NCBI GenBank assembly: GCA_030374765.1
Contig: JARGXX010000079.1
Coordinates: forward strand, 1,116,001-1,180,000
Origin: Agarophyton chilense
Taxonomy: Eukaryota; Rhodophyta; Florideophyceae; Gracilariales; Gracilariaceae
Reading direction: 5' to 3'
DNA length: 64,000 bases
Shown: piece by piece, positions 1 to 64,000 of the stretch
How the letters are laid out: every line of letters begins with the position of its first letter
How positions within the stretch are numbered: position 1 is the stretch's first letter
The notes under the pieces: model-generated
The model's database searches: none
Seen by the model: the letters and a program-made list of their open reading frames with translations, nothing else
Told to the model about the DNA's origin: nothing
Translations under genes and position numbers: made by a program

Positions 1-2111
1 GCACGATTCCTGAGCCAGTTTGCGTGGTTCATAGCTTCAGCCCAAAATGAAAACGGAAGCTTGCTGGCGAACAGTAATACGCGCGTCCTCGTCCAATGCT
101 CTTGGATCAATCTTTCAGCCGCTCCGTTGCTCTGTGAGGCGTAAGCGGGGGAGTAGCCCATGTTGATACCGTTATCGAAACAAAAGTTATCCAACGCTGT
201 GCTCTTGTGTTCGCCTGCCCCGTCCAGACGAATATTCTTGAGGCGACAAGAGTTGTTCAACTCTAACTCTGATCTCCGCTTGTACCAATCCAGATGTTTG
301 AGAACCGTTGTGCTAGTCTTGTCTTTTAGAAAGTAAACATCAGACTTGGAGGTCCAATCATCCAAGATGGCCAGCGCATAGATTGCACCCGAAAGTGATG
401 GAGTAACCTTCCCTGAGATATCCATGTGGATTAATTCAAGTGGCTTTAATGTAGATACAGATCGAGATCTCCTGGTTACCGGGTGTCGTTTCATTTTTCC
501 AGTGATACAAGGAACACAGTTTAGTGTATCCAGGGTTTTTCGTGGGAAGAAAGGGACGGACTTAAGAGTTTTGGCCAGTTGTTGGTAGCGGTCTGGATGT
601 AAGTGGCCTGTGCGTGCGTGCCATTCTCGAGCGAGATCTTGATTGTTATTGAAGGCATCCACCACCATGGCTTGTGTCTGTTCTTCTTCCTTGAGGTTCA
701 TTACGTAAAGTCCGTGGCTTATCTCGGTTTCCCAGATTACTTCGTTGTTTCGTCTCGGATCCATGATGAAGCAGCCATTGAATGGTCTCAACGAAGATGT
801 GAATGTCACCATATAGTCTACACTAAGTGTACCCACTGAGAGAATGTTGGACTGAAAGGAAGGAGCATGGTATGCTTCAATAATTTTTCCTTCGTTGAGT
901 GGAATCCAGATGTGACCTTTTCCTACGAGCCGTGCTGTACTAGAAGCGACTTGTACAGTTTCGATAGGAATTTTCTCATATCGAACGAACGATTTTCTAG
1001 AGTGGAAGAAATGGTGTGTGGCCCCAGAATCAATGTATGCGGTGTCGATTTTGTGTTGAGAGAGTAGAGCTATTTTGCTCTTGAACTTGGCCAAGGAACA
1101 GTTGAATGGAGGTGAAGGTGGAGGATCATTATGCCTTTGCACCACGTAAGATCCGTAGTTGTGTGTCTGGTCTTTCTCTCCTTCCCTTGGGGCAAAGCGT
1201 GATTTCCAATTAGATTGGCGGCGGCTTCCATTACCTTGGCTACGTTGTTGACCGCTATTGTGAGAACTGTTCCCGCTTCTGTTTTGGTGCGGGTTTTCAC
1301 TACCACCGTTGTTGCTCTGCTTATTTGTAAGATCACGTTTGCGTTTATAACAGTCCCTTGCAAAGTGACCTTTCTTTCCGCAGTAATAGCAATCCACGTT
1401 TCGGTTCTTGGTGATTGATGATCTTTTCCGTCGGTTGCCTCGCGTACCTTTGTTTGCGGTATTAGCCTTTGGCTGTGTCGATAGTGTTGCCGACTGTGTG
1501 TGTTGAGGATTATGAGGGTTCTTCCGACGAGCACCTTCCGCTTCCACAGCGTTTACAATTGAGTCAAAGCCAGCGTCAGTGAGGTTTGACATCATGGCTA
1601 ATGGAGCAAAGGAGTTGGGAAGACTCCGGATGAGTTTGGAAACTTTTTCTTTGTCAGAAAGCTCTTCGTCGAAGGTTGCAAGCTCTCCAACGATTCCCAA
1701 GAACTTTGACACATGCTGGTTCCAGTCTTCGTTGTCTTTGTAGACAAGGGAGTCCAAGCGGTGGCGGATGTTTTGAACAGCTTGGGTATTTGTTGTTGTG
1801 TACACCCGCTGGAGTTCATCCCACAAATTTTTCGCTGTTTGGTCGTCATCGTCGACAACGGTGCGGACAAGAGCAAGGGCTGAATCACCAAGGCACAATG
1901 TGATGGTGCTCTTGGCCTTGACGGACTTCTCGAACCAAGACCTCATCGTGCGGTTGTTGAGATTGAACCCTTCGGGGCGAGGGTCCAAACCAGTCAGGAA
2001 AGGTTCGTCACGGCGGAGAAAAGCCAAAAGGCGACGACGCCACAAGATGTAGTCGGTGGGTACCTTTAACTTTGGGAGTTTCCCAAGCAGGCTTTCTTGT
2101 GTACCCGACAT
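1..2111 (-). mobile_element. Ty1/copia-type gag-pol, 5' part, cut by the window edge
   Basis: The minus-strand reading frame starts at the ATG at 2111 and stays in one frame to base 1, about 703 codons. In order I see a gag region, a CCHC zinc knuckle near residues 240-255 (CYYCGKKGHFARDC, about 1350-1394), the aspartic protease motif DSGA near residue 361, a GAG-pre-integrase H-H-C-C segment near 490-560, and integrase residues D near 563, D near 630 (RLDGAGEH) and a following E. Gag, protease and integrase in one frame, with integrase before any RT, is the copia order. The part inside the window looks whole. RT, RNase H and the 3' LTR lie outside it. Its 5' LTR should be to the right of 2111, but I could not delimit it. 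Confidence 0.85.
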
Positions 2112-3650
2112 GTCTGACGAGCGGGGATAGGTGATCGACCTACTTAGGCGGGAAAGGATTCCGCAACTTCTTTGGTAAACGTGTGAAGCACTTCTCCTTC
2201 TCCTTCTTCTTCTTCTTCACCAGTCCTCTACGGGGGGAGAGAGTGTGTTACCTTAAGGTGACCCTAGCCCAGACCCGGGAGCTAGGCGATCGACGAAGTA
2301 CGGGTCCCCGCAACTAAGCAGCTAACCCCGCACCACGACAATCCGACCTCTTGAGGCAACTTCCCACAACCGATGTCGGTAGGTACTTATTCTCTTAAAA
2401 TGAGATATTGTTCCGTTCTCTTCTTTTTGCTTTGAGTGCCTAAGCAAGAACGAATAGACACTGTGGTAGGTTAAACTTCAGACTGCCTCAGGTACCCTGT
2501 TTTTCGTAGGAATCCTTCGAAAGTGTTTTTTTTTCCAAAGGTGTGACACTTCTTAGTAGTTCAATCTTCGCCCCTGTAGATGAGAATCCCAGCGGCTTCC
2601 GACCTCTCGTCCAGCAAATCTTCCTTGCCACTACTCGTGGAGATCGCGGAGCTCACAAATTCATGAAGTCATCACAAAAAGAAGTGACTTTTCCGCCCCT
2701 GCCGTAAGAGATATTATCTAAGTTGATGGATCTCTTGAAAGGTATCTTACACCTTTTGAGTTTTCAGTCAATCATTGAGCGCAGCGGCAACAAGCCAGAA
2801 AACGGACAATGCAGCTTGTGGTTGAGAATCAAGGAGGCGCGAGGGCGCAAGCCGAAATTTGCAAAAGGCTGACAACGCCGTCTTCTAAGCGCAATTTCCG
2901 TGAGGGCAACTGCAGAAAGCGTTACGTCCGAGGCTCAAAACCGGTAGAGACTTGGTGTCGATGGCGAAACAGAAAAGAAAGTAGAAGCCGGGTGGGCGAT
3001 CAAAGAAAGACGTAAGCCAAAACCGTGATTCTTGCGAGGAAAGAGTCGTAGGCCCAAAGCGCAAAGCGTCCAGTAAATTTAGGATATCGGCCAGAAGCGC
3101 GATCAAGAACCTGCGGAAGCCAGCACCGCTGCAAGAGTAGAGAGCATTATTCCTATAGTCAAAGAGAGAAACGCAGATTCCCAATTTATAAAATATGAGA
3201 GCTCTCTTGTTGATGAACGTGAAAGTCAAACGTTCGGTGTTCAATTCAACTTGTTTCCTACTTCATAGTTTTTCTTCATTCCATAGTTTCCATAGAAAAC
3301 ACAGAGCCCGTTGCATCTTCATAGCCTGTATCACCTCGCAAAGAAAAGTGAAGCGCGCGCAAAGTAAAGCAAGAAAACGTTATACACACCTTGTTTGGCT
3401 ACAATCTCTCTCCAAGCCAAAACTGGTCTACAGACCGAGCGAGCCTTTCACTGAGCGAACCGCACCAAGTATAGCCACAACGCACTTTGTACTACGCAAG
3501 CCGTTGATGGAGACGAAGCGTGCGCGCCCGGGCCGAAACCCCGGGCGATGCTACCATATTGATAACAGTAGGATTTCATGTTGCCTTTTTTAGGGCAAGT
3601 TTGCCGCCGGCGGTCGAGTGTCCTCGACGCCGGCGCAGCCCAGTTTATTT
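2112..3650. other. Gene-free stretch; probable copia leader and 5' LTR, not delimited
   Basis: No convincing gene. Immediately right of the copia start should lie its leader, primer-binding site and 5' LTR, but the second LTR is outside the window so ends cannot be set by comparison, and no standard initiator-Met primer site is visible. A GC-rich inverted repeat sits at about 3603-3636 (GCCGGCGGTCGAG / CTCGACGCCGGC arms around TGTC). The ORFs in 2809-3729 overlap on both strands with no family signal. Confidence 0.4.
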
Positions 3651-3653
3651 AGA

Positions 3654-4766
3654 CAGTGCACATTGTGCGACAGAGCTCGCGTGTCTCACACGTGGCATAT
3701 GTTGTGGAAACTCGCTTCGCCTTGCGTGAGGACACAAACGGTCAACATACACGGAAGTTAAAAGCTTACTTTGAACGTTTATTAATACTTTTTAGCATCG
3801 CCTTTGGCGTCCATGACCGCCAAAAGACGCCTTTTCTCATTTATCTCCGCCACAGTATCAAACTGTTTGTTCCCATCATACACCTTTCTAACAATAATAT
3901 CCCACACGTTTTCAATGATATTTAAATTCAGGGACTTGGCAGGCCACGAAAACACTCTCATTTGATGTTGCAAAAGCCAATTGCGAATGAATTTCAAAGT
4001 ATGTATAGACGCATTGTCTTGTTGAAAAACAAAAGGCAAAGATTCACCAAACACTTCAGCCACAAAACGGTAGTAGACCTTGCTTCAACGTTTCGCAATA
4101 CTTCATAGAATTCTGATTCTCATAAATTAACATCAGCTTAGAGACTCCATAAAAAGAAACAGACCCCCAATCCATGACAGAACCTCCACCATTTGGAAAT
4201 GTTGAACAAAGACGCAAACCCTTTCGTAAATCATGCCAGTAATACGAAAGACCATCTGGTACGTCCCAGTTAACGTTTTTCTCATCAGAAAAAGCCACTT
4301 GCACCCAACAGTGGTCTTCCTTGCTGATGTGACGTCTTACCCATTCCAAACGCTTCTTTTTGTGAAGTATGGTCGGTCATCCGCGGGGCCTTCAATAGTT
4401 TGTGGTATTAAAGTTGTGAGCTGCTTCTCAAGATCTGTTGTATGCGGCGACCACCATTGCTCAAATTGAGACGAATTTTTAAATCGTTAGCGCTGTAGTC
4501 ACCTGTTGAAGCCAGTCTCAGTAGCAGCCGTTTGGTAGTTGGAGAAAGATTGAGAGCTGTTCTGAGAGTAACAACCTTTTTTTCTTCGTCATGGCGCTTG
4601 AAGAATCTTGATATAGTCAATGGTGAACGATTGAGTTGGTTTGAAATCTCTTTGATGGGAAGGTGTTCCCTGAAAAGGGCTTGGATTTGTCCTTTCTCGT
4701 ATTCATAAAGGTACCCTCGTGAAGGAATGCTGAACAAGTTCTGCTCGATTCAGATTGTGCAATCTG
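3654..4766 (-). mobile_element. Tc1/mariner transposon, transposase broken
   Basis: Three minus-strand frames cover one transposase. The N-terminal part (4408-4737) has a helix-turn-helix of the Tc1/HTH_38 kind (GQIQALFREHLPIKEISNQL). The middle part (4056-4349) contains the first catalytic Asp in FSDEKNVNWD and the YYWHDLR block. The C-terminal part (3782-4063) holds FQQDNASIHT and WPAKSLNLNIIENVWD, giving a DD34E spacing. The transposase needs at least two frame changes, so it is dead. Possible imperfect terminal inverted repeats begin at CAGTGCACA (3654) and end at 4766; no TA duplication is clear, so the ends are tentative. The length of about 1.1 kb suits the family. Confidence 0.8.
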
Positions 4767-4885
4767 AAAAACTGCAATGGTAAGACTATCGCCCCAATGT
4801 TTGGGTTTAAAAGGTCATTGCGTTTGGCGGCAATTTTTAAACCAAGGGTTTGTGTGCGTTGATTTTTTGCGTTCTTTTCGGCACC

Positions 4886-5750
4886 TGAAGAGCAACGTCC
4901 TCCAGGGAGGTTTTTGGGGACTTAAGTTTTTTCCGGAGCCTCCGGCGTGCAACCTCGTTATGAGTAGGAGTAATCCGTATTTACGGCGATGGCCAGAACG
5001 CCGGTGATGCACCGGAGGGACCGGGTGCCATACACGTGGCCGCAGCGCCCGCGCGACACGTGGCCACCAGATTGGCCCCTTTTGTTAGACGGACATTTAG
5101 CTATTTAGGATAGACTTTATTTATTCTATTCTACGGTGACTACAGTACTTAGGCCGCCGGCCTCGCGGCCGCCAGTCCAGTAAAGTCTCCCCAACAAGGG
5201 TGATCTTGGTCTTCCAGATCTTGGCTCTGGGTCGAACCGCCTGCGCGGATATACAATTCCTTACGGAGGGATTTCCCGTGGGGCACGGCTTCCCAGCCCC
5301 CTTGGACGTTGAAGCAGCCTTCGTGTGTTGGGTATCTATTCCCACTTTCGTGGTTCCGCCCGTGTATACGGTTTGCTACACCCGGCAGTGCCGGCTATTC
5401 CCGAGTCCCCTCTTGCGACTCGTGGTCAACCTCGCCCTCTTGCCTCCGTTCCCATTTTCCTTCCCTTTTCCTCCCCTTCATTGGGCAATTCCCGCTCTTG
5501 CGGCTCGCACTGACACCTGTCGTGCTCGCCACTCTCGTGGGTTTTTCCTCCTCAGAGGATACGCAAGCACCGCTTCGGCGGATATTCTCGGCTTCTTTCA
5601 CCCTCCCTGCGCCCGTCGCGACGGTTTGGCTCCGGCTTACACCCGGCATTGCGCGCCGATCCCTGGGAGGGCTCTACCGCGCCGGTTACCTCGTGAGAGG
5701 AAGATCCGGACGTCTTCGTATGTTTTCCCCCTTGGGGGCATTGTCCTACA
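4886..5750 (+). repeat. 5' LTR of element A
   Basis: Matches 15422-16284 along its whole length, begins TGAAGAGC and ends TCCTACA. It contains two CACGTG boxes (5033-5038 and 5057-5062), an AT-rich stretch (about 5088-5130) and the block TACTTAGG that also occurs in the LTRs of elements B and C. The ORFs running through 5200-5893 are in repeat DNA and are not called as genes. Confidence 0.93.
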
Positions 5751-5775
5751 AATTGGTCTCCCGACTTAGAAGTCA
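5751..5775 (+). other. Primer-binding-like sequence of element A
   Basis: Directly after the 5' LTR, separated by two bases, comes TGGTCTCCCGACTTAGAAGT. The element B leader has the related TGGTCTTCCTATTTAGAAGT at the same place (from 19524). TGG could pair with a tRNA CCA end, but the usual T-arm complement does not follow, so the primer is not identified. The shared TTAGAAG is complementary to CUUCUAA, which resembles an Arg(UCU) anticodon loop. Confidence 0.4.
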
Positions 5776-6053
5776 AGACCGCTTGGGTCCTCTCAGAGGT
5801 TGTTTTCCGTTTAAAGGGTTTTCTCCGGTCTCACCGGTTTGCTTTCTATTCTTCCGTCGAGACGGTGTGGCCAATGCCGAGGAAACCGCCTAGCATGGAG
5901 CCTCCTGCAACACGCAGCCGTTCCCGCCAAAGCGGTGATGCCAGGGGCACTGATGTTTTACAGGCCCTGGCTCCAACACCCTAGTCCCGGGAGATACCGG
6001 TCACCGGCACTGAAGACCCGCAGCCCGATTCCGGGTTAACGACCGTCGCAACG

Positions 6054-7985
6054 GTGGTTTCTCCGCCTCTGCGGTTGGTCGACCAAGCGCGGATTGTACG
6101 CTTGGAAGAGCAGCTCCGCTCCCTGCGGGCTGCTCACAATACCCTCTCGAGGGAGTTCACCTCTTTACGAGGAAGCCTCGCTAACCCCCCTCCAAGTGAG
6201 TTAGCCGAGGATATCCGCGTATTGCGGTCGGACGTCAATACACTACTCGAGTGTTTTGGCGCTCCGTCTTCCTTCGCAGAAGGTTTGGAAAATCGCTTCG
6301 AGCGTCTCCGAAGTGGACTTGAGTCGGTCGAGAGGACGTTAACCTCGCCCGCGAACGCGGCTAGACCGGTTGTCTCTCATCGAGAGACCCAGTCGCGGAA
6401 CTGGAAGAGACGGAAGAACCGGGATTTTAACCGTAAGCACGGACACCCGTCCGACTCATCATCTGAGTCGGACGGTAAACCGAGTGACTCGGAGAGTTCC
6501 GATTCGTCCGTGAGCGATGACCCACAGGATCGTTATGGGCGCTCTTCCCGCTCAAAGCGGTCCTCTGCCACCTACGGGGCCATCCGGTCGCGCCCCAAGG
6601 GTCGGCGACATCCGGGCCTCAAACCCTTGAAGCCCACCAACCCTCTGTACAGGACACTCCTGTCCTACCGGTATTACCGGCTAAAAGATTCCTCTTTAGG
6701 TCGGACACCGCGTGACACGGGTAAAGTGAAAGACTGCATCAAGCGGATGCAGCTTTCACTTCGTAACCAGTCGTTTACTGGGGATGATCCAATTCTGGTC
6801 TTGGATTTCCTACACCGCTTTGTAGCGGAAGCCGATATACTCGGAATGAACGAAGGACAAGCCTACGTGGCGCTACCCTACTTTCTACGGGGTGTCGCTG
6901 AAGATCAGTTTTTGTGGGTTCGGGGCTCGTCGCGAGCCTCCGAAGGAGGTGTGACCTGCTGGCCCGAGGTCGTGCAGTACCTCCTGCGTTCCTACGCAAC
7001 CAACTCCGCGATACAAGCGGCGATACTCGCTTTGCGAGACACTCGACAACGCTCCGGCGAGCTCGAGACCGATTACTCGGTACGCCTGATTAAGGCTTTC
7101 CACCGTTGTGGTAATGCATACCCCGCTGGGGAACGCTGTACGATGTTCATTGATGGCTGCGATCCAGCCATCAAGACTCTTGTCGCCCGTTACAGGGAAC
7201 AAGAGCCGAAGGTGACCTACCTTGAACTCGTACAGTTTGCCCGCGCAGAGGGAGATGCACTACGTGCACCCAATCCGGGAACCCGGTGGAAGGCCGCCAA
7301 GGCATTGCTGCTTGAGTCGGACTCTTCTTCACCGTCATTTGCGACGGATGGCATCCCCAAACAGGGTTATGACAATATAAATGTCATCCATCACGATGGT
7401 TTATCTATTCCGACAACGGAATTACCGTCTACGACGGATGGCTCGGTTGACTCAACCGCAAGGGACACGGAGAACGGGCAGGTCTTTTATCTTAATGACC
7501 GCCGCACTCCGGCCCCCCGTATGCCGTACTCGAACGGAATGACACGAAGTCAGCGCCCTGGATGGGTTGGAAACCGGGAACCCGGAAGATACACCGATGC
7601 TCGGAATGCCGTACCGCGAAACGCGGGAGTGACGTTGGTGTGCCACTTGTGCTACGAGCGCGGGCACACCTCCCCGCAATGCCTTTTATCGCTACGCGAT
7701 ATGGCGCGAGTGGTGGATAATTACGAAGCCCTCTCCCCGCAGGAGAAGGGCTCCGTGTCACTCACGTCATATCTCCGCGCGAAGACGGACTTCCCCAACG
7801 CATTGGCTCACACTCCGAATTCTCGGTACAAACCGGCTCAGCCGGCACGCGCCGCACCAGCGCCAAGCCACGCTGGTGGATCTCAACCCGCTCCTGCGGT
7901 AGCTACCGTGCAACGGAATCATGCACTCGTGGCCGAGGAAGTCGGGCCTTCGCCCGACCAGGACCCTGTACAGGGAAAAGAATAG
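6054..7985 (+). CDS. Gag of element A
   Basis: Open frame of 643 residues. The N-terminus has a short coiled-coil-like stretch (residues about 14-40), then a charged Ser/Asp-rich linker (about 110-180), a capsid-like core (about 195-400, including DPILVLDFLHRF) and a CCHC zinc knuckle CHLCYERGHTSPQC at about residues 530-543. The equivalent core and knuckle occur in element B at 20319-21745. Gag would assemble the particle and bind RNA. The true N-terminus may lie further upstream, near 5894. Confidence 0.85.
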   Translation: MVSPPLRLVDQARIVRLEEQLRSLRAAHNTLSREFTSLRGSLANPPPSELAEDIRVLRSDVNTLLECFGAPSSFAEGLENRFERLRSGLESVERTLTSPANAARPVVSHRETQSRNWKRRKNRDFNRKHGHPSDSSSESDGKPSDSESSDSSVSDDPQDRYGRSSRSKRSSATYGAIRSRPKGRRHPGLKPLKPTNPLYRTLLSYRYYRLKDSSLGRTPRDTGKVKDCIKRMQLSLRNQSFTGDDPILVLDFLHRFVAEADILGMNEGQAYVALPYFLRGVAEDQFLWVRGSSRASEGGVTCWPEVVQYLLRSYATNSAIQAAILALRDTRQRSGELETDYSVRLIKAFHRCGNAYPAGERCTMFIDGCDPAIKTLVARYREQEPKVTYLELVQFARAEGDALRAPNPGTRWKAAKALLLESDSSSPSFATDGIPKQGYDNINVIHHDGLSIPTTELPSTTDGSVDSTARDTENGQVFYLNDRRTPAPRMPYSNGMTRSQRPGWVGNREPGRYTDARNAVPRNAGVTLVCHLCYERGHTSPQCLLSLRDMARVVDNYEALSPQEKGSVSLTSYLRAKTDFPNALAHTPNSRYKPAQPARAAPAPSHAGGSQPAPAVATVQRNHALVAEEVGPSPDQDPVQGKE

Positions 7986-8020
7986 AGGGAGTCTCTCTTT
8001 CGGGAGAGGCGTCCTCGGAG

Positions 8021-11000
8021 TTGAGGCTGACGACGCCCGAGGTGCCGATGCCTCGCTCCCCGGTGAAAACCCTGACAAGGAAGGACACCGCAGACGCGGA
8101 CTCTAAACACCTCGGTGTTTTGCGTCGACCGTGGATACGGATTAGAAATAACCGGATCCCGGAGAGAGTCTCGGTAATGGCCAAGCGTAACTACAAGGTT
8201 TACGCTGACCTTGGTCTGCACACGCAGTTTATGGTGAGATATCTCACGGTCCTGGATACAGGTGCTGGGCCGAACTTTATTGTGGACTCGGTTTTACCCC
8301 CGCCATTGCGGTCACTCATCCGTTCTGAAACGGTACCCGACGTCTCAGACGCCAATAACAACCCGTTGAAAACGGTTGGTGTGATCGACCTGGTCGTCAG
8401 GCTAGGGCAGATGGTGGTTAAACTAACTTTTATTATGTGCCGCTCGCTGGACGCGCCAGTTATACTGGGATGTGACTACTGCAACAGGGTTGTCGACTCC
8501 ATCCGCCCACGCCTTAAGCAGGTGGAACTTGAGGACGGATCGACCGTCCCCATTGTTCGTCAACCGCTGAAGCGGGCATCGAGGAAACACGTTCCTCTAC
8601 CTGCTGCGCAGGAACCCACACCGGCGAACCGGGATTCTACGAAGCTACGCGTTGCCTCGTCAGTAACCATACCCCCGGAGAGCCAGGTTATGGTTTCAGT
8701 CAATTCCCGTCAACACGGTCTTCGGGTTGTTCAGCCCTTGCCCTCGTTGTACGAGAAATTTCAGTTAACCGTTGCGAACGGAATCGTGCAAGTCACGCCA
8801 AATTCCCCTTTCAGGGTGTTGGTTGCCAATCTGGGAAAGGCTCCCCAGACGCTGGCAAAGAACCAAGTCATTGGATCTGTGACGCCGCACCCGCTCGCGA
8901 TGCTCCCTACAAAGGTGACGGCTGCCGAAGTACTCGGAATAACTCCCTCTACCGAGGATGGTCTCCCGGTATCCGGTGCAGAAACCTCCGGGGAGGCACA
9001 GCAGTTGGCGCTCGATAAAACCGTCAAGACGGATGCATTTCCGACCTCGTCGGTTCCCACACCTGACACCAGGGCACAGCCTACGAGCTACGATAAGATA
9101 GACCCGATCAAGGCCCTCGAGGACCTGGACCTTAGTCATGTACCGGTCTCACACCGGGACCGCTTACGCGGAATGCTACGTGAGTTTAACACAATGTGGG
9201 ACGGCTCACTGGGTGAGATCAATACAACCGAACATCGGATAGACTTGCGACCAGACGCACGTCCGGTTGCACAACCCCCTTACAGGGCGGGACCGAAGGC
9301 TTGGGAGGAGGAAGAATTTCAGGTGGACAAGATGCTCCGTGCTGGAGTCATCGAGCCCGCCCAATCTCCTTGGGCTTCACCGGTGGTGCTGGCCCTCAAG
9401 GCTGACGGCACGTGGCAGTTTTGCGTTGACTACCGCCGCCTCAATGCCGTCACCGTGAGGGACACCTACCCGATCCCGCGCATGGACGAGTGTATAGACT
9501 CGCTCGGGGACGCTACCGTGTTTACGGCTCTGGATGCTAACTGGGGCTACTGGCAAGTCCCAGTCCGGGAAGAGGACCGAGACAAAACCGCGTTTCTTTG
9601 CCACTCGGGTTCCTACCGCTTCAAGCGGATGCCGTTTGGTTTAACCAATGCACCGGCCACCTTTCAAAGGGCAATAGACATACTGATGTAGCGTTTCAAG
9701 TGGCGCACGTGCCTTGTCTACTTGGACGACATCATTGTCTTTTCCAGAAACCTGGGACGATCACCTGACCCACGTGCGGGACGTGATGACCGTACTGCGA
9801 GACGCAGGAATAACCCTCAAGTTGAGGAAGTCCGAGTTCTTCACCGACACGGTGAAGTACCTCGGGCACGTCATCCGTCCAGGACGGTTAATGATCGAAG
9901 AAGTTCGTATCAAGTCCATCTGCGAGGCGAAGGAGCCCCGTACTCAAACGGAGCTCCGATCCTTTTTAGGTCTGGTCAACGTCTATCGACGGTTTATACC
10001 GAGTTTCTCGGATATCGCCGCTCCGCTAAACGCGCTACTGCGGAAGGGCCAGCAACCGAAGCTTGCGCCATTTACCACCAATCAGTCGGAATCTTTTCGC
10101 TCCTTGATTAAGGCAGTTACGACAGCTCCCATCCTATCCTTGCCCAAACCTGGGCTTCCCTACTCCATCGACACCGACGCCAGCGACCACCAGGTGGGCG
10201 GCGCACTGTTCCAAACCACCCCCGAGGGGGAACGCAAACCAATTGGCTATTGGTCCCGCACGCTGAACGTCCACGAGCGCAACTACTCGGTCTCCGAGAA
10301 GGAGTGCCTCGCAGTGGTCTGGGCGCTATCCACTCTGCGCCCATACCTCATGGGCGTTCATTTCACCGTGTACACGGACCATGCCTCGTTGAGGTGGCTG
10401 CTGAACATCGCAGATCCTTCTGGCCGCTTAATGCGGTGGCGCCTCCGCTTAGCGGAATTCGACTTCGAGGTCGTCTACAAAAAGGGTGCCCAGAACACCC
10501 AAGCGGACGCCCTCTCTCGATTACCTACGACAGGTGAAGCACTTGCCGACCCGGAGGTCGACGAGATACCGTGCTTTACCTTGGAAGGGGAGACACCGAC
10601 GGAGTCGGATTGGCCCGAAACCGGGGAAGACAGCATGGAAATGGATGAGCTACTCGCAGCGCCCGAGAATGAAAGACCCGTACCCGGGACCTTTGTACCC
10701 ATCTCCACCGAGGAGATGATCCGAGAACAGTTCGGCGACCCGTTCTGCACGCGCATACGGGCCCGCCTAAATGGTGGAGAGGACCTCCCGTTCGAGGTAA
10801 ACGACATCGGTCACCTCGTCCGGACGGTGGACCACCGATCCCAGATCGTGGTCCCGCACACCCTGCAAACCAGGGTGCTCCACCTCTCACACTACCCGAC
10901 CCTCGGGGGACACTCCGGTGGGAGAAAACTTTATCTAACCCTGCGAAGGGACTTTTATTGGCCCGCTGTGGCGGTTGATTGCTACGTTAAGGTGCAATTC

Positions 11001-13260
11001 TGCACCCAATGCGCAAAGAACCGGGTGAAACTCCGGAAGCACTCCAAACGGATGAAGCTTTTCCCCGCAAGGGCGCCCCTCGAGTTTGTCGCAATCGACA
11101 TTCTCGGGCCTCTACTCAAGGCGCGCAAGGGAAACAAATTCCTCTTGGTTATCACTGACCGCTTTTCGAAGCTGTTGCGCACCGTACCTTTACGGAAGAT
11201 CACCGCTTTCACGGTTGCGAACGCCTTCGTTACGCACTGGGCGTTCGTTTATGGCCCTCCGATAGAGGTTCTATCCGATAACGGTAAGCAGTTCGCCTCT
11301 AAGTTCTTTCAGGACGTCTGCCGCATCCTCGACGTCAAGAACCTGTTTACTACCACCTACCACCCGCAAACAAACGGGCAGGTGGAACGCTTCAACCGCA
11401 CCCTACTTGCGTCGCTACGCTCCTACGTATCCGATCACCCAATGACGTGGGACATTTATTCTGATGCTATCACCTACGCCTACAACACACAGGTTCACCG
11501 GACAACCGGTCTGACTCCCTTCGAGCTTGTGCTCTCCAGGACACCCCCGCCAGTGGCGGTCGAACCCCAACACAGGGTCAACTCTTTCCCATCCGTGGGT
11601 CAATACCGCCTCATGTGGAAGAACTGGTTTACCAAGCTCGTACCGGTCGCCCGGAAGTCCATGGAACGTGCCCAGGCCGCCTACAAGCGGGGTTTTGATA
11701 ACCGCTTACGCGGACCACTACCGGCACCGCCCAAGCCGGGGACCTACGTGTTCGTTCGCCGGAAGTACTACAACCCCCGGACCGACAAGCGTCACAAGCT
11801 CTCGCCTGTCGCTGAAGGTCCGTTCCGGGTCGTGTCCTCCCTCCCCGGCACCGTTGTGGTGGACAAGAACGGCGACCACGAACGTCTTTCACAAGACCGC
11901 ATCGTAGCCGCCCCAACGCCGCAGGCGGAAAACGCATCAGCCCCCGTCGAAACGGCCTCGGATACCACGGGTACAACGGTGGCACGACGCCCCGCCGTGG
12001 TACCGCACCCCTCACGGGGTCTCTCCGATATACCGACTTTATCGGAACCACCGGCAATGCCGGAAACACCTGGCCCTCGCGGCCAGCTACCCTTACGGGC
12101 GCCGCGCAGCGGTATTTATACCCGCCATGCGGTTAGCCCACCATCACCGGTCGCTCCGTCTAAGGAGGGGGAGGGGACCCGCTCAATCGCGGAAGCATCT
12201 CCGTCACAACGGAAGTTTAACCGGACACCCCGGTCAAGGCCCCCAAGCGGGCATCCGGCATCGTCGCCGGACGCCACTCCGCTCCCGCGGGACGCGGCAG
12301 TCAATCCGACCGCCACGCAACCCCGCAAGGGGAACCGAGGCGCTCGAAGACCCGAAGCCGGGAAGCGAGACCCTACGGACGCTCCGCATCGCGTGGAAGC
12401 AACTAAGGGCTCCCCGCACATCCGCGGTCGCACACCGAGCCTTTCGGTCGATACCGGTACTCCGGCGGGCGCTGTGCAAGCAGGTCTAGCGAGCCACTCC
12501 GTTGAGAACGGTACGAACTCCATGGGGGAAAAGGGGTGCAACGACAAGTCGAAAACCGCCTCCCTTGACGAACAATCGGAGCCAACCGTCCGCGACGGCC
12601 CGACCACCCGTCCGCAAGGTCACGTGACCCGGGCGGGAGATCGGACCAGTGGGCACCCGGCATCTCGGTCATTGGCTGACAGCCACCCCGCGGAGGCGGA
12701 TCGCCGGGACGGTGAACCACTCACCGCCCACGGCGCACCGCACAGCGGAAACTGCCCACCAATTGGAACGCCGCATGCCGCAAAACAAGCGGAGGCCTCC
12801 GGCGAACTGTTACCAAGACGAAAGGACCCCCGCAAACTCGCGGTAAGGGCGGACTTCAGGGAAGCCCCTACCGCCCAGCGGAAACACAACCCGGCCGCGC
12901 CGGCAACTTCCGCGAAGCGGTACGGCAGCCCCGGCAACCCGGCAACAACCGCAGAGCGGAATGACAGACCGGGTGACCCGGAACAGGCGACGACGAGCCC
13001 AGCACCACGCGGCGCTGAGGCTCGGGTCACCACCACCCGGCAAGGCCGGCAAGTTTACGTGCAGGAGTACGTCCTCGACCGAATCGCCTGACATAGCTAC
13101 GATGGGCACGGGGTGCTCCAGTACCGGACCCGCTGGTACGGATACGTGCCGGAGTGGGACACTCCGGAGCCCATCGAGCACCTCCCGCGCTCTGCGGTAA
13201 TGCGATACTACCGCCTTGCGGGGACCGCACTCCCAGCCACGCTGGTAAACGCCCAAGAGG
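8021..13260 (+). pseudogene. Pol region of element A: protease, RT, RNase H, integrase, chromodomain
   Basis: Domains in order: aspartic protease (VLDTGAGPNF, near 8250), reverse transcriptase (FCVDYRRLNAVT near 9420, MPFGLTNAPATFQ near 9630, YLDD near 9718), RNase H (DTDASDH near 10160, YTDHASLRW near 10372), integrase zinc-binding H-H-C-C (about 10880-11015) and core (VAIDILGP near 11090, LSDNGKQF near 11270, TNGQVERFNRT near 11368), a long Pro/Arg-rich tail, and a chromodomain (about 13055-13230, with LQYRTRWYGYVPEWD). The tail of roughly 350 residues between integrase and chromodomain is unusually long. The region carries about two breaks and is treated as a fossil. Confidence 0.9.
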
Positions 13261-13598
13261 GATAAACCGTGAACACGGAATGAAATGGCTGATGGCGCCA
13301 CGCGCCATCTCCGTCCATGCCCCAACGCGGGGAAGGAAGCAACCGCTCACGCTATCCCAACGTCCATGGTGGTCGTGCCAGTTACCTGGTCCGCGCGCAA
13401 AGCGCCCACCGTTAAACACGGAACTCCCAGCTAGGCTGGTTCCCTGCAATGCCGGAACCCCGGTAGAAGGCCGGTACTCCGGAAAAAAAGAAGCGGACTT
13501 GGGAAAGGGCGTCGGAAAGGCGACCCTCCTCTTTTTTTTTCTCACTACTGGCAAGGGCGCCCTAGTGGCGCCGCCCTACATTCTACTGGACGCTCCAG

Positions 13599-15374
13599 TC
13601 ATTCCTCCGCATGAGGTGGACCCCCGCCCAGGCGGTTGGCTAAGGCATCCCGCATGGCGGCCACATCACCCGAGATCTCGGAAGGGCGAAGCCCCACCTC
13701 CCGAAGGAAGCGCGCGATGACCTCGCCCCGCTCCGCGCCAGCGGCAGTTGCGGGCGGGCCCGCCACCGATGGAGTCGGATAGGAATCCGTTCGCACGGCA
13801 TCAGCAGCCCCGGATGGAGCCGCACCACCGTATTCAACGGATTCCTCACCGGCCTCGCCGGACTCGTCACCCTCAATCGGAGCGTAACCCGGATCCTCCG
13901 GTTCGTTGTCGACCATCGGGTCACCATCCGCATAGTCGCGGTAATAGTCGCTCGAGTCGACATACCCTCGCGGGTGGTCGGCCGGGACTTCACGCGGCGC
14001 ATGCCGGTTGGCTTCCACTTCCTCGCGGCTGATCTCGTGGTACTCCCAGGGGTCGAAGTAGATGAAATCCCCCGCTAGCGCGGTATTCCTCGCGAATCCG
14101 GGGCCAGACCCGCGACGCGGTTGAATGCTTTGGGAGTTCTCCAGCGGGACCTCATCCCACTGGACCCCCTCCACAAAGTCGAGGAGGCCCAGCATCTCTT
14201 CTTCGTTCGCCTCGCCCCCGAGGGGGATGCACATGTCCAAACGACGGATCGCAGCCCGCACACGCGGTGGCACGTACCACAATCGGTATTGGTCGTACGC
14301 CTCAGCGAGGATAAAAGCCGCAGTGCGGACGGCCCATTCGCTTACCACGACGGACCACCACCCCGACTGGGGATCGTTCAAGAACGACGACCCTACATAG
14401 GTGAAGACTGGGGGCAGCTCAATGAAGCAACCCCAGCACGCCTCCAAGGACGACCACCAGTCTGGGAGACTGACATACCGACCACGTCGGTGAGCAGGCG
14501 CGATGCACTCAATCTCCGTGTTCTGGTACGGTACGAAATACCCGGCCCGGGCCCGCCAACGCCGCTCATCTCGGATGAAGTTCTGAAGGAAGTTCGAGCG
14601 CGACTGCCGCGGTTGGTAGCGGAACTCTGCCCGAAGAATCGGTCGTGCCCAGCAAAGGGCTTCTTGCCGAGCGATCGGTGTGCCCCTCCAAGCGAGGGTT
14701 TCCAATCCCTTAAGACTGTCACAGTACGACATTTCCCCGCGAGTGCGGTAAAGGTGGACGTCGAATTCGACCTTTGGCGGTATCGGGAACTCGAAAGGCG
14801 CCCGATGGTGCCTGAGGTAAGCGATCCGCACAAGCGCGGCCTGAGCTTCCGCGGAGGATTCCCCGCGTTGGCGGAGTATGTGGTGTACTGGGATGGCGAT
14901 GCGATTACGCCAATCCCAGGACATGGTAACCACGCCGGGCAGGTCGCCCGGGAGCATCTCCGAATTATCGGTGTAGGATTGGATCAAATCCTCGTCGCGG
15001 ACAGCCAATGGGTGAAACCAAGGCGCATACCACAACATCGCGGAGCCATGCCGAGTTTTCGGATTTGCACCCACAAGGGCGTCGTAGGTCGGCCACTGCG
15101 GTGGGTCCGCCTGTCGGCGAAAGCGGGCGCCAATACGGCGGTCTTCGTACGCGAGGTTGGTAACATCCCCAGGGTGGGGCGCGGACCGGAAGCCGGTGTA
15201 ACCGCCAAGGGCGGGAGTCGCGGATGTGTTATGACGGTCGGGGTTGGACATGGTGCGTGTTGGTGTGCTGTGGTTGGAATCGGATGCGGAGAGCATGCGT
15301 GGGATCCTTGGTGAAGGTGTGTTGGTTTCCGGAGACCCGGTGTCGGACGCGCTCTTATCATGACGAGCTGCCAT
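13599..15374 (-). CDS. Antisense ORF of element A (unknown protein, about 591 aa)
   Basis: A long open frame on the strand opposite to gag and pol, between the chromodomain and the 3' LTR. The frame stays open into the LTR (to 15488), but the Met at 15374 (MAARHDKS) is the better start because element B has MAGRQWS at the matching place. Blocks shared with B include PTYDALVGANP / PTYDEQVGLNP, SWDWRNRIAIPVHHILR, WSVVVSEWAVRTAAFIL, AYDQYRLWYVPPR and LAGDFIYFDPWE. The C-terminal third is acidic (Glu/Asp/Ala-rich), and the last 60 residues resemble B again in ISQFLRGVGL. I see no signal peptide, membrane segment, zinc knuckle or known enzyme motif. It is not an envelope protein by any sign. Function unknown. 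Transcription would have to start in or near the 3' LTR on the minus strand. Confidence 0.75.
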   Translation of the reverse strand: MAARHDKSASDTGSPETNTPSPRIPRMLSASDSNHSTPTRTMSNPDRHNTSATPALGGYTGFRSAPHPGDVTNLAYEDRRIGARFRRQADPPQWPTYDALVGANPKTRHGSAMLWYAPWFHPLAVRDEDLIQSYTDNSEMLPGDLPGVVTMSWDWRNRIAIPVHHILRQRGESSAEAQAALVRIAYLRHHRAPFEFPIPPKVEFDVHLYRTRGEMSYCDSLKGLETLAWRGTPIARQEALCWARPILRAEFRYQPRQSRSNFLQNFIRDERRWRARAGYFVPYQNTEIECIAPAHRRGRYVSLPDWWSSLEACWGCFIELPPVFTYVGSSFLNDPQSGWWSVVVSEWAVRTAAFILAEAYDQYRLWYVPPRVRAAIRRLDMCIPLGGEANEEEMLGLLDFVEGVQWDEVPLENSQSIQPRRGSGPGFARNTALAGDFIYFDPWEYHEISREEVEANRHAPREVPADHPRGYVDSSDYYRDYADGDPMVDNEPEDPGYAPIEGDESGEAGEESVEYGGAAPSGAADAVRTDSYPTPSVAGPPATAAGAERGEVIARFLREVGLRPSEISGDVAAMRDALANRLGGGPPHAEE

Positions 15375-15408
15375 GCCGACTTCCTCTTCGAGGTGTTCGC
15401 CCTGTCTT

Positions 15409-15420
15409 AAGGGGGGGGAT
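15409..15420 (+). other. Polypurine tract of element A
   Basis: AAGGGGGGGGAT lies one base before the 3' LTR, where plus-strand priming is expected. Element B has AAGGAGGGGGA in the same position (about 47548-47558). Confidence 0.8.
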
Positions 15421-15421
15421 A

Positions 15422-16284
15422 TGAAGAGCAACGTCCTCCAGGGAGGTTTTTGGGGACTTAAGTTTTTTCCGGAGCCTCCGGCGTGCAACCCCGTTATGAG
15501 TAGGAGTAATCCGTTTCACGGCGATGACCGGAACGCCGGTGATGCACCGGGCGGACCGGGTGCCATACACGTGGGCGCAGCGCCCGCACGACACGTGGCC
15601 GGCAGATTGGCCCCTTTGTTAGACGGACATTTAGCTATTTAGGATAGACTTTATTTATTCTATTCAACGGTGACTACAGTACTTAGGCCGCCGGCCTCGC
15701 GGCCGCCGGTCCAGAAAAGTCTCCCCAACAAAAGTGATCTTGGTCTTCCAGATCTTGGCTCTGGGTCGAACCGCCTGCGCGGATATACAACTCCTTACGG
15801 AGGGATTTCCCGTGGTGCACGGCTTCCCAACCCCCTTTGACGTTCAAGCAGCCTTCGTGTGTTGGGTATCTATTCCGACTTCCGTGGTTCCGCCCGTGTA
15901 TACGGTTTGCTACACCCGGCAGTGCCGGCTATTCCCGAGTCCCCTCTTGCGACTCGTGGTCAACCTCGCCCTCTTGCCTCCGTTCCCATTTTCCTTCTTT
16001 TTTCCTCCCCTTCATTGGGCAATTCCCGCTTTTACGGCTCGCACTGACACCTGTCGTGCTCGCCACTCTCGTGGGTTTTTCCTCCTCAGAGGATACGCAA
16101 GCACCGCTTCGGCGGATATTCTCGGCTTCTTTCACCCTCCCTGCGCCCGTCGCGACGGTTCGGCTCCGGCTTACACCCGGCATTGCGCGCCGATCCCTGG
16201 GAGGGCTCTACCGCGCTGGTTACCTCGTGAGAGGAAGATCCGGACGTCTTCGTAGGTTTTCCCCCTTGGGGGCATTGTCCTACA
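15422..16284 (+). repeat. 3' LTR of element A
   Basis: Second copy of the 4886-5750 LTR, 863 bp, TG...CA, followed by the target duplication GCACC. Differences from the 5' copy are mostly single-base transitions. Confidence 0.93.
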
Positions 16285-16289
16285 GCACC

Positions 16290-17314
16290 GACTTCGATGA
16301 CACGCAGGTCCGCCAATATTGGCGCGGGGAGTTGCACAGAACTATAGCGACACTTTAAAGGTAAATGGTGTGCTTTTATTTGATAGTGTTTGTTACGTGA
16401 TTAAAGGACGTGCGTCGCGGTGGAATGCGATTCCTTGTTTGTTGCGTTTTGTTTTTCGGGGACTGTAGGATGGCTTCCCTTGAGGTCCATTCCTGACGCA
16501 CAACTCTTGTTAAAAACGTTTTGCTCATAAGATTTGTGTGAAACTTAGAGCATCTCTACCGAATAAGCTATTGGATTGTTTTCGACGAAACGTGTACGAA
16601 ATTCCTTGGCCTCCTCCCCCCGTCTATAACAAAAGTTCGGATGTTAGCAATGCCTTTCATAGTTCAGAATGGATGCCTAAAGATGCCGTGGTACCCGTCT
16701 CGGAAAACAGTTCAATGACCAGCAAACTTTCTGGAGAATTCATGAAGCATGGCAACATCTTTGTCCGAAAACATGTTCCGTCTTCAACGTGTTAATTACT
16801 TTCAATGGATGTGCATTCCTCGAAAAAAAATACGCTGGGTTACGGAGTGCAAGAAGAGTAATTGCTTTCCCGCAGTTAAAACCACAAAAACATCCCATAT
16901 ATTGCGACTATGTGATCGTAAGATTGGAAAACCGTCAAGAACTCTATATGCTTCATTCGAGATGAGTTCTTCCGCTAAGCTGTCCCGAAAACGGGAACTC
17001 TAGAATTCATCCTTTCATGCGCCGTTTACGCTCACCAAACCATAAAAAACCTAGCGTCAAGTCTTCATTTAAAGTTAAAAGACTTCCATTAAATATAAAA
17101 TACTCCAACCGCTTCATAGAAGAAAAACATGAAGAGTGCAAGGTTACAGTTGCAAAAATTCGAGTCAGTGGCTGGAAGATTTCTATGGGTTCAAAAGCGC
17201 AAAACATACCATGAAGTGTATGAAAAAGGATTGGCCATTTTCAATGGCAATAAAAGAATTGAATTTGTAGAGCAACGCCCAGTTAGGGGATACTTGAAGA
17301 TGCAACTCATAGAA
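16290..17314 (+). other. Remnant coding stretch of unknown origin
   Basis: Several short plus-strand frames (16538-16795, 16749-17003, 17017-17317) have plausible protein composition, for example CIPRKKIRWVTECKK and KGLAIFNGNKRIEFVEQRP, but none is long and I recognise no family. They look like the debris of one gene. The solo LTR at 17315-18188 sits inside the same debris, since plausible coding sequence resumes right after it (about 18189-18331). Confidence 0.3.
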
Positions 17315-18188
17315 TGAGGGTTGAACCCTCCGAGGGTTATGACTATGATCCCCTCTAAGGTGTGCTGAGGCGGCACGGTTTTCTGGTTAGAGTTTGCCTA
17401 TGAAGAGAAGATTCGGATGGCCCATGGTTGGATTGGCCCCGTGATACACGTGGCTTAATTTCGGCACCGATTTTCGGATATTTGTTAGAAAGTTGGACTT
17501 TTGGGCCCTGACAGTGGGATCTCCACGTGTATGGCCCTGAGCAGGTGTGCACTACTGCAATTAGTAGAGTTTAGTTAGTGGGCCCTACTTAGGGAGACGA
17601 GATCTGACAGTCCGAAGCTCAGAGTAAATGGTAACCAAGGTTGGTCTTCGATACCTTTAGAGGTTCTTCGTCGCCATCGTTTCGGCCTTACAACCCGGAA
17701 CGGGCTCTGGTTAGCAACGCCTGCGTAGGGACACGACTTCACTTGGAGAGTGCCCACGTTTGGGTTCCGTGCAACCACCCCCTTGGGACCGCTCAGACGA
17801 CCTGCGTGCACGATACCCCGTCAGGGTTCTGCTTACTTGTTGCGTGCTTTTTGTGTTTCCTTTCGAGGACAGGTTTTCGCCCCTTTATTGGGGTTCTTTT
17901 GTTGTTTCGCCCCTTTTTTGGTTCTCAGGTCCGGTGCCTGTCAGTGCCCGACCCTCGCCCCGTTTCTCCTCTTCGCCGGATTTTCCCCCATTCTTTGAGA
18001 TACCCATACCCATTCCCGACCCAACGGTTTCTACCTCTCACCTCCGTCGGTACTGCCGGAATCCCCTGTGGGAGTTACACCCCACATTACGGGTGGAACG
18101 GAGGGCTCTGTCTCTGAGTCTGCCTCCCCCAGGGAGCAAGGCTTCGAACACCTTGAGAGCAATTCCCGTCGCCGGGTTTTGCTCCACA
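17315..18188 (+). repeat. Solo LTR of a third gypsy-like family (element C)
   Basis: An 874-bp block beginning TGAGGGTT and ending CTCCACA, similar in length and plan to the LTRs of A and B: two CACGTG boxes (17447-17452, 17524-17529), the shared block CTACTTAGG (about 17586), and a pyrimidine-rich 3' half. The pentamer AGAAT occurs at 17311-17315 and at 18188-18192, overlapping both ends, and may be the target duplication. No internal gag or pol accompanies it, so it is most likely a solo LTR left by LTR-LTR recombination. Confidence 0.6.
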
Positions 18189-18192
18189 GAAT

Positions 18193-18651
18193 TGAAATTG
18201 AAAACCCTTACAGAGTTCTTAAAAAATGCTTAAACAACCTTAAACTTAGTAATAAACACCATTGGACCTTTCTGTCAGTTATTGAATTCCACATTAGTTG
18301 CTCAAAACAATTTAAAAGTGAGGTATTGTAATAAGAAGAAAGGCTGTCGCAGAACAGTTACCAAAACATTTCCAGAACACAGAACAGTAAATTATCTAGA
18401 AATATTTTCAACAGATATTCAAAAAGGCGCGAAACGAATCGTTGCCAAAGCACTCTGAACCCAATAAAACAAACAGTCATTTACAGAAACAAAGAGTCTT
18501 TTCCAGAAATGCCAATCTCAAGACTTGTATGCTTTCGCTTCATCATAGTACTAAGTTTCGATGAGACCAACGCTGCCCTGCAAATGCTAGCTGACAAGTC
18601 AGCCGAGCAAAGTGCTGAAATTGAAAAGTACAAAACTGCAGAGAGTACTTT
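18193..18651 (+). other. Flank of element B with a short coiled-coil-like frame
   Basis: AT-rich sequence. The end of the remnant described before element C reaches 18331. A short frame from 18509 encodes a Glu/Lys/Ala-rich stretch (ETNAALQMLADKSAEQ) that runs into the element B LTR and so is truncated. Nothing else recognisable. Confidence 0.3.
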
Positions 18652-19520
18652 TGAAGATTCTACCCAGGACTCGGAGATTTCGCTCGCTTGAGGACTATCT
18701 TGGTCTATGACAAGCTATAACGCTATTGCGTGCCGACGGCCGGTTAGGACCGGAGGTGCACACTGGTGGAACACGTGGACTGCACGGATGCCGACGCTCG
18801 AGTGCGAGGCGTGCCACACGTGGCCCGGATTCTACCTAATGGTTAGTATAATTTAGTATTTTTTAGTATTTATTTAGCTACGCTATCGCTATTTAGTGTC
18901 TATTTTTCGGGCGCGCGCCCACTGTCGGGGGCCGTGCGCCACACTACTTAGGAGGTTGAGCACTGTTCCCCAGTAAACACCCTCTTGGGAGATCCCAAAC
19001 GAGGGAGTCCTGGCTCTGAACTTTTCGCCTTCGGCGTGTCTTCACCGCATACTGCGTGAGCGCCCGTTGCACGTTAGTTCATCCACCCCTCTGTCGACCA
19101 GAGTGCTACCAACAGCGTGGGTTCATATTTAATCGCCGACAATTGTCGTAGTCTCGCCCCTGTATAGGGTTTCGCCCCCGTTTTCCTCTTGTTCTCCTTT
19201 TTGGCTCTCGTGAGTGGCCGCCTCACTCACCTCGCTCGTCCACCTCATACGAGTGTTTCCTCGCTCCTTTTCCGACAATCGCTGTTGTACCGCTCCGCCT
19301 AGGATTGGTCACACCCCGGACTGTGCCGTGCTCACCTAAACACTCTAGGTATATCCCGCCGGATTGGCCTCGGTCTTACACCCGACTTCGTCGTGCCTTT
19401 CCAGAGTGGCTATGTTTCTGTGCTCTGCTGGGACGCGTCTCCTCCGCCTGAGGCGTGTCTCTCAAGAGAAGAAGATCCCGAACATCTTCGTGGTGTCTCC
19501 GCTCCAAGAGTTGTCCTACA
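18652..19520 (+). repeat. 5' LTR of element B
   Basis: Matches 47560-48447 from about 18664 onward; its extreme 5' end is altered. It carries CACGTG at 18772-18777 and 18817-18822, CTACTTAGG near 18944, and ends TCCTACA like the element A LTR. The sequence after it, AACTGGTCTTCC, is the primer-binding-like site. Confidence 0.88.
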
Positions 19521-19670
19521 AACTGGTCTTCCTATTTAGAAGTTTGAGTCGGGTACACTCAGTCACGATTAATCGGAAAGAGGACTCACTAATTGAGGTT
19601 GATCTCAGTTGCCCTCTTTGAGGAAGTTTCTTGGCACCACTAGCCGATCGGGTTTGGATATTCACGTGTA

Positions 19671-21745
19671 ATGGATTCTGATCTCATCTCGTCCAAAGAC
19701 CGTCCGAGGACGCGGAGTCAAACCGGTGCACCGTAACCCTTGCAACCATCCCGTATCCCGGTCCGTTCACGGTCTCATACCAGTGGATCGACTAGCGTGC
19801 CACGTGGAAGGACCTCGGGACCCCCTGTCTCTGATTCGACAGCCCCAGCAAGTGGAGCAGGACCGGCGTTTGCCGCCGCCCGGATGCTCTCCCCTGCCAG
19901 GGATGTCACCCTCCATCCCAGCTTTGCAGCTGTGGCAAGCAACTCCGCTCTATGCGGGAAGCTCAAGTCATCCTTGCAGAGGAGTTCGATTTCCTTCGCA
20001 AGAAGGTAGATGACACTGCTACGCAGGATTTTTCTGAGGACCTCCGTGTCCTCTGTGCGGATGTGAACTCGATTCTAGAATCCCTTGGTGGACCCTCAGC
20101 CTTTGTCAAGGACGTCGCGGACAAGTTTTCGCGCGTCCGAAGCCGTCTTGAGACGTTGGAACAAACCCTGACGTCGGGGGATGATCCGGCAGAGCCGGTT
20201 GCAGTATCCCACAAGAAAAAATAAGGAAAAGAACCACCAGGCTCGAAGGAAGCGAAGAAACACGGATCCCGAACCGTCAGACTCCTCATCCTAGGAGTCC
20301 GACTCTTCCGACTCATCGGTGGAAGTAGCCCTCCGCGAGCGTTCCTCACGCTCTAAGCGGTCAACAGCCACCCATGGTGTGATCCGCGCCCGTACGAAGG
20401 GAAGGAAGCACACAGGTTTGAAGAAGCTGAAACCGACCAATTCGCTCTTTAAGAAGCTCTTATCATCCCGGTACTACCGTTTGGAGGACTCCTCTTTGGA
20501 TCGTACACCCCGTGGTACGGGAAGAGTGAAGGACTGCATTAAGCGAAGGCAGCTCTCACTACGAAACCAGTTGTTTTCTGGAGAAGACCCAATATTGGTG
20601 TTGGATTTCTTGGCACGCTTTGTCACGGAAGCTGACATAATTGGAATGAACGAGGGACAGGCCTACATTGCCTTACCGTACTTCTTACGTGGGCTTGCAG
20701 AAGACCAGTATCGCTCTGTCAGAGGTTCATCACGTGCCTCCGAAGGAGGGGTTACATGCTGGCCTGAAGCAGTTCAGTATTTCTTAAGGTCGTATGGTAC
20801 AAACTCCGCCATTCAGCAGGCTATACTAGCCCTGCGGGACACTCGCCAACGTCCAGGCGAGTCGGAAACCGATTGTTCGTCGCGCCTTATCAAGGCCTTC
20901 CACCTCTATGGCAATATTTACCCCGCTGAAGAGCGTTGTACCATGTTTGTCGATGGTTTGGACCCGGCGATCCGAACTCTTGTTGCTCGACCTCGAGAAG
21001 ATAGACCCAAAACCACGTACTTGGAACTAGTACAGTTCGCTCGCGCAGAAGGTGAAGCCCTGCGCGCCCGCCCTCCTGGATCCAGGCTTAGGTCCGCAAT
21101 AGCGTTGATGTTACAACCAGGTACCCCATTAGCATCGATGATCGACGAACAGGCCTCTCGAAGGGATTATGATAACGTGCACCTAGCCCACAGCGACGTT
21201 CATTCCATCCCAACAACGGAGTTACCCTCAACCTTGGACGAGTCACAATACGTGATTGAGGATGACACGCTACTCTATGCGTATAATGTCCGCGCTCGTG
21301 CGCCACGCGTCCCACACGAGAGTGGTAATGTCCGCTTTTCGCGTCCTGGTTGGAGAGATACCGTCCAGCGGTGAAGTTCGCTGAGCCACGCCACCCAACA
21401 CCTGCTTCTGGTCTGATTTGTCACCTTTGCTACAAACCAAACCATACTTCTCCACAATGTGTGTTGTCTCTCCAAGAATGGGCACAAGTCGTAGTCAACT
21501 ACGAGGCCCTATCCCCAGAGGACAAAGCAGCTGTTCTGATTGCATCGTATATCCGTGATCGAACGGATGTTCCACGTCACGTGTCGCTTCCCCGAGTTCG
21601 GGTGGTACCTGCACCGGATTCCCGTGTCACCGACGCGGTCGGTCACCCCACCGCTTCTGCGGTACCTTCTGGACCTGATGCCCAGGCGTTGCCCGTTCAA
21701 CGCCCTGAGCAGCCGCCTCCGGCGAAGCAGGCCCAGAAAAACTAA
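19671..21745 (+). pseudogene. Gag remains of element B
   Basis: The capsid-like core is well preserved (20319-21374; DPILVLDFLARFVTEADI, CTMFVDGLDPAIRTLVA), followed by the zinc knuckle CHLCYKPNHTSPQC at about 21418. It is clearly the homologue of the element A gag. It carries a few breaks, mainly in the N-terminal half. Confidence 0.85.
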
Positions 21746-21747
21746 AT

Positions 21748-24136
21748 GTGGGAGTCTCCCCTCAAGGAGGGGCGCCCTCAGAGTCGAGGTCGATGGCGCC
21801 CCAGGCGTCTAAGCCTCGCTCCCCGGTCAAAATTTTTTCAAGGAAAGAGGCCGCCAATGACGTGAACTCGGAACACTTTACGGTTCTGCGTCGTCCGTGG
21901 AAACGTGTCTTCCATAACCGGTTCCCAGATATAGTTCTGGTGATGCCCAAGAGAAACTACAAGGTCTATGCTGACCTTGGCCTTTCACCCCAGTTTATGG
22001 TGCGACACCTTACCGTATTAGACACCGTTGCAGGTCCGAACTTTGTCGTGGAGGAAGTGTTACCGCCTGCTTTGCAGTCTAGGATCCGCCGCGACCACGT
22101 CCCGGAGGTTGCGCACGCGAACAACAAACCGTTGGATACGGTGGGGTTCATAGAACTGGTAGTCCGCGTTGGCACTCGCGTGGTGAAACTCGACTTCGTC
22201 GTATGTCGGAAACTAGCCGCCCCAGTCATCTTGTGTTGCGACTTTTGCGACCGCTTCGTCGAAGCGATCTTCTCCCGCCAACTGCGTGTCGAGATGGAGG
22301 ATGGATCGTCCACTCCGATCGTTCGTCGTCCGCTTAGGCGTGCCACGAAGAAGCATGTTCCGCTATCGGCAGCACAAGAACCTGGACCGGATAACCGTGA
22401 ATCTAATGAGCTCCGCGTCGCAGCGTCGTTGTGCGTCCCGCCTTAGTCCTAAATGATGGTGAAAGTAACCTGCCGTCAACACGGACTCCGGGTCTTGCAA
22501 CCATTGTCGTCACTGTATGACAGGCACAGCCTCGCAATTGCGAATGGAATAGTCCATTTGGAGCCAAACCAACCGTTTCACGTGCTGATCGCCAATTTAG
22601 GCACTGTACTCCAGTATCTGGTGAAGAACAAAGTGATAGGGTCTTTCATGCCGCACCCCATCGCTATGATGCCGACAAAGCTGACCGCAGCTGACGTTCT
22701 CGGACTTGTTCACTCTAAGGAAGGGGACAGCCCGAAATCAGTTTCATCGCCGGTACCCGGGGCTCAACCTGTAACATCAGGGACGCAGCCCGTTTCAACG
22801 AGTGGTGACCGCCCCGATCCAGTCCAAGAACTCGAGGATCTGGATCTTCGCCACGTCCCGGAGTCACACCGCCATCGATTGCGAGAACTCTTGAGGTACT
22901 TCACCACTATATGGGGCGGCTCCCTTGGTGAGATTGCCACTACGGAACACCGGATGGATTTGCTACCGAACACCCGACCCATCTGTCAGCACCCATACCG
23001 TGCCGGACCCGCCGCACGCGCGGAGGAAAAGGCACAAGTGGATAGAATGCTTCGAGCAGGAGTCATTGAACCGGTTCAATCGCTGTGGGCTTCTCCAGTA
23101 GTACTGGCTCCAAAGCAGAATGGTTCCGGGAGGTTTTGTGTCGACTACCGTCGGTTGAATGCCGTCACCGTCAAGGACGTGTATCCAATCCCAAGATTGG
23201 ACGAGTACATTGACTCGCTAGGCACCGCCACCGTCTTTACAACCCTGGACGCCAATTGGGGATACTGGCAAGTTCCGGTAAGGAAGCAAGACCAGGATAA
23301 AACCGCTTTCGCGTGTCACTCCGGTCTTTACCGTTTCAAACGGATGCCTTTTGGTCTTACCAACGCCCCCGCTACTTTCCAACGAGCCATTGACATCCTA
23401 TTGGCCCGCTTCAAATGGCGTACCTGCCTGGTCTACCTTGATGACATAATCGTCTTCTCAGATAATCTGGATAAACATCTCACTCAAGTGAGGGATATCA
23501 TGACCACGCTTCGAGATGCGGGTGTCACTCTCAAGTTGAAGAAATGTGACTTCTTCACGGATACAGTGAAGTATCTCGGCCATGTTATCCGTCCAGGACG
23601 TGTTACCATCGAGGATACTCGTGTTAAGTCACTCAAAGAGGCTTAAGAACTGCGGACGCAAACCGAGCTTCGTTCCTTTCTGGGACTCGCGAACGTCTAC
23701 CGACGATTCATCCCGCACTTTGCGGACAAGGCTGCCCCGTTAAACGCGCTTTTGCGGAGAGCCCAACTACCAAAACTGTACCCCTTAGCCCCCGTTCCAA
23801 CGGAATCCTTTAACTCTCTTAAGGATTCTGTCGTCTCCGCCCCGATTCTCTCGTTGCCCAAGTCTGGAAGGCCCTTCACCGTAGATGCGGACGCCAGCGA
23901 CTACCAAGTAGGTTGTGCACTGTTTTAAACTACACCCAATGGGGAAAGACGCCCCGTAGGGTACAAGTCCCGTTTGCTAAACGCCCACGAGAAGAATTAC
24001 TCCGTCTCGGAGAAGGAAGGCCTTGCAGTAGTGTGGGCATTACAAACGTTGCTCCCCTATCTCATGGGTAATCATTTCGCCGTTTTTACGGACCACGCAT
24101 CGCTTCGATGGCTACTCTTCATCTCGGAGCCTTCAG
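21748..24136 (+). pseudogene. Pol remains of element B, first part (protease, RT, start of RNase H)
   Basis: Protease-type region near 22015, reverse transcriptase from about 22980 to 23640 (FCVDYRRLNAVT, TLDANWGYWQVPV, MPFGLTNAPATFQ, YLDDIIVF), then RNase H (DADASDYQVG, HEKNYSVSEKEGLAVVWAL, TDHASLRWLL). The sequence is interrupted at 24136 by element D and resumes at 42845. It carries several breaks. Confidence 0.88.
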
Positions 24137-24159
24137 CGTCTGTGTTCTCGGAATGCTAG
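24137..24159 (+). repeat. Left terminal inverted repeat of element D
   Basis: Pairs with 42820-42842 over 23 bases with one mismatch at position 5. It starts CGTC and ends GCTAG. The adjacent AG (24135-24136) is the probable target duplication. Confidence 0.88.
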
Positions 24160-24232
24160 ATAAGTGTGCTAGATAGCTAGTTTTGTAAATAAAAAGCCAA
24201 AAAATCTAAGAATTTTGCAGATTGCGCTAGTT
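24155..24232 (+). repeat. Left subterminal GCTAG/GCTAGTT repeats of element D
   Basis: GCTAG occurs at 24155, 24168, 24176 (as GCTAGTTTT) and 24226 (as GCTAGTT). The right end has GCTAGTTTT at 42646 and 42689 and the inverted form AACTAGC at 42710 and 42818. Clustered short subterminal repeats that bind an element-encoded protein are typical of EnSpm/CACTA elements. Confidence 0.6.
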
Positions 24233-24389
24233 CGGCACCTGAAAAAAAATTTTTGGAAATAAGAACTCCATGCATCTTAGTGTTTTGACCACTTAATGCA
24301 GTTTCATCTGCATTTGCAGTTTACTGGTCACTTTTGACCGCTCTAGGTGGAGATCCATACCAAGGCAGTCGTCAGTACCTTCTACCTCC

Positions 24390-24821
24390 TTACTGGCCCT
24401 TTTGCTTACTAGGCTCCAGCGTTCCACCGGGAGGGTATTTGAGGTTGAAGAAGTCCACCACCGCATTCTCAACCTCGTCCACCTCCCCACTGCTCAAGTT
24501 CCTCACACCCGGCTGCCCCACCACACACACATTCCCACCCTTCTTCTCTACATCCTTACCAACCCTCCTCTTCTTCAGCCGACTCTCTCCAACTCCTCCT
24601 CCTTTCCATTCCTCTCTCCCCTTCTTCATCCCAGCCGGCTCCCCGCGTCTCCCTGGTGTCACCGGCGACCCTTTCGCTCTCCCCTTCTCCTCTCCCACCT
24701 CCTTCAACACCTTCCGCGCACCCCAAATCTCCCCCACCCCTTCCATGTGCACTTCCAACACCTTCACACGCCTCTTCAGTTCCTCATTCGCCCTCCACAG
24801 CTTCCCCATCTCAAGCTCCAT
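24390..24821 (-). CDS. Small basic coiled-coil protein in element D
   Basis: A 143-residue frame from the ATG at 24821. The first 35 residues form a heptad-like helix (MELEMGKLWRANEELKRR, then VKVLEVHMEGV). They are followed by a Gly/Lys/Arg-rich segment with a nuclear-localisation-like RLKKRR, and an acidic C-terminal stretch (SSGEVDEVENAVVDFFN). A second minus-strand frame (24811-25071) may be the original N-terminus, joined by a frame change. No family recognised. A small DNA-binding or regulatory partner of the transposase is one possibility, but nothing in the sequence proves it. Confidence 0.45.
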   Translation of the reverse strand: MELEMGKLWRANEELKRRVKVLEVHMEGVGEIWGARKVLKEVGEEKGRAKGSPVTPGRRGEPAGMKKGREEWKGGGVGESRLKKRRVGKDVEKKGGNVCVVGQPGVRNLSSGEVDEVENAVVDFFNLKYPPGGTLEPSKQKGQ

Positions 24822-24829
24822 GGGGATCC

Positions 24830-25431
24830 GCTCGACATCGCCAACGCCCGCGAAAGCTATCGACAAGAGCCACCGCAAGCGCAAGCGCACTCACCTTAGT
24901 GCGGCCAGTAGTACCCGCAGCCTCCCACACAGCACCCCCCCTCGAAAATCCTCTCGCCCACATCCGGCCTTTTGTCTCCTTTTTTGACCCGCTTTTCGCG
25001 CGCGCTCGCCCAATTTCAGTACCCTCGTACACTCCTGCATCTACGCTCCGGATGCCCTTCACCCCACTCATTGCTCACTCACACACTCCCATCCATATTC
25101 CTACACTTTCTATCATGTTCAGCGCTCCCTCACTACTCCCAATTTCATAGCCTTCTCATTTATAATAAATCACACTCATTCGTAACACAAACCGCCGATT
25201 ACTCATAAGCCCTCTTTCCCGTTATGACTTCCATAACAACACACACTCCTACACTTTTAACACAATAAACACCATTCAATATCATAAATCTAACCTCCTT
25301 CCCAGAAATCCCTAACACCCATTCCTCCACAACCATACTACTTCTCTATTTAATCACATCTCCACACTCGCCACCCCCACCACTTCTTCAATTCCAAGCA
25401 CACCGCACTCCAAACACCTTTCGCAATCAAC
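24830..25431. other. Intergenic stretch between the divergent coiled-coil and KPR-like genes
   Basis: Pyrimidine-rich sequence, with short polyproline/serine-rich shadow frames on the plus strand. From about 25150 it is AT-rich and leads up to the ATG at 25432. Probably the divergent promoter; no specific site recognised. Confidence 0.4.
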
Positions 25432-26256
25432 ATGACCGACTCTCTCACTGCCATCCCTTGCACCTCCGACCCAGCCGTTATTGTCGGCAGAGGCCGAATC
25501 GGCACTTTGCTTCGCAACAACGGCACCCCACAAGATGCTTTTCTCCCAACTCAAGAATTCATCTCCGCGCAATACATCCCCGACGGCCCCATTTTCTTCT
25601 GCGGCAGCAATCATTCACTCGAAGACGTCATTCAATTCTGCCCTTGCTCCCGCAGAGAGGATCTGGTCTTCCTTCAGAACGGAAACATTCTCCCACTTCT
25701 TTCAACCTATGGGCTCCAAAACTGCACCAAAGCCGTTCTCTTCCTCGCCGTCCCCTCCCTTAACGCACCCCCCGAGGACGGTGTCACCCTCCTCAGTCCC
25801 CATGGTCTCACAACTGCCACCGGCAAATGGGCTCCCGTACTCGCCAATCGCCTCAGTACCGCAGGCCTCACTTGTCATGTCGTCGACCAGCCCTCCTTCT
25901 CTAAAGCTTACTACGAAAAACTCGTATGGATATCAGCTTTTAATCTCGTCGGCTCCTCTTATGGCTTTATCACAATGCACGAAGTTACAGTACAACACCG
26001 CACAGTCGTTTCAACCATAATGAAAGAGCTCCTCGCCACCGTCACATCCGAAACAGGAATCGCCTACAATACAACAGAAACACTCCAAAAACTTCTGGCC
26101 CACGAAAAAACACTTACACAGTTCCCCACCTCGTTCTCAGACTTTGAGTTCCGTAACGTCTACTTCTACAACGTTGCTACCGCCCAAAAATCCATTGGAA
26201 ACCGTGACCCCGCCCCTTTCCATACGAACTTCTTGAACGTCCTCCTCAATGGGTAG
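25432..26256 (+). CDS. Ketopantoate reductase-like (ApbA/PanE family) protein, element D cargo
   Basis: An intact 274-residue frame. The start has a Rossmann-type dinucleotide motif (VIVGRGRIGTLL, residues about 16-27), followed by a hydrophobic strand before a central loop (KAVLFLAVPSLNAPP, about 100-114) and VTLLSPHGLTT, where the family has its GG/NG loop. The C-terminal helical half has KLVWISAFNLVGSSYG (about 163-178), which matches the family block that ends the inter-domain helix (K..W NaaFN). 2-dehydropantoate 2-reductases use NADPH to reduce ketopantoate in the pantothenate pathway; other members reduce other 2-oxo acids, so the substrate is uncertain. The length is slightly below the usual 290-310 residues. 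It is the only long cargo gene of element D without an obvious break. Confidence 0.65.
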   Translation: MTDSLTAIPCTSDPAVIVGRGRIGTLLRNNGTPQDAFLPTQEFISAQYIPDGPIFFCGSNHSLEDVIQFCPCSRREDLVFLQNGNILPLLSTYGLQNCTKAVLFLAVPSLNAPPEDGVTLLSPHGLTTATGKWAPVLANRLSTAGLTCHVVDQPSFSKAYYEKLVWISAFNLVGSSYGFITMHEVTVQHRTVVSTIMKELLATVTSETGIAYNTTETLQKLLAHEKTLTQFPTSFSDFEFRNVYFYNVATAQKSIGNRDPAPFHTNFLNVLLNG

Positions 26257-26671
26257 TACTTCATTCATATACCCCTTCCAATAAAAACAAGTCCTCCTTT
26301 CTAAAGCATATGTCCATCTCCTTCGCTGCCTCGATAAAGACTGCTATCCGCACGACACCACGTCAGAATATATGAAACGATATTAAGAATTGCTTCGTAC
26401 ATCACAAATCATCACTACAACCACTCTTCATAAATCTTCCAACTTTGCAACTAAGTCTGTACCCAATAACCGCTCCTACAGCCTATCAAAGGTTTTCATT
26501 CATAACAATTATTCATACTCCGCAACAGAGATACGGCAACAACCTAACAACTACTTTGATCACTATATATATATATCCACCGATGACCACCCTACTTCAT
26601 TGCGCTCAACATACTGTATCCAGTCCCTCACAAATACCTTTCTACACAACACTCTCCTCTCCTTCTCAAGC
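26257..26671. other. Intergenic stretch in element D
   Basis: AT-rich, with a short TATA run near 26565-26575 (ATATATATATATC) about 100 bases before the next ATG. No gene. Confidence 0.4.
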
Positions 26672-27857
26672 ATGCAGCGCTACGAAACACGTCTTTCCCT
26701 ACCCCCTGGTTCTTCTGTCCAATGCTCAGCAGCTGTGGATATTCTTCAACAACGAACGGTTATCACCATCGACGAAGTCCTTCAAATCAAACTTCCAACC
26801 ACCCCGAATGTGGTCGAAGTCAGAGGGTTCCAGAATCATATCACCAACGAGCTCATGGACGAGATTCGTGACATTTGTACGACCACCAGGAGGCTCCCCA
26901 CTCGCAACTCCCTACAGCAGCAAGATACTCCGAAACAACTGTTCAAAGAGCGGTATCATATCGTTACTTATGTGCAGCGTACAAGGAAGACTAGCAAACC
27001 GGAACGCCTTTACTAAGATGTTCAGTTAGCAAACACTCTTCACATCGACCTTAACGTTCACAATCACACTAACTACACTCTTCGGAGTTATAGACCCAGC
27101 TCTGCAATATACGCTTCCATTCAGATTCAACTCTCTCCTTCGGTTCATTCTCATAACGCTATTGAGGTGTTCTGTCCAAAGCCTGCTACACATTCTCATA
27201 ATCGAAGGAGGCGTACAATGTATAAACGCGTTATATGGGTCTCAACAAACTACGCCGTTCAATCCAAACCAGCGATATACCTGGAAGAAACGAGCCTTTC
27301 TAGAATTCGGGGCTCTACTCCTTACTCTACTCATCCCCCTCAATGCCATACTTTTCCTCGTTCACCGCTTCATTCCAGTCAGCGGTACCCTTTCATCAGA
27401 CGTGAAGACAAATTGTATCGCCTTCTCCACAAAAGGGGCCGCAGTTGGCGCTTTGGCATATCTTCTCCAGCTTGTTTCTATATCCTTCTTTCCAGAGTCC
27501 TATCTTAACACAAAGTTCACAATGACCCCGGAACCACGGAGAACCTCCTTTATGAACCTCGTGCTTGGCGCCCTCTCCCACTCTTTTCAACAGGCTTTAT
27601 TCGTATCCAGTCCGGATGTAACCTTCCGACTACTCGGTATGAGGCTGTCGGCATGCACTTTCGCTGCACTCTCTTCAACCGCCTTCTCCACCTCTCGCAT
27701 TGAGAGACCTGGTGTTCCTATACTGCTTGGTAACACAGTGGATGTCGTAATCTTGATATCTTCGACAGTTGTCATTCACTATGAGAAAGTGAAAGCAAGT
27801 GCTGCTCTCACGCGTTTCAATCCTGTTTTTCAGGAGTTTCTACTGAAAGACGACTGA
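26672..27857 (+). pseudogene. Multi-pass membrane protein of unknown function, broken (element D cargo)
   Basis: The first 114 codons (26672-27016) encode a soluble segment (MQRYETRLSLPPGSS...). The plus-1 frame then continues from about 26970 to 27857, interrupted by a TAG at 27027-27029. This second part has hydrophobic segments typical of membrane helices: LLRFILITLLR / LLHILII (about 27140-27210), ALLLTLLIPLNAILFLVHRF (about 27312-27371), AAVGALAYLLQLVSISFF (about 27440-27495) and TVDVVILISSTVVIHY (about 27736-27783). The two frames look like one gene with one frame change and one stop. No family recognised. Confidence 0.45.
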
Positions 27858-27938
27858 TCACTATTACAAGAAAAGGGGACTACTCCACATATTACCTCAA
27901 ATTGTACTCTTTATTGTTCAATAGGTAACAGATAATAT

Positions 27939-30900
27939 CTAGTCGTCGTCGTCATCCATTATCATACCGCCGTCTTCATAGTCTCCATCTGTGTTAGCCG
28001 AGTTGAGACCCATCCCAGGTTCATCATCCTCTTCTTCATACTCCTCTTCCCCACTTTCAACAACTTCCATTTTATAATCTTCATCCAACTCCTCATCCTC
28101 ATCTACCTGGACGTCTTCATCTTCACCCTTGTTGGAATCATCCTCTTCGAACTTAGGCCGAAATGCTGGTTGCCTATGCACTGCGTCCGGTAGCTTGTAC
28201 CCATCCGGTACCAAGTACATGTGATACCTCATGCAAACTTCCTTAACCAATGCATCCTCGTATCCAGCTCCAGCATGAAACACATCTCCTCTTCCAATAA
28301 AAATGGAGTACGGCGGAATCCTGAACTTCCTCACTACCATCGTCCGAGACAGCCGCTTCAAGCTCCTGTCGTCGGGCACGTACATGTTATGTGACCTCTC
28401 ACAAACCCAAAGCATAAACGAACTCGCTCCCGACGCCATCATGAAGAACCCTGGAACCTCTCCGACGTTCTTCTCGGCATCGGTCAGTCGTCGAAAGTCC
28501 GTATGTAACACCTGCCTTGGACAGCCCTCCGCCGTACACAGCACTCGCCTCCCTGTTTCAGGGGCATACATCTTCTTCTTCCCCGACCGGTTGTTGCACA
28601 ACCGAAGAGCGGCCGCAATCTGCCCAAACCTCGCATCCAACAATGCCCTTTTCCTCACCATTAAAACGTTGTTCTCGTCCCCCTCCACAGAATCCACAAT
28701 CCCCACCTTCGTCGTAATGTACCGCCCAACTCCCTTCATTCTATCTCCAGCGTCTCTCTCCTCACCAGCGTTGATAATAGGGTCCCATTTCTTTCTATTC
28801 CCTTCAATCGTCAAGTCCGGCTGGTTCAAGAAATCCTTCTGGAAGAACTCTAGCAAAGTCCCAGTCACATCCCCATCGAAGTATACCCCCCTCTTCTTAG
28901 CCTCATCCGCCATCCCCTCGTCCGTGGCAAACTCTTCCAGCACACAAAATCCTTTCTCCATCAGCTCACTTCTCTTGGTCGCGAAGTACTCGCGGGCCAA
29001 GTCATCCCTCTCCATTGCTGCCATCCATATCGCCTGCTCTTCATTCACAGGGTGATCCTTCGTCGGTAGAATCACCCCAAGAACCGGTTCTTTCGTGGAA
29101 CCCAGTTCCTTGTGGCTGTTATGAACAGCACGCCAATAAACCGCATGGTGCACACTTTTTAAGTCTTCTACCCTCAAGCACTCCGCCCTGTGCTTGTTCC
29201 GTAGGTAAATCATCTGCATCCAGAGGTGCTGATGCTTCACTCCATTTTCACCCGCCGGCCACTCGCTCGGAAGTGCATTCACCAAGTACACCCACGACAT
29301 ACCCGACCCCCCCGCATACGGTCCCGCCCTCTTCAGCCCCTTCGGAACACTCTCCGGATTATTGTCTTCGAAGCCACGCATTTGCACACCTTCCTCCTCT
29401 TCGTCCCCTACAAATGCACCCTGCCCCCCGTCATCATCCAGTTCATCCTCACTCGATGAGAAAACATTGAGTAAATGTTCCTTCAAGAAGCGCTTCAGCT
29501 CTTTCCTGCTCATCTTCTTGAACACATCCACCACGTCAGCCGGTATTTGAGCCGCAGATGTGCCCACCGTCTTTCTCCTCTTCCTCTTCCGCTTTAAAGG
29601 CTGTTCATACTCGCGTTCATCATCACTAATGACCACAGCCTTTCTCTTCCCCTTTCTCTGTCTAGGTTCCATCACCCTCTCACCCGCAGCATCCAGCCCG
29701 CGCTCAGTACCTTTTCTAGTTCGTGTGATGCGTCTGGGAACCACGGTTTCCTGGTGGGGTACAGACTCCCCAGCACTAGACGAAGGAACATTCACAGAAG
29801 GTGGCACCTCCACCACATCCTTCTCCGCACTTGGGGACGCCAGACTCACTTTCAGACCGCCTTCAATCCGCCTTTGTGCGATTTTCATCCTCTTCGACAC
29901 CAACCCCGGCCACAACCGCTTCGGACCACTGAGCTCCATCTTCGCCGTTTGCATGCAAAGGTACTCCCTTAAAGACACCTCGTTCTTCCCCATCACAATT
30001 GTGCTGTCTAGAACCTTCCCCGCCGTCAGACCCTTCTCCTTTCCCGCCCTTTCGCATAGTTGGAACACTCCTGTGGCGCATTGGAAGAACTGCTTTCGCG
30101 TCTCCTGGAAACGTCCCATATTCCCCGTAGAACCCATCCTCACCCTCACATGTAGCTGCAAACAACGGATTTCGAAACGGAATATTTCGTCTTCGAGTCC
30201 TAACAACAAGTCACTCGACACATGCGCAAGCGTTAGCACTGGACCCTCCTTGCATAAGTTCTCAAAGAACTCCAGGAGACCTTCGCTCCTGACGAATTTC
30301 AACCCAAGAGTCGCATAGCGATTCAAGTGGCGCAAGCTGTAGATTCCTATAGCTTCGCTCGTCTTCAGCGCCCCAGCTATCCGTGTCGGAGTAAGGTCAG
30401 CCAACTTGGTTCTCTTATCGTCAATCAAGTTGCAAATGAAGGACACTGTCGAATGAACCTTGTCGGCGAAACTCATCTTCAACACATTTGAACTCATTTC
30501 ATTGAGTACATTACCAAGACCGAGCACTTCGTTCAGCGATAAAGGCTTCCAGTCCTTGCGTCTCCAAAGAACGACATCAAGAGACCGCACAATTTCCAAC
30601 CACTTTCTCCCTTCAGAGGGATCATTCTTCAGATCTCGCAGAACCAAGACGCGGTGATGACCGTCAATGAGTATGACAGGCACCACTACCCTCCCATTGT
30701 GAACAATTTCACTGAAATCTGATTCCATTCCCCCGACGATGGCAACAGCAATCGACCCTGCCGACACAAGCCAGCCAAACGTTTTGCACTTTGCCATCGT
30801 CGCCGCCTTGTGTTCCGCCTTCACATACTTCTGACAGTCTTCTCGGGGATTTGTATGTCATCTATGTCCACAATCAAGCGGCACTGGTCATAGTCTGAAG

Positions 30901-31228
30901 CAGAGAACTTCTTTTCCACGAGAGTCCTATCCACTTCCTGCGAAGGAACGGCATCGCCGTCATCGAACAACCCCAACTCGGGACCGGTGTGCGAATCCCC
31001 GCGTACATTCACCGCTGACCCCACCTCCACAACATCTTCATCAGAATCATCCACTATCGTCACCCTCTTTTTCGGCTTGACAGGTTACTTTATGGCCGGC
31101 GGCACTGTTGTTGGCTGTGCCCTCTTCCCCCTCAAAGGCGTAGCAGACTCCTTCGAGGGGGTCGCGCTTTTGGGAGTCTCCGGCCGAGGAGGCCCTGGAG
31201 TCAGCACAGAGGAGACGCGTGTCATCAT
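27939..31228 (-). pseudogene. ParB-like domain fused to 2OG-Fe(II) oxygenase-like domain (element D cargo)
   Basis: The main frame (27939-30824) encodes about 961 residues. The N-terminus has a ParB/Srx-like block: IDDIQIP in the upstream frame, then VVPVILIDGHHRVLVL, followed by a helical region. The middle is a charged, nuclear-type linker (RQRKGKRKAVVISDDE, KRKRKRRK). The C-terminal part fits a 2-oxoglutarate/Fe(II) oxygenase: HTD at residues 774-776, distal His850 in GDVFHAGAGY and Arg866 in CMRYHMYL, giving the HxD...H...R set. The very C-terminus is acidic. The start is unclear: the frame changes by -1 near 30830-30850, and a TAA lies near 31074 before the likely ATG at 31228. The oxygenase target could be a nucleic-acid base or a protein; the sequence does not decide. 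Confidence 0.65.
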
Positions 31229-31237
31229 CGAGGTATC

Positions 31238-31627
31238 TCATGCGTATATACCTTCCGACAACATATTCTTCAGCAACTCCGGCGGCTCCTCTGCTCCCTT
31301 GAAGGAGTACGGATACTTGGGGTTGATCCCTTCCTTAATTTCAGTCCTCCAGATGGCCACCAAGTCCTCTCCCGGCTTCGCAGACTCTCGCAACGAATGG
31401 CCATGCATCGCTCTGCAAAGCGCCTTCCCGGCCGCTCCACTGCCCCCAACACCTCTCAACTCCGCAGTGCCAACCATAGTACCCTTCTTCTTCCCTGTCC
31501 CATCCGCCAGGAACAACACCACCCTATCCCCACCAGCCAGATTGTTTCCCGATGTAGCTTTTCGCGGAGTGGCGCGTGCAGTACCCCGCGGAGTACCCCT
31601 CGCTTTCGCTTTGCCTCGAGTCATCAT
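31238..31627 (-). CDS. Small basic protein upstream of the ParB/2OG gene
   Basis: A 129-residue frame from ATG 31627. It begins with a Thr/Arg/Pro/Gly-rich AT-hook-like run (RGTPRGTARATPRKA), and the rest is a compact segment (DRVVLFLADGTGKKKG, IWRTEIKEGINPKYPYSF). It ends with TGA only three codons before the ATG of the next gene and in the same frame, and both start MMTR. It is therefore either a separate small gene or the original N-terminus of the ParB/2OG protein cut off by a stop. Confidence 0.45.
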   Translation of the reverse strand: MMTRGKAKARGTPRGTARATPRKATSGNNLAGGDRVVLFLADGTGKKKGTMVGTAELRGVGGSGAAGKALCRAMHGHSLRESAKPGEDLVAIWRTEIKEGINPKYPYSFKGAEEPPELLKNMLSEGIYA

Positions 31628-31773
31628 TTGAATCGGATCGTAGTCAGTCGAGGTTGCAAATGGTCGCAGAGCGCTTTGAGCCTTTTATGGTATACAGACT
31701 AAGACGTATTAGATCGAGCTCCTTTGGTGGCGACTATCCGGAACACTCCCGAGAGCAGTTCGTTGTAATCAGC

Positions 31774-31851
31774 CTGAACTACGTCCGCTTAGTTTCAAGC
31801 TGAGCTACGTCCGCTTAGTTTCAACCTGAGCTACGTCCTCTTAGTTTCAAA
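31774..31851 (+). repeat. Three tandem 26-bp repeats
   Basis: The unit CTGAGCTACGTCCGCTTAG (plus TTTCAAG) starts at 31774, 31800 and 31826 with one or two differences per copy. It lies about 150 bases upstream of the small basic protein, in the divergent promoter region. Confidence 0.85.
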
Positions 31852-31939
31852 CTCAAGAAACTCCTTGTCTCTTTCCATCACAAACACGCCTATTGGCTTG
31901 GTAGGTGATACAAGAATATAAAATTAAAAAATTAAAAAT

Positions 31940-32698
31940 ATCCTGACGGCCGACAGAGGTGCGCTCCGACTTCATCGGGGGTCCCGATGAAGTCCCCGCG
32001 CACCTCTGTCGGCCGACAGAATACATATAATTTTGTAATTTTTAGAATGCTCAGGTGTACACGGTGCACTCTGTCGGCCGACAGTCGACCAACATCTCAG
32101 AAACGCATCATGCGTGATGTTATGGCGTATTTGTCGGCCGACAGGGGTGCCCTGCGACTTCATCGGTCCACCGATGAAGTCGCAGCACACCCCTAGCGGC
32201 CCACAAATGGCCCTAATGGTGTCCGTACAACATGTTGGTGAATTGTCGGCCGGGGACTTCATCAGGACCCCCGATGAAGTCGGAGCGCACCTCTGTCGGC
32301 CGACAGAGTGCACCGTGTTCACCTGGGCGTTCCAAAAATTACAAAATTATATGTATTATGTCGGCCGACAGAGGTGCGCGGGGACTTCATCGGGACCCCC
32401 GATGAAGTCGGAGCGCACCTCTGTCGGCCGACAGAGTGCACCGTGTACACCTGAGCATTCCAAAAATTACAAAATTATATGTATTATGTCGGCCGACAGA
32501 GGTGCGCGGGGACTTCATCGGGACCCCCGATGAAGTTGGAGCGCACCTCTGTCGGCCGACAGAATGCACCGTGTACACCTGGGCGTTCTTAAAATTACAA
32601 AATTATATGTATTATGTCGGCCGACAGAGGTGCGTGGGGACTTCATCGGGACCCCCGATGAAGTCGGAGCGCATCTCTGACGGCCGGCAGAATGCAAC
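31940..32698. repeat. Array of large palindromic units between the divergent cargo genes
   Basis: Units of about 128-130 bp. Each contains a long hairpin with arms GTCGGCCGACAGAGGTGCGC and nested arms GACTTCATCGG / CCGATGAAGTC, separated by an AT-rich spacer with AAATTACAAAATTATATG. The perfect 14-base palindrome CTGTCGGCCGACAG occurs five times, and its core TGTCGGCCGACAG about nine times; a few more copies are degenerate. The three units in 32340-32690 are direct repeats; the first unit (31940-32085) is in the opposite orientation, and a diverged hairpin lies at 32130-32200. The array sits midway between leftward (31627) and rightward (32863) genes. Operator, origin-like, centromere-like or insulating roles are all possible. 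Confidence 0.9.
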
Positions 32699-32862
32699 CA
32701 GGATAGCTGCGAAGTCGTTCCGCAACAACCGTTCTTCCGTGCGCGCTCCTCAACCGTACTCACAATCTTTCCGTACCCACCTGCACCCACCCGCACCCGC
32801 TGCTCTCTTTCACTCAGGCTCTCGTGACGACCGCCCGTGAGGTTTTTTGAACATGTACATAA

Positions 32863-33894
32863 ATGGCTCCAGAACCCACGAGAACTTCTTCATCGCCTGC
32901 GGCAGACACCTTCGAAATGGGTAAACTGTTTGGTACGGGGGATGAAGTTATCAGGGCGTGTCTGGATTTGTGTGATCGTTACGCATTAACGAGGCGGGAG
33001 GAAGAAGAGCCGCGAAATGTGGGGCACACTGCATTCATCGATTTCGCAATTGCCAATCGCCACATCCTACCGGAGACCGCGAAGTTTTTTTATACTCTCC
33101 TAGGTCCCGACCACACCAATTACACAGAAGATGAGCTCCGAGTTGTAGGAATGAGGGGCTCGAACTGTCAGAATTATTTCTCGGCGAGGTTGCTGGATAT
33201 AAGGGATGGGGACCCAGATAGGCGCGTGAGGGACTTTTGGAACGCGTACGAGGCGGTGGAGTTCAAGGGCATCCCGAAGAATGTCACTTTGACAGAGTTC
33301 TTCAAAGGTCTGGATACAACCCGAAAGAAGGCGAGCAAAAGCCGGGCTCCATTCGCGACCGACTTCCCGACAATGTTCCAGAGGTTGCTGTTCCTCATTT
33401 GTATTCAGTCGGTCTCTATGGAGAAGAGAAGAGTCTCCCGTAAGCGAAGAAAGCGGGACAGAACCTACGATACGCCATTTTCGAAGGTGGCGATTTATGA
33501 CAAACCAGTAGCTCAGCGTGTGGGCTTTGGTGTGCAGCTCGTCAATAACGCGTGGGACAGCTTCGCCCAGTATTTGGGATTCCCTGGCGTGGAATTCATG
33601 GTTTTGCCCTTTATCCATCTACGATATTCTGATATGCAGTTCCAGGCAATCGGAAACAGAAGGGATGGGTTCTCTCACAAGGACATGGCCCAACGACTCC
33701 TTCCTGGTAGAAACCGTACTTTATTGGAGGAGGATGTCGTCCCATGGGCGTGGAACCTGCCGGAGTACGTTGACACTCCACTTCGTATGTTGGCCAAAGA
33801 GTTTCTCGCTGACCTGCACAAAGTGGTGGTGAATGAGCAGCTTTACTCTACATCAGCTCCGGAAAGATGGGACGTTCTAAAACCGTTTACATAA
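32863..33894 (+). CDS. Unknown 343-aa protein or N-terminal part of the methyltransferase-SET protein
   Basis: An intact frame from ATG 32863, mostly folded-looking, with a basic patch (KRRVSRKRRKRDR, about residues 187-200) and aromatic-rich blocks (NNAWDSFAQYLGFPGVEF, VVPWAWNLPEYV). No family recognised. After its TAA the same frame stays open to 34257 as an acidic linker (EEDEIEIVPPEKDSE), which in the -1 frame leads straight into the methyltransferase frame at 34155. I infer that the two were one protein of about 1,040 residues, now broken by one stop and two frame changes. Confidence 0.5.
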   Translation: MAPEPTRTSSSPAADTFEMGKLFGTGDEVIRACLDLCDRYALTRREEEEPRNVGHTAFIDFAIANRHILPETAKFFYTLLGPDHTNYTEDELRVVGMRGSNCQNYFSARLLDIRDGDPDRRVRDFWNAYEAVEFKGIPKNVTLTEFFKGLDTTRKKASKSRAPFATDFPTMFQRLLFLICIQSVSMEKRRVSRKRRKRDRTYDTPFSKVAIYDKPVAQRVGFGVQLVNNAWDSFAQYLGFPGVEFMVLPFIHLRYSDMQFQAIGNRRDGFSHKDMAQRLLPGRNRTLLEEDVVPWAWNLPEYVDTPLRMLAKEFLADLHKVVVNEQLYSTSAPERWDVLKPFT

Positions 33895-34154
33895 ACTTTG
33901 CCTAGAGTGTTTGCGGAGAGATTCGACTGCTTCTCGAACTCTCTTATCTCTACCATCTCGGAATACATATCGCCACTAAAGCTGCGAGGGAGTGTGGAGG
34001 TGGAAGTGGTGGCTGCGACAAAGGCGGAACCTACTATGGTTATGGAAGAAGACGAGATAGAAATTGTACCCCCTGAGAAAGATTCGGAGGCTCCAGCGGT
34101 GGAGGGTGGAGAGGGAGTGGAGGGTGGGACCGGACCGGGAATGAGGAAGAGAAC

Positions 34155-35995
34155 ATGGGTGTTGGTCAGCATTCTTCCACAGCTGGACCAAGGTCGGTCG
34201 AATCTGAGTCGGTGGATATTCTGCCGCCTCACGACCTTACCTCTCTGGATGATATAATGTCTCTCCAAAAGTGCGAGTCGGAGATGGATAAGCACTGTCG
34301 AATGTACAATTGTACTTTCGAGAACCTGGTGGAGATTGACGAGACATTGCGCAGCAATGGGGTCTCTCCGATAGGGAAAGTGCAGTTGGTTCTCACGGAC
34401 CCGCCGTATAACGTGCGAAGAAGAACAGGAAAAACAGCTGGTACGACGTTCTTAACCGGCAAGACATGGTGAAGACGGCGAAGCTCATCTCTAAACTTCT
34501 GCGTCCGGGAGGGCATTTCGTTATATTCTGCGCGATTGAGCAGGTGAACGAATGGAAAGAAGTGTTGGGTCGAATTGGTGCAAAGGATGAGAATGGACAG
34601 AAGAGCAGGTCGTTTGTCGTGGACAAGGTCCAGCTGCACTTCATTCGCTCTCAAGGCAATCCGATGCGTAATCCCGGACGTAGTTCGTGCTCCCTGTTTC
34701 CCGGAACAGAGTACGCCATTCATGGAGTTCGCAGCGGGTTGTCCTACGCCGAACAACATGGCATGGTGAACTATGAGAACTTCAGCTATGTACCATCGCG
34801 ATATCCGGGTTACCATAGCGTGATTGACCAAGTGCCTCCCATGTCGAATGGTGAAACACTTCTATGGAGAAGGAAGAATGCCAAAGGAGCAGTTACGTAT
34901 CAGAAAGTGCGGGCGGAACAGAAGTCACGCGCTTTGCTGAAGGAGCTCATCAGCAGGTTTTCTCAGCCGGGAGACATAGTGGTGGACCTCTTCGCCGGAA
35001 CATTTTCAACGGCCATGGCATGCATGGAACTGGAAAAGCACCGTCAGTTTCTAGGGTGTGAGCCAGATCCGCAGTGCTTTGCTCATGCGAAGCACGCCGC
35101 TACAGTGAAATTTGCGTCATGCATGCGGAACAACGAGACGGACATTCATATAACGCAAGATGTTCGGAACGCTGTGACTCGAGTGACATGCTTGTTTCCG
35201 GACGTCGTCATAAAGCGTTCGAAGTCCTGGAAAACACCTACCGGATTTCCCGAGCATCAGATGTTTCCACCCCATATCGTGGATTTTCTCTCCTCCATGT
35301 GGCAGGATAAGAATATACCGGAGATTGGGCGACGGCAGGCGCTGTATGAGTGGCCAAAAAGTTTTCAGGGAAAGATGTCACTGTTGGATTGGAATGCTAT
35401 TCTGGCAGTGGAGGCGACAGTATGTGGTTGTCGGATTGCAAAGTCGACGATAAGGCACCCGAATGCTGGAGTTGGTGTGTACACAACACGCCGGGTGATA
35501 CAAGGTGAGACTGTTTGTTACTTTTACGGGACTTTGGTGTACCATAATCTTTCAAAGCGGAAGGAAGTTCATAAGGCATACGGAGGGGGGCTATTGAAAG
35601 CGACTGCTGATCGTTTTCGGCAGTACGCGATGGAGATAAGCGTCCGAGGGGAAGTGTTTCACAAGCTACCAGGAAGAATTAGTGGGGTGTCTCTTATTCC
35701 GGTGTGGATTGTCCCTGCTCCATTTTGCTTGGGGGGAACAATTAACGACCCCAAGTATGTGGAAGGGGATAGGGACAGGGATGCGGTTGAAGACGGGTTA
35801 ATGAGACGCCGAACTGCAAATGTTCGGGTCATCAGAACTCCGGGGACGGGGCGGACCCCATTTCAGTTGAGAGACTATAGATTGCTTTCTGTGCAAGCAA
35901 TTCGAGATATAGAAATAGGAGAGGAGCTGTTCGCGGATTATGGGACAGAGTATATCTGGAGTATGAATAACACGCCAGTCATAGTAATCAATTAG
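34155..35995 (+). pseudogene. Beta-class DNA methyltransferase fused to a SET domain (element D cargo)
   Basis: The first frame (34155-34472) ends with methyltransferase motif IV, VLTDPPYNV (34392-34418). The -1 frame then continues (34466-35995, open from 34412) with SWYDVLNRQDM, LLRPGGHFVIFCA, the target-recognition stretch, and SAM-binding motif I as GDIVVDLFAGTFSTAMACME (about 34972-35031) followed by LGCEPD. The order IV before I is the beta class, whose members methylate adenine N6 or cytosine N4. From about 35410 a SET domain follows: GVGVYTTRRVIQGETVCYFYG, then FCLGGTINDP in place of the usual NHSC-type block, and RDIEIGEELFADYGTEY near the end. The frame change lies in an A run near 34430. 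It would act in the nucleus on DNA and possibly histones. Confidence 0.72.
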
Positions 35996-36319
35996 AAGTG
36001 CATCGCTTTTATTACTTTACTTCATTGTAGTGTACCAGATATTGTGGGCTTTTACTATGTTTGTCGCTACATATAACGTCAAAGCGTGACGTAGTACATA
36101 TGCTAAAGGAAAGTCATGTACACCGAAGGAGAATACCTTCCCAATATCTGGTGCGTTCGAGCGCATATTTAAAATATCTGAAACGTTTGGGGGTTTTCTG
36201 AGAACACGAAAAGGGTGGAGGTATATTTTTGGAAGCAGAATGTTTCGAAGCTTCTCTCCCATCCATCGCATTGCAACGCGTGGAAGACCATACCACGATC
36301 GCTCTCTCTCTCTTCAACC

Positions 36320-38977
36320 ATGGCTCCGAAGCGCAAATCGAAAAGCGAGAACACTAGAGGGCGCGGTACAAAATCACGGCGGCATGGAGGGGATGCGGAG
36401 GGCGGAAGGGACAAGGGGCGTAGGCTCCAGGGCCCGAGTGGAGAGAAGGGAGGCGTGCGCCTGAGAGGCAGATCAAGGCAAGATGGTGGGGAAGGAGACG
36501 CGAGTGGGGGAAAAGGAAAGGCTGTTCGCGCAAAGGAGACGGTGACGGAGGAGAGTGCGGAGCAAATCACGTCGCGTACGGAGCAAATCACGTCGCCTAC
36601 GGGAGAGATGGTGCGGATCGGCGATGGAAAACGGGATGGCGTGCGAAGCAACTGCACGCGTGTACCTAGAAGTGGATTGCGGGGGAGGGCGAGCAGAGCT
36701 CCAGGGAGGACAAGGAGAGGGGATGCATCCGAGCGGACTCTAAGTGCTGTACTCACGTCTTCAGCTGATGTGGAGCCGGTAAATCCATGCTCTGCACCTG
36801 AAGGAGGTGAAGAGATTCCGAATGAGAGGACGAAGGGGCGTAAGGAGGGAGAGAGAATGATCGGAGAACGTGGATCTCGCCTCAGAGGCGTTGAAGAAGC
36901 AAGGGCATCGTTTACGGGTATGAGGGAAGAGGACGGTGATGATGAGATACAGAAAGGGAGAATAGAGAGTAGCCGTGGTGGGGAGGGTAAAATAGGTGGA
37001 CCCAGTAGTGGTCTAATCGCGGGCGCAAGAGTCGTTTGAGAGAGAACAGAAGGAGAGAGTGTTGGAGTTTCCGCGGGGGAACAGGCGGAAAGAGGGGAGG
37101 GGGCGAACTTGGATTACGTAGAAGAAAGGAGAGAGCGTGCAAGGGAAAGAATGGGGAGTGTTCGAGTTACAGGAAGAAGAGCGATAGACGAAAGGGAAAG
37201 CAGAGAAGTGCATGTGAGTGAGGGGGGGAGAAGGGGGTTTGCTGGAGGGAGAACACGTGGTTCAGGGGAGGAAGGCGATGGAAGAGCAGCAGTTCTTTCC
37301 CATCAGGGAGAAGATGTCGAGCGTTTGCCACCGAGGAGAGGGGTGGGTTTAGGAGTTGAAGGGTTTGAGGTGAACGCAAGGCGAAGGACGCCGGAAGGTA
37401 TGCGAGTAAGGAGAAACATTGTATTCACGAGGAATAATGATAACGGGGAGAATGCGAATTTAAATGTCGTGGAGAACGCCGTCCGTATAGTGGAAGATGA
37501 AGCAAATGATGATGACATAGGTTTGTTGCCGCGGTCGATGCTAATTGAGAAGATGAATGTGTTGAAGGGACAAATGGGACGTATGAAGGAAGACAGCTAC
37601 AGTGTGATGGTGAGTTTGAAAATGACCCAAACGGAGCTGGATCGGGCGAGGGAGGAAATGAAGCAGCAGAATGTGCTGATTGAGAGTTTGAGGGAGGTGT
37701 TGAAAAGTAGAATCGCTGGGGAAGGGAGGGGGGAGGGAGGCGTGACACGGCGACGAAAGTATGACATTGGAGTGCAAAAATGCTTTTATGGATTTGCACG
37801 TCGTGTGTATTATAGGATTCTTCATTGTGCAAAACTGGAGGCATCGGAACTTTTCTTCGACACCGAGAATGTGGGTCAAAGCTGGAAGAATAGAAGTGAG
37901 GCGGTTGGGGAGAGTAGGGAGGAAAGTATGTTTGTGGTGGGAGAGAAGGAAATGGTTCCGAGATGTCCAATTGAGGTTGCATATGAGATGAGACCGTATA
38001 CGCCGTCGACAGAAGGCGGGAGCCATTTGTTGTTGAAGCACGTGGTAGAGACTGAGTTAATAGGAGAGAAATGGGAATCGATAAGGGAAGCGGGGAGGAG
38101 AGAGAAGTTCGTGGAAAATGTAAGTGCGGATCGGTGCTTGAGACAGAGGATGAAGCAAGCATTGAGCGATGTGGTTGGGGTGCGGAAGCGAGCAGCGCGT
38201 GATAAGCTGTTTTCCATGCTTGGATATGATTTGATCGCGAAACGAGCTAAGGTGACTGAAGGGACGGAGCTTTGGGCGGAGTTGAAGAAGCAGATTGAGG
38301 AGGCGCAGGAAAAGTTGATGGGGTCGGGGGAGGATGGGAGAGGTAAGCTGTGTGCGTGGAGAACGAGTGCGATTGAAGATATTACTTATTCTGGATCGAA
38401 GGTGTCTGAGAACTTGGAGGACTTTGGTGAGGCAGATATGTATTTTCGAAATCAGGTGTCGTTGAAAGTGTTGGAGGAGTTTATGGGCTACGCGGTAGAG
38501 AGTCACAGAAATGGAGAAAGGCAGTATGTGGATGGGACGGTGATTCATCTTGTGCGACTTGATACATGGATTGGATGTGTGGTGACCGGATGGATAGAGA
38601 CGTTGGGCGGGGAGGCCAAAGGCAACTTTTGTTCTCGACGCTGTTTGGGAGGTTTCTGCCACTGGCTGTTGAGGACATATTGAGGGTTGCCTGGAACTTG
38701 GTGAAGGATGAGTATGCTGAGGAGTTTGAGAATGATGGATTCTGTGGAGGGAATCGTAGAGATGTGAGTGGGAATAAGGAGAGAATCGCGACGGTTGGGC
38801 TATGGATACCGTCGAGAGAGAGAGAAAATCTATCTGGCGATAAGGGAGGAGTTTTTCATGGAGAATCTCACGAGAAGACTTGGAGCGGTGTTAGATTGCT
38901 ATATAGCGTCATGTGGACCAGAAGAACCACGGTTCAAGCGCTTAGCGTTGGGGAGTAGGCAAGGAGTGGGAGAGTGA
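36320..38977 (+). pseudogene. Basic coiled-coil protein of unknown function, broken (element D cargo)
   Basis: Starts at ATG 36320 (MAPKRKSKSENTRGRG). The first 240 residues are Arg/Gly/Glu-rich and disordered-looking, with a TGA at 37037. The same frame then continues to 38683. It has a coiled-coil segment (about 37540-37720, MTQTELDRAREEMKQQNV) and a folded C-terminal region (YDIGVQKCFYGFARRVYY, AIEDITYSGSKVSENLEDF). Near 38610 it changes to the -1 frame (LFGRFLPLAVEDILRVAWNL), and near 38825, at a GA run, again (REEFFMENLTRRLGAVLDCY). No family recognised. Confidence 0.5.
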
Positions 38978-39064
38978 TAAGGTACGGGGGGATAAGGGGG
39001 TAAGGAGGTGGAGCAAAATGGGGGTCGGCTATGGAAGAAAAGCAGCGGTGACTATTTTATTGGA

Positions 39065-41943
39065 TCATGTGCCTTCGGAGGTATTATTATGGGTGCCACC
39101 CAGTGGTGGTGTTGTGCCACCAGTGGTGGTGTTGGAGAAGTAGGGCTTGGCAGTTGGGTCTCGGTAGAATCTGTTGAGGTATAATAGATGGAAGCGCCAG
39201 TGCAATCGAGGGGTGAAAGGGGGTGCGGGGTAGTTTTGGCGAAGTACATGAACGGGGCCGAGAATGGAAGAGGATGGTACGAGGCCGAACCAGGGGGAGA
39301 CGTTGTCGGAGTTGGAAGTGTTTGAGATAGGAAGGGGGTGGGCGGTGTGGTTTTGTTCGTCGTCTGTTGCCCATCGGAGGCAGATGCAATTGAGAGAGAC
39401 ATCGACTTGATCCTGGGGTGGAACGAGTTCGAGGAACTGAACGAAGGCGAACTCGTTATGAGTGGAAGGGGAAGAAGGGGCGGTGAAGCGAAGAAGAGAG
39501 TTGAGCTTGCAGACCCAGGCGGTGGGAGTAAGGTTGGAGAACCTGGAACCGGCAACGAGGATGTGGGAGAACTTTGGGGTTTTAGAGGGACCGAAGGAGG
39601 GAGCAGCGAAGATACGTTGAATGAGTGGGAGAGGGGGATCTTTGACGGCGAGCTCGTTTCGATCGGCGATGTAGTCGTCTAGGGTTGGGGTGAAGCCGCC
39701 GACGACGTATGCGGAATTGACGAATGTGAGACGGGTTTGGCGGAGAGTGGGGGAGTCCTGGTTGAGAGCTAGTGTTTCGAGTGTGAGTGTGACGAAGGAG
39801 GGGAGTGCGAGGGTTCCAATCTGTGAGATGATGGCGATAGTGTCTGGGGAGAAGAGGTCCTGAAGGGAAGAGATTGTTGAGTGGGGGTTTGCGCGAAGGA
39901 ATTTGTGAGCGGTGATGAGATCGGAAAAGGAGGTTTGCTTGCCATCACGGACGAAACTTGGTTTGCGGGCTTGGAAGGGAGGAGGAGGGGCATGGGAGGA
40001 TGAGGTGACGGAAGGATCAGCGGAGAGAGAAATCCAATTGTTGACGGCATCGGAGCGTTCGATGGCACGGATGGTTTCGTTGTGCGCGGTGGGTCTGCGC
40101 TTGGAGGTTCGGGAGTAATGTGCTTTGAAGAGGGTATGGGCTTGTTCGAAGATGCCTGCATCGTTGAAGTGGAGACCCCCAAAGCGTCTAATGTCGTGTA
40201 AGATGTGATCGAGGAGGTGGAATTCGAGGGTGCCAAGGTTGGAGGTATGGTATGGACCGAGAACATCGACAGCTCTGTGCTTGAAGGAATGGATTTGGGA
40301 GGCGAGTTTGGCAAGGTGAGAAGTGGTCCATTCGGGGACGGAGTTGTAGCACATGGAGGTGAGGAGGAGGTCTGTGTACTTGGAGAAGACAGTTGTGATG
40401 GGAGCGGAATTGGCTTCGTCACAGCAGCGGTCAAAGAAGGCGCCGATGAAGGGGAAGACCATGTCGAGGGCGCGGTAGTATTTTGCTTCGAGCATGCCGC
40501 GGACGCCGTCAGTTGTGAAGAAGCCGTTGAGGGACTGCCGCTTTCGGAAGTAGAGAAGTCGATGTGGAGGCCGGTAGCTGGGGAATGATTTTCGATGGCG
40601 GTGAGGATGAAGTTGGAGTGCTTGAAGATGGAGGTGCGGACGGAGTGGAAGGAACGGCGGGAGTTTGTGGAGCTGATGGTGGTGAAGAGGTGTTCTGATC
40701 TGAGACGTTCGATGGCGGTGAGCTTGATGAGTTTGGAAACGCCGAGGTGGAAGTTGTGGAGGGGTTTGAAGGGGAAGATGTTGTATGGGGTGAGGAGGGG
40801 GGTGATGTTGAAAAGGGGGTAAGACTCGAAGAAGGAGGGGTATTTTGCGAGGGAGTGGGAGTGAAGTGCTTGGAGAGCTTGTTCTTTGAAGTTGCGCGAG
40901 ACTCTTGGCTTGCGGGCGAGGAGAGCTGCTTCGGAGTCCTTGAGGAGGGAGAAGTGTTTGTTGCGGGCTGCAAGGGTGAGGGGAAGAGATCGAGGGGGAT
41001 GGACGTGAGAGTGTTGGTGGAGTTGTGAGCGAGGAACAGAGCATCTGTGGCAGGGGTGCTGGGGGCGGGTGCCGTGGGAGATGGCGAGAATATCCTTTGC
41101 CTCGGGAATATCTGCGCAGTAGCTGGCGATGATGGGGTGGCATTGAAGAAGAACGCCGTCTGCGTCGCGGAAGGGGAAACCGGGGAGGGCGGAAGAGAAG
41201 AGAGGTTGAAGGAGGGAGGAGATGGTCTGCTGTATGAGTTCCATTTTTGTTTGGCGGGGGATGGAGGACGAATGAGCGATGATATCTGCATATGGAGAAG
41301 GAGTGATTGGGGTGAAGGAGGTGGGAAGATAGACGAGGAGTGTGAGATTGTCGGAGATGCATTTGCGGCGAAAGGAGTCGGAGAAGTTGAGAAGGGTGAT
41401 GTGGAGTGGGTAGGAGGTGATGGAAGAAGATTTGAGAGAGGTAGAGGACTTGTCGGAGTAGATTTGGACGAGGCCGATGAAAAAGTCGATACCGGTGGAG
41501 TGAGGGAGATGCAAGACGATGTTATCTTTTGTGGACTGCATGATGGCGTTCTTGAGTGCGGGGACGACTTTTGAGCCGAGGGTGGCTGCCATGGGGTGTG
41601 CGAAGGCGGGGGAGCCGGAGGCGGATGTTTGGGAGATGGGGTGGAAAAAGGTGTTCTTGAAGTGTGCGAGGGCAAGCTGTTGTTTGAGGACATGGATTGC
41701 GTCTTTCTGGAAGTGGGTTGCGGAGAAGCGTTTGTGGGGATCGCAGATGGTGGAGGGGGCGAAACCAATGGACCTGATTATCTGGTGGAAGAGGTCTGCC
41801 TGGAGCTCGAGGCATTGCTTTGCGGAGGAGACTGAGTTCCGGGATGTTGATTCGGAGAAGTGGGGATCATTAAGAAGAGTGATGAGTTCGTCAGCCTTTC
41901 GTTGTCCAAGCTTGGAGGCGATGGAGGAGATGTAGAGGACCAT
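39065..41943 (-). pseudogene. CACTA/Plavaka-like transposase of element D, one frame change
   Basis: The N-terminal two thirds lie in the frame starting at 41943, the C-terminal third in the -1 frame that ends at 39065; the switch is near 40540. Blocks that fit CACTA/Plavaka transposases are: YPLHITLLNFSDSFRRK followed by a LVYLPTSF strand; GVLLQCHPIIASYCADIPEA followed by a zinc-type HPCHRCSVPRSQL; PFKPLHNFHLGVSKLIKL; and, after the switch, LEFHLLDHILHDIRRFGG with FEQAHTLFKAHY. Family proteins use these for the catalytic core and the TE/H-rich tail. The start is uncertain because the same frame is open upstream to about 42200 without a clear ATG. The ends of element D match the superfamily. 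Confidence 0.68.
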
Positions 41944-42645
41944 TTTCTCTAGGTGGGAGTTGTCGAGGGGGGGAGTGGAAGGAGGGAGGGGGGAGAGAGC
42001 GAGAGAGGAGGGGGAACCGAGAGGGGCAGTGGCGACGTGGATGGCGTCCTGGGTGTGGAGGGAGAGAGAGAGCTGGTCTTGGAGATAGGAGTCATGGTGT
42101 GCGAGAGGGAGGTTGTCGGAAGGGCGAGGTGAGGGAGGAGGATGAGGGGGGAGTTGTGAGGTGGACTTGTGGCGTTTTATGCGGGGGGGGAAGTTGGGTT
42201 CATTTCCGCCAGGGGAGAGGAAGCGCTTGTTGGCGGAGAGGCGATGAGAGCACCTTCTCTGGTGCCGCTGGAGGGCGGGGATTTCTCGGGCGAAGAAGGA
42301 TCAACCGTTGAAGCAGCAGGAAGGCATGGTGGGTGGAGGAGAGGTGGTGGGAAAGAAGTTGGTAGGGGGCGTAGACCGAGAGAGAGTATGGCGCACACAG
42401 GGCACGTGACAGGGGAGGGCGGTGGAGAATAATGTAGAATGCAAGGCACGTGAGGTCTGCCAGGTCGGGCTGCGATTCTATTGCGATTGATATGGATGGT
42501 ACTAAATGTTCAATTTCTATTTTGAGGTCCATTTTGGGACCGTTTGTTTGTACTAATCTGTCAATCTAGAGCGCACAAAGATTGAATCTGCTCCTGCACC
42601 ACTTCTCTACTTTTACCTTTAAACTGCGGCGACAGAAAGATTCAC
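41944..42645. other. Upstream region of the transposase gene in element D
   Basis: Left half (to about 42440) is purine-rich on the plus strand and could encode a Pro/Ser-rich N-terminal extension of the transposase on the minus strand. A C run near 42180 separates the frames. No independent gene is convincing. Confidence 0.35.
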
Positions 42646-42824
42646 GCTAGTTTTACCTCCATCAAAACTGGAAAAACTGCAGATATGTGCTAGTTTTCCT
42701 TCCCATACAAACTAGCACTAATGAACGAATGAAAATATTTTCGGAAATTAACACCTCCAAATTTGGATAAATTCACGGGTTTTTCGGTCATTTCAATTCG
42801 TCCTTTTTTGACCACTGAACTAGC
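42646..42824 (+). repeat. Right subterminal GCTAGTT repeats of element D
   Basis: GCTAGTTTT at 42646 and 42689, inverted AACTAGC at 42710 and 42818. They mirror the left-end cluster. Confidence 0.6.
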
Positions 42825-42842
42825 ATTCCGAGAACACTGACG
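42820..42842 (-). repeat. Right terminal inverted repeat of element D
   Basis: Reverse complement of 24137-24159 with one mismatch. Followed by AG, the probable 2-bp target duplication, and then by resumed element B RNase H sequence. Confidence 0.88.
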
Positions 42843-42844
42843 AG

Positions 42845-45464
42845 GCCGCTTGATGCGTTGGCGTCTCCGTCTAGCGGAATTTGACTTCGACATGCAGTAC
42901 CGAAAAGGATCGTGCAACACCCAAGGCGATGCTCTCTCCCGCCTGGTCACTACTGGCGAAGCACTACCCGTCAAAGACGATGATATACCCTGATTTGCAG
43001 TGAATAGCGACGACGCTACCATCGAGGACGAGGAACGAGACACGGACTCTTCAGATTCCGGTTCCGAATTGGACGGATTTCTTCTCTCGGAAGATTCCGA
43101 GAAACCCTTACCAGGGAACTTCGTGCCTATTACTCCAGAGGAGATGATACGGGAGCAATTCGCTGACCCGTTCTGCGCGAAGGTTCGCGCTCAACTCAAT
43201 GGAGGAAATACTCTCCCCTTTCTGGTGAATGACGCCGGATACCTCATACGGACCGTCGGATCGCACCCACAAATCGTGGTACCACATAACCTTCAGTCGA
43301 TAGTATTGCGGTTGTCGCACTATTCCAAACTGAGTGGCCACGTCGGGGGACGGAAACTTTACCTCACCCTACGCCGTAACTTCTACTGGCCTGCCATGGC
43401 AGTGGACTGCTACGCAACGGTGCGGCTTTGTACCGATTGCGCTCGGAACCGTGTCAAACTCCGCCGTCATGTGACGAAGTTGAAGCTGTTTCCAGCTCGC
43501 GCTCCATTGGAGTTTGTAGCCATCGATATACTCGGTCCTTTCCTTACCACTAAGCGGAATTACAAGTTCTTACTCTTAATTACGGATCGCTTCTCCAAGC
43601 TGGTCCGGACCGTACCGTTACGTAAGATCTCCGCTATGAGCGTGGCTCAAGCCTTCGGCCTACACTGGGTCTTCGTCTACGATCCACCGGTCAACCTCCT
43701 CTCCGATAACGGGAGACAGTTCGCCTCTCGTTTCTTCGAAGATGTGTGTCGCATCATGGACATTAAGAACCTGTTCACGACCACTTAACACCCCCAAACT
43801 AATGGGCAGGCCAAACGGCTCACCCGGAAATTACTTGCGACACTCCGTTCATACGTTGTAGACCACCCCAAAGATTGGGACTTGTTCACTGATGCGCTCA
43901 CCTTTGCGTACAATACGCAGGTGCACAGGACAACTGGATTAACGCCCTTCGAGCTGGTATTGTCCCGTACTCCACCGCCCGTGGCGCTGGAACCGCAGCC
44001 CACGCTGGATACCTTTCCGTCACCGACTGCTTACCGCGAAGCGTGGAAAAATTGGCTCACGAAGCTCGTTCCCGCCGCACGGCGTTCAATGGGCCGAGCC
44101 CAGGCCGCTTACAAGCGTGACTTTGATATCAAAGCCCCTCGCTCGCCGCCACGTCTCGCCCCCGACGGTTATGTATTCATCCGCAAGTAGTATTGGAACC
44201 CAGAGAAGGAGAAACGCCACAAGCTGTCACCCGTTGCCGACGGCCCCTTTCGGGTTATTTCGGTGGCTCCCGACACTGTCGTTGTGGACCTCGCTGGTAA
44301 TCACGAACGCATCTCCCGCGATCGCGTGGTATCGGCTCCTCAGCCGTTAACATCCCAACCTGCTGGTGTGACTGCTCCCGTTGAAACAGATTAATCGACC
44401 CCCTTACCCCAGGTCCACCCGCGTCCCTACGCGTTACAACACCCATCTTGGGGTTTGTCTGAATTCCTGCTACCCACGGCGCCCAACCCGAAAGGAATCA
44501 TGTCGCGCATTCGTCGCTCCTCTCCAGTCCACCCAACGGACACCAACTCCGGTGCATCGTATAAGGAGGGGGAGGCGCCCGACAGCCGTCGTAGTCCGGT
44601 CGATACCGTCGCCGGAAACGCCGCACCGTCGCGTGTCATTCTTCGCCCATCAGGAGTGCCTGATACCAACGTCCTGAACGACTCGACGCAGTCGCTATCC
44701 AAGCCTCAGAACGCAGCTGCGGATAACGCCACCAACACTCGCCGAGGTGTCACCACACGTGCAACACGGAATGCAAATGCGCTTGACGCACCGCAGCCTG
44801 AAACAGTACGAGTGGACGACGCACCGCCAAGTACCCCGCACAGGGAGGCGGATACATCCACGGCGCCAACGCCGGACAGCCAGCAATTGGAACGCTCACG
44901 TGACTACACGGAATCTCGCCGTGGGACAGAGAGGTGCGACAATGCGCCACCGCCCCAGCGAATCTCACCGCTGAAACGAGCTTCACCACGCCGATTAGCG
45001 AAACGACAACCTGGGTTACCCGCTGGTGTGGGCCCTCCAACCGGAGTGGCAAGCGCCGAAACAAGTCCGGCACTTGGAGAAAATGAACCGCCGAAGTCGG
45101 GTCGACATTCTAATCAGCCGAGGATTGCCTTGCGCGCTACACGGCCCGACCGGAGCGAAGCCGCCCAACGCGCGTGATCACTTCGGTACCCCCTGGCTCA
45201 GGACGGGTACCACCCGGAAATAGCGACACCGTCATAAGGGATGGCCGGGAAGTGTACCGACAAGAGTTCGTGGTCGGACGCATTCCGGAGCACTCCTACC
45301 ACCCGAAAGGATATCTGCGATCCTTGGTCCGTTGGTACGGGTACGGCCCCGAATGGGATTCAGACGAACCGATAGAGAACCTACCTCGGTCAAAGGTGGT
45401 ACAGTATCATCGTCGTACTGTCACGGCTTTGCCGGCTACAATAGACCGAGCCCAATTGGGATAA
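42845..45464 (+). pseudogene. Pol remains of element B, second part (RNase H tail, integrase, chromodomain)
   Basis: Resumes with RLMRWRLRLAEFDF, the end of RNase H, then integrase zinc-binding segment (about 43315-43445), core (FVAIDILGPF near 43515, LLSDNGRQF near 43702), a Pro/Arg-rich tail, and a chromodomain (about 45240-45440, LVRWYGYGPEWDSDEPIE). It corresponds block by block to 10430-13260 of element A and carries several breaks. Confidence 0.88.
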
Positions 45465-45689
45465 GAAGACGCCCGATGGGGATAAAGGAACAGAAGATAT
45501 GAATAAAGACCCTTGGAAGAAGGAGAAGATGCACAGAAGACCTGGAGAAGGACACTCAGAAGAAAGAAAACAAATCCGTCATAGACGGAAGCAGTTTACT
45601 ATTTTCGAAGTTGCTGCACACACTATCGCACAGCGGGATATACTGACGAAGATCACAAGGGGTTAGTTGGAAGAACCTGGATTGCCGTG

Positions 45690-47521
45690 CGCGCCACCCG
45701 AATCCCTGGAAGGGTTACTCCCGCCGGCCAGGCGTGCCGCGAGGGCGTCTCTCATCGCACTGATGTCGCCGCTTGCGCGTTCAGTCCAACACCCCGAAGG
45801 AACTGGGAGATCACGACCGTCTCTCGGCGTATGGAAACCTCGATAACTTCCGGTTCGTCCGGCAACGCCACCGCCACTGGATCGACCACTGCACCTGCGT
45901 GATTCGCTCCCTGCGCCGACTGCGCCGTAGTATCGGCACCATCGGGGTCTCCCACGTCTTCCATGAATTCGTCGCCACTGTATTCGTCCTCCTCCTCCGG
46001 GAGATCACCACCGCCATAGGCGTAGTAGAAGTCATCCGAGTTGACAAACCCCACGGGGTGCCCGTATGGTATGCCTTGCGGAGCCATCCGGAGTGCCGAC
46101 GCCTCCGCCTTGGAGATCTCTTGCTGCTCCCATGGGTTAAGGAAGATGAAATCTCCCGCCAACGGCGTGCGATGCCCCGGAGACCGATCGGCTCCACCGG
46201 CTTCTTGACCACGGCCGCTCTGCCGGACAGGCACGGCAGCCCAATCGACACGCCCAATGATGTCGATGAGCTCCTGAGCTTCATCAGCGTTACTGACACC
46301 TCCAAGAGGGAGTTGAAGGTCCAGCTGCCGGATGTAACCACGCAAACGCGGAGGAAGATACCACAGTCGATACTGGTCGTAGGCTTCCCACAAGATGTAC
46401 GCCGCGGCGTGGACTGCCCATTCGGTTAGGACCACGGACCATAAGCCGCAATGCGGATCCTCGATGAGGTACGAGCCCAGATAGAAGACGACTGGAGGCA
46501 ACTCCACGTAAAACCCCCGGCACACCTCGACGGAGGACCACCACCCAGGCAGGGGAACGTATCGCCCGAACTGATAAAAGGTACTAATCCGGTTGATCTC
46601 CGTGTTTTGATAAGGGACAAAGAACCCAAAGCGGGATCTGCCCCGACGCTCCTCGCGGATGAAGTTCTGTAACCACAGATATCGGGACTCACGACGAAGA
46701 TGACGGAACTCGGCACGAATGATCGGACGGACCCAGCAGATCGATTATTGACGCGCTCGCGGTTGACCGCGCCATGCGTAAGTTTCCAACGCCGCAAGGC
46801 GGTCACAATAGCCGATCTCACCCTGCCTCCGGTACATCCGTAGGTCGAAGCCCAATTCGTCGGGGATGGGGTATTGAAAGTTTGCCCGGTTGATCCGTGA
46901 ATAGCCGATGCGGACGAATACGCAATGCGCCTCCTCCGCCGACTCGCGCCTTCGCCGCAGAATCGCGTGAACGGGAACCGCCACACGGCGTCGCCAATCC
47001 CACGAGGTGGTAATCAAAGCCAGAAGCTCGCTTGGGAGACGCGCATTGCCATCAGCATACGCGGCAACGAGTTCTTCGTCGAAGACCGCTGTCAGATGGA
47101 ACCACGGAGTTCTCCGGAGAATCGCCGCATGTTGACGCGGGTTTAACCCAACCTGTTCGTCGTAAGTGGGCCAGGTGTCCTCCGCAGGAGTGATGTGGCT
47201 TGAAGCTTCAACGGGACCCCGGGATCGGCTCGGCGCGGTTGACGAGGCACTCCCTCGTGGAAGGGGAGCCGAATGGAAACCGGAGAAGTAACCCCGGCGG
47301 GGATTGTTACCACCGTTCATGAAGAATACTGGTCGCCGAGGTATCGGAATGTGTTCGCTGGAAGTTGGTGCACGATGCAGAGAAACGCTCGAAGTTCGAG
47401 GAGTTGTTACCGCGTTGGTGCGTTTGTCGTTGGGTTGCGCAGCTCTGCCTTCGACAGTCGAGTGGTCGCTGGACGCGTAACGCGGCTCGCTTTTATGCCA
47501 GTTGGACCATTGCCTCCCCGC
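45690..47521 (-). pseudogene. Antisense ORF remains of element B
   Basis: Homologue of the element A antisense ORF, in the same place and orientation. The N-terminal half (46745-47521, MAGRQWSNWHKSEP) has WPTYDEQVGLNPRQ and SWDWRRRVAVPVHAILRR; the C-terminal half (45752-46525) has WSVVLTEWAVHAAAYIL, AYDQYRLWYLPPR and LAGDFIFLNPWEQQE. It is broken in a small number of places. Confidence 0.75.
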
Positions 47522-47559
47522 CATGTCGATGGCGTGTTCGTCACCTAAGGAGGGGGATA

Positions 47560-48447
47560 TGAAGTGCAATGCCCTTCAAGGGGTTTCTTCCCAGGACTAA
47601 GAGATTTCGCTCGCTTCAGGACTATCTTGGTCTATGACAAGTTATAACGCTATTGCGTGCCGACGGCCGGTTAGGACCGGAGGTGCACACTGGTGGAACA
47701 CGTGGACTGCACGGATGCCGACGCTCGAGTGCGAAGCGTGCCACACGTGGCCCGGATTCTACCTAATGGTTAGTATAATTTAGTATTTTTTAGTATTTAT
47801 TTAGCTACGCTATCGCTATTTAGTGTCTATTTTTCGGGCGCGCGCCCACTGTCAGGGGCCGCGCGCCACATTACTTAGGAGGTTGAGCACTGTTCCCCAG
47901 TAAACACCCTCTTGGGAGATCCCAAAGGAGGGAGTCCTGGCTCTGAACTTTTCGCCTTCGGCGTGTCTTCACCGCATACTGCGTGAGCGCCCGTTGCACG
48001 TTAGTTCATCCACCCCTCTGTCGACCAGAGTGCTACCAACACCGTGGGTTCATATTTAATCGCCGACAATTGTCGTAGTCTCGCCCCTGTATAGGGTTTC
48101 GCCCCCGTTTTCCTCTTGTTCTCCTTTTTGGCTCTCGTGAGTGGCCGCCTCACTCACCTCGCTCGTCCACCTCATATGAGTGTTTCCTCGCTCCTTTTCC
48201 GACAATCTCCGTGGTACCGCTTCGCCTAGGATTGGTCACACCCCGGACTGTGCCGTGCTCACCTAAACACTCTAGGTATATCCCGCCGGATTGGCCTCGG
48301 TCTTACACCCGACTTCGTCGTGCCTTTCCAGAGTGGCTATGTTTCTGTGCTCTGCTGGGACGCGTCTCCTCCGCCTGAGGCGTGTCTCTCAAGAGAAGAA
48401 GATCCCGAACATCTTCGTGGTGTCTCCGCTCCAAGCGTTGTCCTACA
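47560..48447 (+). repeat. 3' LTR of element B
   Basis: 888 bp, begins TGAAGTGC after the polypurine tract and ends TCCTACA. Differs from the 5' copy at about 18 positions by eye. Confidence 0.9.
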
Positions 48448-49030
48448 AGTAGCATTCCGGCCACCGCCGCGTCAAGGTTGTTCTTCGCACAAATGCTACC
48501 GACTGGTCGCACAAGCGCGTATCCGAGGAATAGCTATCTTTCTTATATTCCTTCGCGTCTGTATATACTGCTGTATGCGGGTGAAGCTTTTCTGGAAATA
48601 GCGAGTGGTCACGTCGACACATCGTCACCCGAGCGTCACCTTGATAATAGGGGAGGAAAGCGGTGCAGCCGTCTCCCCCGATGTGCTAGGTATGTCTATT
48701 TCTATGCCCATCTACTTACCGCCCTCTTTCAGATGCTTCAATCATATGTCTACTTCTCCAAGTTGGTTCTTTCTTGTTTTCTGCTGGGGTTGTTCATGTT
48801 TACTGTGGTACGGATAGCTGCCCATTGCGCTGTAGGACTTACTCTGTCGATGCCTCCGCTGAGCGGGGTCAAGCGCCAATAAATGAACATCTATCTTCGT
48901 CGCTACATGTAAACTTCGTTTTCTATATTTAGCTTTGTATTCTCTACAAGGCGAACATGATGCTTACAATACTGTGACACACTTATTTGTGCGAGTCACC
49001 GCAAATAAAAAAAACGGAACAACGAAACAT
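48448..49030. other. Flank of element B, nothing recognised
   Basis: Short plus-strand frames (48605-48882) cross or follow the LTR and show no family. An AATAAA lies near 48879, so a transcript reading out of the 3' LTR could be processed here. Confidence 0.35.
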
Positions 49031-49063
49031 ATCTGAGACCTTTTATTCATAGAGAAAGAATCC

Positions 49064-49360
49064 CTAGGCGCGTAGGAACTTGAGCGCCATGTCACACACG
49101 CTAATGACGCCCTCCACTCTAATGCGTCCGACGTCACGCCCACTTGCAGCGAAGGATATTCCATCCAGGAGCCCACGGAGATACGGCCACGGCACGTGCA
49201 GTAGAGCCTCCTCCATCTCACTGGTCGTGAAAGGCTGGCCACGTGCCATGGCACGGAGCATGTCGCCGGCCTCCACAATCGCGGCCATCTGTTGCAATTC
49301 TGATATCGCTGGGTGGCCCGCATCGGTGGCAGCCGTGGCGTTTCGTGATTCGCCGGACAT
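49064..49360 (-). CDS. Small hypothetical protein, 98 aa
   Basis: Frame from ATG 49360 to a stop at 49064, with good codon-like composition and no repeats. It is mostly helical-looking (ISELQQMAAIVEAGDML, FTTSEMEEALLHVPWPYL). On the minus strand an AATAAA follows about 25 bases after the stop (near 49032-49038), which supports a real transcript end. No family recognised. Confidence 0.5.
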   Translation of the reverse strand: MSGESRNATAATDAGHPAISELQQMAAIVEAGDMLRAMARGQPFTTSEMEEALLHVPWPYLRGLLDGISFAASGRDVGRIRVEGVISVCDMALKFLRA

Positions 49361-49703
49361 CTCGCCCTCGTCGACGGTGCGGAGTGCCGATGGTGCGTAG
49401 TGGAACGTGGAGTGAGAAATCGCGGCGCAGGTTGGAAACGGATGGAAGAAGGTTCCAAAAACAAGGAGTAATGAACGAAAGAAGTAGGGCGGCCAAGTAA
49501 TTTATAGTCGAATAGAATCGCTTGCAATTAGAGAGCCTTTGATTTCATTGGACGTCTGCTGGCTTTTTCGCGCAATTTGGACCACTGATTTGGCAACGAA
49601 AAGCCATTCCAGCACCTGGGCACCACAAATTCGGCGCTCAACGCAAATGCGTTCTCCGTCAAGTAAGGCACACAGATAATTACAGGCTCTTCTGCACTGG
49701 CCG

Positions 49704-49830
49704 CAAGCCGCACGAATTCTCGCACAGTTAGAGACAGGCTGGCCGGTACTGGACTGCAAGCCGCACGAATTCTCGCATATTAAGGGACAGGCTGGCCAGT
49801 ACCGGACCAGAAGCCGCACGAATTCTCGCG
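49704..49830 (+). repeat. Three spaced copies of GCCGCACGAATTCTCGC
   Basis: The motif begins near 49706, 49759 and 49812, a spacing of about 53 bases. The intervening sequence is also similar (GACAGGCTGGCC between copies). The array lies directly upstream of a TATA-like box on the plus strand. Confidence 0.8.
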
Positions 49831-49849
49831 CCGGCCTTCCTTCAAATTG

Positions 49850-49860
49850 TCTATATAAGG
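49850..49860 (+). promoter_or_regulatory. TATA-like box downstream of the 53-bp repeats
   Basis: CTATATAAGG at about 49850-49860, some 120 bases before the ATG at 49978, with the repeated motif just upstream. The arrangement suggests a core promoter plus upstream elements, but no transcript evidence is available. Confidence 0.4.
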
Positions 49861-49977
49861 CCGATCTCGGTTGCCTCGGATCAACTCTGGTCAAGTCAGC
49901 TCGACAAAAGCGGCTCATCCCCCCCTCCTTTGGCACCAAAACTATATCTTAGCACAGTCTGTGCCTCTCTAACCATC

Positions 49978-50163
49978 ATGTCTCTTCTTTTTCTTTCTTT
50001 ACTTGAGGGTTGGGTTCGCTTCTTACCGCGACTGCCCCGATCTTTTCTGCGAACCCGTCACTCACGTGGGACTGTTAAGCACCACCTATTGTTAACAGGA
50101 ACGCATGACACGGCGTGGTACTCACACTCTACGGCCATTTTGCATTCATTCAAGAGAAAGTGA
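49978..50163 (+). CDS. Short hypothetical ORF, 61 aa
   Basis: The first ATG after the TATA-like box opens a 61-codon frame (MSLLFLSLLEGWVRFL...). The N-terminus is hydrophobic and the rest is basic, Arg/His-rich. It may be the first exon of a longer gene or a non-coding transcript. Weak support. Confidence 0.25.
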   Translation: MSLLFLSLLEGWVRFLPRLPRSFLRTRHSRGTVKHHLLLTGTHDTAWYSHSTAILHSFKRK

Positions 50164-51370
50164 CCTTCAATGCTCTTTTGGTATTATGTGCAAATACTGA
50201 CATTATTCTGTCTTCCATATAGTGCCAACGACCTTAATTTCATGTGGCAAATATTAAACTGTGCAAGGTTCCAGTTCGGGAGAAAAAGCCGTCAGCGTCA
50301 CCAAGAAAGTCACATCCCTTACCGACTCTTCACCTTCTAACAAACCCCTTAGCAACTCGCGCGCATGCCAAATGCTTCGGGTCGCTATTCAGTGTGGGAA
50401 GCGTCACCGCCATTATCCATCTCGTAAACTATCTTTGAAGCTCTGTGTCGTTTGCAGCACCAACGTGCAGATCAGGCGCCCATTAGAGGTATAAGAAGGA
50501 GGCTGTAAGCAGTAAAACGCATTATGACGCGCTTATTACAAAGACATCGACGTCAGGTGCCGTTTATGTGATATCAAGTTCCCCGAAGCCTACGATCTTT
50601 GAGTTTATTATAAAAGTTGTCTTCATCGTGCCGGCGTCAAAAAAAGAACAATAATTTTTTTCTAGAATGTTTGCGATATATACATCTAGTCCTAAAATCA
50701 GGGTATAGGCCTTAATACACTTCATGTATTACATCACACATTTATACCTTTGTCTCTGCCTGCCACATATATATTTGTCATTGCATCATTCGCAATCCTT
50801 ACCTATTACGCTATTTATTTCTGTCATCTTTCTTTGACTTCTTTTATTTGCCCTATCCTGGGCTGGTGCTCTCGAAAGCATATCTACTACTTGTGTCCCC
50901 TTGGGTTGTAGCCACCCGCGTTGTGTGCCCTGACTAAATTTGAAAGGATATGACGTTTACAAATACATCAAGTCATTGCTGGCGCTTTGCCCTGCTGGGG
51001 AGTGGTCGTCATCTTTTTAATGCCGGTTTGTATTGCGCGCTACGGATAGAAACATTTTTGAGGTTTCATAATTGCGCTGACTGTACTGAAGCTCTGGATG
51101 CAACCAGCCAGTATGGGGCGGGGCGTCTTCTGATGTTGGTTTTGTTTATAAAATTCGAGACAACTGGTTTTTGACACCGGAATCTGGGCCAACTGCCTGT
51201 CTTGGTCGTAATCCTTTCGAGCCGTTTGTATTGCCGCCGTCCTAAGTGGAATCAATTTGCGCAGCTCGAGGAGTAAAGTCTGTTTCGAAATCATATCCCT
51301 CGCGCATATTTTCTAAAAATCGACGTTTTGGCCACAGTAAAACTAACAAAATCAGTGTGAAAAAATTTTC
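50164..51370. other. AT-rich intergenic region, nothing recognised
   Basis: Short overlapping frames only; no RNA gene, repeat or domain seen. Confidence 0.4.
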
Positions 51371-52478
51371 AAGTAAAAAAACTGTTTCAAAATCATAACC
51401 TTTATTGCATCCTTTTTATTCTAACGCGAGTTCAGTAGTTTTTTTTGCTCCTCTAGCCTGTATAACACTTATACAACGCTTTGGCATTGATTCTATAAAA
51501 GGAAAGATAGCATTACAGTCAATCTTTTCCCAGCAATCTTTGATACAATTTTTCAGATCAAAAACTGTATCAAATTGCCTTCCTTGCCCATAAACCATTC
51601 GGGCCAACATTCCCCAAATGTTTTCGATAGGGTTGAGGTCAGGAGAGCGCGCAGGCCATTCCATAACCGACATATTTAGACTATTAAACCACTGTTTCAT
51701 AGAATTAGACTTATGCACAGGTTCATTATCTTGCTGAAAAATGAATTGTTCTCCGTGCATACAGTATGAAAAAGGTAAAAGATAGTTTTCTAGAACCTCA
51801 GCATACTTCTCAGAGTTCATTGTAGTTTCAACAAAAGCCATATCAGTTGCTACTTTCGTGGAGATTCCAGCCCAACCCATTACTGATGCGCCTCCTGAAT
51901 GCCTAATCACAAATTCCTTCTTTTCTTTTCTTAGATCATGCCAATAAAATTTATAGCAATCTGGACCATCAAGGTTAAACTTTTTTTCGTCGGAAAAGAT
52001 AAAATTATTCCATTCCGTTTTCCAATTAGCCTTTTTAGCACACCATTCAACTCGATTTTTCTTGGGATTATCTTTTAAAAAAAAGTCTTCCTCATTTTTG
52101 TGTAATTGAACAAATTTTGACGGTTGACTTTACGCCATATTGTAGATCTTGATAGAGGCAAATTTAGATTTTTGACCATTTTCCCGCAAGATGAAGTGTT
52201 GCGGCATAGTTCTAGCTTAATTCCACGCTTATTGGCCGGGGATAGTGCCGTAGGACGGCCGGTTGAACGCTTTGTTCTGTATGTAGCGGGGTTTTTGATG
52301 AAGTTTCTGATTGTTTTTGGGCTGCGCTTGAGTTTTCGGGCTATATCTGCTGTAATCATACCCTGACCTACTAATGCCATGATTTCCAGCTGTTCAGAGC
52401 GTGTCAGAGGTGCGCCACGAGCCATAATTGAGCGAATGATTGTATAAAGGATATACTTTTGAAACAGTGTTATTGACT
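51371..52478 (-). mobile_element. Tc1/mariner transposon, second copy, transposase broken once
   Basis: The transposase starts at ATG 52425 (MARGAPLTRSEQLEIM) with paired helix-turn-helix motifs (GMITADIARKLKRSPKTI; LPLSRSTIWRKV). After a T run near 52075 the -1 frame continues with FSDEKKFN, YWHDLRK, FQQDNEPVHKS and WPARSPDLNPIENIW, a DD34E spacing, ending at 51416. Inverted ends include ACTGTTTCAAAA at 51381-51392, mirrored at 52457-52468. One single-base frame change is the only break I see. It is only distantly similar to the Tc1 copy at 3654-4766. Confidence 0.85.
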
Positions 52479-52880
52479 TAGTGGTTTTTATTTGTTGTGA
52501 AATGTGCTCTACAGTACGTGAAATGCCTTTTTGGCGCAGTTTTTGTGAAGGGATATGTTTTTGAAACGCACTGTATGTTTCATCGCGAGTCATTGGTAAA
52601 GGTTGGTGTCCTTTTTACGGCACAGGCAGTATTTTGATTGTTGAGGTTCTACGATAGCCCATGCTTGAAAGCAATTAACGCTCAACGTTTGATAGAGATA
52701 TGTCTATATTTTGTGCTGGATTTGAGCATGCGTTCAAATTAGTGCTCTACTGTCGAACTGAAGAATTTTGAGTTCTTCTGAAAACCCAATAGACAAGTGC
52801 CATCTCCCCGACGATATATGGAGTTAACATTTCCACGGCTTGAGATTTCATTGATGATTTGGGACAGAAAATGTGAAAGG
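52479..52880. other. Intergenic, nothing recognised
   Basis: AT-rich sequence beyond the Tc1/mariner copy; no gene or repeat seen. Confidence 0.4.
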
Positions 52881-52882
52881 AT

Positions 52883-53276
52883 TTGAAAAAGGGGCGGAAT
52901 TCGGCCTTATTTACGTCTGTTGAAACAGATGCGGAAATACCAGGCCATTTACTGAATGTAGAACTACAAATGTATCTGATGCACGGCAGGGCCCTCGCTC
53001 GTGCTCCTGAAATCTCTCTCTATACAGACGTAGTGATGACTACCTTGACGGCAGAACTGCCGGAGACACCGTTCCGTATCGCCATTGATGGTGTTCGATG
53101 CCCGAGGAACGCTCTATCGCCATTTCCTTGTTAACAAAGCGAACAAATGGTCGCAAGTCGACCCAACGGACGCAACGACGGAGATCCAAACAATTGAAAA
53201 TGCAGTACACGACACTTTGAACCCAGCGGTCGCGATGTCTGTTCCATCTGTCCTGGTAGACTCCGTACAGATCTAA
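52883..53276 (+). pseudogene. Gene remnant of unknown family
   Basis: Two overlapping plus-strand frames (to 53134 and from 53085) read as one protein with a frame change near 53090: an N-terminal part (VETDAEIPGHLLNVELQMYL, TPFRIAIDGV) and a C-terminal part (VFDARGTLYRHFLVNKANKW). No ATG opens the first frame. It may be a truncated host gene displaced by the neighbouring transposon, or exons of a gene I cannot assemble. Confidence 0.3.
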
Positions 53277-53571
53277 CCTTTACAAAGACGGGTGTTTTGG
53301 AGTATCCATGTGTGCGAGTTTCAACGGGAACCGTGACGTCGGGCGCGTGACGTTTGACAGGGGTGGTCCAAAATTGTGTTTTTTTGAAAATTTCTGAGAT
53401 GCGTGACTCGATCGGGTGTTCGAGATTGTTCATCAGTGTGCTTTCGATTTGATCTCGTCGTCGGCGTGGCACAAGTTTTCGGCGCTCTCATCGCATCAAA
53501 CCGCGTTCCTTATCGTGCCGACCGTCGTGTTCTTCTTGTCGTCTCTCCGTTAGCATTACCTCAAATCCGAA

Positions 53572-54297
53572 ATGAACAGAGTAAATCTCGCCTTCGTCTC
53601 CGGAATTCCGCTGTCAACCCGACCGAATCGTCATCTGAATCATGTCGACAAGAGACCAACTATGACTGCCGCCGCAGCCTCGCACACGTTGAATGGCAAA
53701 TCAATCTCGGGACCGTTACAGCCAGTCGCGCACAACATTCTCGTCAAAGTTGCAGAGGCCCCTGATTCTACTGCCGGCGGCCTTTTTCTCGCTGCTTCTG
53801 CCAAGGAAAAGCCCACGTACGGCGAGGCGATTGGGGTGGGTCCCGGCAAGTACTTTCCCAACGGACAGAAAGTTCCCATGGACATTGAAAAGGGTGATTA
53901 TGTCTTGTATGGGAAGTACGGTGGTACTGATCTTGACTACGATGGTGACAAGCATACTATCATCACTCAGGATGACATTTTGTGCAAGCTAGAAAATGGC
54001 CAGTACGATGCGTCCGCTGTGCTTCCAGTTCAAGACAGGCTATTAGTCAAGGTAGACCAAGCTCCCGAAGAAACATCATCTGGAATACTTTTGTCCAAAA
54101 CAAGTCAGGACAAATCAACGAGTGGAAAGATTGTTGCCATGGGTCCTGGACGCTTTATGGAGAACGGCAAAATGGAACCTCTGGCTTTTTCAATTGGTGA
54201 CACAGTGTACTATGGAAAATATAGTGGCGCGGAGGTTGAGTTCGGTGGGGAAGCCCATATGATGATTCGTATGGCTGATGTCTATGCTAAACTTTAG
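53572..54297 (+). CDS. CPN20: Plastid co-chaperonin with two Cpn10 domains (CPN20)
   Basis: 241 residues in one exon. The first 40-45 residues form a basic, Ser/Thr/Arg-rich leader containing an early Phe (MNRVNLAFVSG), as expected of red-lineage plastid transit peptides. Then come two GroES-like domains in tandem: domain 1 about residues 48-140 (LQPVAHNILVKV, mobile loop STAGGLFL, GEAIGVGPG), domain 2 about 145-241 (VLPVQDRLLVKV, mobile loop ETSSGILL, GKIVAMGPG). Each domain has its roof-loop region and ends with a short hydrophobic motif (DDILCKL; ADVYAKL). Tandem Cpn10 is the hallmark of chloroplast CPN20, which caps the Cpn60 chaperonin during folding of stromal proteins such as Rubisco. 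The gene appears whole. Confidence 0.92.
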   Translation: MNRVNLAFVSGIPLSTRPNRHLNHVDKRPTMTAAAASHTLNGKSISGPLQPVAHNILVKVAEAPDSTAGGLFLAASAKEKPTYGEAIGVGPGKYFPNGQKVPMDIEKGDYVLYGKYGGTDLDYDGDKHTIITQDDILCKLENGQYDASAVLPVQDRLLVKVDQAPEETSSGILLSKTSQDKSTSGKIVAMGPGRFMENGKMEPLAFSIGDTVYYGKYSGAEVEFGGEAHMMIRMADVYAKL

Positions 54298-54923
54298 ATG
54301 TGCGTCACTGATTTCAACTTGTTTCGATTTGTTATTTGTGCGCTTCGCGTGTAATATCGAATGCTGCACATTTACTCTCGTAAATTCTCCGAGCTCCATC
54401 ATGCTGATTACGTACTGAGCGTTGTTAGGCACTTTTAAAGAGTTACAACGCAAAGTTCGAGCCTAGATTCCATTGTTTTGAGGCGTGGCTCAGGTGAACT
54501 GTAGATAGCGAGATACATGAATCCAAGCCCACGTATAGCTTTTGAGATCAATTTAACTGTTCTTCGAAACGTCTCCCAATCAACTCTCGACTACTATCAT
54601 CTGCTATTATTCCCATCGCATTAGCCCCGAGTCGTGCCGTAATTACGGATGGGAATAGCTAGATAAAGATGTATTTACGAAGGGTAGATTGCTAGCAGCG
54701 TCTTATTGCGGATAGGTAGCAAGCTAGCTAGAGATGATTAGAGATATGCCAAGGTGCTGCAAAACATGGTGTTTTCACCATTTTGAACACTTTCGAAGAT
54801 CTCCACTGCATCCCCTCTGTATTTCACTCTTCCTGCAGCATACGTTTCTCGCCATCGAGCTTTCTCTTCCGATTTCATTTGTCAACAACTATCCTTCCGT
54901 AATAACACAAACACTCATCAGCT
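54298..54923. other. Intergenic between CPN20 and the EMAPII-domain gene
   Basis: No gene. A direct CTAGCTAG-like run occurs near 54655 and 54720. Presumably the 3' UTR of CPN20 and promoter of the next gene. Confidence 0.4.
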
Positions 54924-55763
54924 ATGAATAACACGGGGTTCATCGCCTCCACGGCAACTGCTTTGTGGCGCTCATCGGTGGCCAAGATATCCACAGAAGC
55001 CGTTGGAGAGCGCATGGTTTCTCTGGTGTGGTCAGGGGGGCCAAGCAGCGCCTTCACAGTTTTGTACGCACCAGTTGGTGCCTCGTTTCGATCACGGAGA
55101 GTTGTTGCTCATCCTCGAGTAAATCTCATTGGCCTAAGACCAGGTGTACCGTACGAAGTTCAAGTGACAGGCAATGGATTCGACGCGTCAACCACTTTCA
55201 CGACTAATGCCACAGCGCAATCTCCCGGCCCCGTAGATACTGAGGGAGGCTCACCTGAGCTGCCCATGACGGAAGTTTCCCGCCTTGAGATAAGAGTTGG
55301 TAAGATTGTGCAGTGTGAAAAACATCCCGATGCGGATTCCCTGTACGTCGAGAAAATTGATGTTGGAGAGGAAGAACCTCGCACTATTGTTTCGGGGCTT
55401 GTGAAGTACGTACCGCTGGAGAAAATGGTTGGGCGTACTGTGATTGTGCTGTGCAACTTGAAACCAAGAGCTATGCGAGGCGTAACCAGTCACGGAATGC
55501 TTCTATGCGTTTCAAATGAGGATCACACTATCGTTGATCCTTTATCGGCGCCGACTGATGCTCAAATCGGGGAGCTCATTACCTTCGAAGGGCATAGAGC
55601 GGCCCCTATTGATCCGGGCAACAGGGCGACAAAGGCGTTCGACAGAATCGCCGATGGCCTGAAAACGAATGAAAAAGGTGTAGCCATGTTTGAAGATGTT
55701 CCATTTCTGACTTCGGCCGGAGCGTGCTTTTCCCCGGAACAGCTTGTTGGTTCTATATCCTAA
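54924..55763 (+). CDS. EMAPII-type tRNA-binding protein with N-terminal FN3-like domain
   Basis: 279 residues. The C-terminal 170 residues are an OB-fold tRNA-binding domain followed by an EMAPII-like tail: SRLEIRVGKIVQCEKHPDADSLYVEKIDVGE (in parts), TIVSGLVKYV, VIVLCNLKPRAMRGVTSHGM, LLCVS, and ending MFEDVPFLTSAGAC. These match the C-terminal part of AIMP1/p43, yeast Arc1p and some tyrosyl- and methionyl-tRNA synthetases, which bind tRNA and hand it to synthetases in the cytosol. The N-terminal 100 residues resemble a fibronectin type III fold (MVSLVWSGGPSSAFTVLY ... LRPGVPYEVQVTG) rather than the helical or GST-like N-terminus usual for AIMP1. Convergent with the next gene, with only 50 bases between stop codons. 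Confidence 0.85.
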   Translation: MNNTGFIASTATALWRSSVAKISTEAVGERMVSLVWSGGPSSAFTVLYAPVGASFRSRRVVAHPRVNLIGLRPGVPYEVQVTGNGFDASTTFTTNATAQSPGPVDTEGGSPELPMTEVSRLEIRVGKIVQCEKHPDADSLYVEKIDVGEEEPRTIVSGLVKYVPLEKMVGRTVIVLCNLKPRAMRGVTSHGMLLCVSNEDHTIVDPLSAPTDAQIGELITFEGHRAAPIDPGNRATKAFDRIADGLKTNEKGVAMFEDVPFLTSAGACFSPEQLVGSIS

Positions 55764-55813
55764 AAGTAAGCTCTTTACATACAACGATGGGACTGTCTAC
55801 ATCTAAAGCGCTT

Positions 55814-56746
55814 CTAAACTAAACAAGCAAGCGATTGCGTATCTATTTTCTCATCCGTCTCGCACTCATTAATCTCGTCCTCATTAAATGAGGAGAATGG
55901 TATAGACGAATCATGTCGACAATGGTCTTGTTCTTCATCCTCATCTTTTCCCAAACGAAAATATTTCATAACGGCAATACCCCCACAAAGCAGTGACACA
56001 ACTATACCCAGGGAACAGTACACAGTTTTGTTGATTGGGTACGACCATCGCAGTCTAATACTCTGATCTTTGCTCAGACGGCATGGCCAGACTTCCATTC
56101 CACATGTTGAGGCAGAAGAGCACCCATCATGCTCCAATGGAAAATCTTTCAAAGTGTTGTGCTGAACCTCTTGTGATACATTTCCTACCTTGACAGTGAA
56201 CAACCAACACTTGTGACGCCCCTGCTCGATCTCAGCGGCACTTAAAGCTTTCTTCCTCCAGCATGACAATTTCGCCTTCCTGATTATGCACTGCTCCTGT
56301 TTTGCTCCCATCTGTCAGTAAGCACAAATACAAAAGAATCCAATCTGTTAGCACACGTGACCTTCTGTAGGAAAAAATGTCTCTAAACCGCGACTGAAAC
56401 TATATGTTAAACTTACGATTTGACGGCTTGGGATGACGACAAAGAACAGCAGATAAAGGAGGATCAACAACGCCGCAGCAAATGAAAGAAATCCCCATAA
56501 AAGATGGACATTGTTTGGTACACGACCACGTTTGAACATTTTTTGCGTTAGCATCTCTACAGTGAAAGTATTAAGTTGATTAAAAAAGCATAAGCTAAGC
56601 GTGACAACGAGCTGGAATTCACAAGTGCTGTCATCGAAGCGATATCTCCCCGCCCCTCGGACGCCGTTCTTATACGACCATGTGGCGAAAGTCTTGATAC
56701 CCCATAAAGAAACGTGCAAGTGGAAGAGGAAAATAAGTTGACACAT
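55814..56746 (-). CDS. Two-pass membrane protein, spliced (275 aa)
   Basis: Exon 1 is 56417-56746 from ATG 56746; exon 2 is 55814-56311. The 105-base intron 56312-56416 has GTAAGT at its donor and CTGACAG at its acceptor, and both exons join in phase. Predicted membrane helices: LLWGFLSFAAALLILLYLLF in exon 1 and VYCSLGIVVSLLCGGIAVM in exon 2, with a Cys-rich loop (six or more Cys) between them and an acidic cytoplasmic tail (DEDEEQ). The topology resembles regulatory two-helix channel subunits, but I see no specific family signature. An additional 5' exon is possible. Confidence 0.6.
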
Positions 56747-57045
56747 GCCGCCCGTTCGCAGGCGACAAAACTCTTGTTCAGGGAGTCGTTCCACACAGCA
56801 TTTTCAGAAGAGTTACATAAATCGAAGCCACACGAAAACAAACGGTCGTGGCGACGAAGCGGGGTCGGTCGTGTGACATTCCGAAAGCATGATTTCTCAA
56901 AAGAAACAAGACGCGATGGGGTGCTGTGAGACACACAAGTGTTGAGACGTGAGGTTCATGGCACTTTGGGCAGACGATAATGCACCCCAAACTGGCATGC
57001 CTGCGTTGGGACGCGAGAGTATCGACTCGCGTTGTCACGTGCGCA

Positions 57046-58242
57046 TCAAGATATGTGCGACAAATTTGTAGGTCTTCCAGAGTTGTCGGGTAAGAGGGCG
57101 GTTGTTTCGGTGGCACCCGCCTCAGGGTCGCGACTGGGTGCATGGTGTTGCTGGTCGTCTTCACTGGCGAACGAATCCATGTCCGCATAGGGAATGGAAT
57201 CGACTTGGTCACGAAGGTTCTCTGACAGCACGGTTCGCACTGCGAGGTCGGCATTTTCCAGAAAACAACGCGGCACTCTGTGCAAAAACCAGTTGTTGCG
57301 CACTTGTTGCAGAAAAGAATCGCTGTTCGAAACAAGCTGCTGGTCGTATTCGGACTCGCTTCCATTGAAGTAAATCTGACGGAGACAGAGATAGGTGTGC
57401 TGGACATTGAACAATGATAAATTAGCGAGAAACTGAACAAAGCCAACGCAGATGGAGATGGTTTGTTCGAGGAAGAACCAAATAAAAGTGACGGAGAAGA
57501 TGACAAGGTTGAGAGCAATAATAGCAGCGGCCGGAAGAATTAGCGCAATAGTTAGAACGATGAGAAGAAATGCGAGGGTTTGGAAAAGGTTGGCACCCAG
57601 TAAGGAGTACTGCATGCGGCTCGGGACGAGTCGTATGTACAAGGACGCGGCGAATGCTATCAAAATGAAGATAGTTGCAACACCACCCGCAAACGAAGAA
57701 CGATGCGGCGAAAAGATGTTGCCATCAGCGACAATGGCCGCAACATAAACAAGCAGCGAAAGAAAACCAATCTTCATCATAACGACAAACTTGATGCGAT
57801 GTTGATACTCACGCAACCACAGCGCGTCCGATGGATCCTCCACGCCATAAGCACAGGGTACTGTAGCGTTGGCGCACTGCGATGGGGACGCACAAGCGTG
57901 CAAGGCCACGAGCCAGCGCGTCTCGACGGGGGTGAGAGGTGAAGCGTGGGAAGCACGGGCAAAGACGAGAGGATGGACGCGCGGAACAGTGTCACTGACG
58001 ACGGCGATGCGCCAGGCACAGGCTTCGGCTTCGGCGATGGTGGGGGTGGCGGCGAAATGACACAAGGAGTGGTTGTGTGTGACGCGCGCCACGCGGCAAG
58101 TGGTGGCGCGCATGCCGGGGGGGGGGGGATGGTGCGAGTGCGACTCGAGTAGCACGCACAGGACGGCTAGCACGACGGCGGCGGCGAGGGAGCGCGCGGC
58201 GGCGAGGGAGCGCGCGGTGGCGGAGACGCGCAGGGCGCGCAT
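57046..58242 (-). CDS. Multi-pass membrane protein with signal peptide, unknown family (398 aa)
   Basis: I choose ATG 58242 (MRALRVSATARS) because it gives a normal signal peptide (SLAAAVVLAVLCVLL). The longer frame would add 67 residues of Ser-Glu/Arg-Glu dipeptides from a microsatellite. A luminal or extracellular domain of about 130 residues follows (several Cys and His). Then come about five membrane helices (MMKIGFLSLLVYVAAIVA; GGVATIFILIAFAASLYI; LFQTLAFLLIVLTIALIL; AAAIIALNLVIFSVTFIW; ISICVGFVQFLANLSLF), and a cytosolic tail with a di-leucine-type ETTALLP. It lies head-to-tail with the previous membrane gene. No family assigned. Confidence 0.6.
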   Translation of the reverse strand: MRALRVSATARSLAAARSLAAAVVLAVLCVLLESHSHHPPPPGMRATTCRVARVTHNHSLCHFAATPTIAEAEACAWRIAVVSDTVPRVHPLVFARASHASPLTPVETRWLVALHACASPSQCANATVPCAYGVEDPSDALWLREYQHRIKFVVMMKIGFLSLLVYVAAIVADGNIFSPHRSSFAGGVATIFILIAFAASLYIRLVPSRMQYSLLGANLFQTLAFLLIVLTIALILPAAAIIALNLVIFSVTFIWFFLEQTISICVGFVQFLANLSLFNVQHTYLCLRQIYFNGSESEYDQQLVSNSDSFLQQVRNNWFLHRVPRCFLENADLAVRTVLSENLRDQVDSIPYADMDSFASEDDQQHHAPSRDPEAGATETTALLPDNSGRPTNLSHIS

Positions 58243-58308
58243 GTCTTGACGCCGCGCCGCACGCATCGCTGTCGACTCTGTTTTGTGTTTCGTCTCTTCC
58301 GCTGCCGT

Positions 58309-58354
<46 letters not shown>

Positions 58355-58412
58355 TCTCTCTCGCTCTCGCTCTCGCTCTCGCTCTCGCTCTCGCTCTCGC
58401 TCTCGCTCTCGG
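58309..58412 (+). repeat. CT / CTCTCG microsatellite
   Basis: About 100 bases of CT dinucleotides grading into TCTCGC hexamers, directly upstream of the membrane-protein start at 58242 and probably in its 5' UTR. Confidence 0.95.
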
Positions 58413-58449
58413 CTGCGTAAGCTACTCTAGCTAGTAACGACAACGGCGA

Positions 58450-59110
58450 GGCAACGACGGGCGGCGACAGAGCGCAGGGCGCAGCTGGACAGCGAGCGTC
58501 TCACACACGCACGGCCACAGTGCAAGGCACGTAGCCCACTGTACCGAGTACAGCATGAACGGTAGATACGAAGCGTAATATCTGCGGTCACGTGCCACAC
58601 GCACACAGCGCCCCATCACCGCCGTCGCCACCGCCCCTCCCCTCTGACGCCACCACTCTCAACCGACGTGTTCCGCCCCCAACCGTCGCCTTCACACGTA
58701 TCGAAACGAGCGTGCTCCTCCTACACTTCCCGCCCCCGCACCACACAGCACTGTCCCCTCCCCCACCCCCGCTACGCGCGTGTCGCCAGCTTGCCTGCTT
58801 CCTCTCTCTAAGCAAGCTAAGCAAGCGCTCCTTCCACCTACACTATTATAGCCTTATCCTCAATATTCTCTCTATCCCTCCTTCCTTCGCCCACGCACTT
58901 CAGTCTTTCTTTCATGATATTCTTGAATACCACGTAACATTATATCCTCGAAAAACGGCCGCCGTGCACGTGCTCATCGCCTCCAACGCGTGTTTATCCA
59001 TCCATGCTGTACAGGCGTTCTCTCTAACGTGTTCAACCCGTCCGTACGTAGTGTAGTAGTAATCAGCTATTTAGGTTTGTGTGTGTGTGTTAGATTCTGG
59101 ACCCTCCCCC
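58450..59110. other. Intergenic, no gene recognised
   Basis: Pyrimidine- and GC-rich DNA between the membrane-protein start and the MAP kinase stop. The frames here are low-complexity (Pro/Ser/Arg) and are not called. Confidence 0.4.
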
Positions 59111-59113
59111 ATG

Positions 59114-60490
59114 TCAGTCCTCCATCGCCTGCTGCGCCTGGTTCGCAAAACTGCTCGCATGCTGTGCCGGCGCCCCGCCCACTTTCGCCAGTTCGGCCTC
59201 GCCCAACGTCGTGCTTCTGTAGTCCTGCCTCGCTGTCTGTTCGCTATTAATCACCGCTGACACGTCCGTCGATATCGTGCGCCGCGTCAACGAATATTCT
59301 TCCATGTCCTGTCGAAATTGCCCCGCCTGGCTTGGCAACATTGACACCCTTGCGCACCGGTCGCGCCCAATCAATAGTTCATCCCGTGCCTCCGGGTGGT
59401 ACGCCAAGATTTCCTTGATGAACTCCATTCTCATCTCCTCCGCGCTCAGTCGCACACGTTCAAACGCAAATTCACGTTCATCCAGAGGGTCCGTCGTTTC
59501 GCCCAACCCAAGAAACTTGAACTCATTAAAGTACGCCAAAGAAAGCGCTTCCGACGCAGTTATTCTCTCGTCCGGATCAAACGCCAACAGTCGCTGCAAC
59601 AGATTAATCGCTCCAGGGTCTGCGTCTCTGTAGATGGCAGACAACGATGCGGGCGGTTTGCTCGGAAGGCGTCCCAGAGCTTGCGCAAGACGTTGGTCGC
59701 CGATGCGGTCAATCACTGCCTGCGACGGTTTTCCAGTCACGTTGAGTATCAACTCAAACTGGTGCTGAGCGTTGAGCCCGGGGAAAAGCGGCTTGCCGCG
59801 GCCGAGAATTTCAGCAAAGATACACCCAACCGACCACATGTCAATGGCGGTGGAATACTTGGTAGAATGAGCCAAGATTAACTCGGGCGCCCTATACCAG
59901 CGCGTGGCCACATAGTCAGTCCAGAACAGCACATCCTCACTTCTCTGGAACGCAGCCCTGGCCAGACCAAAGTCACACACTCTGAGCTGGCAATTGGCGT
60001 CGACAAGGATGTTATTGGGGTTTAGATCGCGGTGAAAGACGCGGGCCGAATGTAGAAAGTTAACAGCTCGCAGCAGTTGAAACATGACGTATTTGACATG
60101 CTTGGGACTGAGCTTAGTCTTGCTGCGCAGCAAACGGCCAAGATCAGTGGGCATGAGCTCAAACACCACAAACACATCGTTGAAACTGTCACGCTGTCCG
60201 GGAATGAGCACGTCTTTGACAGAGATGATGTTCTCATGCTTGTGCAGAAAGCGCAGAAACTTGAGCTCGCGCAGGATTCGGGTGGCCATGCCGGAGGAGT
60301 CAAGCACGCTCTTGATGCGCTTGACGGCCACACGCTCCCTCTTGACCTGGTCGAAGGCGGCAACCACGACACCGTACGCACCCTCGCCGACGACCTTGTC
60401 GACGATGTAGCGCGATGACTGGACGGAGGGCGTGAAGAAGCTGCGCAAGATGGACTCGCGACGAGCGCGCCGGTCGCGCGTAGAGGACAT
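59114..60490 (-). CDS. MAP kinase, TDY type
   Basis: 458 residues from ATG 60490. Kinase domain about residues 25-320: glycine loop GEGAYGVVVAAFD, VAIK-type lysine in VAVKRIKSV, catalytic loop HRDLNPNNIL, DFG in VCDFGLARA, activation segment TDYVATRWYRAPE with the TDY phosphorylation motif, then VGCIFAEIL and the CMGC insert region. The C-terminal extension of about 120 residues has no clear domain. MAP kinases relay phosphorylation signals from MAP2Ks in the cytosol and nucleus. The TDY motif is typical of plant and algal group D-like and MAPK15-like kinases. The catalytic-loop lysine (HRDLKP in nearly all Ser/Thr kinases) is Asn here. The divergent start region (60491-61144) is shared with the next gene. 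Confidence 0.93.
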   Translation of the reverse strand: MSSTRDRRARRESILRSFFTPSVQSSRYIVDKVVGEGAYGVVVAAFDQVKRERVAVKRIKSVLDSSGMATRILRELKFLRFLHKHENIISVKDVLIPGQRDSFNDVFVVFELMPTDLGRLLRSKTKLSPKHVKYVMFQLLRAVNFLHSARVFHRDLNPNNILVDANCQLRVCDFGLARAAFQRSEDVLFWTDYVATRWYRAPELILAHSTKYSTAIDMWSVGCIFAEILGRGKPLFPGLNAQHQFELILNVTGKPSQAVIDRIGDQRLAQALGRLPSKPPASLSAIYRDADPGAINLLQRLLAFDPDERITASEALSLAYFNEFKFLGLGETTDPLDEREFAFERVRLSAEEMRMEFIKEILAYHPEARDELLIGRDRCARVSMLPSQAGQFRQDMEEYSLTRRTISTDVSAVINSEQTARQDYRSTTLGEAELAKVGGAPAQHASSFANQAQQAMED

Positions 60491-61144
60491 GACGGCGGGA
60501 GGAGGAGGGGAAACGGGGGTGGGGGATAGGGGGGGGAGGGGGGAGGGGGACGAGAGATGCACGGGAAGAAAGCGTAAGCTAGAGAAACGGGGCGGGAGAT
60601 AAATAGCGGTAAGGCGGGCGTGGTGGACGCCGACGGAAGGTTGGGGAAGGGGAGGGGGAACAGAGGTGTGGGGAGAACTGTGCACTAAAGGCCGTGAAGA
60701 GGGGCGCGAGTGGCACACGCTGTGACGGTGTGCAAGGCGATGAGGTCTTACCGGTGGGGGTGGGGGGGGGGGGGGGGGGCGACGAGGACTCGCCGCGCTG
60801 TACGGCAGGCGTACACGTGGGCGGTGGCCAACGAAGGCACGCGCCACCGCTGCCGTAGCAACGCGATTCTGCTCATGCCATGCCGTGACGCGCCGCCTTC
60901 GCGAGGAGCGTCACCGTGTCACGACTGTCAGCGAAAAACCAAGTTTCTCTTCGGCGGCCGCCGCTTCCCACCGCCGCGTCGGCTGGGCTGCTTCCCCCCC
61001 ACCCCCCCCTCGCCCCCCTCTCTTGCTTCTATCGACCTTCTCCCCCTTCCCCCTCCCCGTCCGAAGGTCGCGCGTTGCGTCGCCGCCTGCCCCTGCCCCC
61101 GCCCCCGCCCCCGCCACCCACGCCGCCTCCCCGACGCGACGGCC
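60491..61144. promoter_or_regulatory. Divergent promoter region between MAP kinase and chorein-domain genes
   Basis: 654 bases separate the two start codons. Very GC-rich, with polypurine runs and a G tract of about 18 at 60760-60779. No TATA box or recognised site. The plus-strand frame is open upstream of the chorein ATG, but its composition here is low-complexity. Confidence 0.45.
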
Positions 61145-63634
61145 ATGCTGCAGAATACCCTCTCCGCGCTGCTGCAGTCCGTCGCCAGTCGTTACGCAGA
61201 GCTCTCTCCGTCTGACGTCGGCATCGGGCTGCGCGGCGGCCGCCTCGTCGTCGACGACGTCCAGCTCCGCGCAGATACCTTCAATGGCCCCCACATCCCC
61301 TTCCACGTCCTCGAGGGCCGCGCCGGTCGCCTGCGCGTCAACGTCCCGTGGTCCGCCCTCACCGACGCCCCTGTCCAGCTCTACCTCGAGAACGTCCATC
61401 TCATCGCCGGTCCCAAGCACAGCTATCCAGACCCCGCCGCCCACCCCTCCAAGCGCTCTTCTAAACGCTCCTCTGCCTCCGCCCCGCACTGGCACCAGAC
61501 AAATGTCGGCCGCCTGCTCTTCAACGTTTCTGTCGAGATGTACGGCATCAAGGTCGAGTACCGCGACCCCCACTGCGTCGGTATCATCTCCGTTGCTTCG
61601 CTGCATGCCTACAGCGCCGGTCCCGAATGGCAGCGCCGCTTCGCGTCGCTCACCTCCGCCCTCGATCCGAACAGCCCCCACGCCACTGCAGTCACCATGC
61701 GCAAACTCGTGCGTCTCGGTGGCGTCCACTGGGTCATGATCCCTCGCACCAACAACGCTGCGGAGCAACCCAGCACCGATCCGCCACAAGCACCGCCCGC
61801 CTCTCCCAGGTACGAGCACAGGCGCATGGATCTGCAATCCTACGAAAGTCGCGCCCCGATTCTGGATGGCATACCCATCTCGGTCAAAGTGCTACTGCAC
61901 AGTGGCACCGCCCAGATTGACGACCAGTTTATCCCGGGATTGCATGCTGAAATTCATGTAGATATCGAAGACCCCAGCGTTAACCTCACTGCTCGTCAAA
62001 TCAAATGGATTGACAACATTGTCAAGGCCGGTTTTGGCTTGGGTGCCGTCAGCAACCACCCGCCTTCGAAGTCCCACCCTGCGCGTTCCGCAGTGCCCAC
62101 TCCCAAACGGCGAAGGCCCCAGCCACCTAGTGATACCAAGCAATCTTCTGCGCCGACGAGCGAAGGTATTAATGAGGATGACACTGATCGTTCTGAAGCG
62201 GAAGGTTCCGTAGGTGCCAATGAAGAGCTCTTAATCAGCTCACAACTGGAAAAAGAACTTGCGCATCAACTACGAAAATCACGCTCCAACTTTTCGGAAA
62301 ACTCCTCGAGAAAACATGAAGCTCAGTACGCAGAACAACCCCTGCAGGAACATGATGAGGACAGCCACGAAGAATACGAAGAAGATGATTTAATTATTGT
62401 ACAGGACCCCAACTCTTCAGAAGAGCATGATGCACCTCCGCAAAGAGGAGGACTGCGATCATTTTGGCAAGCGATTGTGAGTGAAAATGCTGATGATACC
62501 GTCGACGACGCGGCGATTGTTTTGGGCCTCGCCAATGGACACGCACCAGACGAAGAAGACACTGACACGACTCCAGAAGCAGAAGACGGTGTTGAGGCTG
62601 AACATCAGTTTGCTCGGGAAGCAGTCAACGCGGCCGCAGAAGCTGGCGGTCTGACACTTCAACTCGTCTTGCGCACACCTGACCACCAAGCTTGGCAAAA
62701 GGTCAAGAAATTAGAAGAGGAACTTGAAGAAGAGAAAAAACTAAGAACCAGCTTGGAAGACGCAGAAAGGATTTTGCGAGAATCCGAACAGCGTGTGCAG
62801 GACTCGGAAACTCTGGCGCAAAAATTGCGAGACAGAAATGAAGCGCTTGTCAAAGAACTTCAAGACCTTGAGCAGATGACTTCTCAAGCTGGGAAGAACA
62901 AGGATGCTATGATCCGCCAAATGGAGGCTGCCCTGGTCAAAGCAGAGAAAAATCTTCAGGCCATGTTGCAAGCCAAGTTCAAAAAGGATGCGAACAGTGC
63001 AATCACAAAGTCTATTCAAGTTAACACATATCAGGAAGAGGTAGATGTGAAACCAGTATTCAAAAAACAATCTAGTACACTTCAGGAAGGGGATGCCGAA
63101 AAACAAGTGCCTAAGAACCCGGAGAAAGCATCTGGTACTCAAAAAGTACCATCCTTGGGTTCTGGGGGGTCCGGCGATGATGGCGACCCAATGCAAAAGG
63201 AACATGTTCCGAAAATATTAGAGAACGGTGAACAAGAAAGCAAAGATTCTTTGGATCGGAGAGCGACCGATGTCGTTAACGAGCCTACTGAAAGGAACAC
63301 CAAGATTCCACCATCGGTATCAGGATACAAAGAAAAAGACCGAATAGCAGACATTGCGTCGCACGCGAACACAGCGACAAAGGGAAAGCAATCAGACGGT
63401 ACCAACGGTACTATTCTTAACACGAGCGCTTCCGCTCCAGTCGGTGGTCAAGAGCAAAGTCTCACAGAGGTTCAGTTGCACAATGATAGATATAGTCAAC
63501 TTTCTCTGGATGCACCATCTGTGTCAATTACAAAACTAATCGCAGACATGAGCACCAAGGTCGATGTTGTTGAATCTTCGCACAGCAAACACCTTGAAGC
63601 AACCATGTCTTCAGAAGGTCTAACTCTCATTTAG
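61145..63634 (+). CDS. Chorein-N domain protein (VPS13/BLTP-like N-terminus), 829 aa
   Basis: ATG 61145 is chosen because MLQNTLSALLQSVASRY begins the chorein domain at once. Residues 1-100 fit chorein-N: an amphipathic helix, LSPSDVGIGLRGGRLVVDDVQL, then LRVNVPWSAL and VQLYLENVHLI, as at the start of VPS13, ATG2 and other bridge-like lipid-transfer proteins. Residues to about 300 continue the beta-rich pattern. From about 320 on the protein is polar and disordered, with acidic stretches and a strong coiled coil around 520-610 (KKLEEELEEEKKLRTSLED). The rest of the long lipid-groove rod is missing, so it may tether or regulate at membrane contacts rather than transport bulk lipid. AATAAA follows the stop (63637). 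Confidence 0.75.
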   Translation: MLQNTLSALLQSVASRYAELSPSDVGIGLRGGRLVVDDVQLRADTFNGPHIPFHVLEGRAGRLRVNVPWSALTDAPVQLYLENVHLIAGPKHSYPDPAAHPSKRSSKRSSASAPHWHQTNVGRLLFNVSVEMYGIKVEYRDPHCVGIISVASLHAYSAGPEWQRRFASLTSALDPNSPHATAVTMRKLVRLGGVHWVMIPRTNNAAEQPSTDPPQAPPASPRYEHRRMDLQSYESRAPILDGIPISVKVLLHSGTAQIDDQFIPGLHAEIHVDIEDPSVNLTARQIKWIDNIVKAGFGLGAVSNHPPSKSHPARSAVPTPKRRRPQPPSDTKQSSAPTSEGINEDDTDRSEAEGSVGANEELLISSQLEKELAHQLRKSRSNFSENSSRKHEAQYAEQPLQEHDEDSHEEYEEDDLIIVQDPNSSEEHDAPPQRGGLRSFWQAIVSENADDTVDDAAIVLGLANGHAPDEEDTDTTPEAEDGVEAEHQFAREAVNAAAEAGGLTLQLVLRTPDHQAWQKVKKLEEELEEEKKLRTSLEDAERILRESEQRVQDSETLAQKLRDRNEALVKELQDLEQMTSQAGKNKDAMIRQMEAALVKAEKNLQAMLQAKFKKDANSAITKSIQVNTYQEEVDVKPVFKKQSSTLQEGDAEKQVPKNPEKASGTQKVPSLGSGGSGDDGDPMQKEHVPKILENGEQESKDSLDRRATDVVNEPTERNTKIPPSVSGYKEKDRIADIASHANTATKGKQSDGTNGTILNTSASAPVGGQEQSLTEVQLHNDRYSQLSLDAPSVSITKLIADMSTKVDVVESSHSKHLEATMSSEGLTLI

Positions 63635-63659
63635 GAATAAAAGTCTGTGTGATGTGAGC

Positions 63660-64000
63660 AATGTGATTCTGTACTTGCTGAGAACACAGGATAGTTCACT
63701 TAACATTAATTGAAAAAGTTTACGGAATGATCTAGAGGCGTCATGAAGAATAGCTTTTCTCTTTAACATCAATACGGTGCAAAGCGATCGGAGGCCTTTT
63801 AGGTACATGAAAGTTCCAGACTACCAAAGAATCTGTACCGGCATACGCGATGTTGAGTTGCCAACCAGAATCTACGACGTTAGGAATCAGTTCAATTGGA
63901 ATGGTACGGACGACGTTTATAAGTCACATTGTGCACGTCATCATCATCCATACACCTCCAAAACGCCGTCAGAACAGCTGTTCGTACTCTGTCCTTCGCC
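63660..64000. other. Window end, nothing recognised
   Basis: A short minus-strand frame (63620-63808) overlaps the presumed 3' UTR of the chorein gene. No gene called. Confidence 0.35.

What the first reader, a model, noticed from the sequence alone, without database searches (positions are those of the whole stretch)
24137..42842. Giant CACTA-like transposon carrying DNA- and chromatin-modifying proteins
One 18.7 kb unit with 23-bp inverted ends combines a CACTA/Plavaka-like transposase with a beta-class DNA methyltransferase-SET fusion, a ParB-2OG oxygenase fusion, a large palindromic array and metabolic and membrane cargo. Fungal KDZ transposons that carry TET/JBP oxygenases are a known precedent for oxygenase cargo, but I know of no described element with this methyltransferase-SET plus ParB-oxygenase pair. 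A base methylase, an oxygenase that might act on bases, and a histone methylase on one element suggest self-directed silencing or anti-silencing.
Basis: partly seen in the sequence, partly recalled or inferred. Interest (0 to 1): 0.92.

Follow-up and report, generated by a model that had tools for sequence, protein, structure and literature searches.

The report
Algal transposon with self-marking gene pair
A large jumping gene present in dozens of copies in a red-alga genome carries a pair of genes, predicted to bind DNA and to write and alter chemical marks on DNA and histones, and the same pair also sits in an unrelated repeat beside a telomere-like end, so different selfish DNAs likely share one toolkit for controlling their own silencing.

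Summary
The unit is real: 18,706 bp (24137-42842), 23-bp ends matching at 22 of 23, and an AG target duplication; removing it reopens a gypsy reading frame. The host is a red alga. The transposase is Plavaka-type, but the termini are CGTC..GACG, not CACTA. The methyltransferase-SET and ParB-oxygenase fusions hold up by motif, profile or predicted fold; the oxygenase resembles PhyH-type rather than TET/JBP enzymes. The window copy has broken frames; a sister copy about 98.4% identical has all three large genes open.

The main addition: the same divergent gene pair (35-36% identical full length) occurs in a second, unrelated repeat with a RecQ-like helicase beside a telomere-like array (one copy read in full). 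In both, a palindrome array lies between the genes. No C5-cytosine methyltransferase was found in the host.

Giant red-algal EnSpm-group elements and ParB-plus-N4/N6-methyltransferase transposon proteins are already in print (PMC12477816), so this is a new variant of a known kind. Likely use, inferred and untested: the pair marks the element's own chromatin and so controls its silencing.

The parts
24137..24159 (+). Left terminal inverted repeat, CGTCTGTGTTCTCGGAATGCTAG; preceded by target duplication AG (24135-24136)
42820..42842 (-). Right terminal inverted repeat, 22 of 23 matching the left; followed by target duplication AG (42843-42844)
25354..26253 (+). ORF with a dinucleotide-binding-like start (GRGRIG); weak sub-cut-off match to 2-dehydropantoate 2-reductase; function not confirmed
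27030..27854 (+). Hydrophobic ORF, possible membrane protein; weak sub-cut-off match to an MFS transporter model; function not confirmed
27942..31684 (-). ParB-oxygenase gene (C-terminal PhyH-type 2OG domain, ParB-like domain with DGHHR), in two frames here; open over 1247 codons in the C10 copy
31920..32696 (.). Palindrome array between the two divergent genes; 9 exact and 1 near copy of TGTCGGCCGACA, arms up to 145 nt
32863..35992 (+). Methyltransferase-SET gene (DPPY..FAGT, beta-class order; SET at the C terminus), in three frames here; open over 1043 codons in the C10 copy
36182..38958 (+). Overlapping ORFs, possibly coiled-coil; no family match above cut-off
39068..42477 (-). Plavaka-type transposase gene, in two frames here; open over 1137 codons in the C10 copy
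23837..24136 (+). Left flank: Ty3/gypsy RNase H coding sequence interrupted by the insertion; continues at 42845

Best explanation
This is an 18.7-kb Plavaka-type cut-and-paste DNA transposon of a red alga whose two cargo genes, a DNA methyltransferase-SET fusion and a ParB-oxygenase fusion, likely form one self-marking unit that controls how the element's own chromatin is silenced. Shown by sequence: the unit, its ends and 2-bp target duplications, many copies, the two fused genes in head-to-head order, the palindrome array between them, and the same gene pair in a second repeat class at a telomere-like end. Predicted from motifs and folds: an amino-methyltransferase (N6-adenine or N4-cytosine), a lysine methyltransferase, a ParB-like DNA-binding clamp, and an Fe(II)/2-oxoglutarate oxygenase of PhyH type. 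Inferred: the ParB domain is seeded on the palindromes in the shared promoter and loads onto element DNA; the methyltransferase-SET protein then marks the DNA and the histones there, while the oxygenase removes or changes a mark or a chromatin protein, so that the element stays expressible (anti-silencing) under feedback. Untested: every enzyme activity, the binding sites, and the direction of the effect.
Against: No activity, binding or base-modification data exist here. After insertion the methyltransferase copies drift neutrally (N/S ratio 0.97 of neutral in 30 copies), so copies are not kept for host benefit, and most read frames in the window are broken. The palindrome array is lost in at least one derivative (L025), and the 5 derivatives that keep it share breakpoints, so they are one lineage, not five observations. 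The ParB assignment rests on a motif and a low-confidence model (pLDDT 63; ParB hit rmsd 15.8). Only one telomere-type copy was read through both genes. 68 of 123 Plavaka matches lack the methyltransferase, so the pair is not needed by every Plavaka family.
Confidence: 0.45

Rival explanations
1. The pair is an autorepressor: the ParB-guided methyltransferase-SET writes a silencing mark on the element and the shared promoter, and the oxygenase resets it, so that copy number is held down.
For: The array sits in the divergent promoter. In bdelloid rotifers, which lack Dnmt1/Dnmt3-like enzymes, a captured bacterial beta-class methyltransferase writes 4mC that goes with transposon repression (PMC8885841, passages).
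Against: Three copies (C10, C105, C117) are identical over 1,581 bp of the methyltransferase gene, so amplification was recent. No expression data.
Confidence: 0.27
2. ParB and the array are transposition or maintenance factors: the palindromes are sites for a nucleoprotein complex that helps excision, replication timing or end pairing, and the marks only protect or license it.
For: 5 of 5 short derivatives read keep ends plus array while losing the cargo; array cores number 487 genome-wide, and the 50 listed sites fall in 10 clusters, each within 13 kb of an end match.
Against: The 5 derivatives share breakpoints; L025 lacks the array. The pair also works in a telomere-type repeat that shows no such ends in the 20 kb read.
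Confidence: 0.18
3. The genes are passengers: a host-, virus- or bacterium-derived modification pair picked up by chance, without a role for the element.
For: 68 of 123 Plavaka matches have no methyltransferase row at the expected place. The methyltransferase domain resembles bacterial and phage enzymes.
Against: The pair recurs in two unrelated element classes with the same order and orientation, in at least two lineages each seen in a second organism, with conserved catalytic motifs.
Confidence: 0.1

Closest known systems
[quoted passage not shown]
   Same: Algal giant DNA transposon; ParB-like domain and amino-methyltransferase domain as accessory functions; the authors propose that they bind and mark their own transposon.
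   Different: There one 1104-aa protein on a Sola1 element; here two proteins, with the methyltransferase fused to SET and the ParB domain fused to a 2OG oxygenase, on a Plavaka-type element and on a telomere-type repeat. SET and oxygenase are not mentioned in the passages that I saw.
Giant EnSpm-group elements with accessory genes in red algae, Bostrychia moritziana (Petroll et al. 2025, doi 10.1016/j.cub.2025.04.044; not held; cited in PMC12477816; I recall its abstract naming giant Plavaka elements)
   Same: Host group, giant size, superfamily, accessory genes.
   Different: Gene content there could not be read, so overlap with this gene pair is possible and unknown.
TET/JBP-bearing fungal DNA transposons, including Plavaka (Kojima 2025, PMC12730594; abstract, introduction and passages read)
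   Same: Plavaka-group transposase, 2-3 bp target duplications, an Fe/2OG oxygenase as cargo, proposed anti-silencing.
   Different: The oxygenase here matches PhyH-type folds, not the Tet_JBP profile; a methyltransferase-SET partner is present; the host shows no C5 methyltransferase; the termini differ.
SET-bearing HarbingerS and MuDR transposons of Phytophthora (named in the introduction of PMC12730594)
   Same: A transposon carrying a SET-domain methyltransferase.
   Different: No fused DNA methyltransferase is mentioned there.
Bdelloid N4CMT (PMC8885841, passages read)
   Different: Host gene with a chromodomain reader, not a mobile-element gene with a SET writer.
Telomere-linked RecQ helicase repeats of fungi (recalled; listing only)
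   Same: RecQ-like helicase near chromosome ends.
   Different: I know of none that carries a methyltransferase-SET and ParB-oxygenase pair; not searched further.

Membership tests
Plavaka (CMCT clade) | Plavaka transposase domain | tested here: met
   PF18759 E 1.4e-22, 80.8 bits against a cut-off of 26.3
[quoted passage not shown]
   Alignment of 21: D342, D456, C476, H754, H758 invariant; C479 and E778 at least 90%. Which residues are catalytic is inferred from the motif spacing
Plavaka (CMCT clade) | 2-bp (or 2-3 bp) target duplication | tested here: met
   Window AG, C10 TA, and 8 of 11 further end pairs; empty-site evidence for C10 and the window
PlavakaA / PlavakaB of fungi | Termini TGT..ACA or CATCA..TGATG | tested here: not met
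   Termini are CGTC..GACG; so not filed in either fungal lineage
CACTA/EnSpm proper | CAC termini and 3-bp target duplication | tested here: not met
   CGTC termini, 2-bp duplication
Beta-class amino-methyltransferase of DNA | DPPY before FxGT, N6_N4_Mtase profile and fold | tested here: met
Beta-class amino-methyltransferase of DNA | Methylates N6 of adenine or N4 of cytosine | not testable with these tools
   no modification or enzyme data
SET lysine methyltransferase | SET profile above cut-off | tested here: met
   23.4 bits against 22.4; 19 of 23 relatives at E up to 0.01
SET lysine methyltransferase | Activity on histones | not testable with these tools
   none
ParB | ParB fold with the DGxHR motif | tested here: inconclusive
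   Motif in 12 of 12; Foldseek to M. xanthus ParB E 8.4e-4 but rmsd 15.8; no Pfam match
Fe/2OG oxygenase, PhyH type | HxD...H fold of the PhyH group | tested here: met
TET/JBP oxygenase | Tet_JBP profile | tested here: not met
   No match in P0002 or P0003 at E up to 5 or in the 12 members of A2 at E up to 1. The genome search was silent in the controls too and proves nothing
Algal ParB + methyltransferase transposon proteins | Both domains in one protein | tested here: not met
   Two proteins in the window and in C95. One relative, P0026, has a weak ParB-like start with DGAHR on a methyltransferase protein (hhalign probability 4.8%, E 0.0083)

The most novel reading that the evidence does not exclude
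A portable two-gene self-marking module, a ParB-guided DNA-and-histone writer paired with a chromatin oxygenase, has been shared by unrelated selfish elements of red algae (cut-and-paste transposons and telomere repeats), each with its own palindrome address, and it runs an N6A/N4C-based epigenetic system in a lineage that lacks 5-methylcytosine.
Probability: 0.3. Interest if true: 0.87.

Novelty: new variant of a known kind. Interest (0 to 1): 0.66.

Why it matters
If true, selfish elements carry and exchange a complete epigenetic control kit that does not rely on 5-methylcytosine. It would offer a testable case of element-encoded N6A or N4C marking joined to histone marking, in a group of eukaryotes whose chromatin is little studied, and a possible reason why giant transposons and chromosome-end repeats multiply in red algae. 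The many near-identical copies with deletion derivatives form a natural experiment for long-read modification calling.

Tried and rejected
Fungal host: rejected. The nearest named relatives are Chondrus crispus (P0013) and Gracilaria domingensis (P0040), and the genome has 13 phycobilisome-linker matches over cut-off, 6 on six contigs besides 7 on C39, which I take to be plastid. The species was not identified.

CACTA guess: the first pattern that I tried, a CACTA-like end, had 0 matches.

TET/JBP oxygenase: not supported by profile; TET/JBP structures were not among the listed fold matches, which excludes nothing by itself. The genome search with PF12851 was silent, but so were its controls.

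Cytosine deamination as a sign of 5mC on copies: transition rates at CG, CC, CT, CA were 0.0084, 0.0074, 0.0061, 0.0048 over 30 copies; CpG observed/expected is 0.86 in the element and 1.06-1.11 in the flanks. A weak tilt at most; no clear signature.

Selection within the copy family: N/S 0.97 of the neutral expectation, 11 stops seen against 18 expected: no sign that individual copies are kept.

PDB profile search with the ParB-oxygenase alignment found nothing convincing.

SET fold: the structure list for the methyltransferase-SET model was filled by the methyltransferase domain, so SET rests on profile and motifs.

Not answered: how many telomere-type copies have the ParB-oxygenase gene (the protein search with P0003 never ran), and exact copy counts (the genome tool gives lower bounds). 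No paper on this gene pair came up in 10 of 10 paper searches; the library lacks most subscription papers, including Petroll et al. 2025.
Full report
Observation. The window holds an 18,706-bp unit at 24137-42842. Its ends are CGTCTGTGTTCTCGGAATGCTAG and CGTCAGTGTTCTCGGAATGCTAG, alike at 22 of 23 positions. It lies in a Ty3/gypsy RNase H sequence and is flanked by AG on both sides. Removing the unit and one AG gives an open frame of 118 codons across the junction, which matches another gypsy element of the window (10215-10571) at 75% over the whole stretch; keeping both AG copies does not (longest frame 77). A second copy on contig C10 (L061+L062) is colinear from end to end at 98.4-98.6% outside the palindrome array. 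Its own flanks match, without the insertion, two copies of an unrelated repeat in the window (18834-19025 and 47761-47952 on the left side), which shows an empty site with a TA duplication. Of 30 end loci fetched, 22 were paired into 11 candidate elements; 8 of 11 show identical 2-bp duplications, with a chance of about 3e-8. The three that do not are 13.1, 15.3 and 14.0 kb long.

Host. It is a red alga, not a fungus: 13 phycobilisome-linker matches over cut-off, 6 of them on six contigs other than C39, and the named relatives of the cargo proteins are Chondrus crispus and Gracilaria domingensis. The species is not identified.

Copy number. The end core occurs 474 times at up to 2 mismatches, against 1 for the reversed control. 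The methyltransferase-SET query gives 83 matches: 65 of this family (93-100% identity, fragments included, 11 of them in an open frame of 1043 codons without a stop in the match) and 18 of a second family at 45-46%. The ParB-oxygenase query gives 48 matches, 88-100%. The profile N6_N4_Mtase gives 116 matches and Plavaka 123. I sorted the 116 rows into 29 telomere-type rows (by ORF length 1130 or 1141, plus nine named by place) and 87 others. Of the 87, 58 have an opposite-strand Plavaka match 2-9 kb downstream, 40 have a ParB-oxygenase match 3-9 kb upstream on the opposite strand, and 37 have both. Of the 123 Plavaka matches, 55 go with a methyltransferase row and 68 do not. The genome tool states that its counts are lower bounds; a few genes appear as two rows.

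State of the window copy. The methyltransferase-SET gene lies in three frame pieces, the ParB-oxygenase in two and the transposase in two; the C10 copy has 1043, 1247 and 1137 open codons. The window copy is thus a recently broken one. Three copies (C10, C105, C117) are identical over 1,581 bp of the methyltransferase gene. Over 30 copies the changes are near neutral (N/S 0.97 of expectation), as expected for copies that decay after insertion.

Transposase. The Plavaka profile matches at E 1.4e-22. In an alignment of 21 relatives, D342, D456, C476, H754 and H758 are invariant and C479 and E778 at least 90% conserved: the D, D, C(2)C, H(3)H, E pattern that Kojima 2025 gives for this clade (PMC12730594, passages). 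The 2-bp duplication fits Plavaka (2 or 2-3 bp in that paper). The termini do not fit either fungal lineage described there, nor CACTA.

Second home of the pair. The 45-46% family led to C95:1-20000 (L064, L065). It starts with about 2.1 kb of (AAACCCCT)n, followed by a ParB-oxygenase gene on the minus strand (1335 codons), five 16-bp palindromes ATTGCCTGCAGGCAAT spaced about 773 bp, a methyltransferase-SET gene on the plus strand (1141 codons) and a gene with OrsD and RecQ-like helicase domains, cut by the end of the piece read. The two proteins align over full length with those of the transposon: 36% (481/1319) and 35% (371/1064). Of 29 telomere-type methyltransferase rows, 20 lie on contigs of known length; 19 of 20 are within 25 kb of a contig end, the other 58 kb away; two of these contigs are themselves under 60 kb. 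Of 13 contig ends looked at, 2 (C95, C76) show the telomere-like repeat and 3 more (C121, C32, C16) end, by eye, in the 773-bp repeat; the other 8 do not. Only C95 was read through both genes; the search that would count the pairing at other ends never ran.

Shared architecture. In both elements the two genes diverge from a region of repeated palindromes: TGTCGGCCGACA in the transposon (9 exact copies in the window, 487 genome-wide against 5 for the reversed control) and ATTGCCTGCAGGCAAT in the telomere-type repeat (177 genome-wide against 0). The 50 listed sites of the first (C1-C3) form 10 clusters, each within 13 kb of an end match. This is what a private binding address for each ParB protein would look like; binding is inferred.

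Evolution. Among relatives, the methyltransferase-SET tree groups ((P0001,P0007),(P0004,P0006)), each fork at ultrafast bootstrap 100, and the ParB-oxygenase tree groups (P0002,(P0003,P0031)), forks at 100. P0006 and P0031 share the same contig figures (4 contigs, longest 20,528) and P0025 and P0036 the same single contig length (17,066), so they are probably neighbours. The two versions therefore parted before the species carrying them did, and the partners travelled together. P0026, a methyltransferase protein, starts with a weak ParB-like segment, a hint that the parts are exchanged between proteins.

Derivatives. Five of the 11 end pairs are 3.7-5.9 kb long; all five were read. Each keeps both ends, part of the palindrome array and a cut-down transposase, and none matches the cargo genes; exact palindrome cores number 0, 4, 9, 3 and 5. 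They share the breakpoints at 17639/18484, so they are one lineage. L025 (8.1 kb) skips the array. Array retention is thus suggestive only.

Mechanism. The most likely reading is a self-marking unit: the ParB domain loads on the palindromes in the shared promoter, the methyltransferase-SET protein marks DNA and histones there, and the oxygenase removes or alters a mark or a chromatin protein. I favour anti-silencing, because a selfish element gains most from it and because transposon-borne oxygenases and SET proteins are discussed in that role (PMC12730594). Since the host shows no C5 methyltransferase match (the same search rings in 10 of 14 control genomes, though it reads exon by exon), the target is unlikely to be 5-methylcytosine. 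The opposite sign, autorepression, is the main rival.

Known and new. PMC12477816 (passages read) reports a ParB + N4/N6-methyltransferase protein on a giant brown-algal Sola1 transposon, states that similar proteins are known from green and red algal transposons, suggests self-binding and self-marking, and cites giant EnSpm elements with accessory genes in red algae. So the kind is known. I did not find, in the 10 searches made, the methyltransferase-SET plus ParB-oxygenase pair, its divergent palindrome array, or its second home at chromosome ends; Petroll et al. 2025, the paper most likely to hold part of this, could not be read.

Noticed in passing
C95:1-20000 (L064, L065): Telomere-like (AAACCCCT)n array of about 2.1 kb followed by a repeat carrying the same gene pair and an OrsD/RecQ-like helicase gene.
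   Followed up: partly
C21:609984-670000: Further methyltransferase rows (ORFs 1220 and 755) near a run of the telomere-type palindrome repeating about every 5.5 kb, inside a long contig: perhaps a third arrangement.
   Followed up: no
window 18658-19025 and 47463-47952: Two copies of an unrelated repeat; the C10 copy of the transposon sits in a third copy of it, which gives the empty site.
   Followed up: partly
window 9687-13088 and 22453-24136 / 42845 onward: Ty3/gypsy elements with RNase H and integrase domains; one is interrupted by the transposon.
   Followed up: partly
window 3-2216 (-): Copia-type gag and integrase-related ORF.
   Followed up: no
window 51419-52129 (-): DDE_3 endonuclease ORF, likely part of a mariner-like transposon.
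   Followed up: no
window 53554-54294 (+) and 54906-55760 (+): Chaperonin-10 gene with two Cpn10 stretches, and a tRNA-binding-domain ORF: ordinary host genes beside the repeats.
   Followed up: no
window 58312-58411: Hexamer tandem repeat CTCGCT, about 17 copies.
   Followed up: no
protein P0026, residues 1-160: Methyltransferase protein with a weak ParB-like start (DGAHR, then a SFAD-like motif), recalling the brown-algal ParB + methyltransferase fusion.
   Followed up: partly
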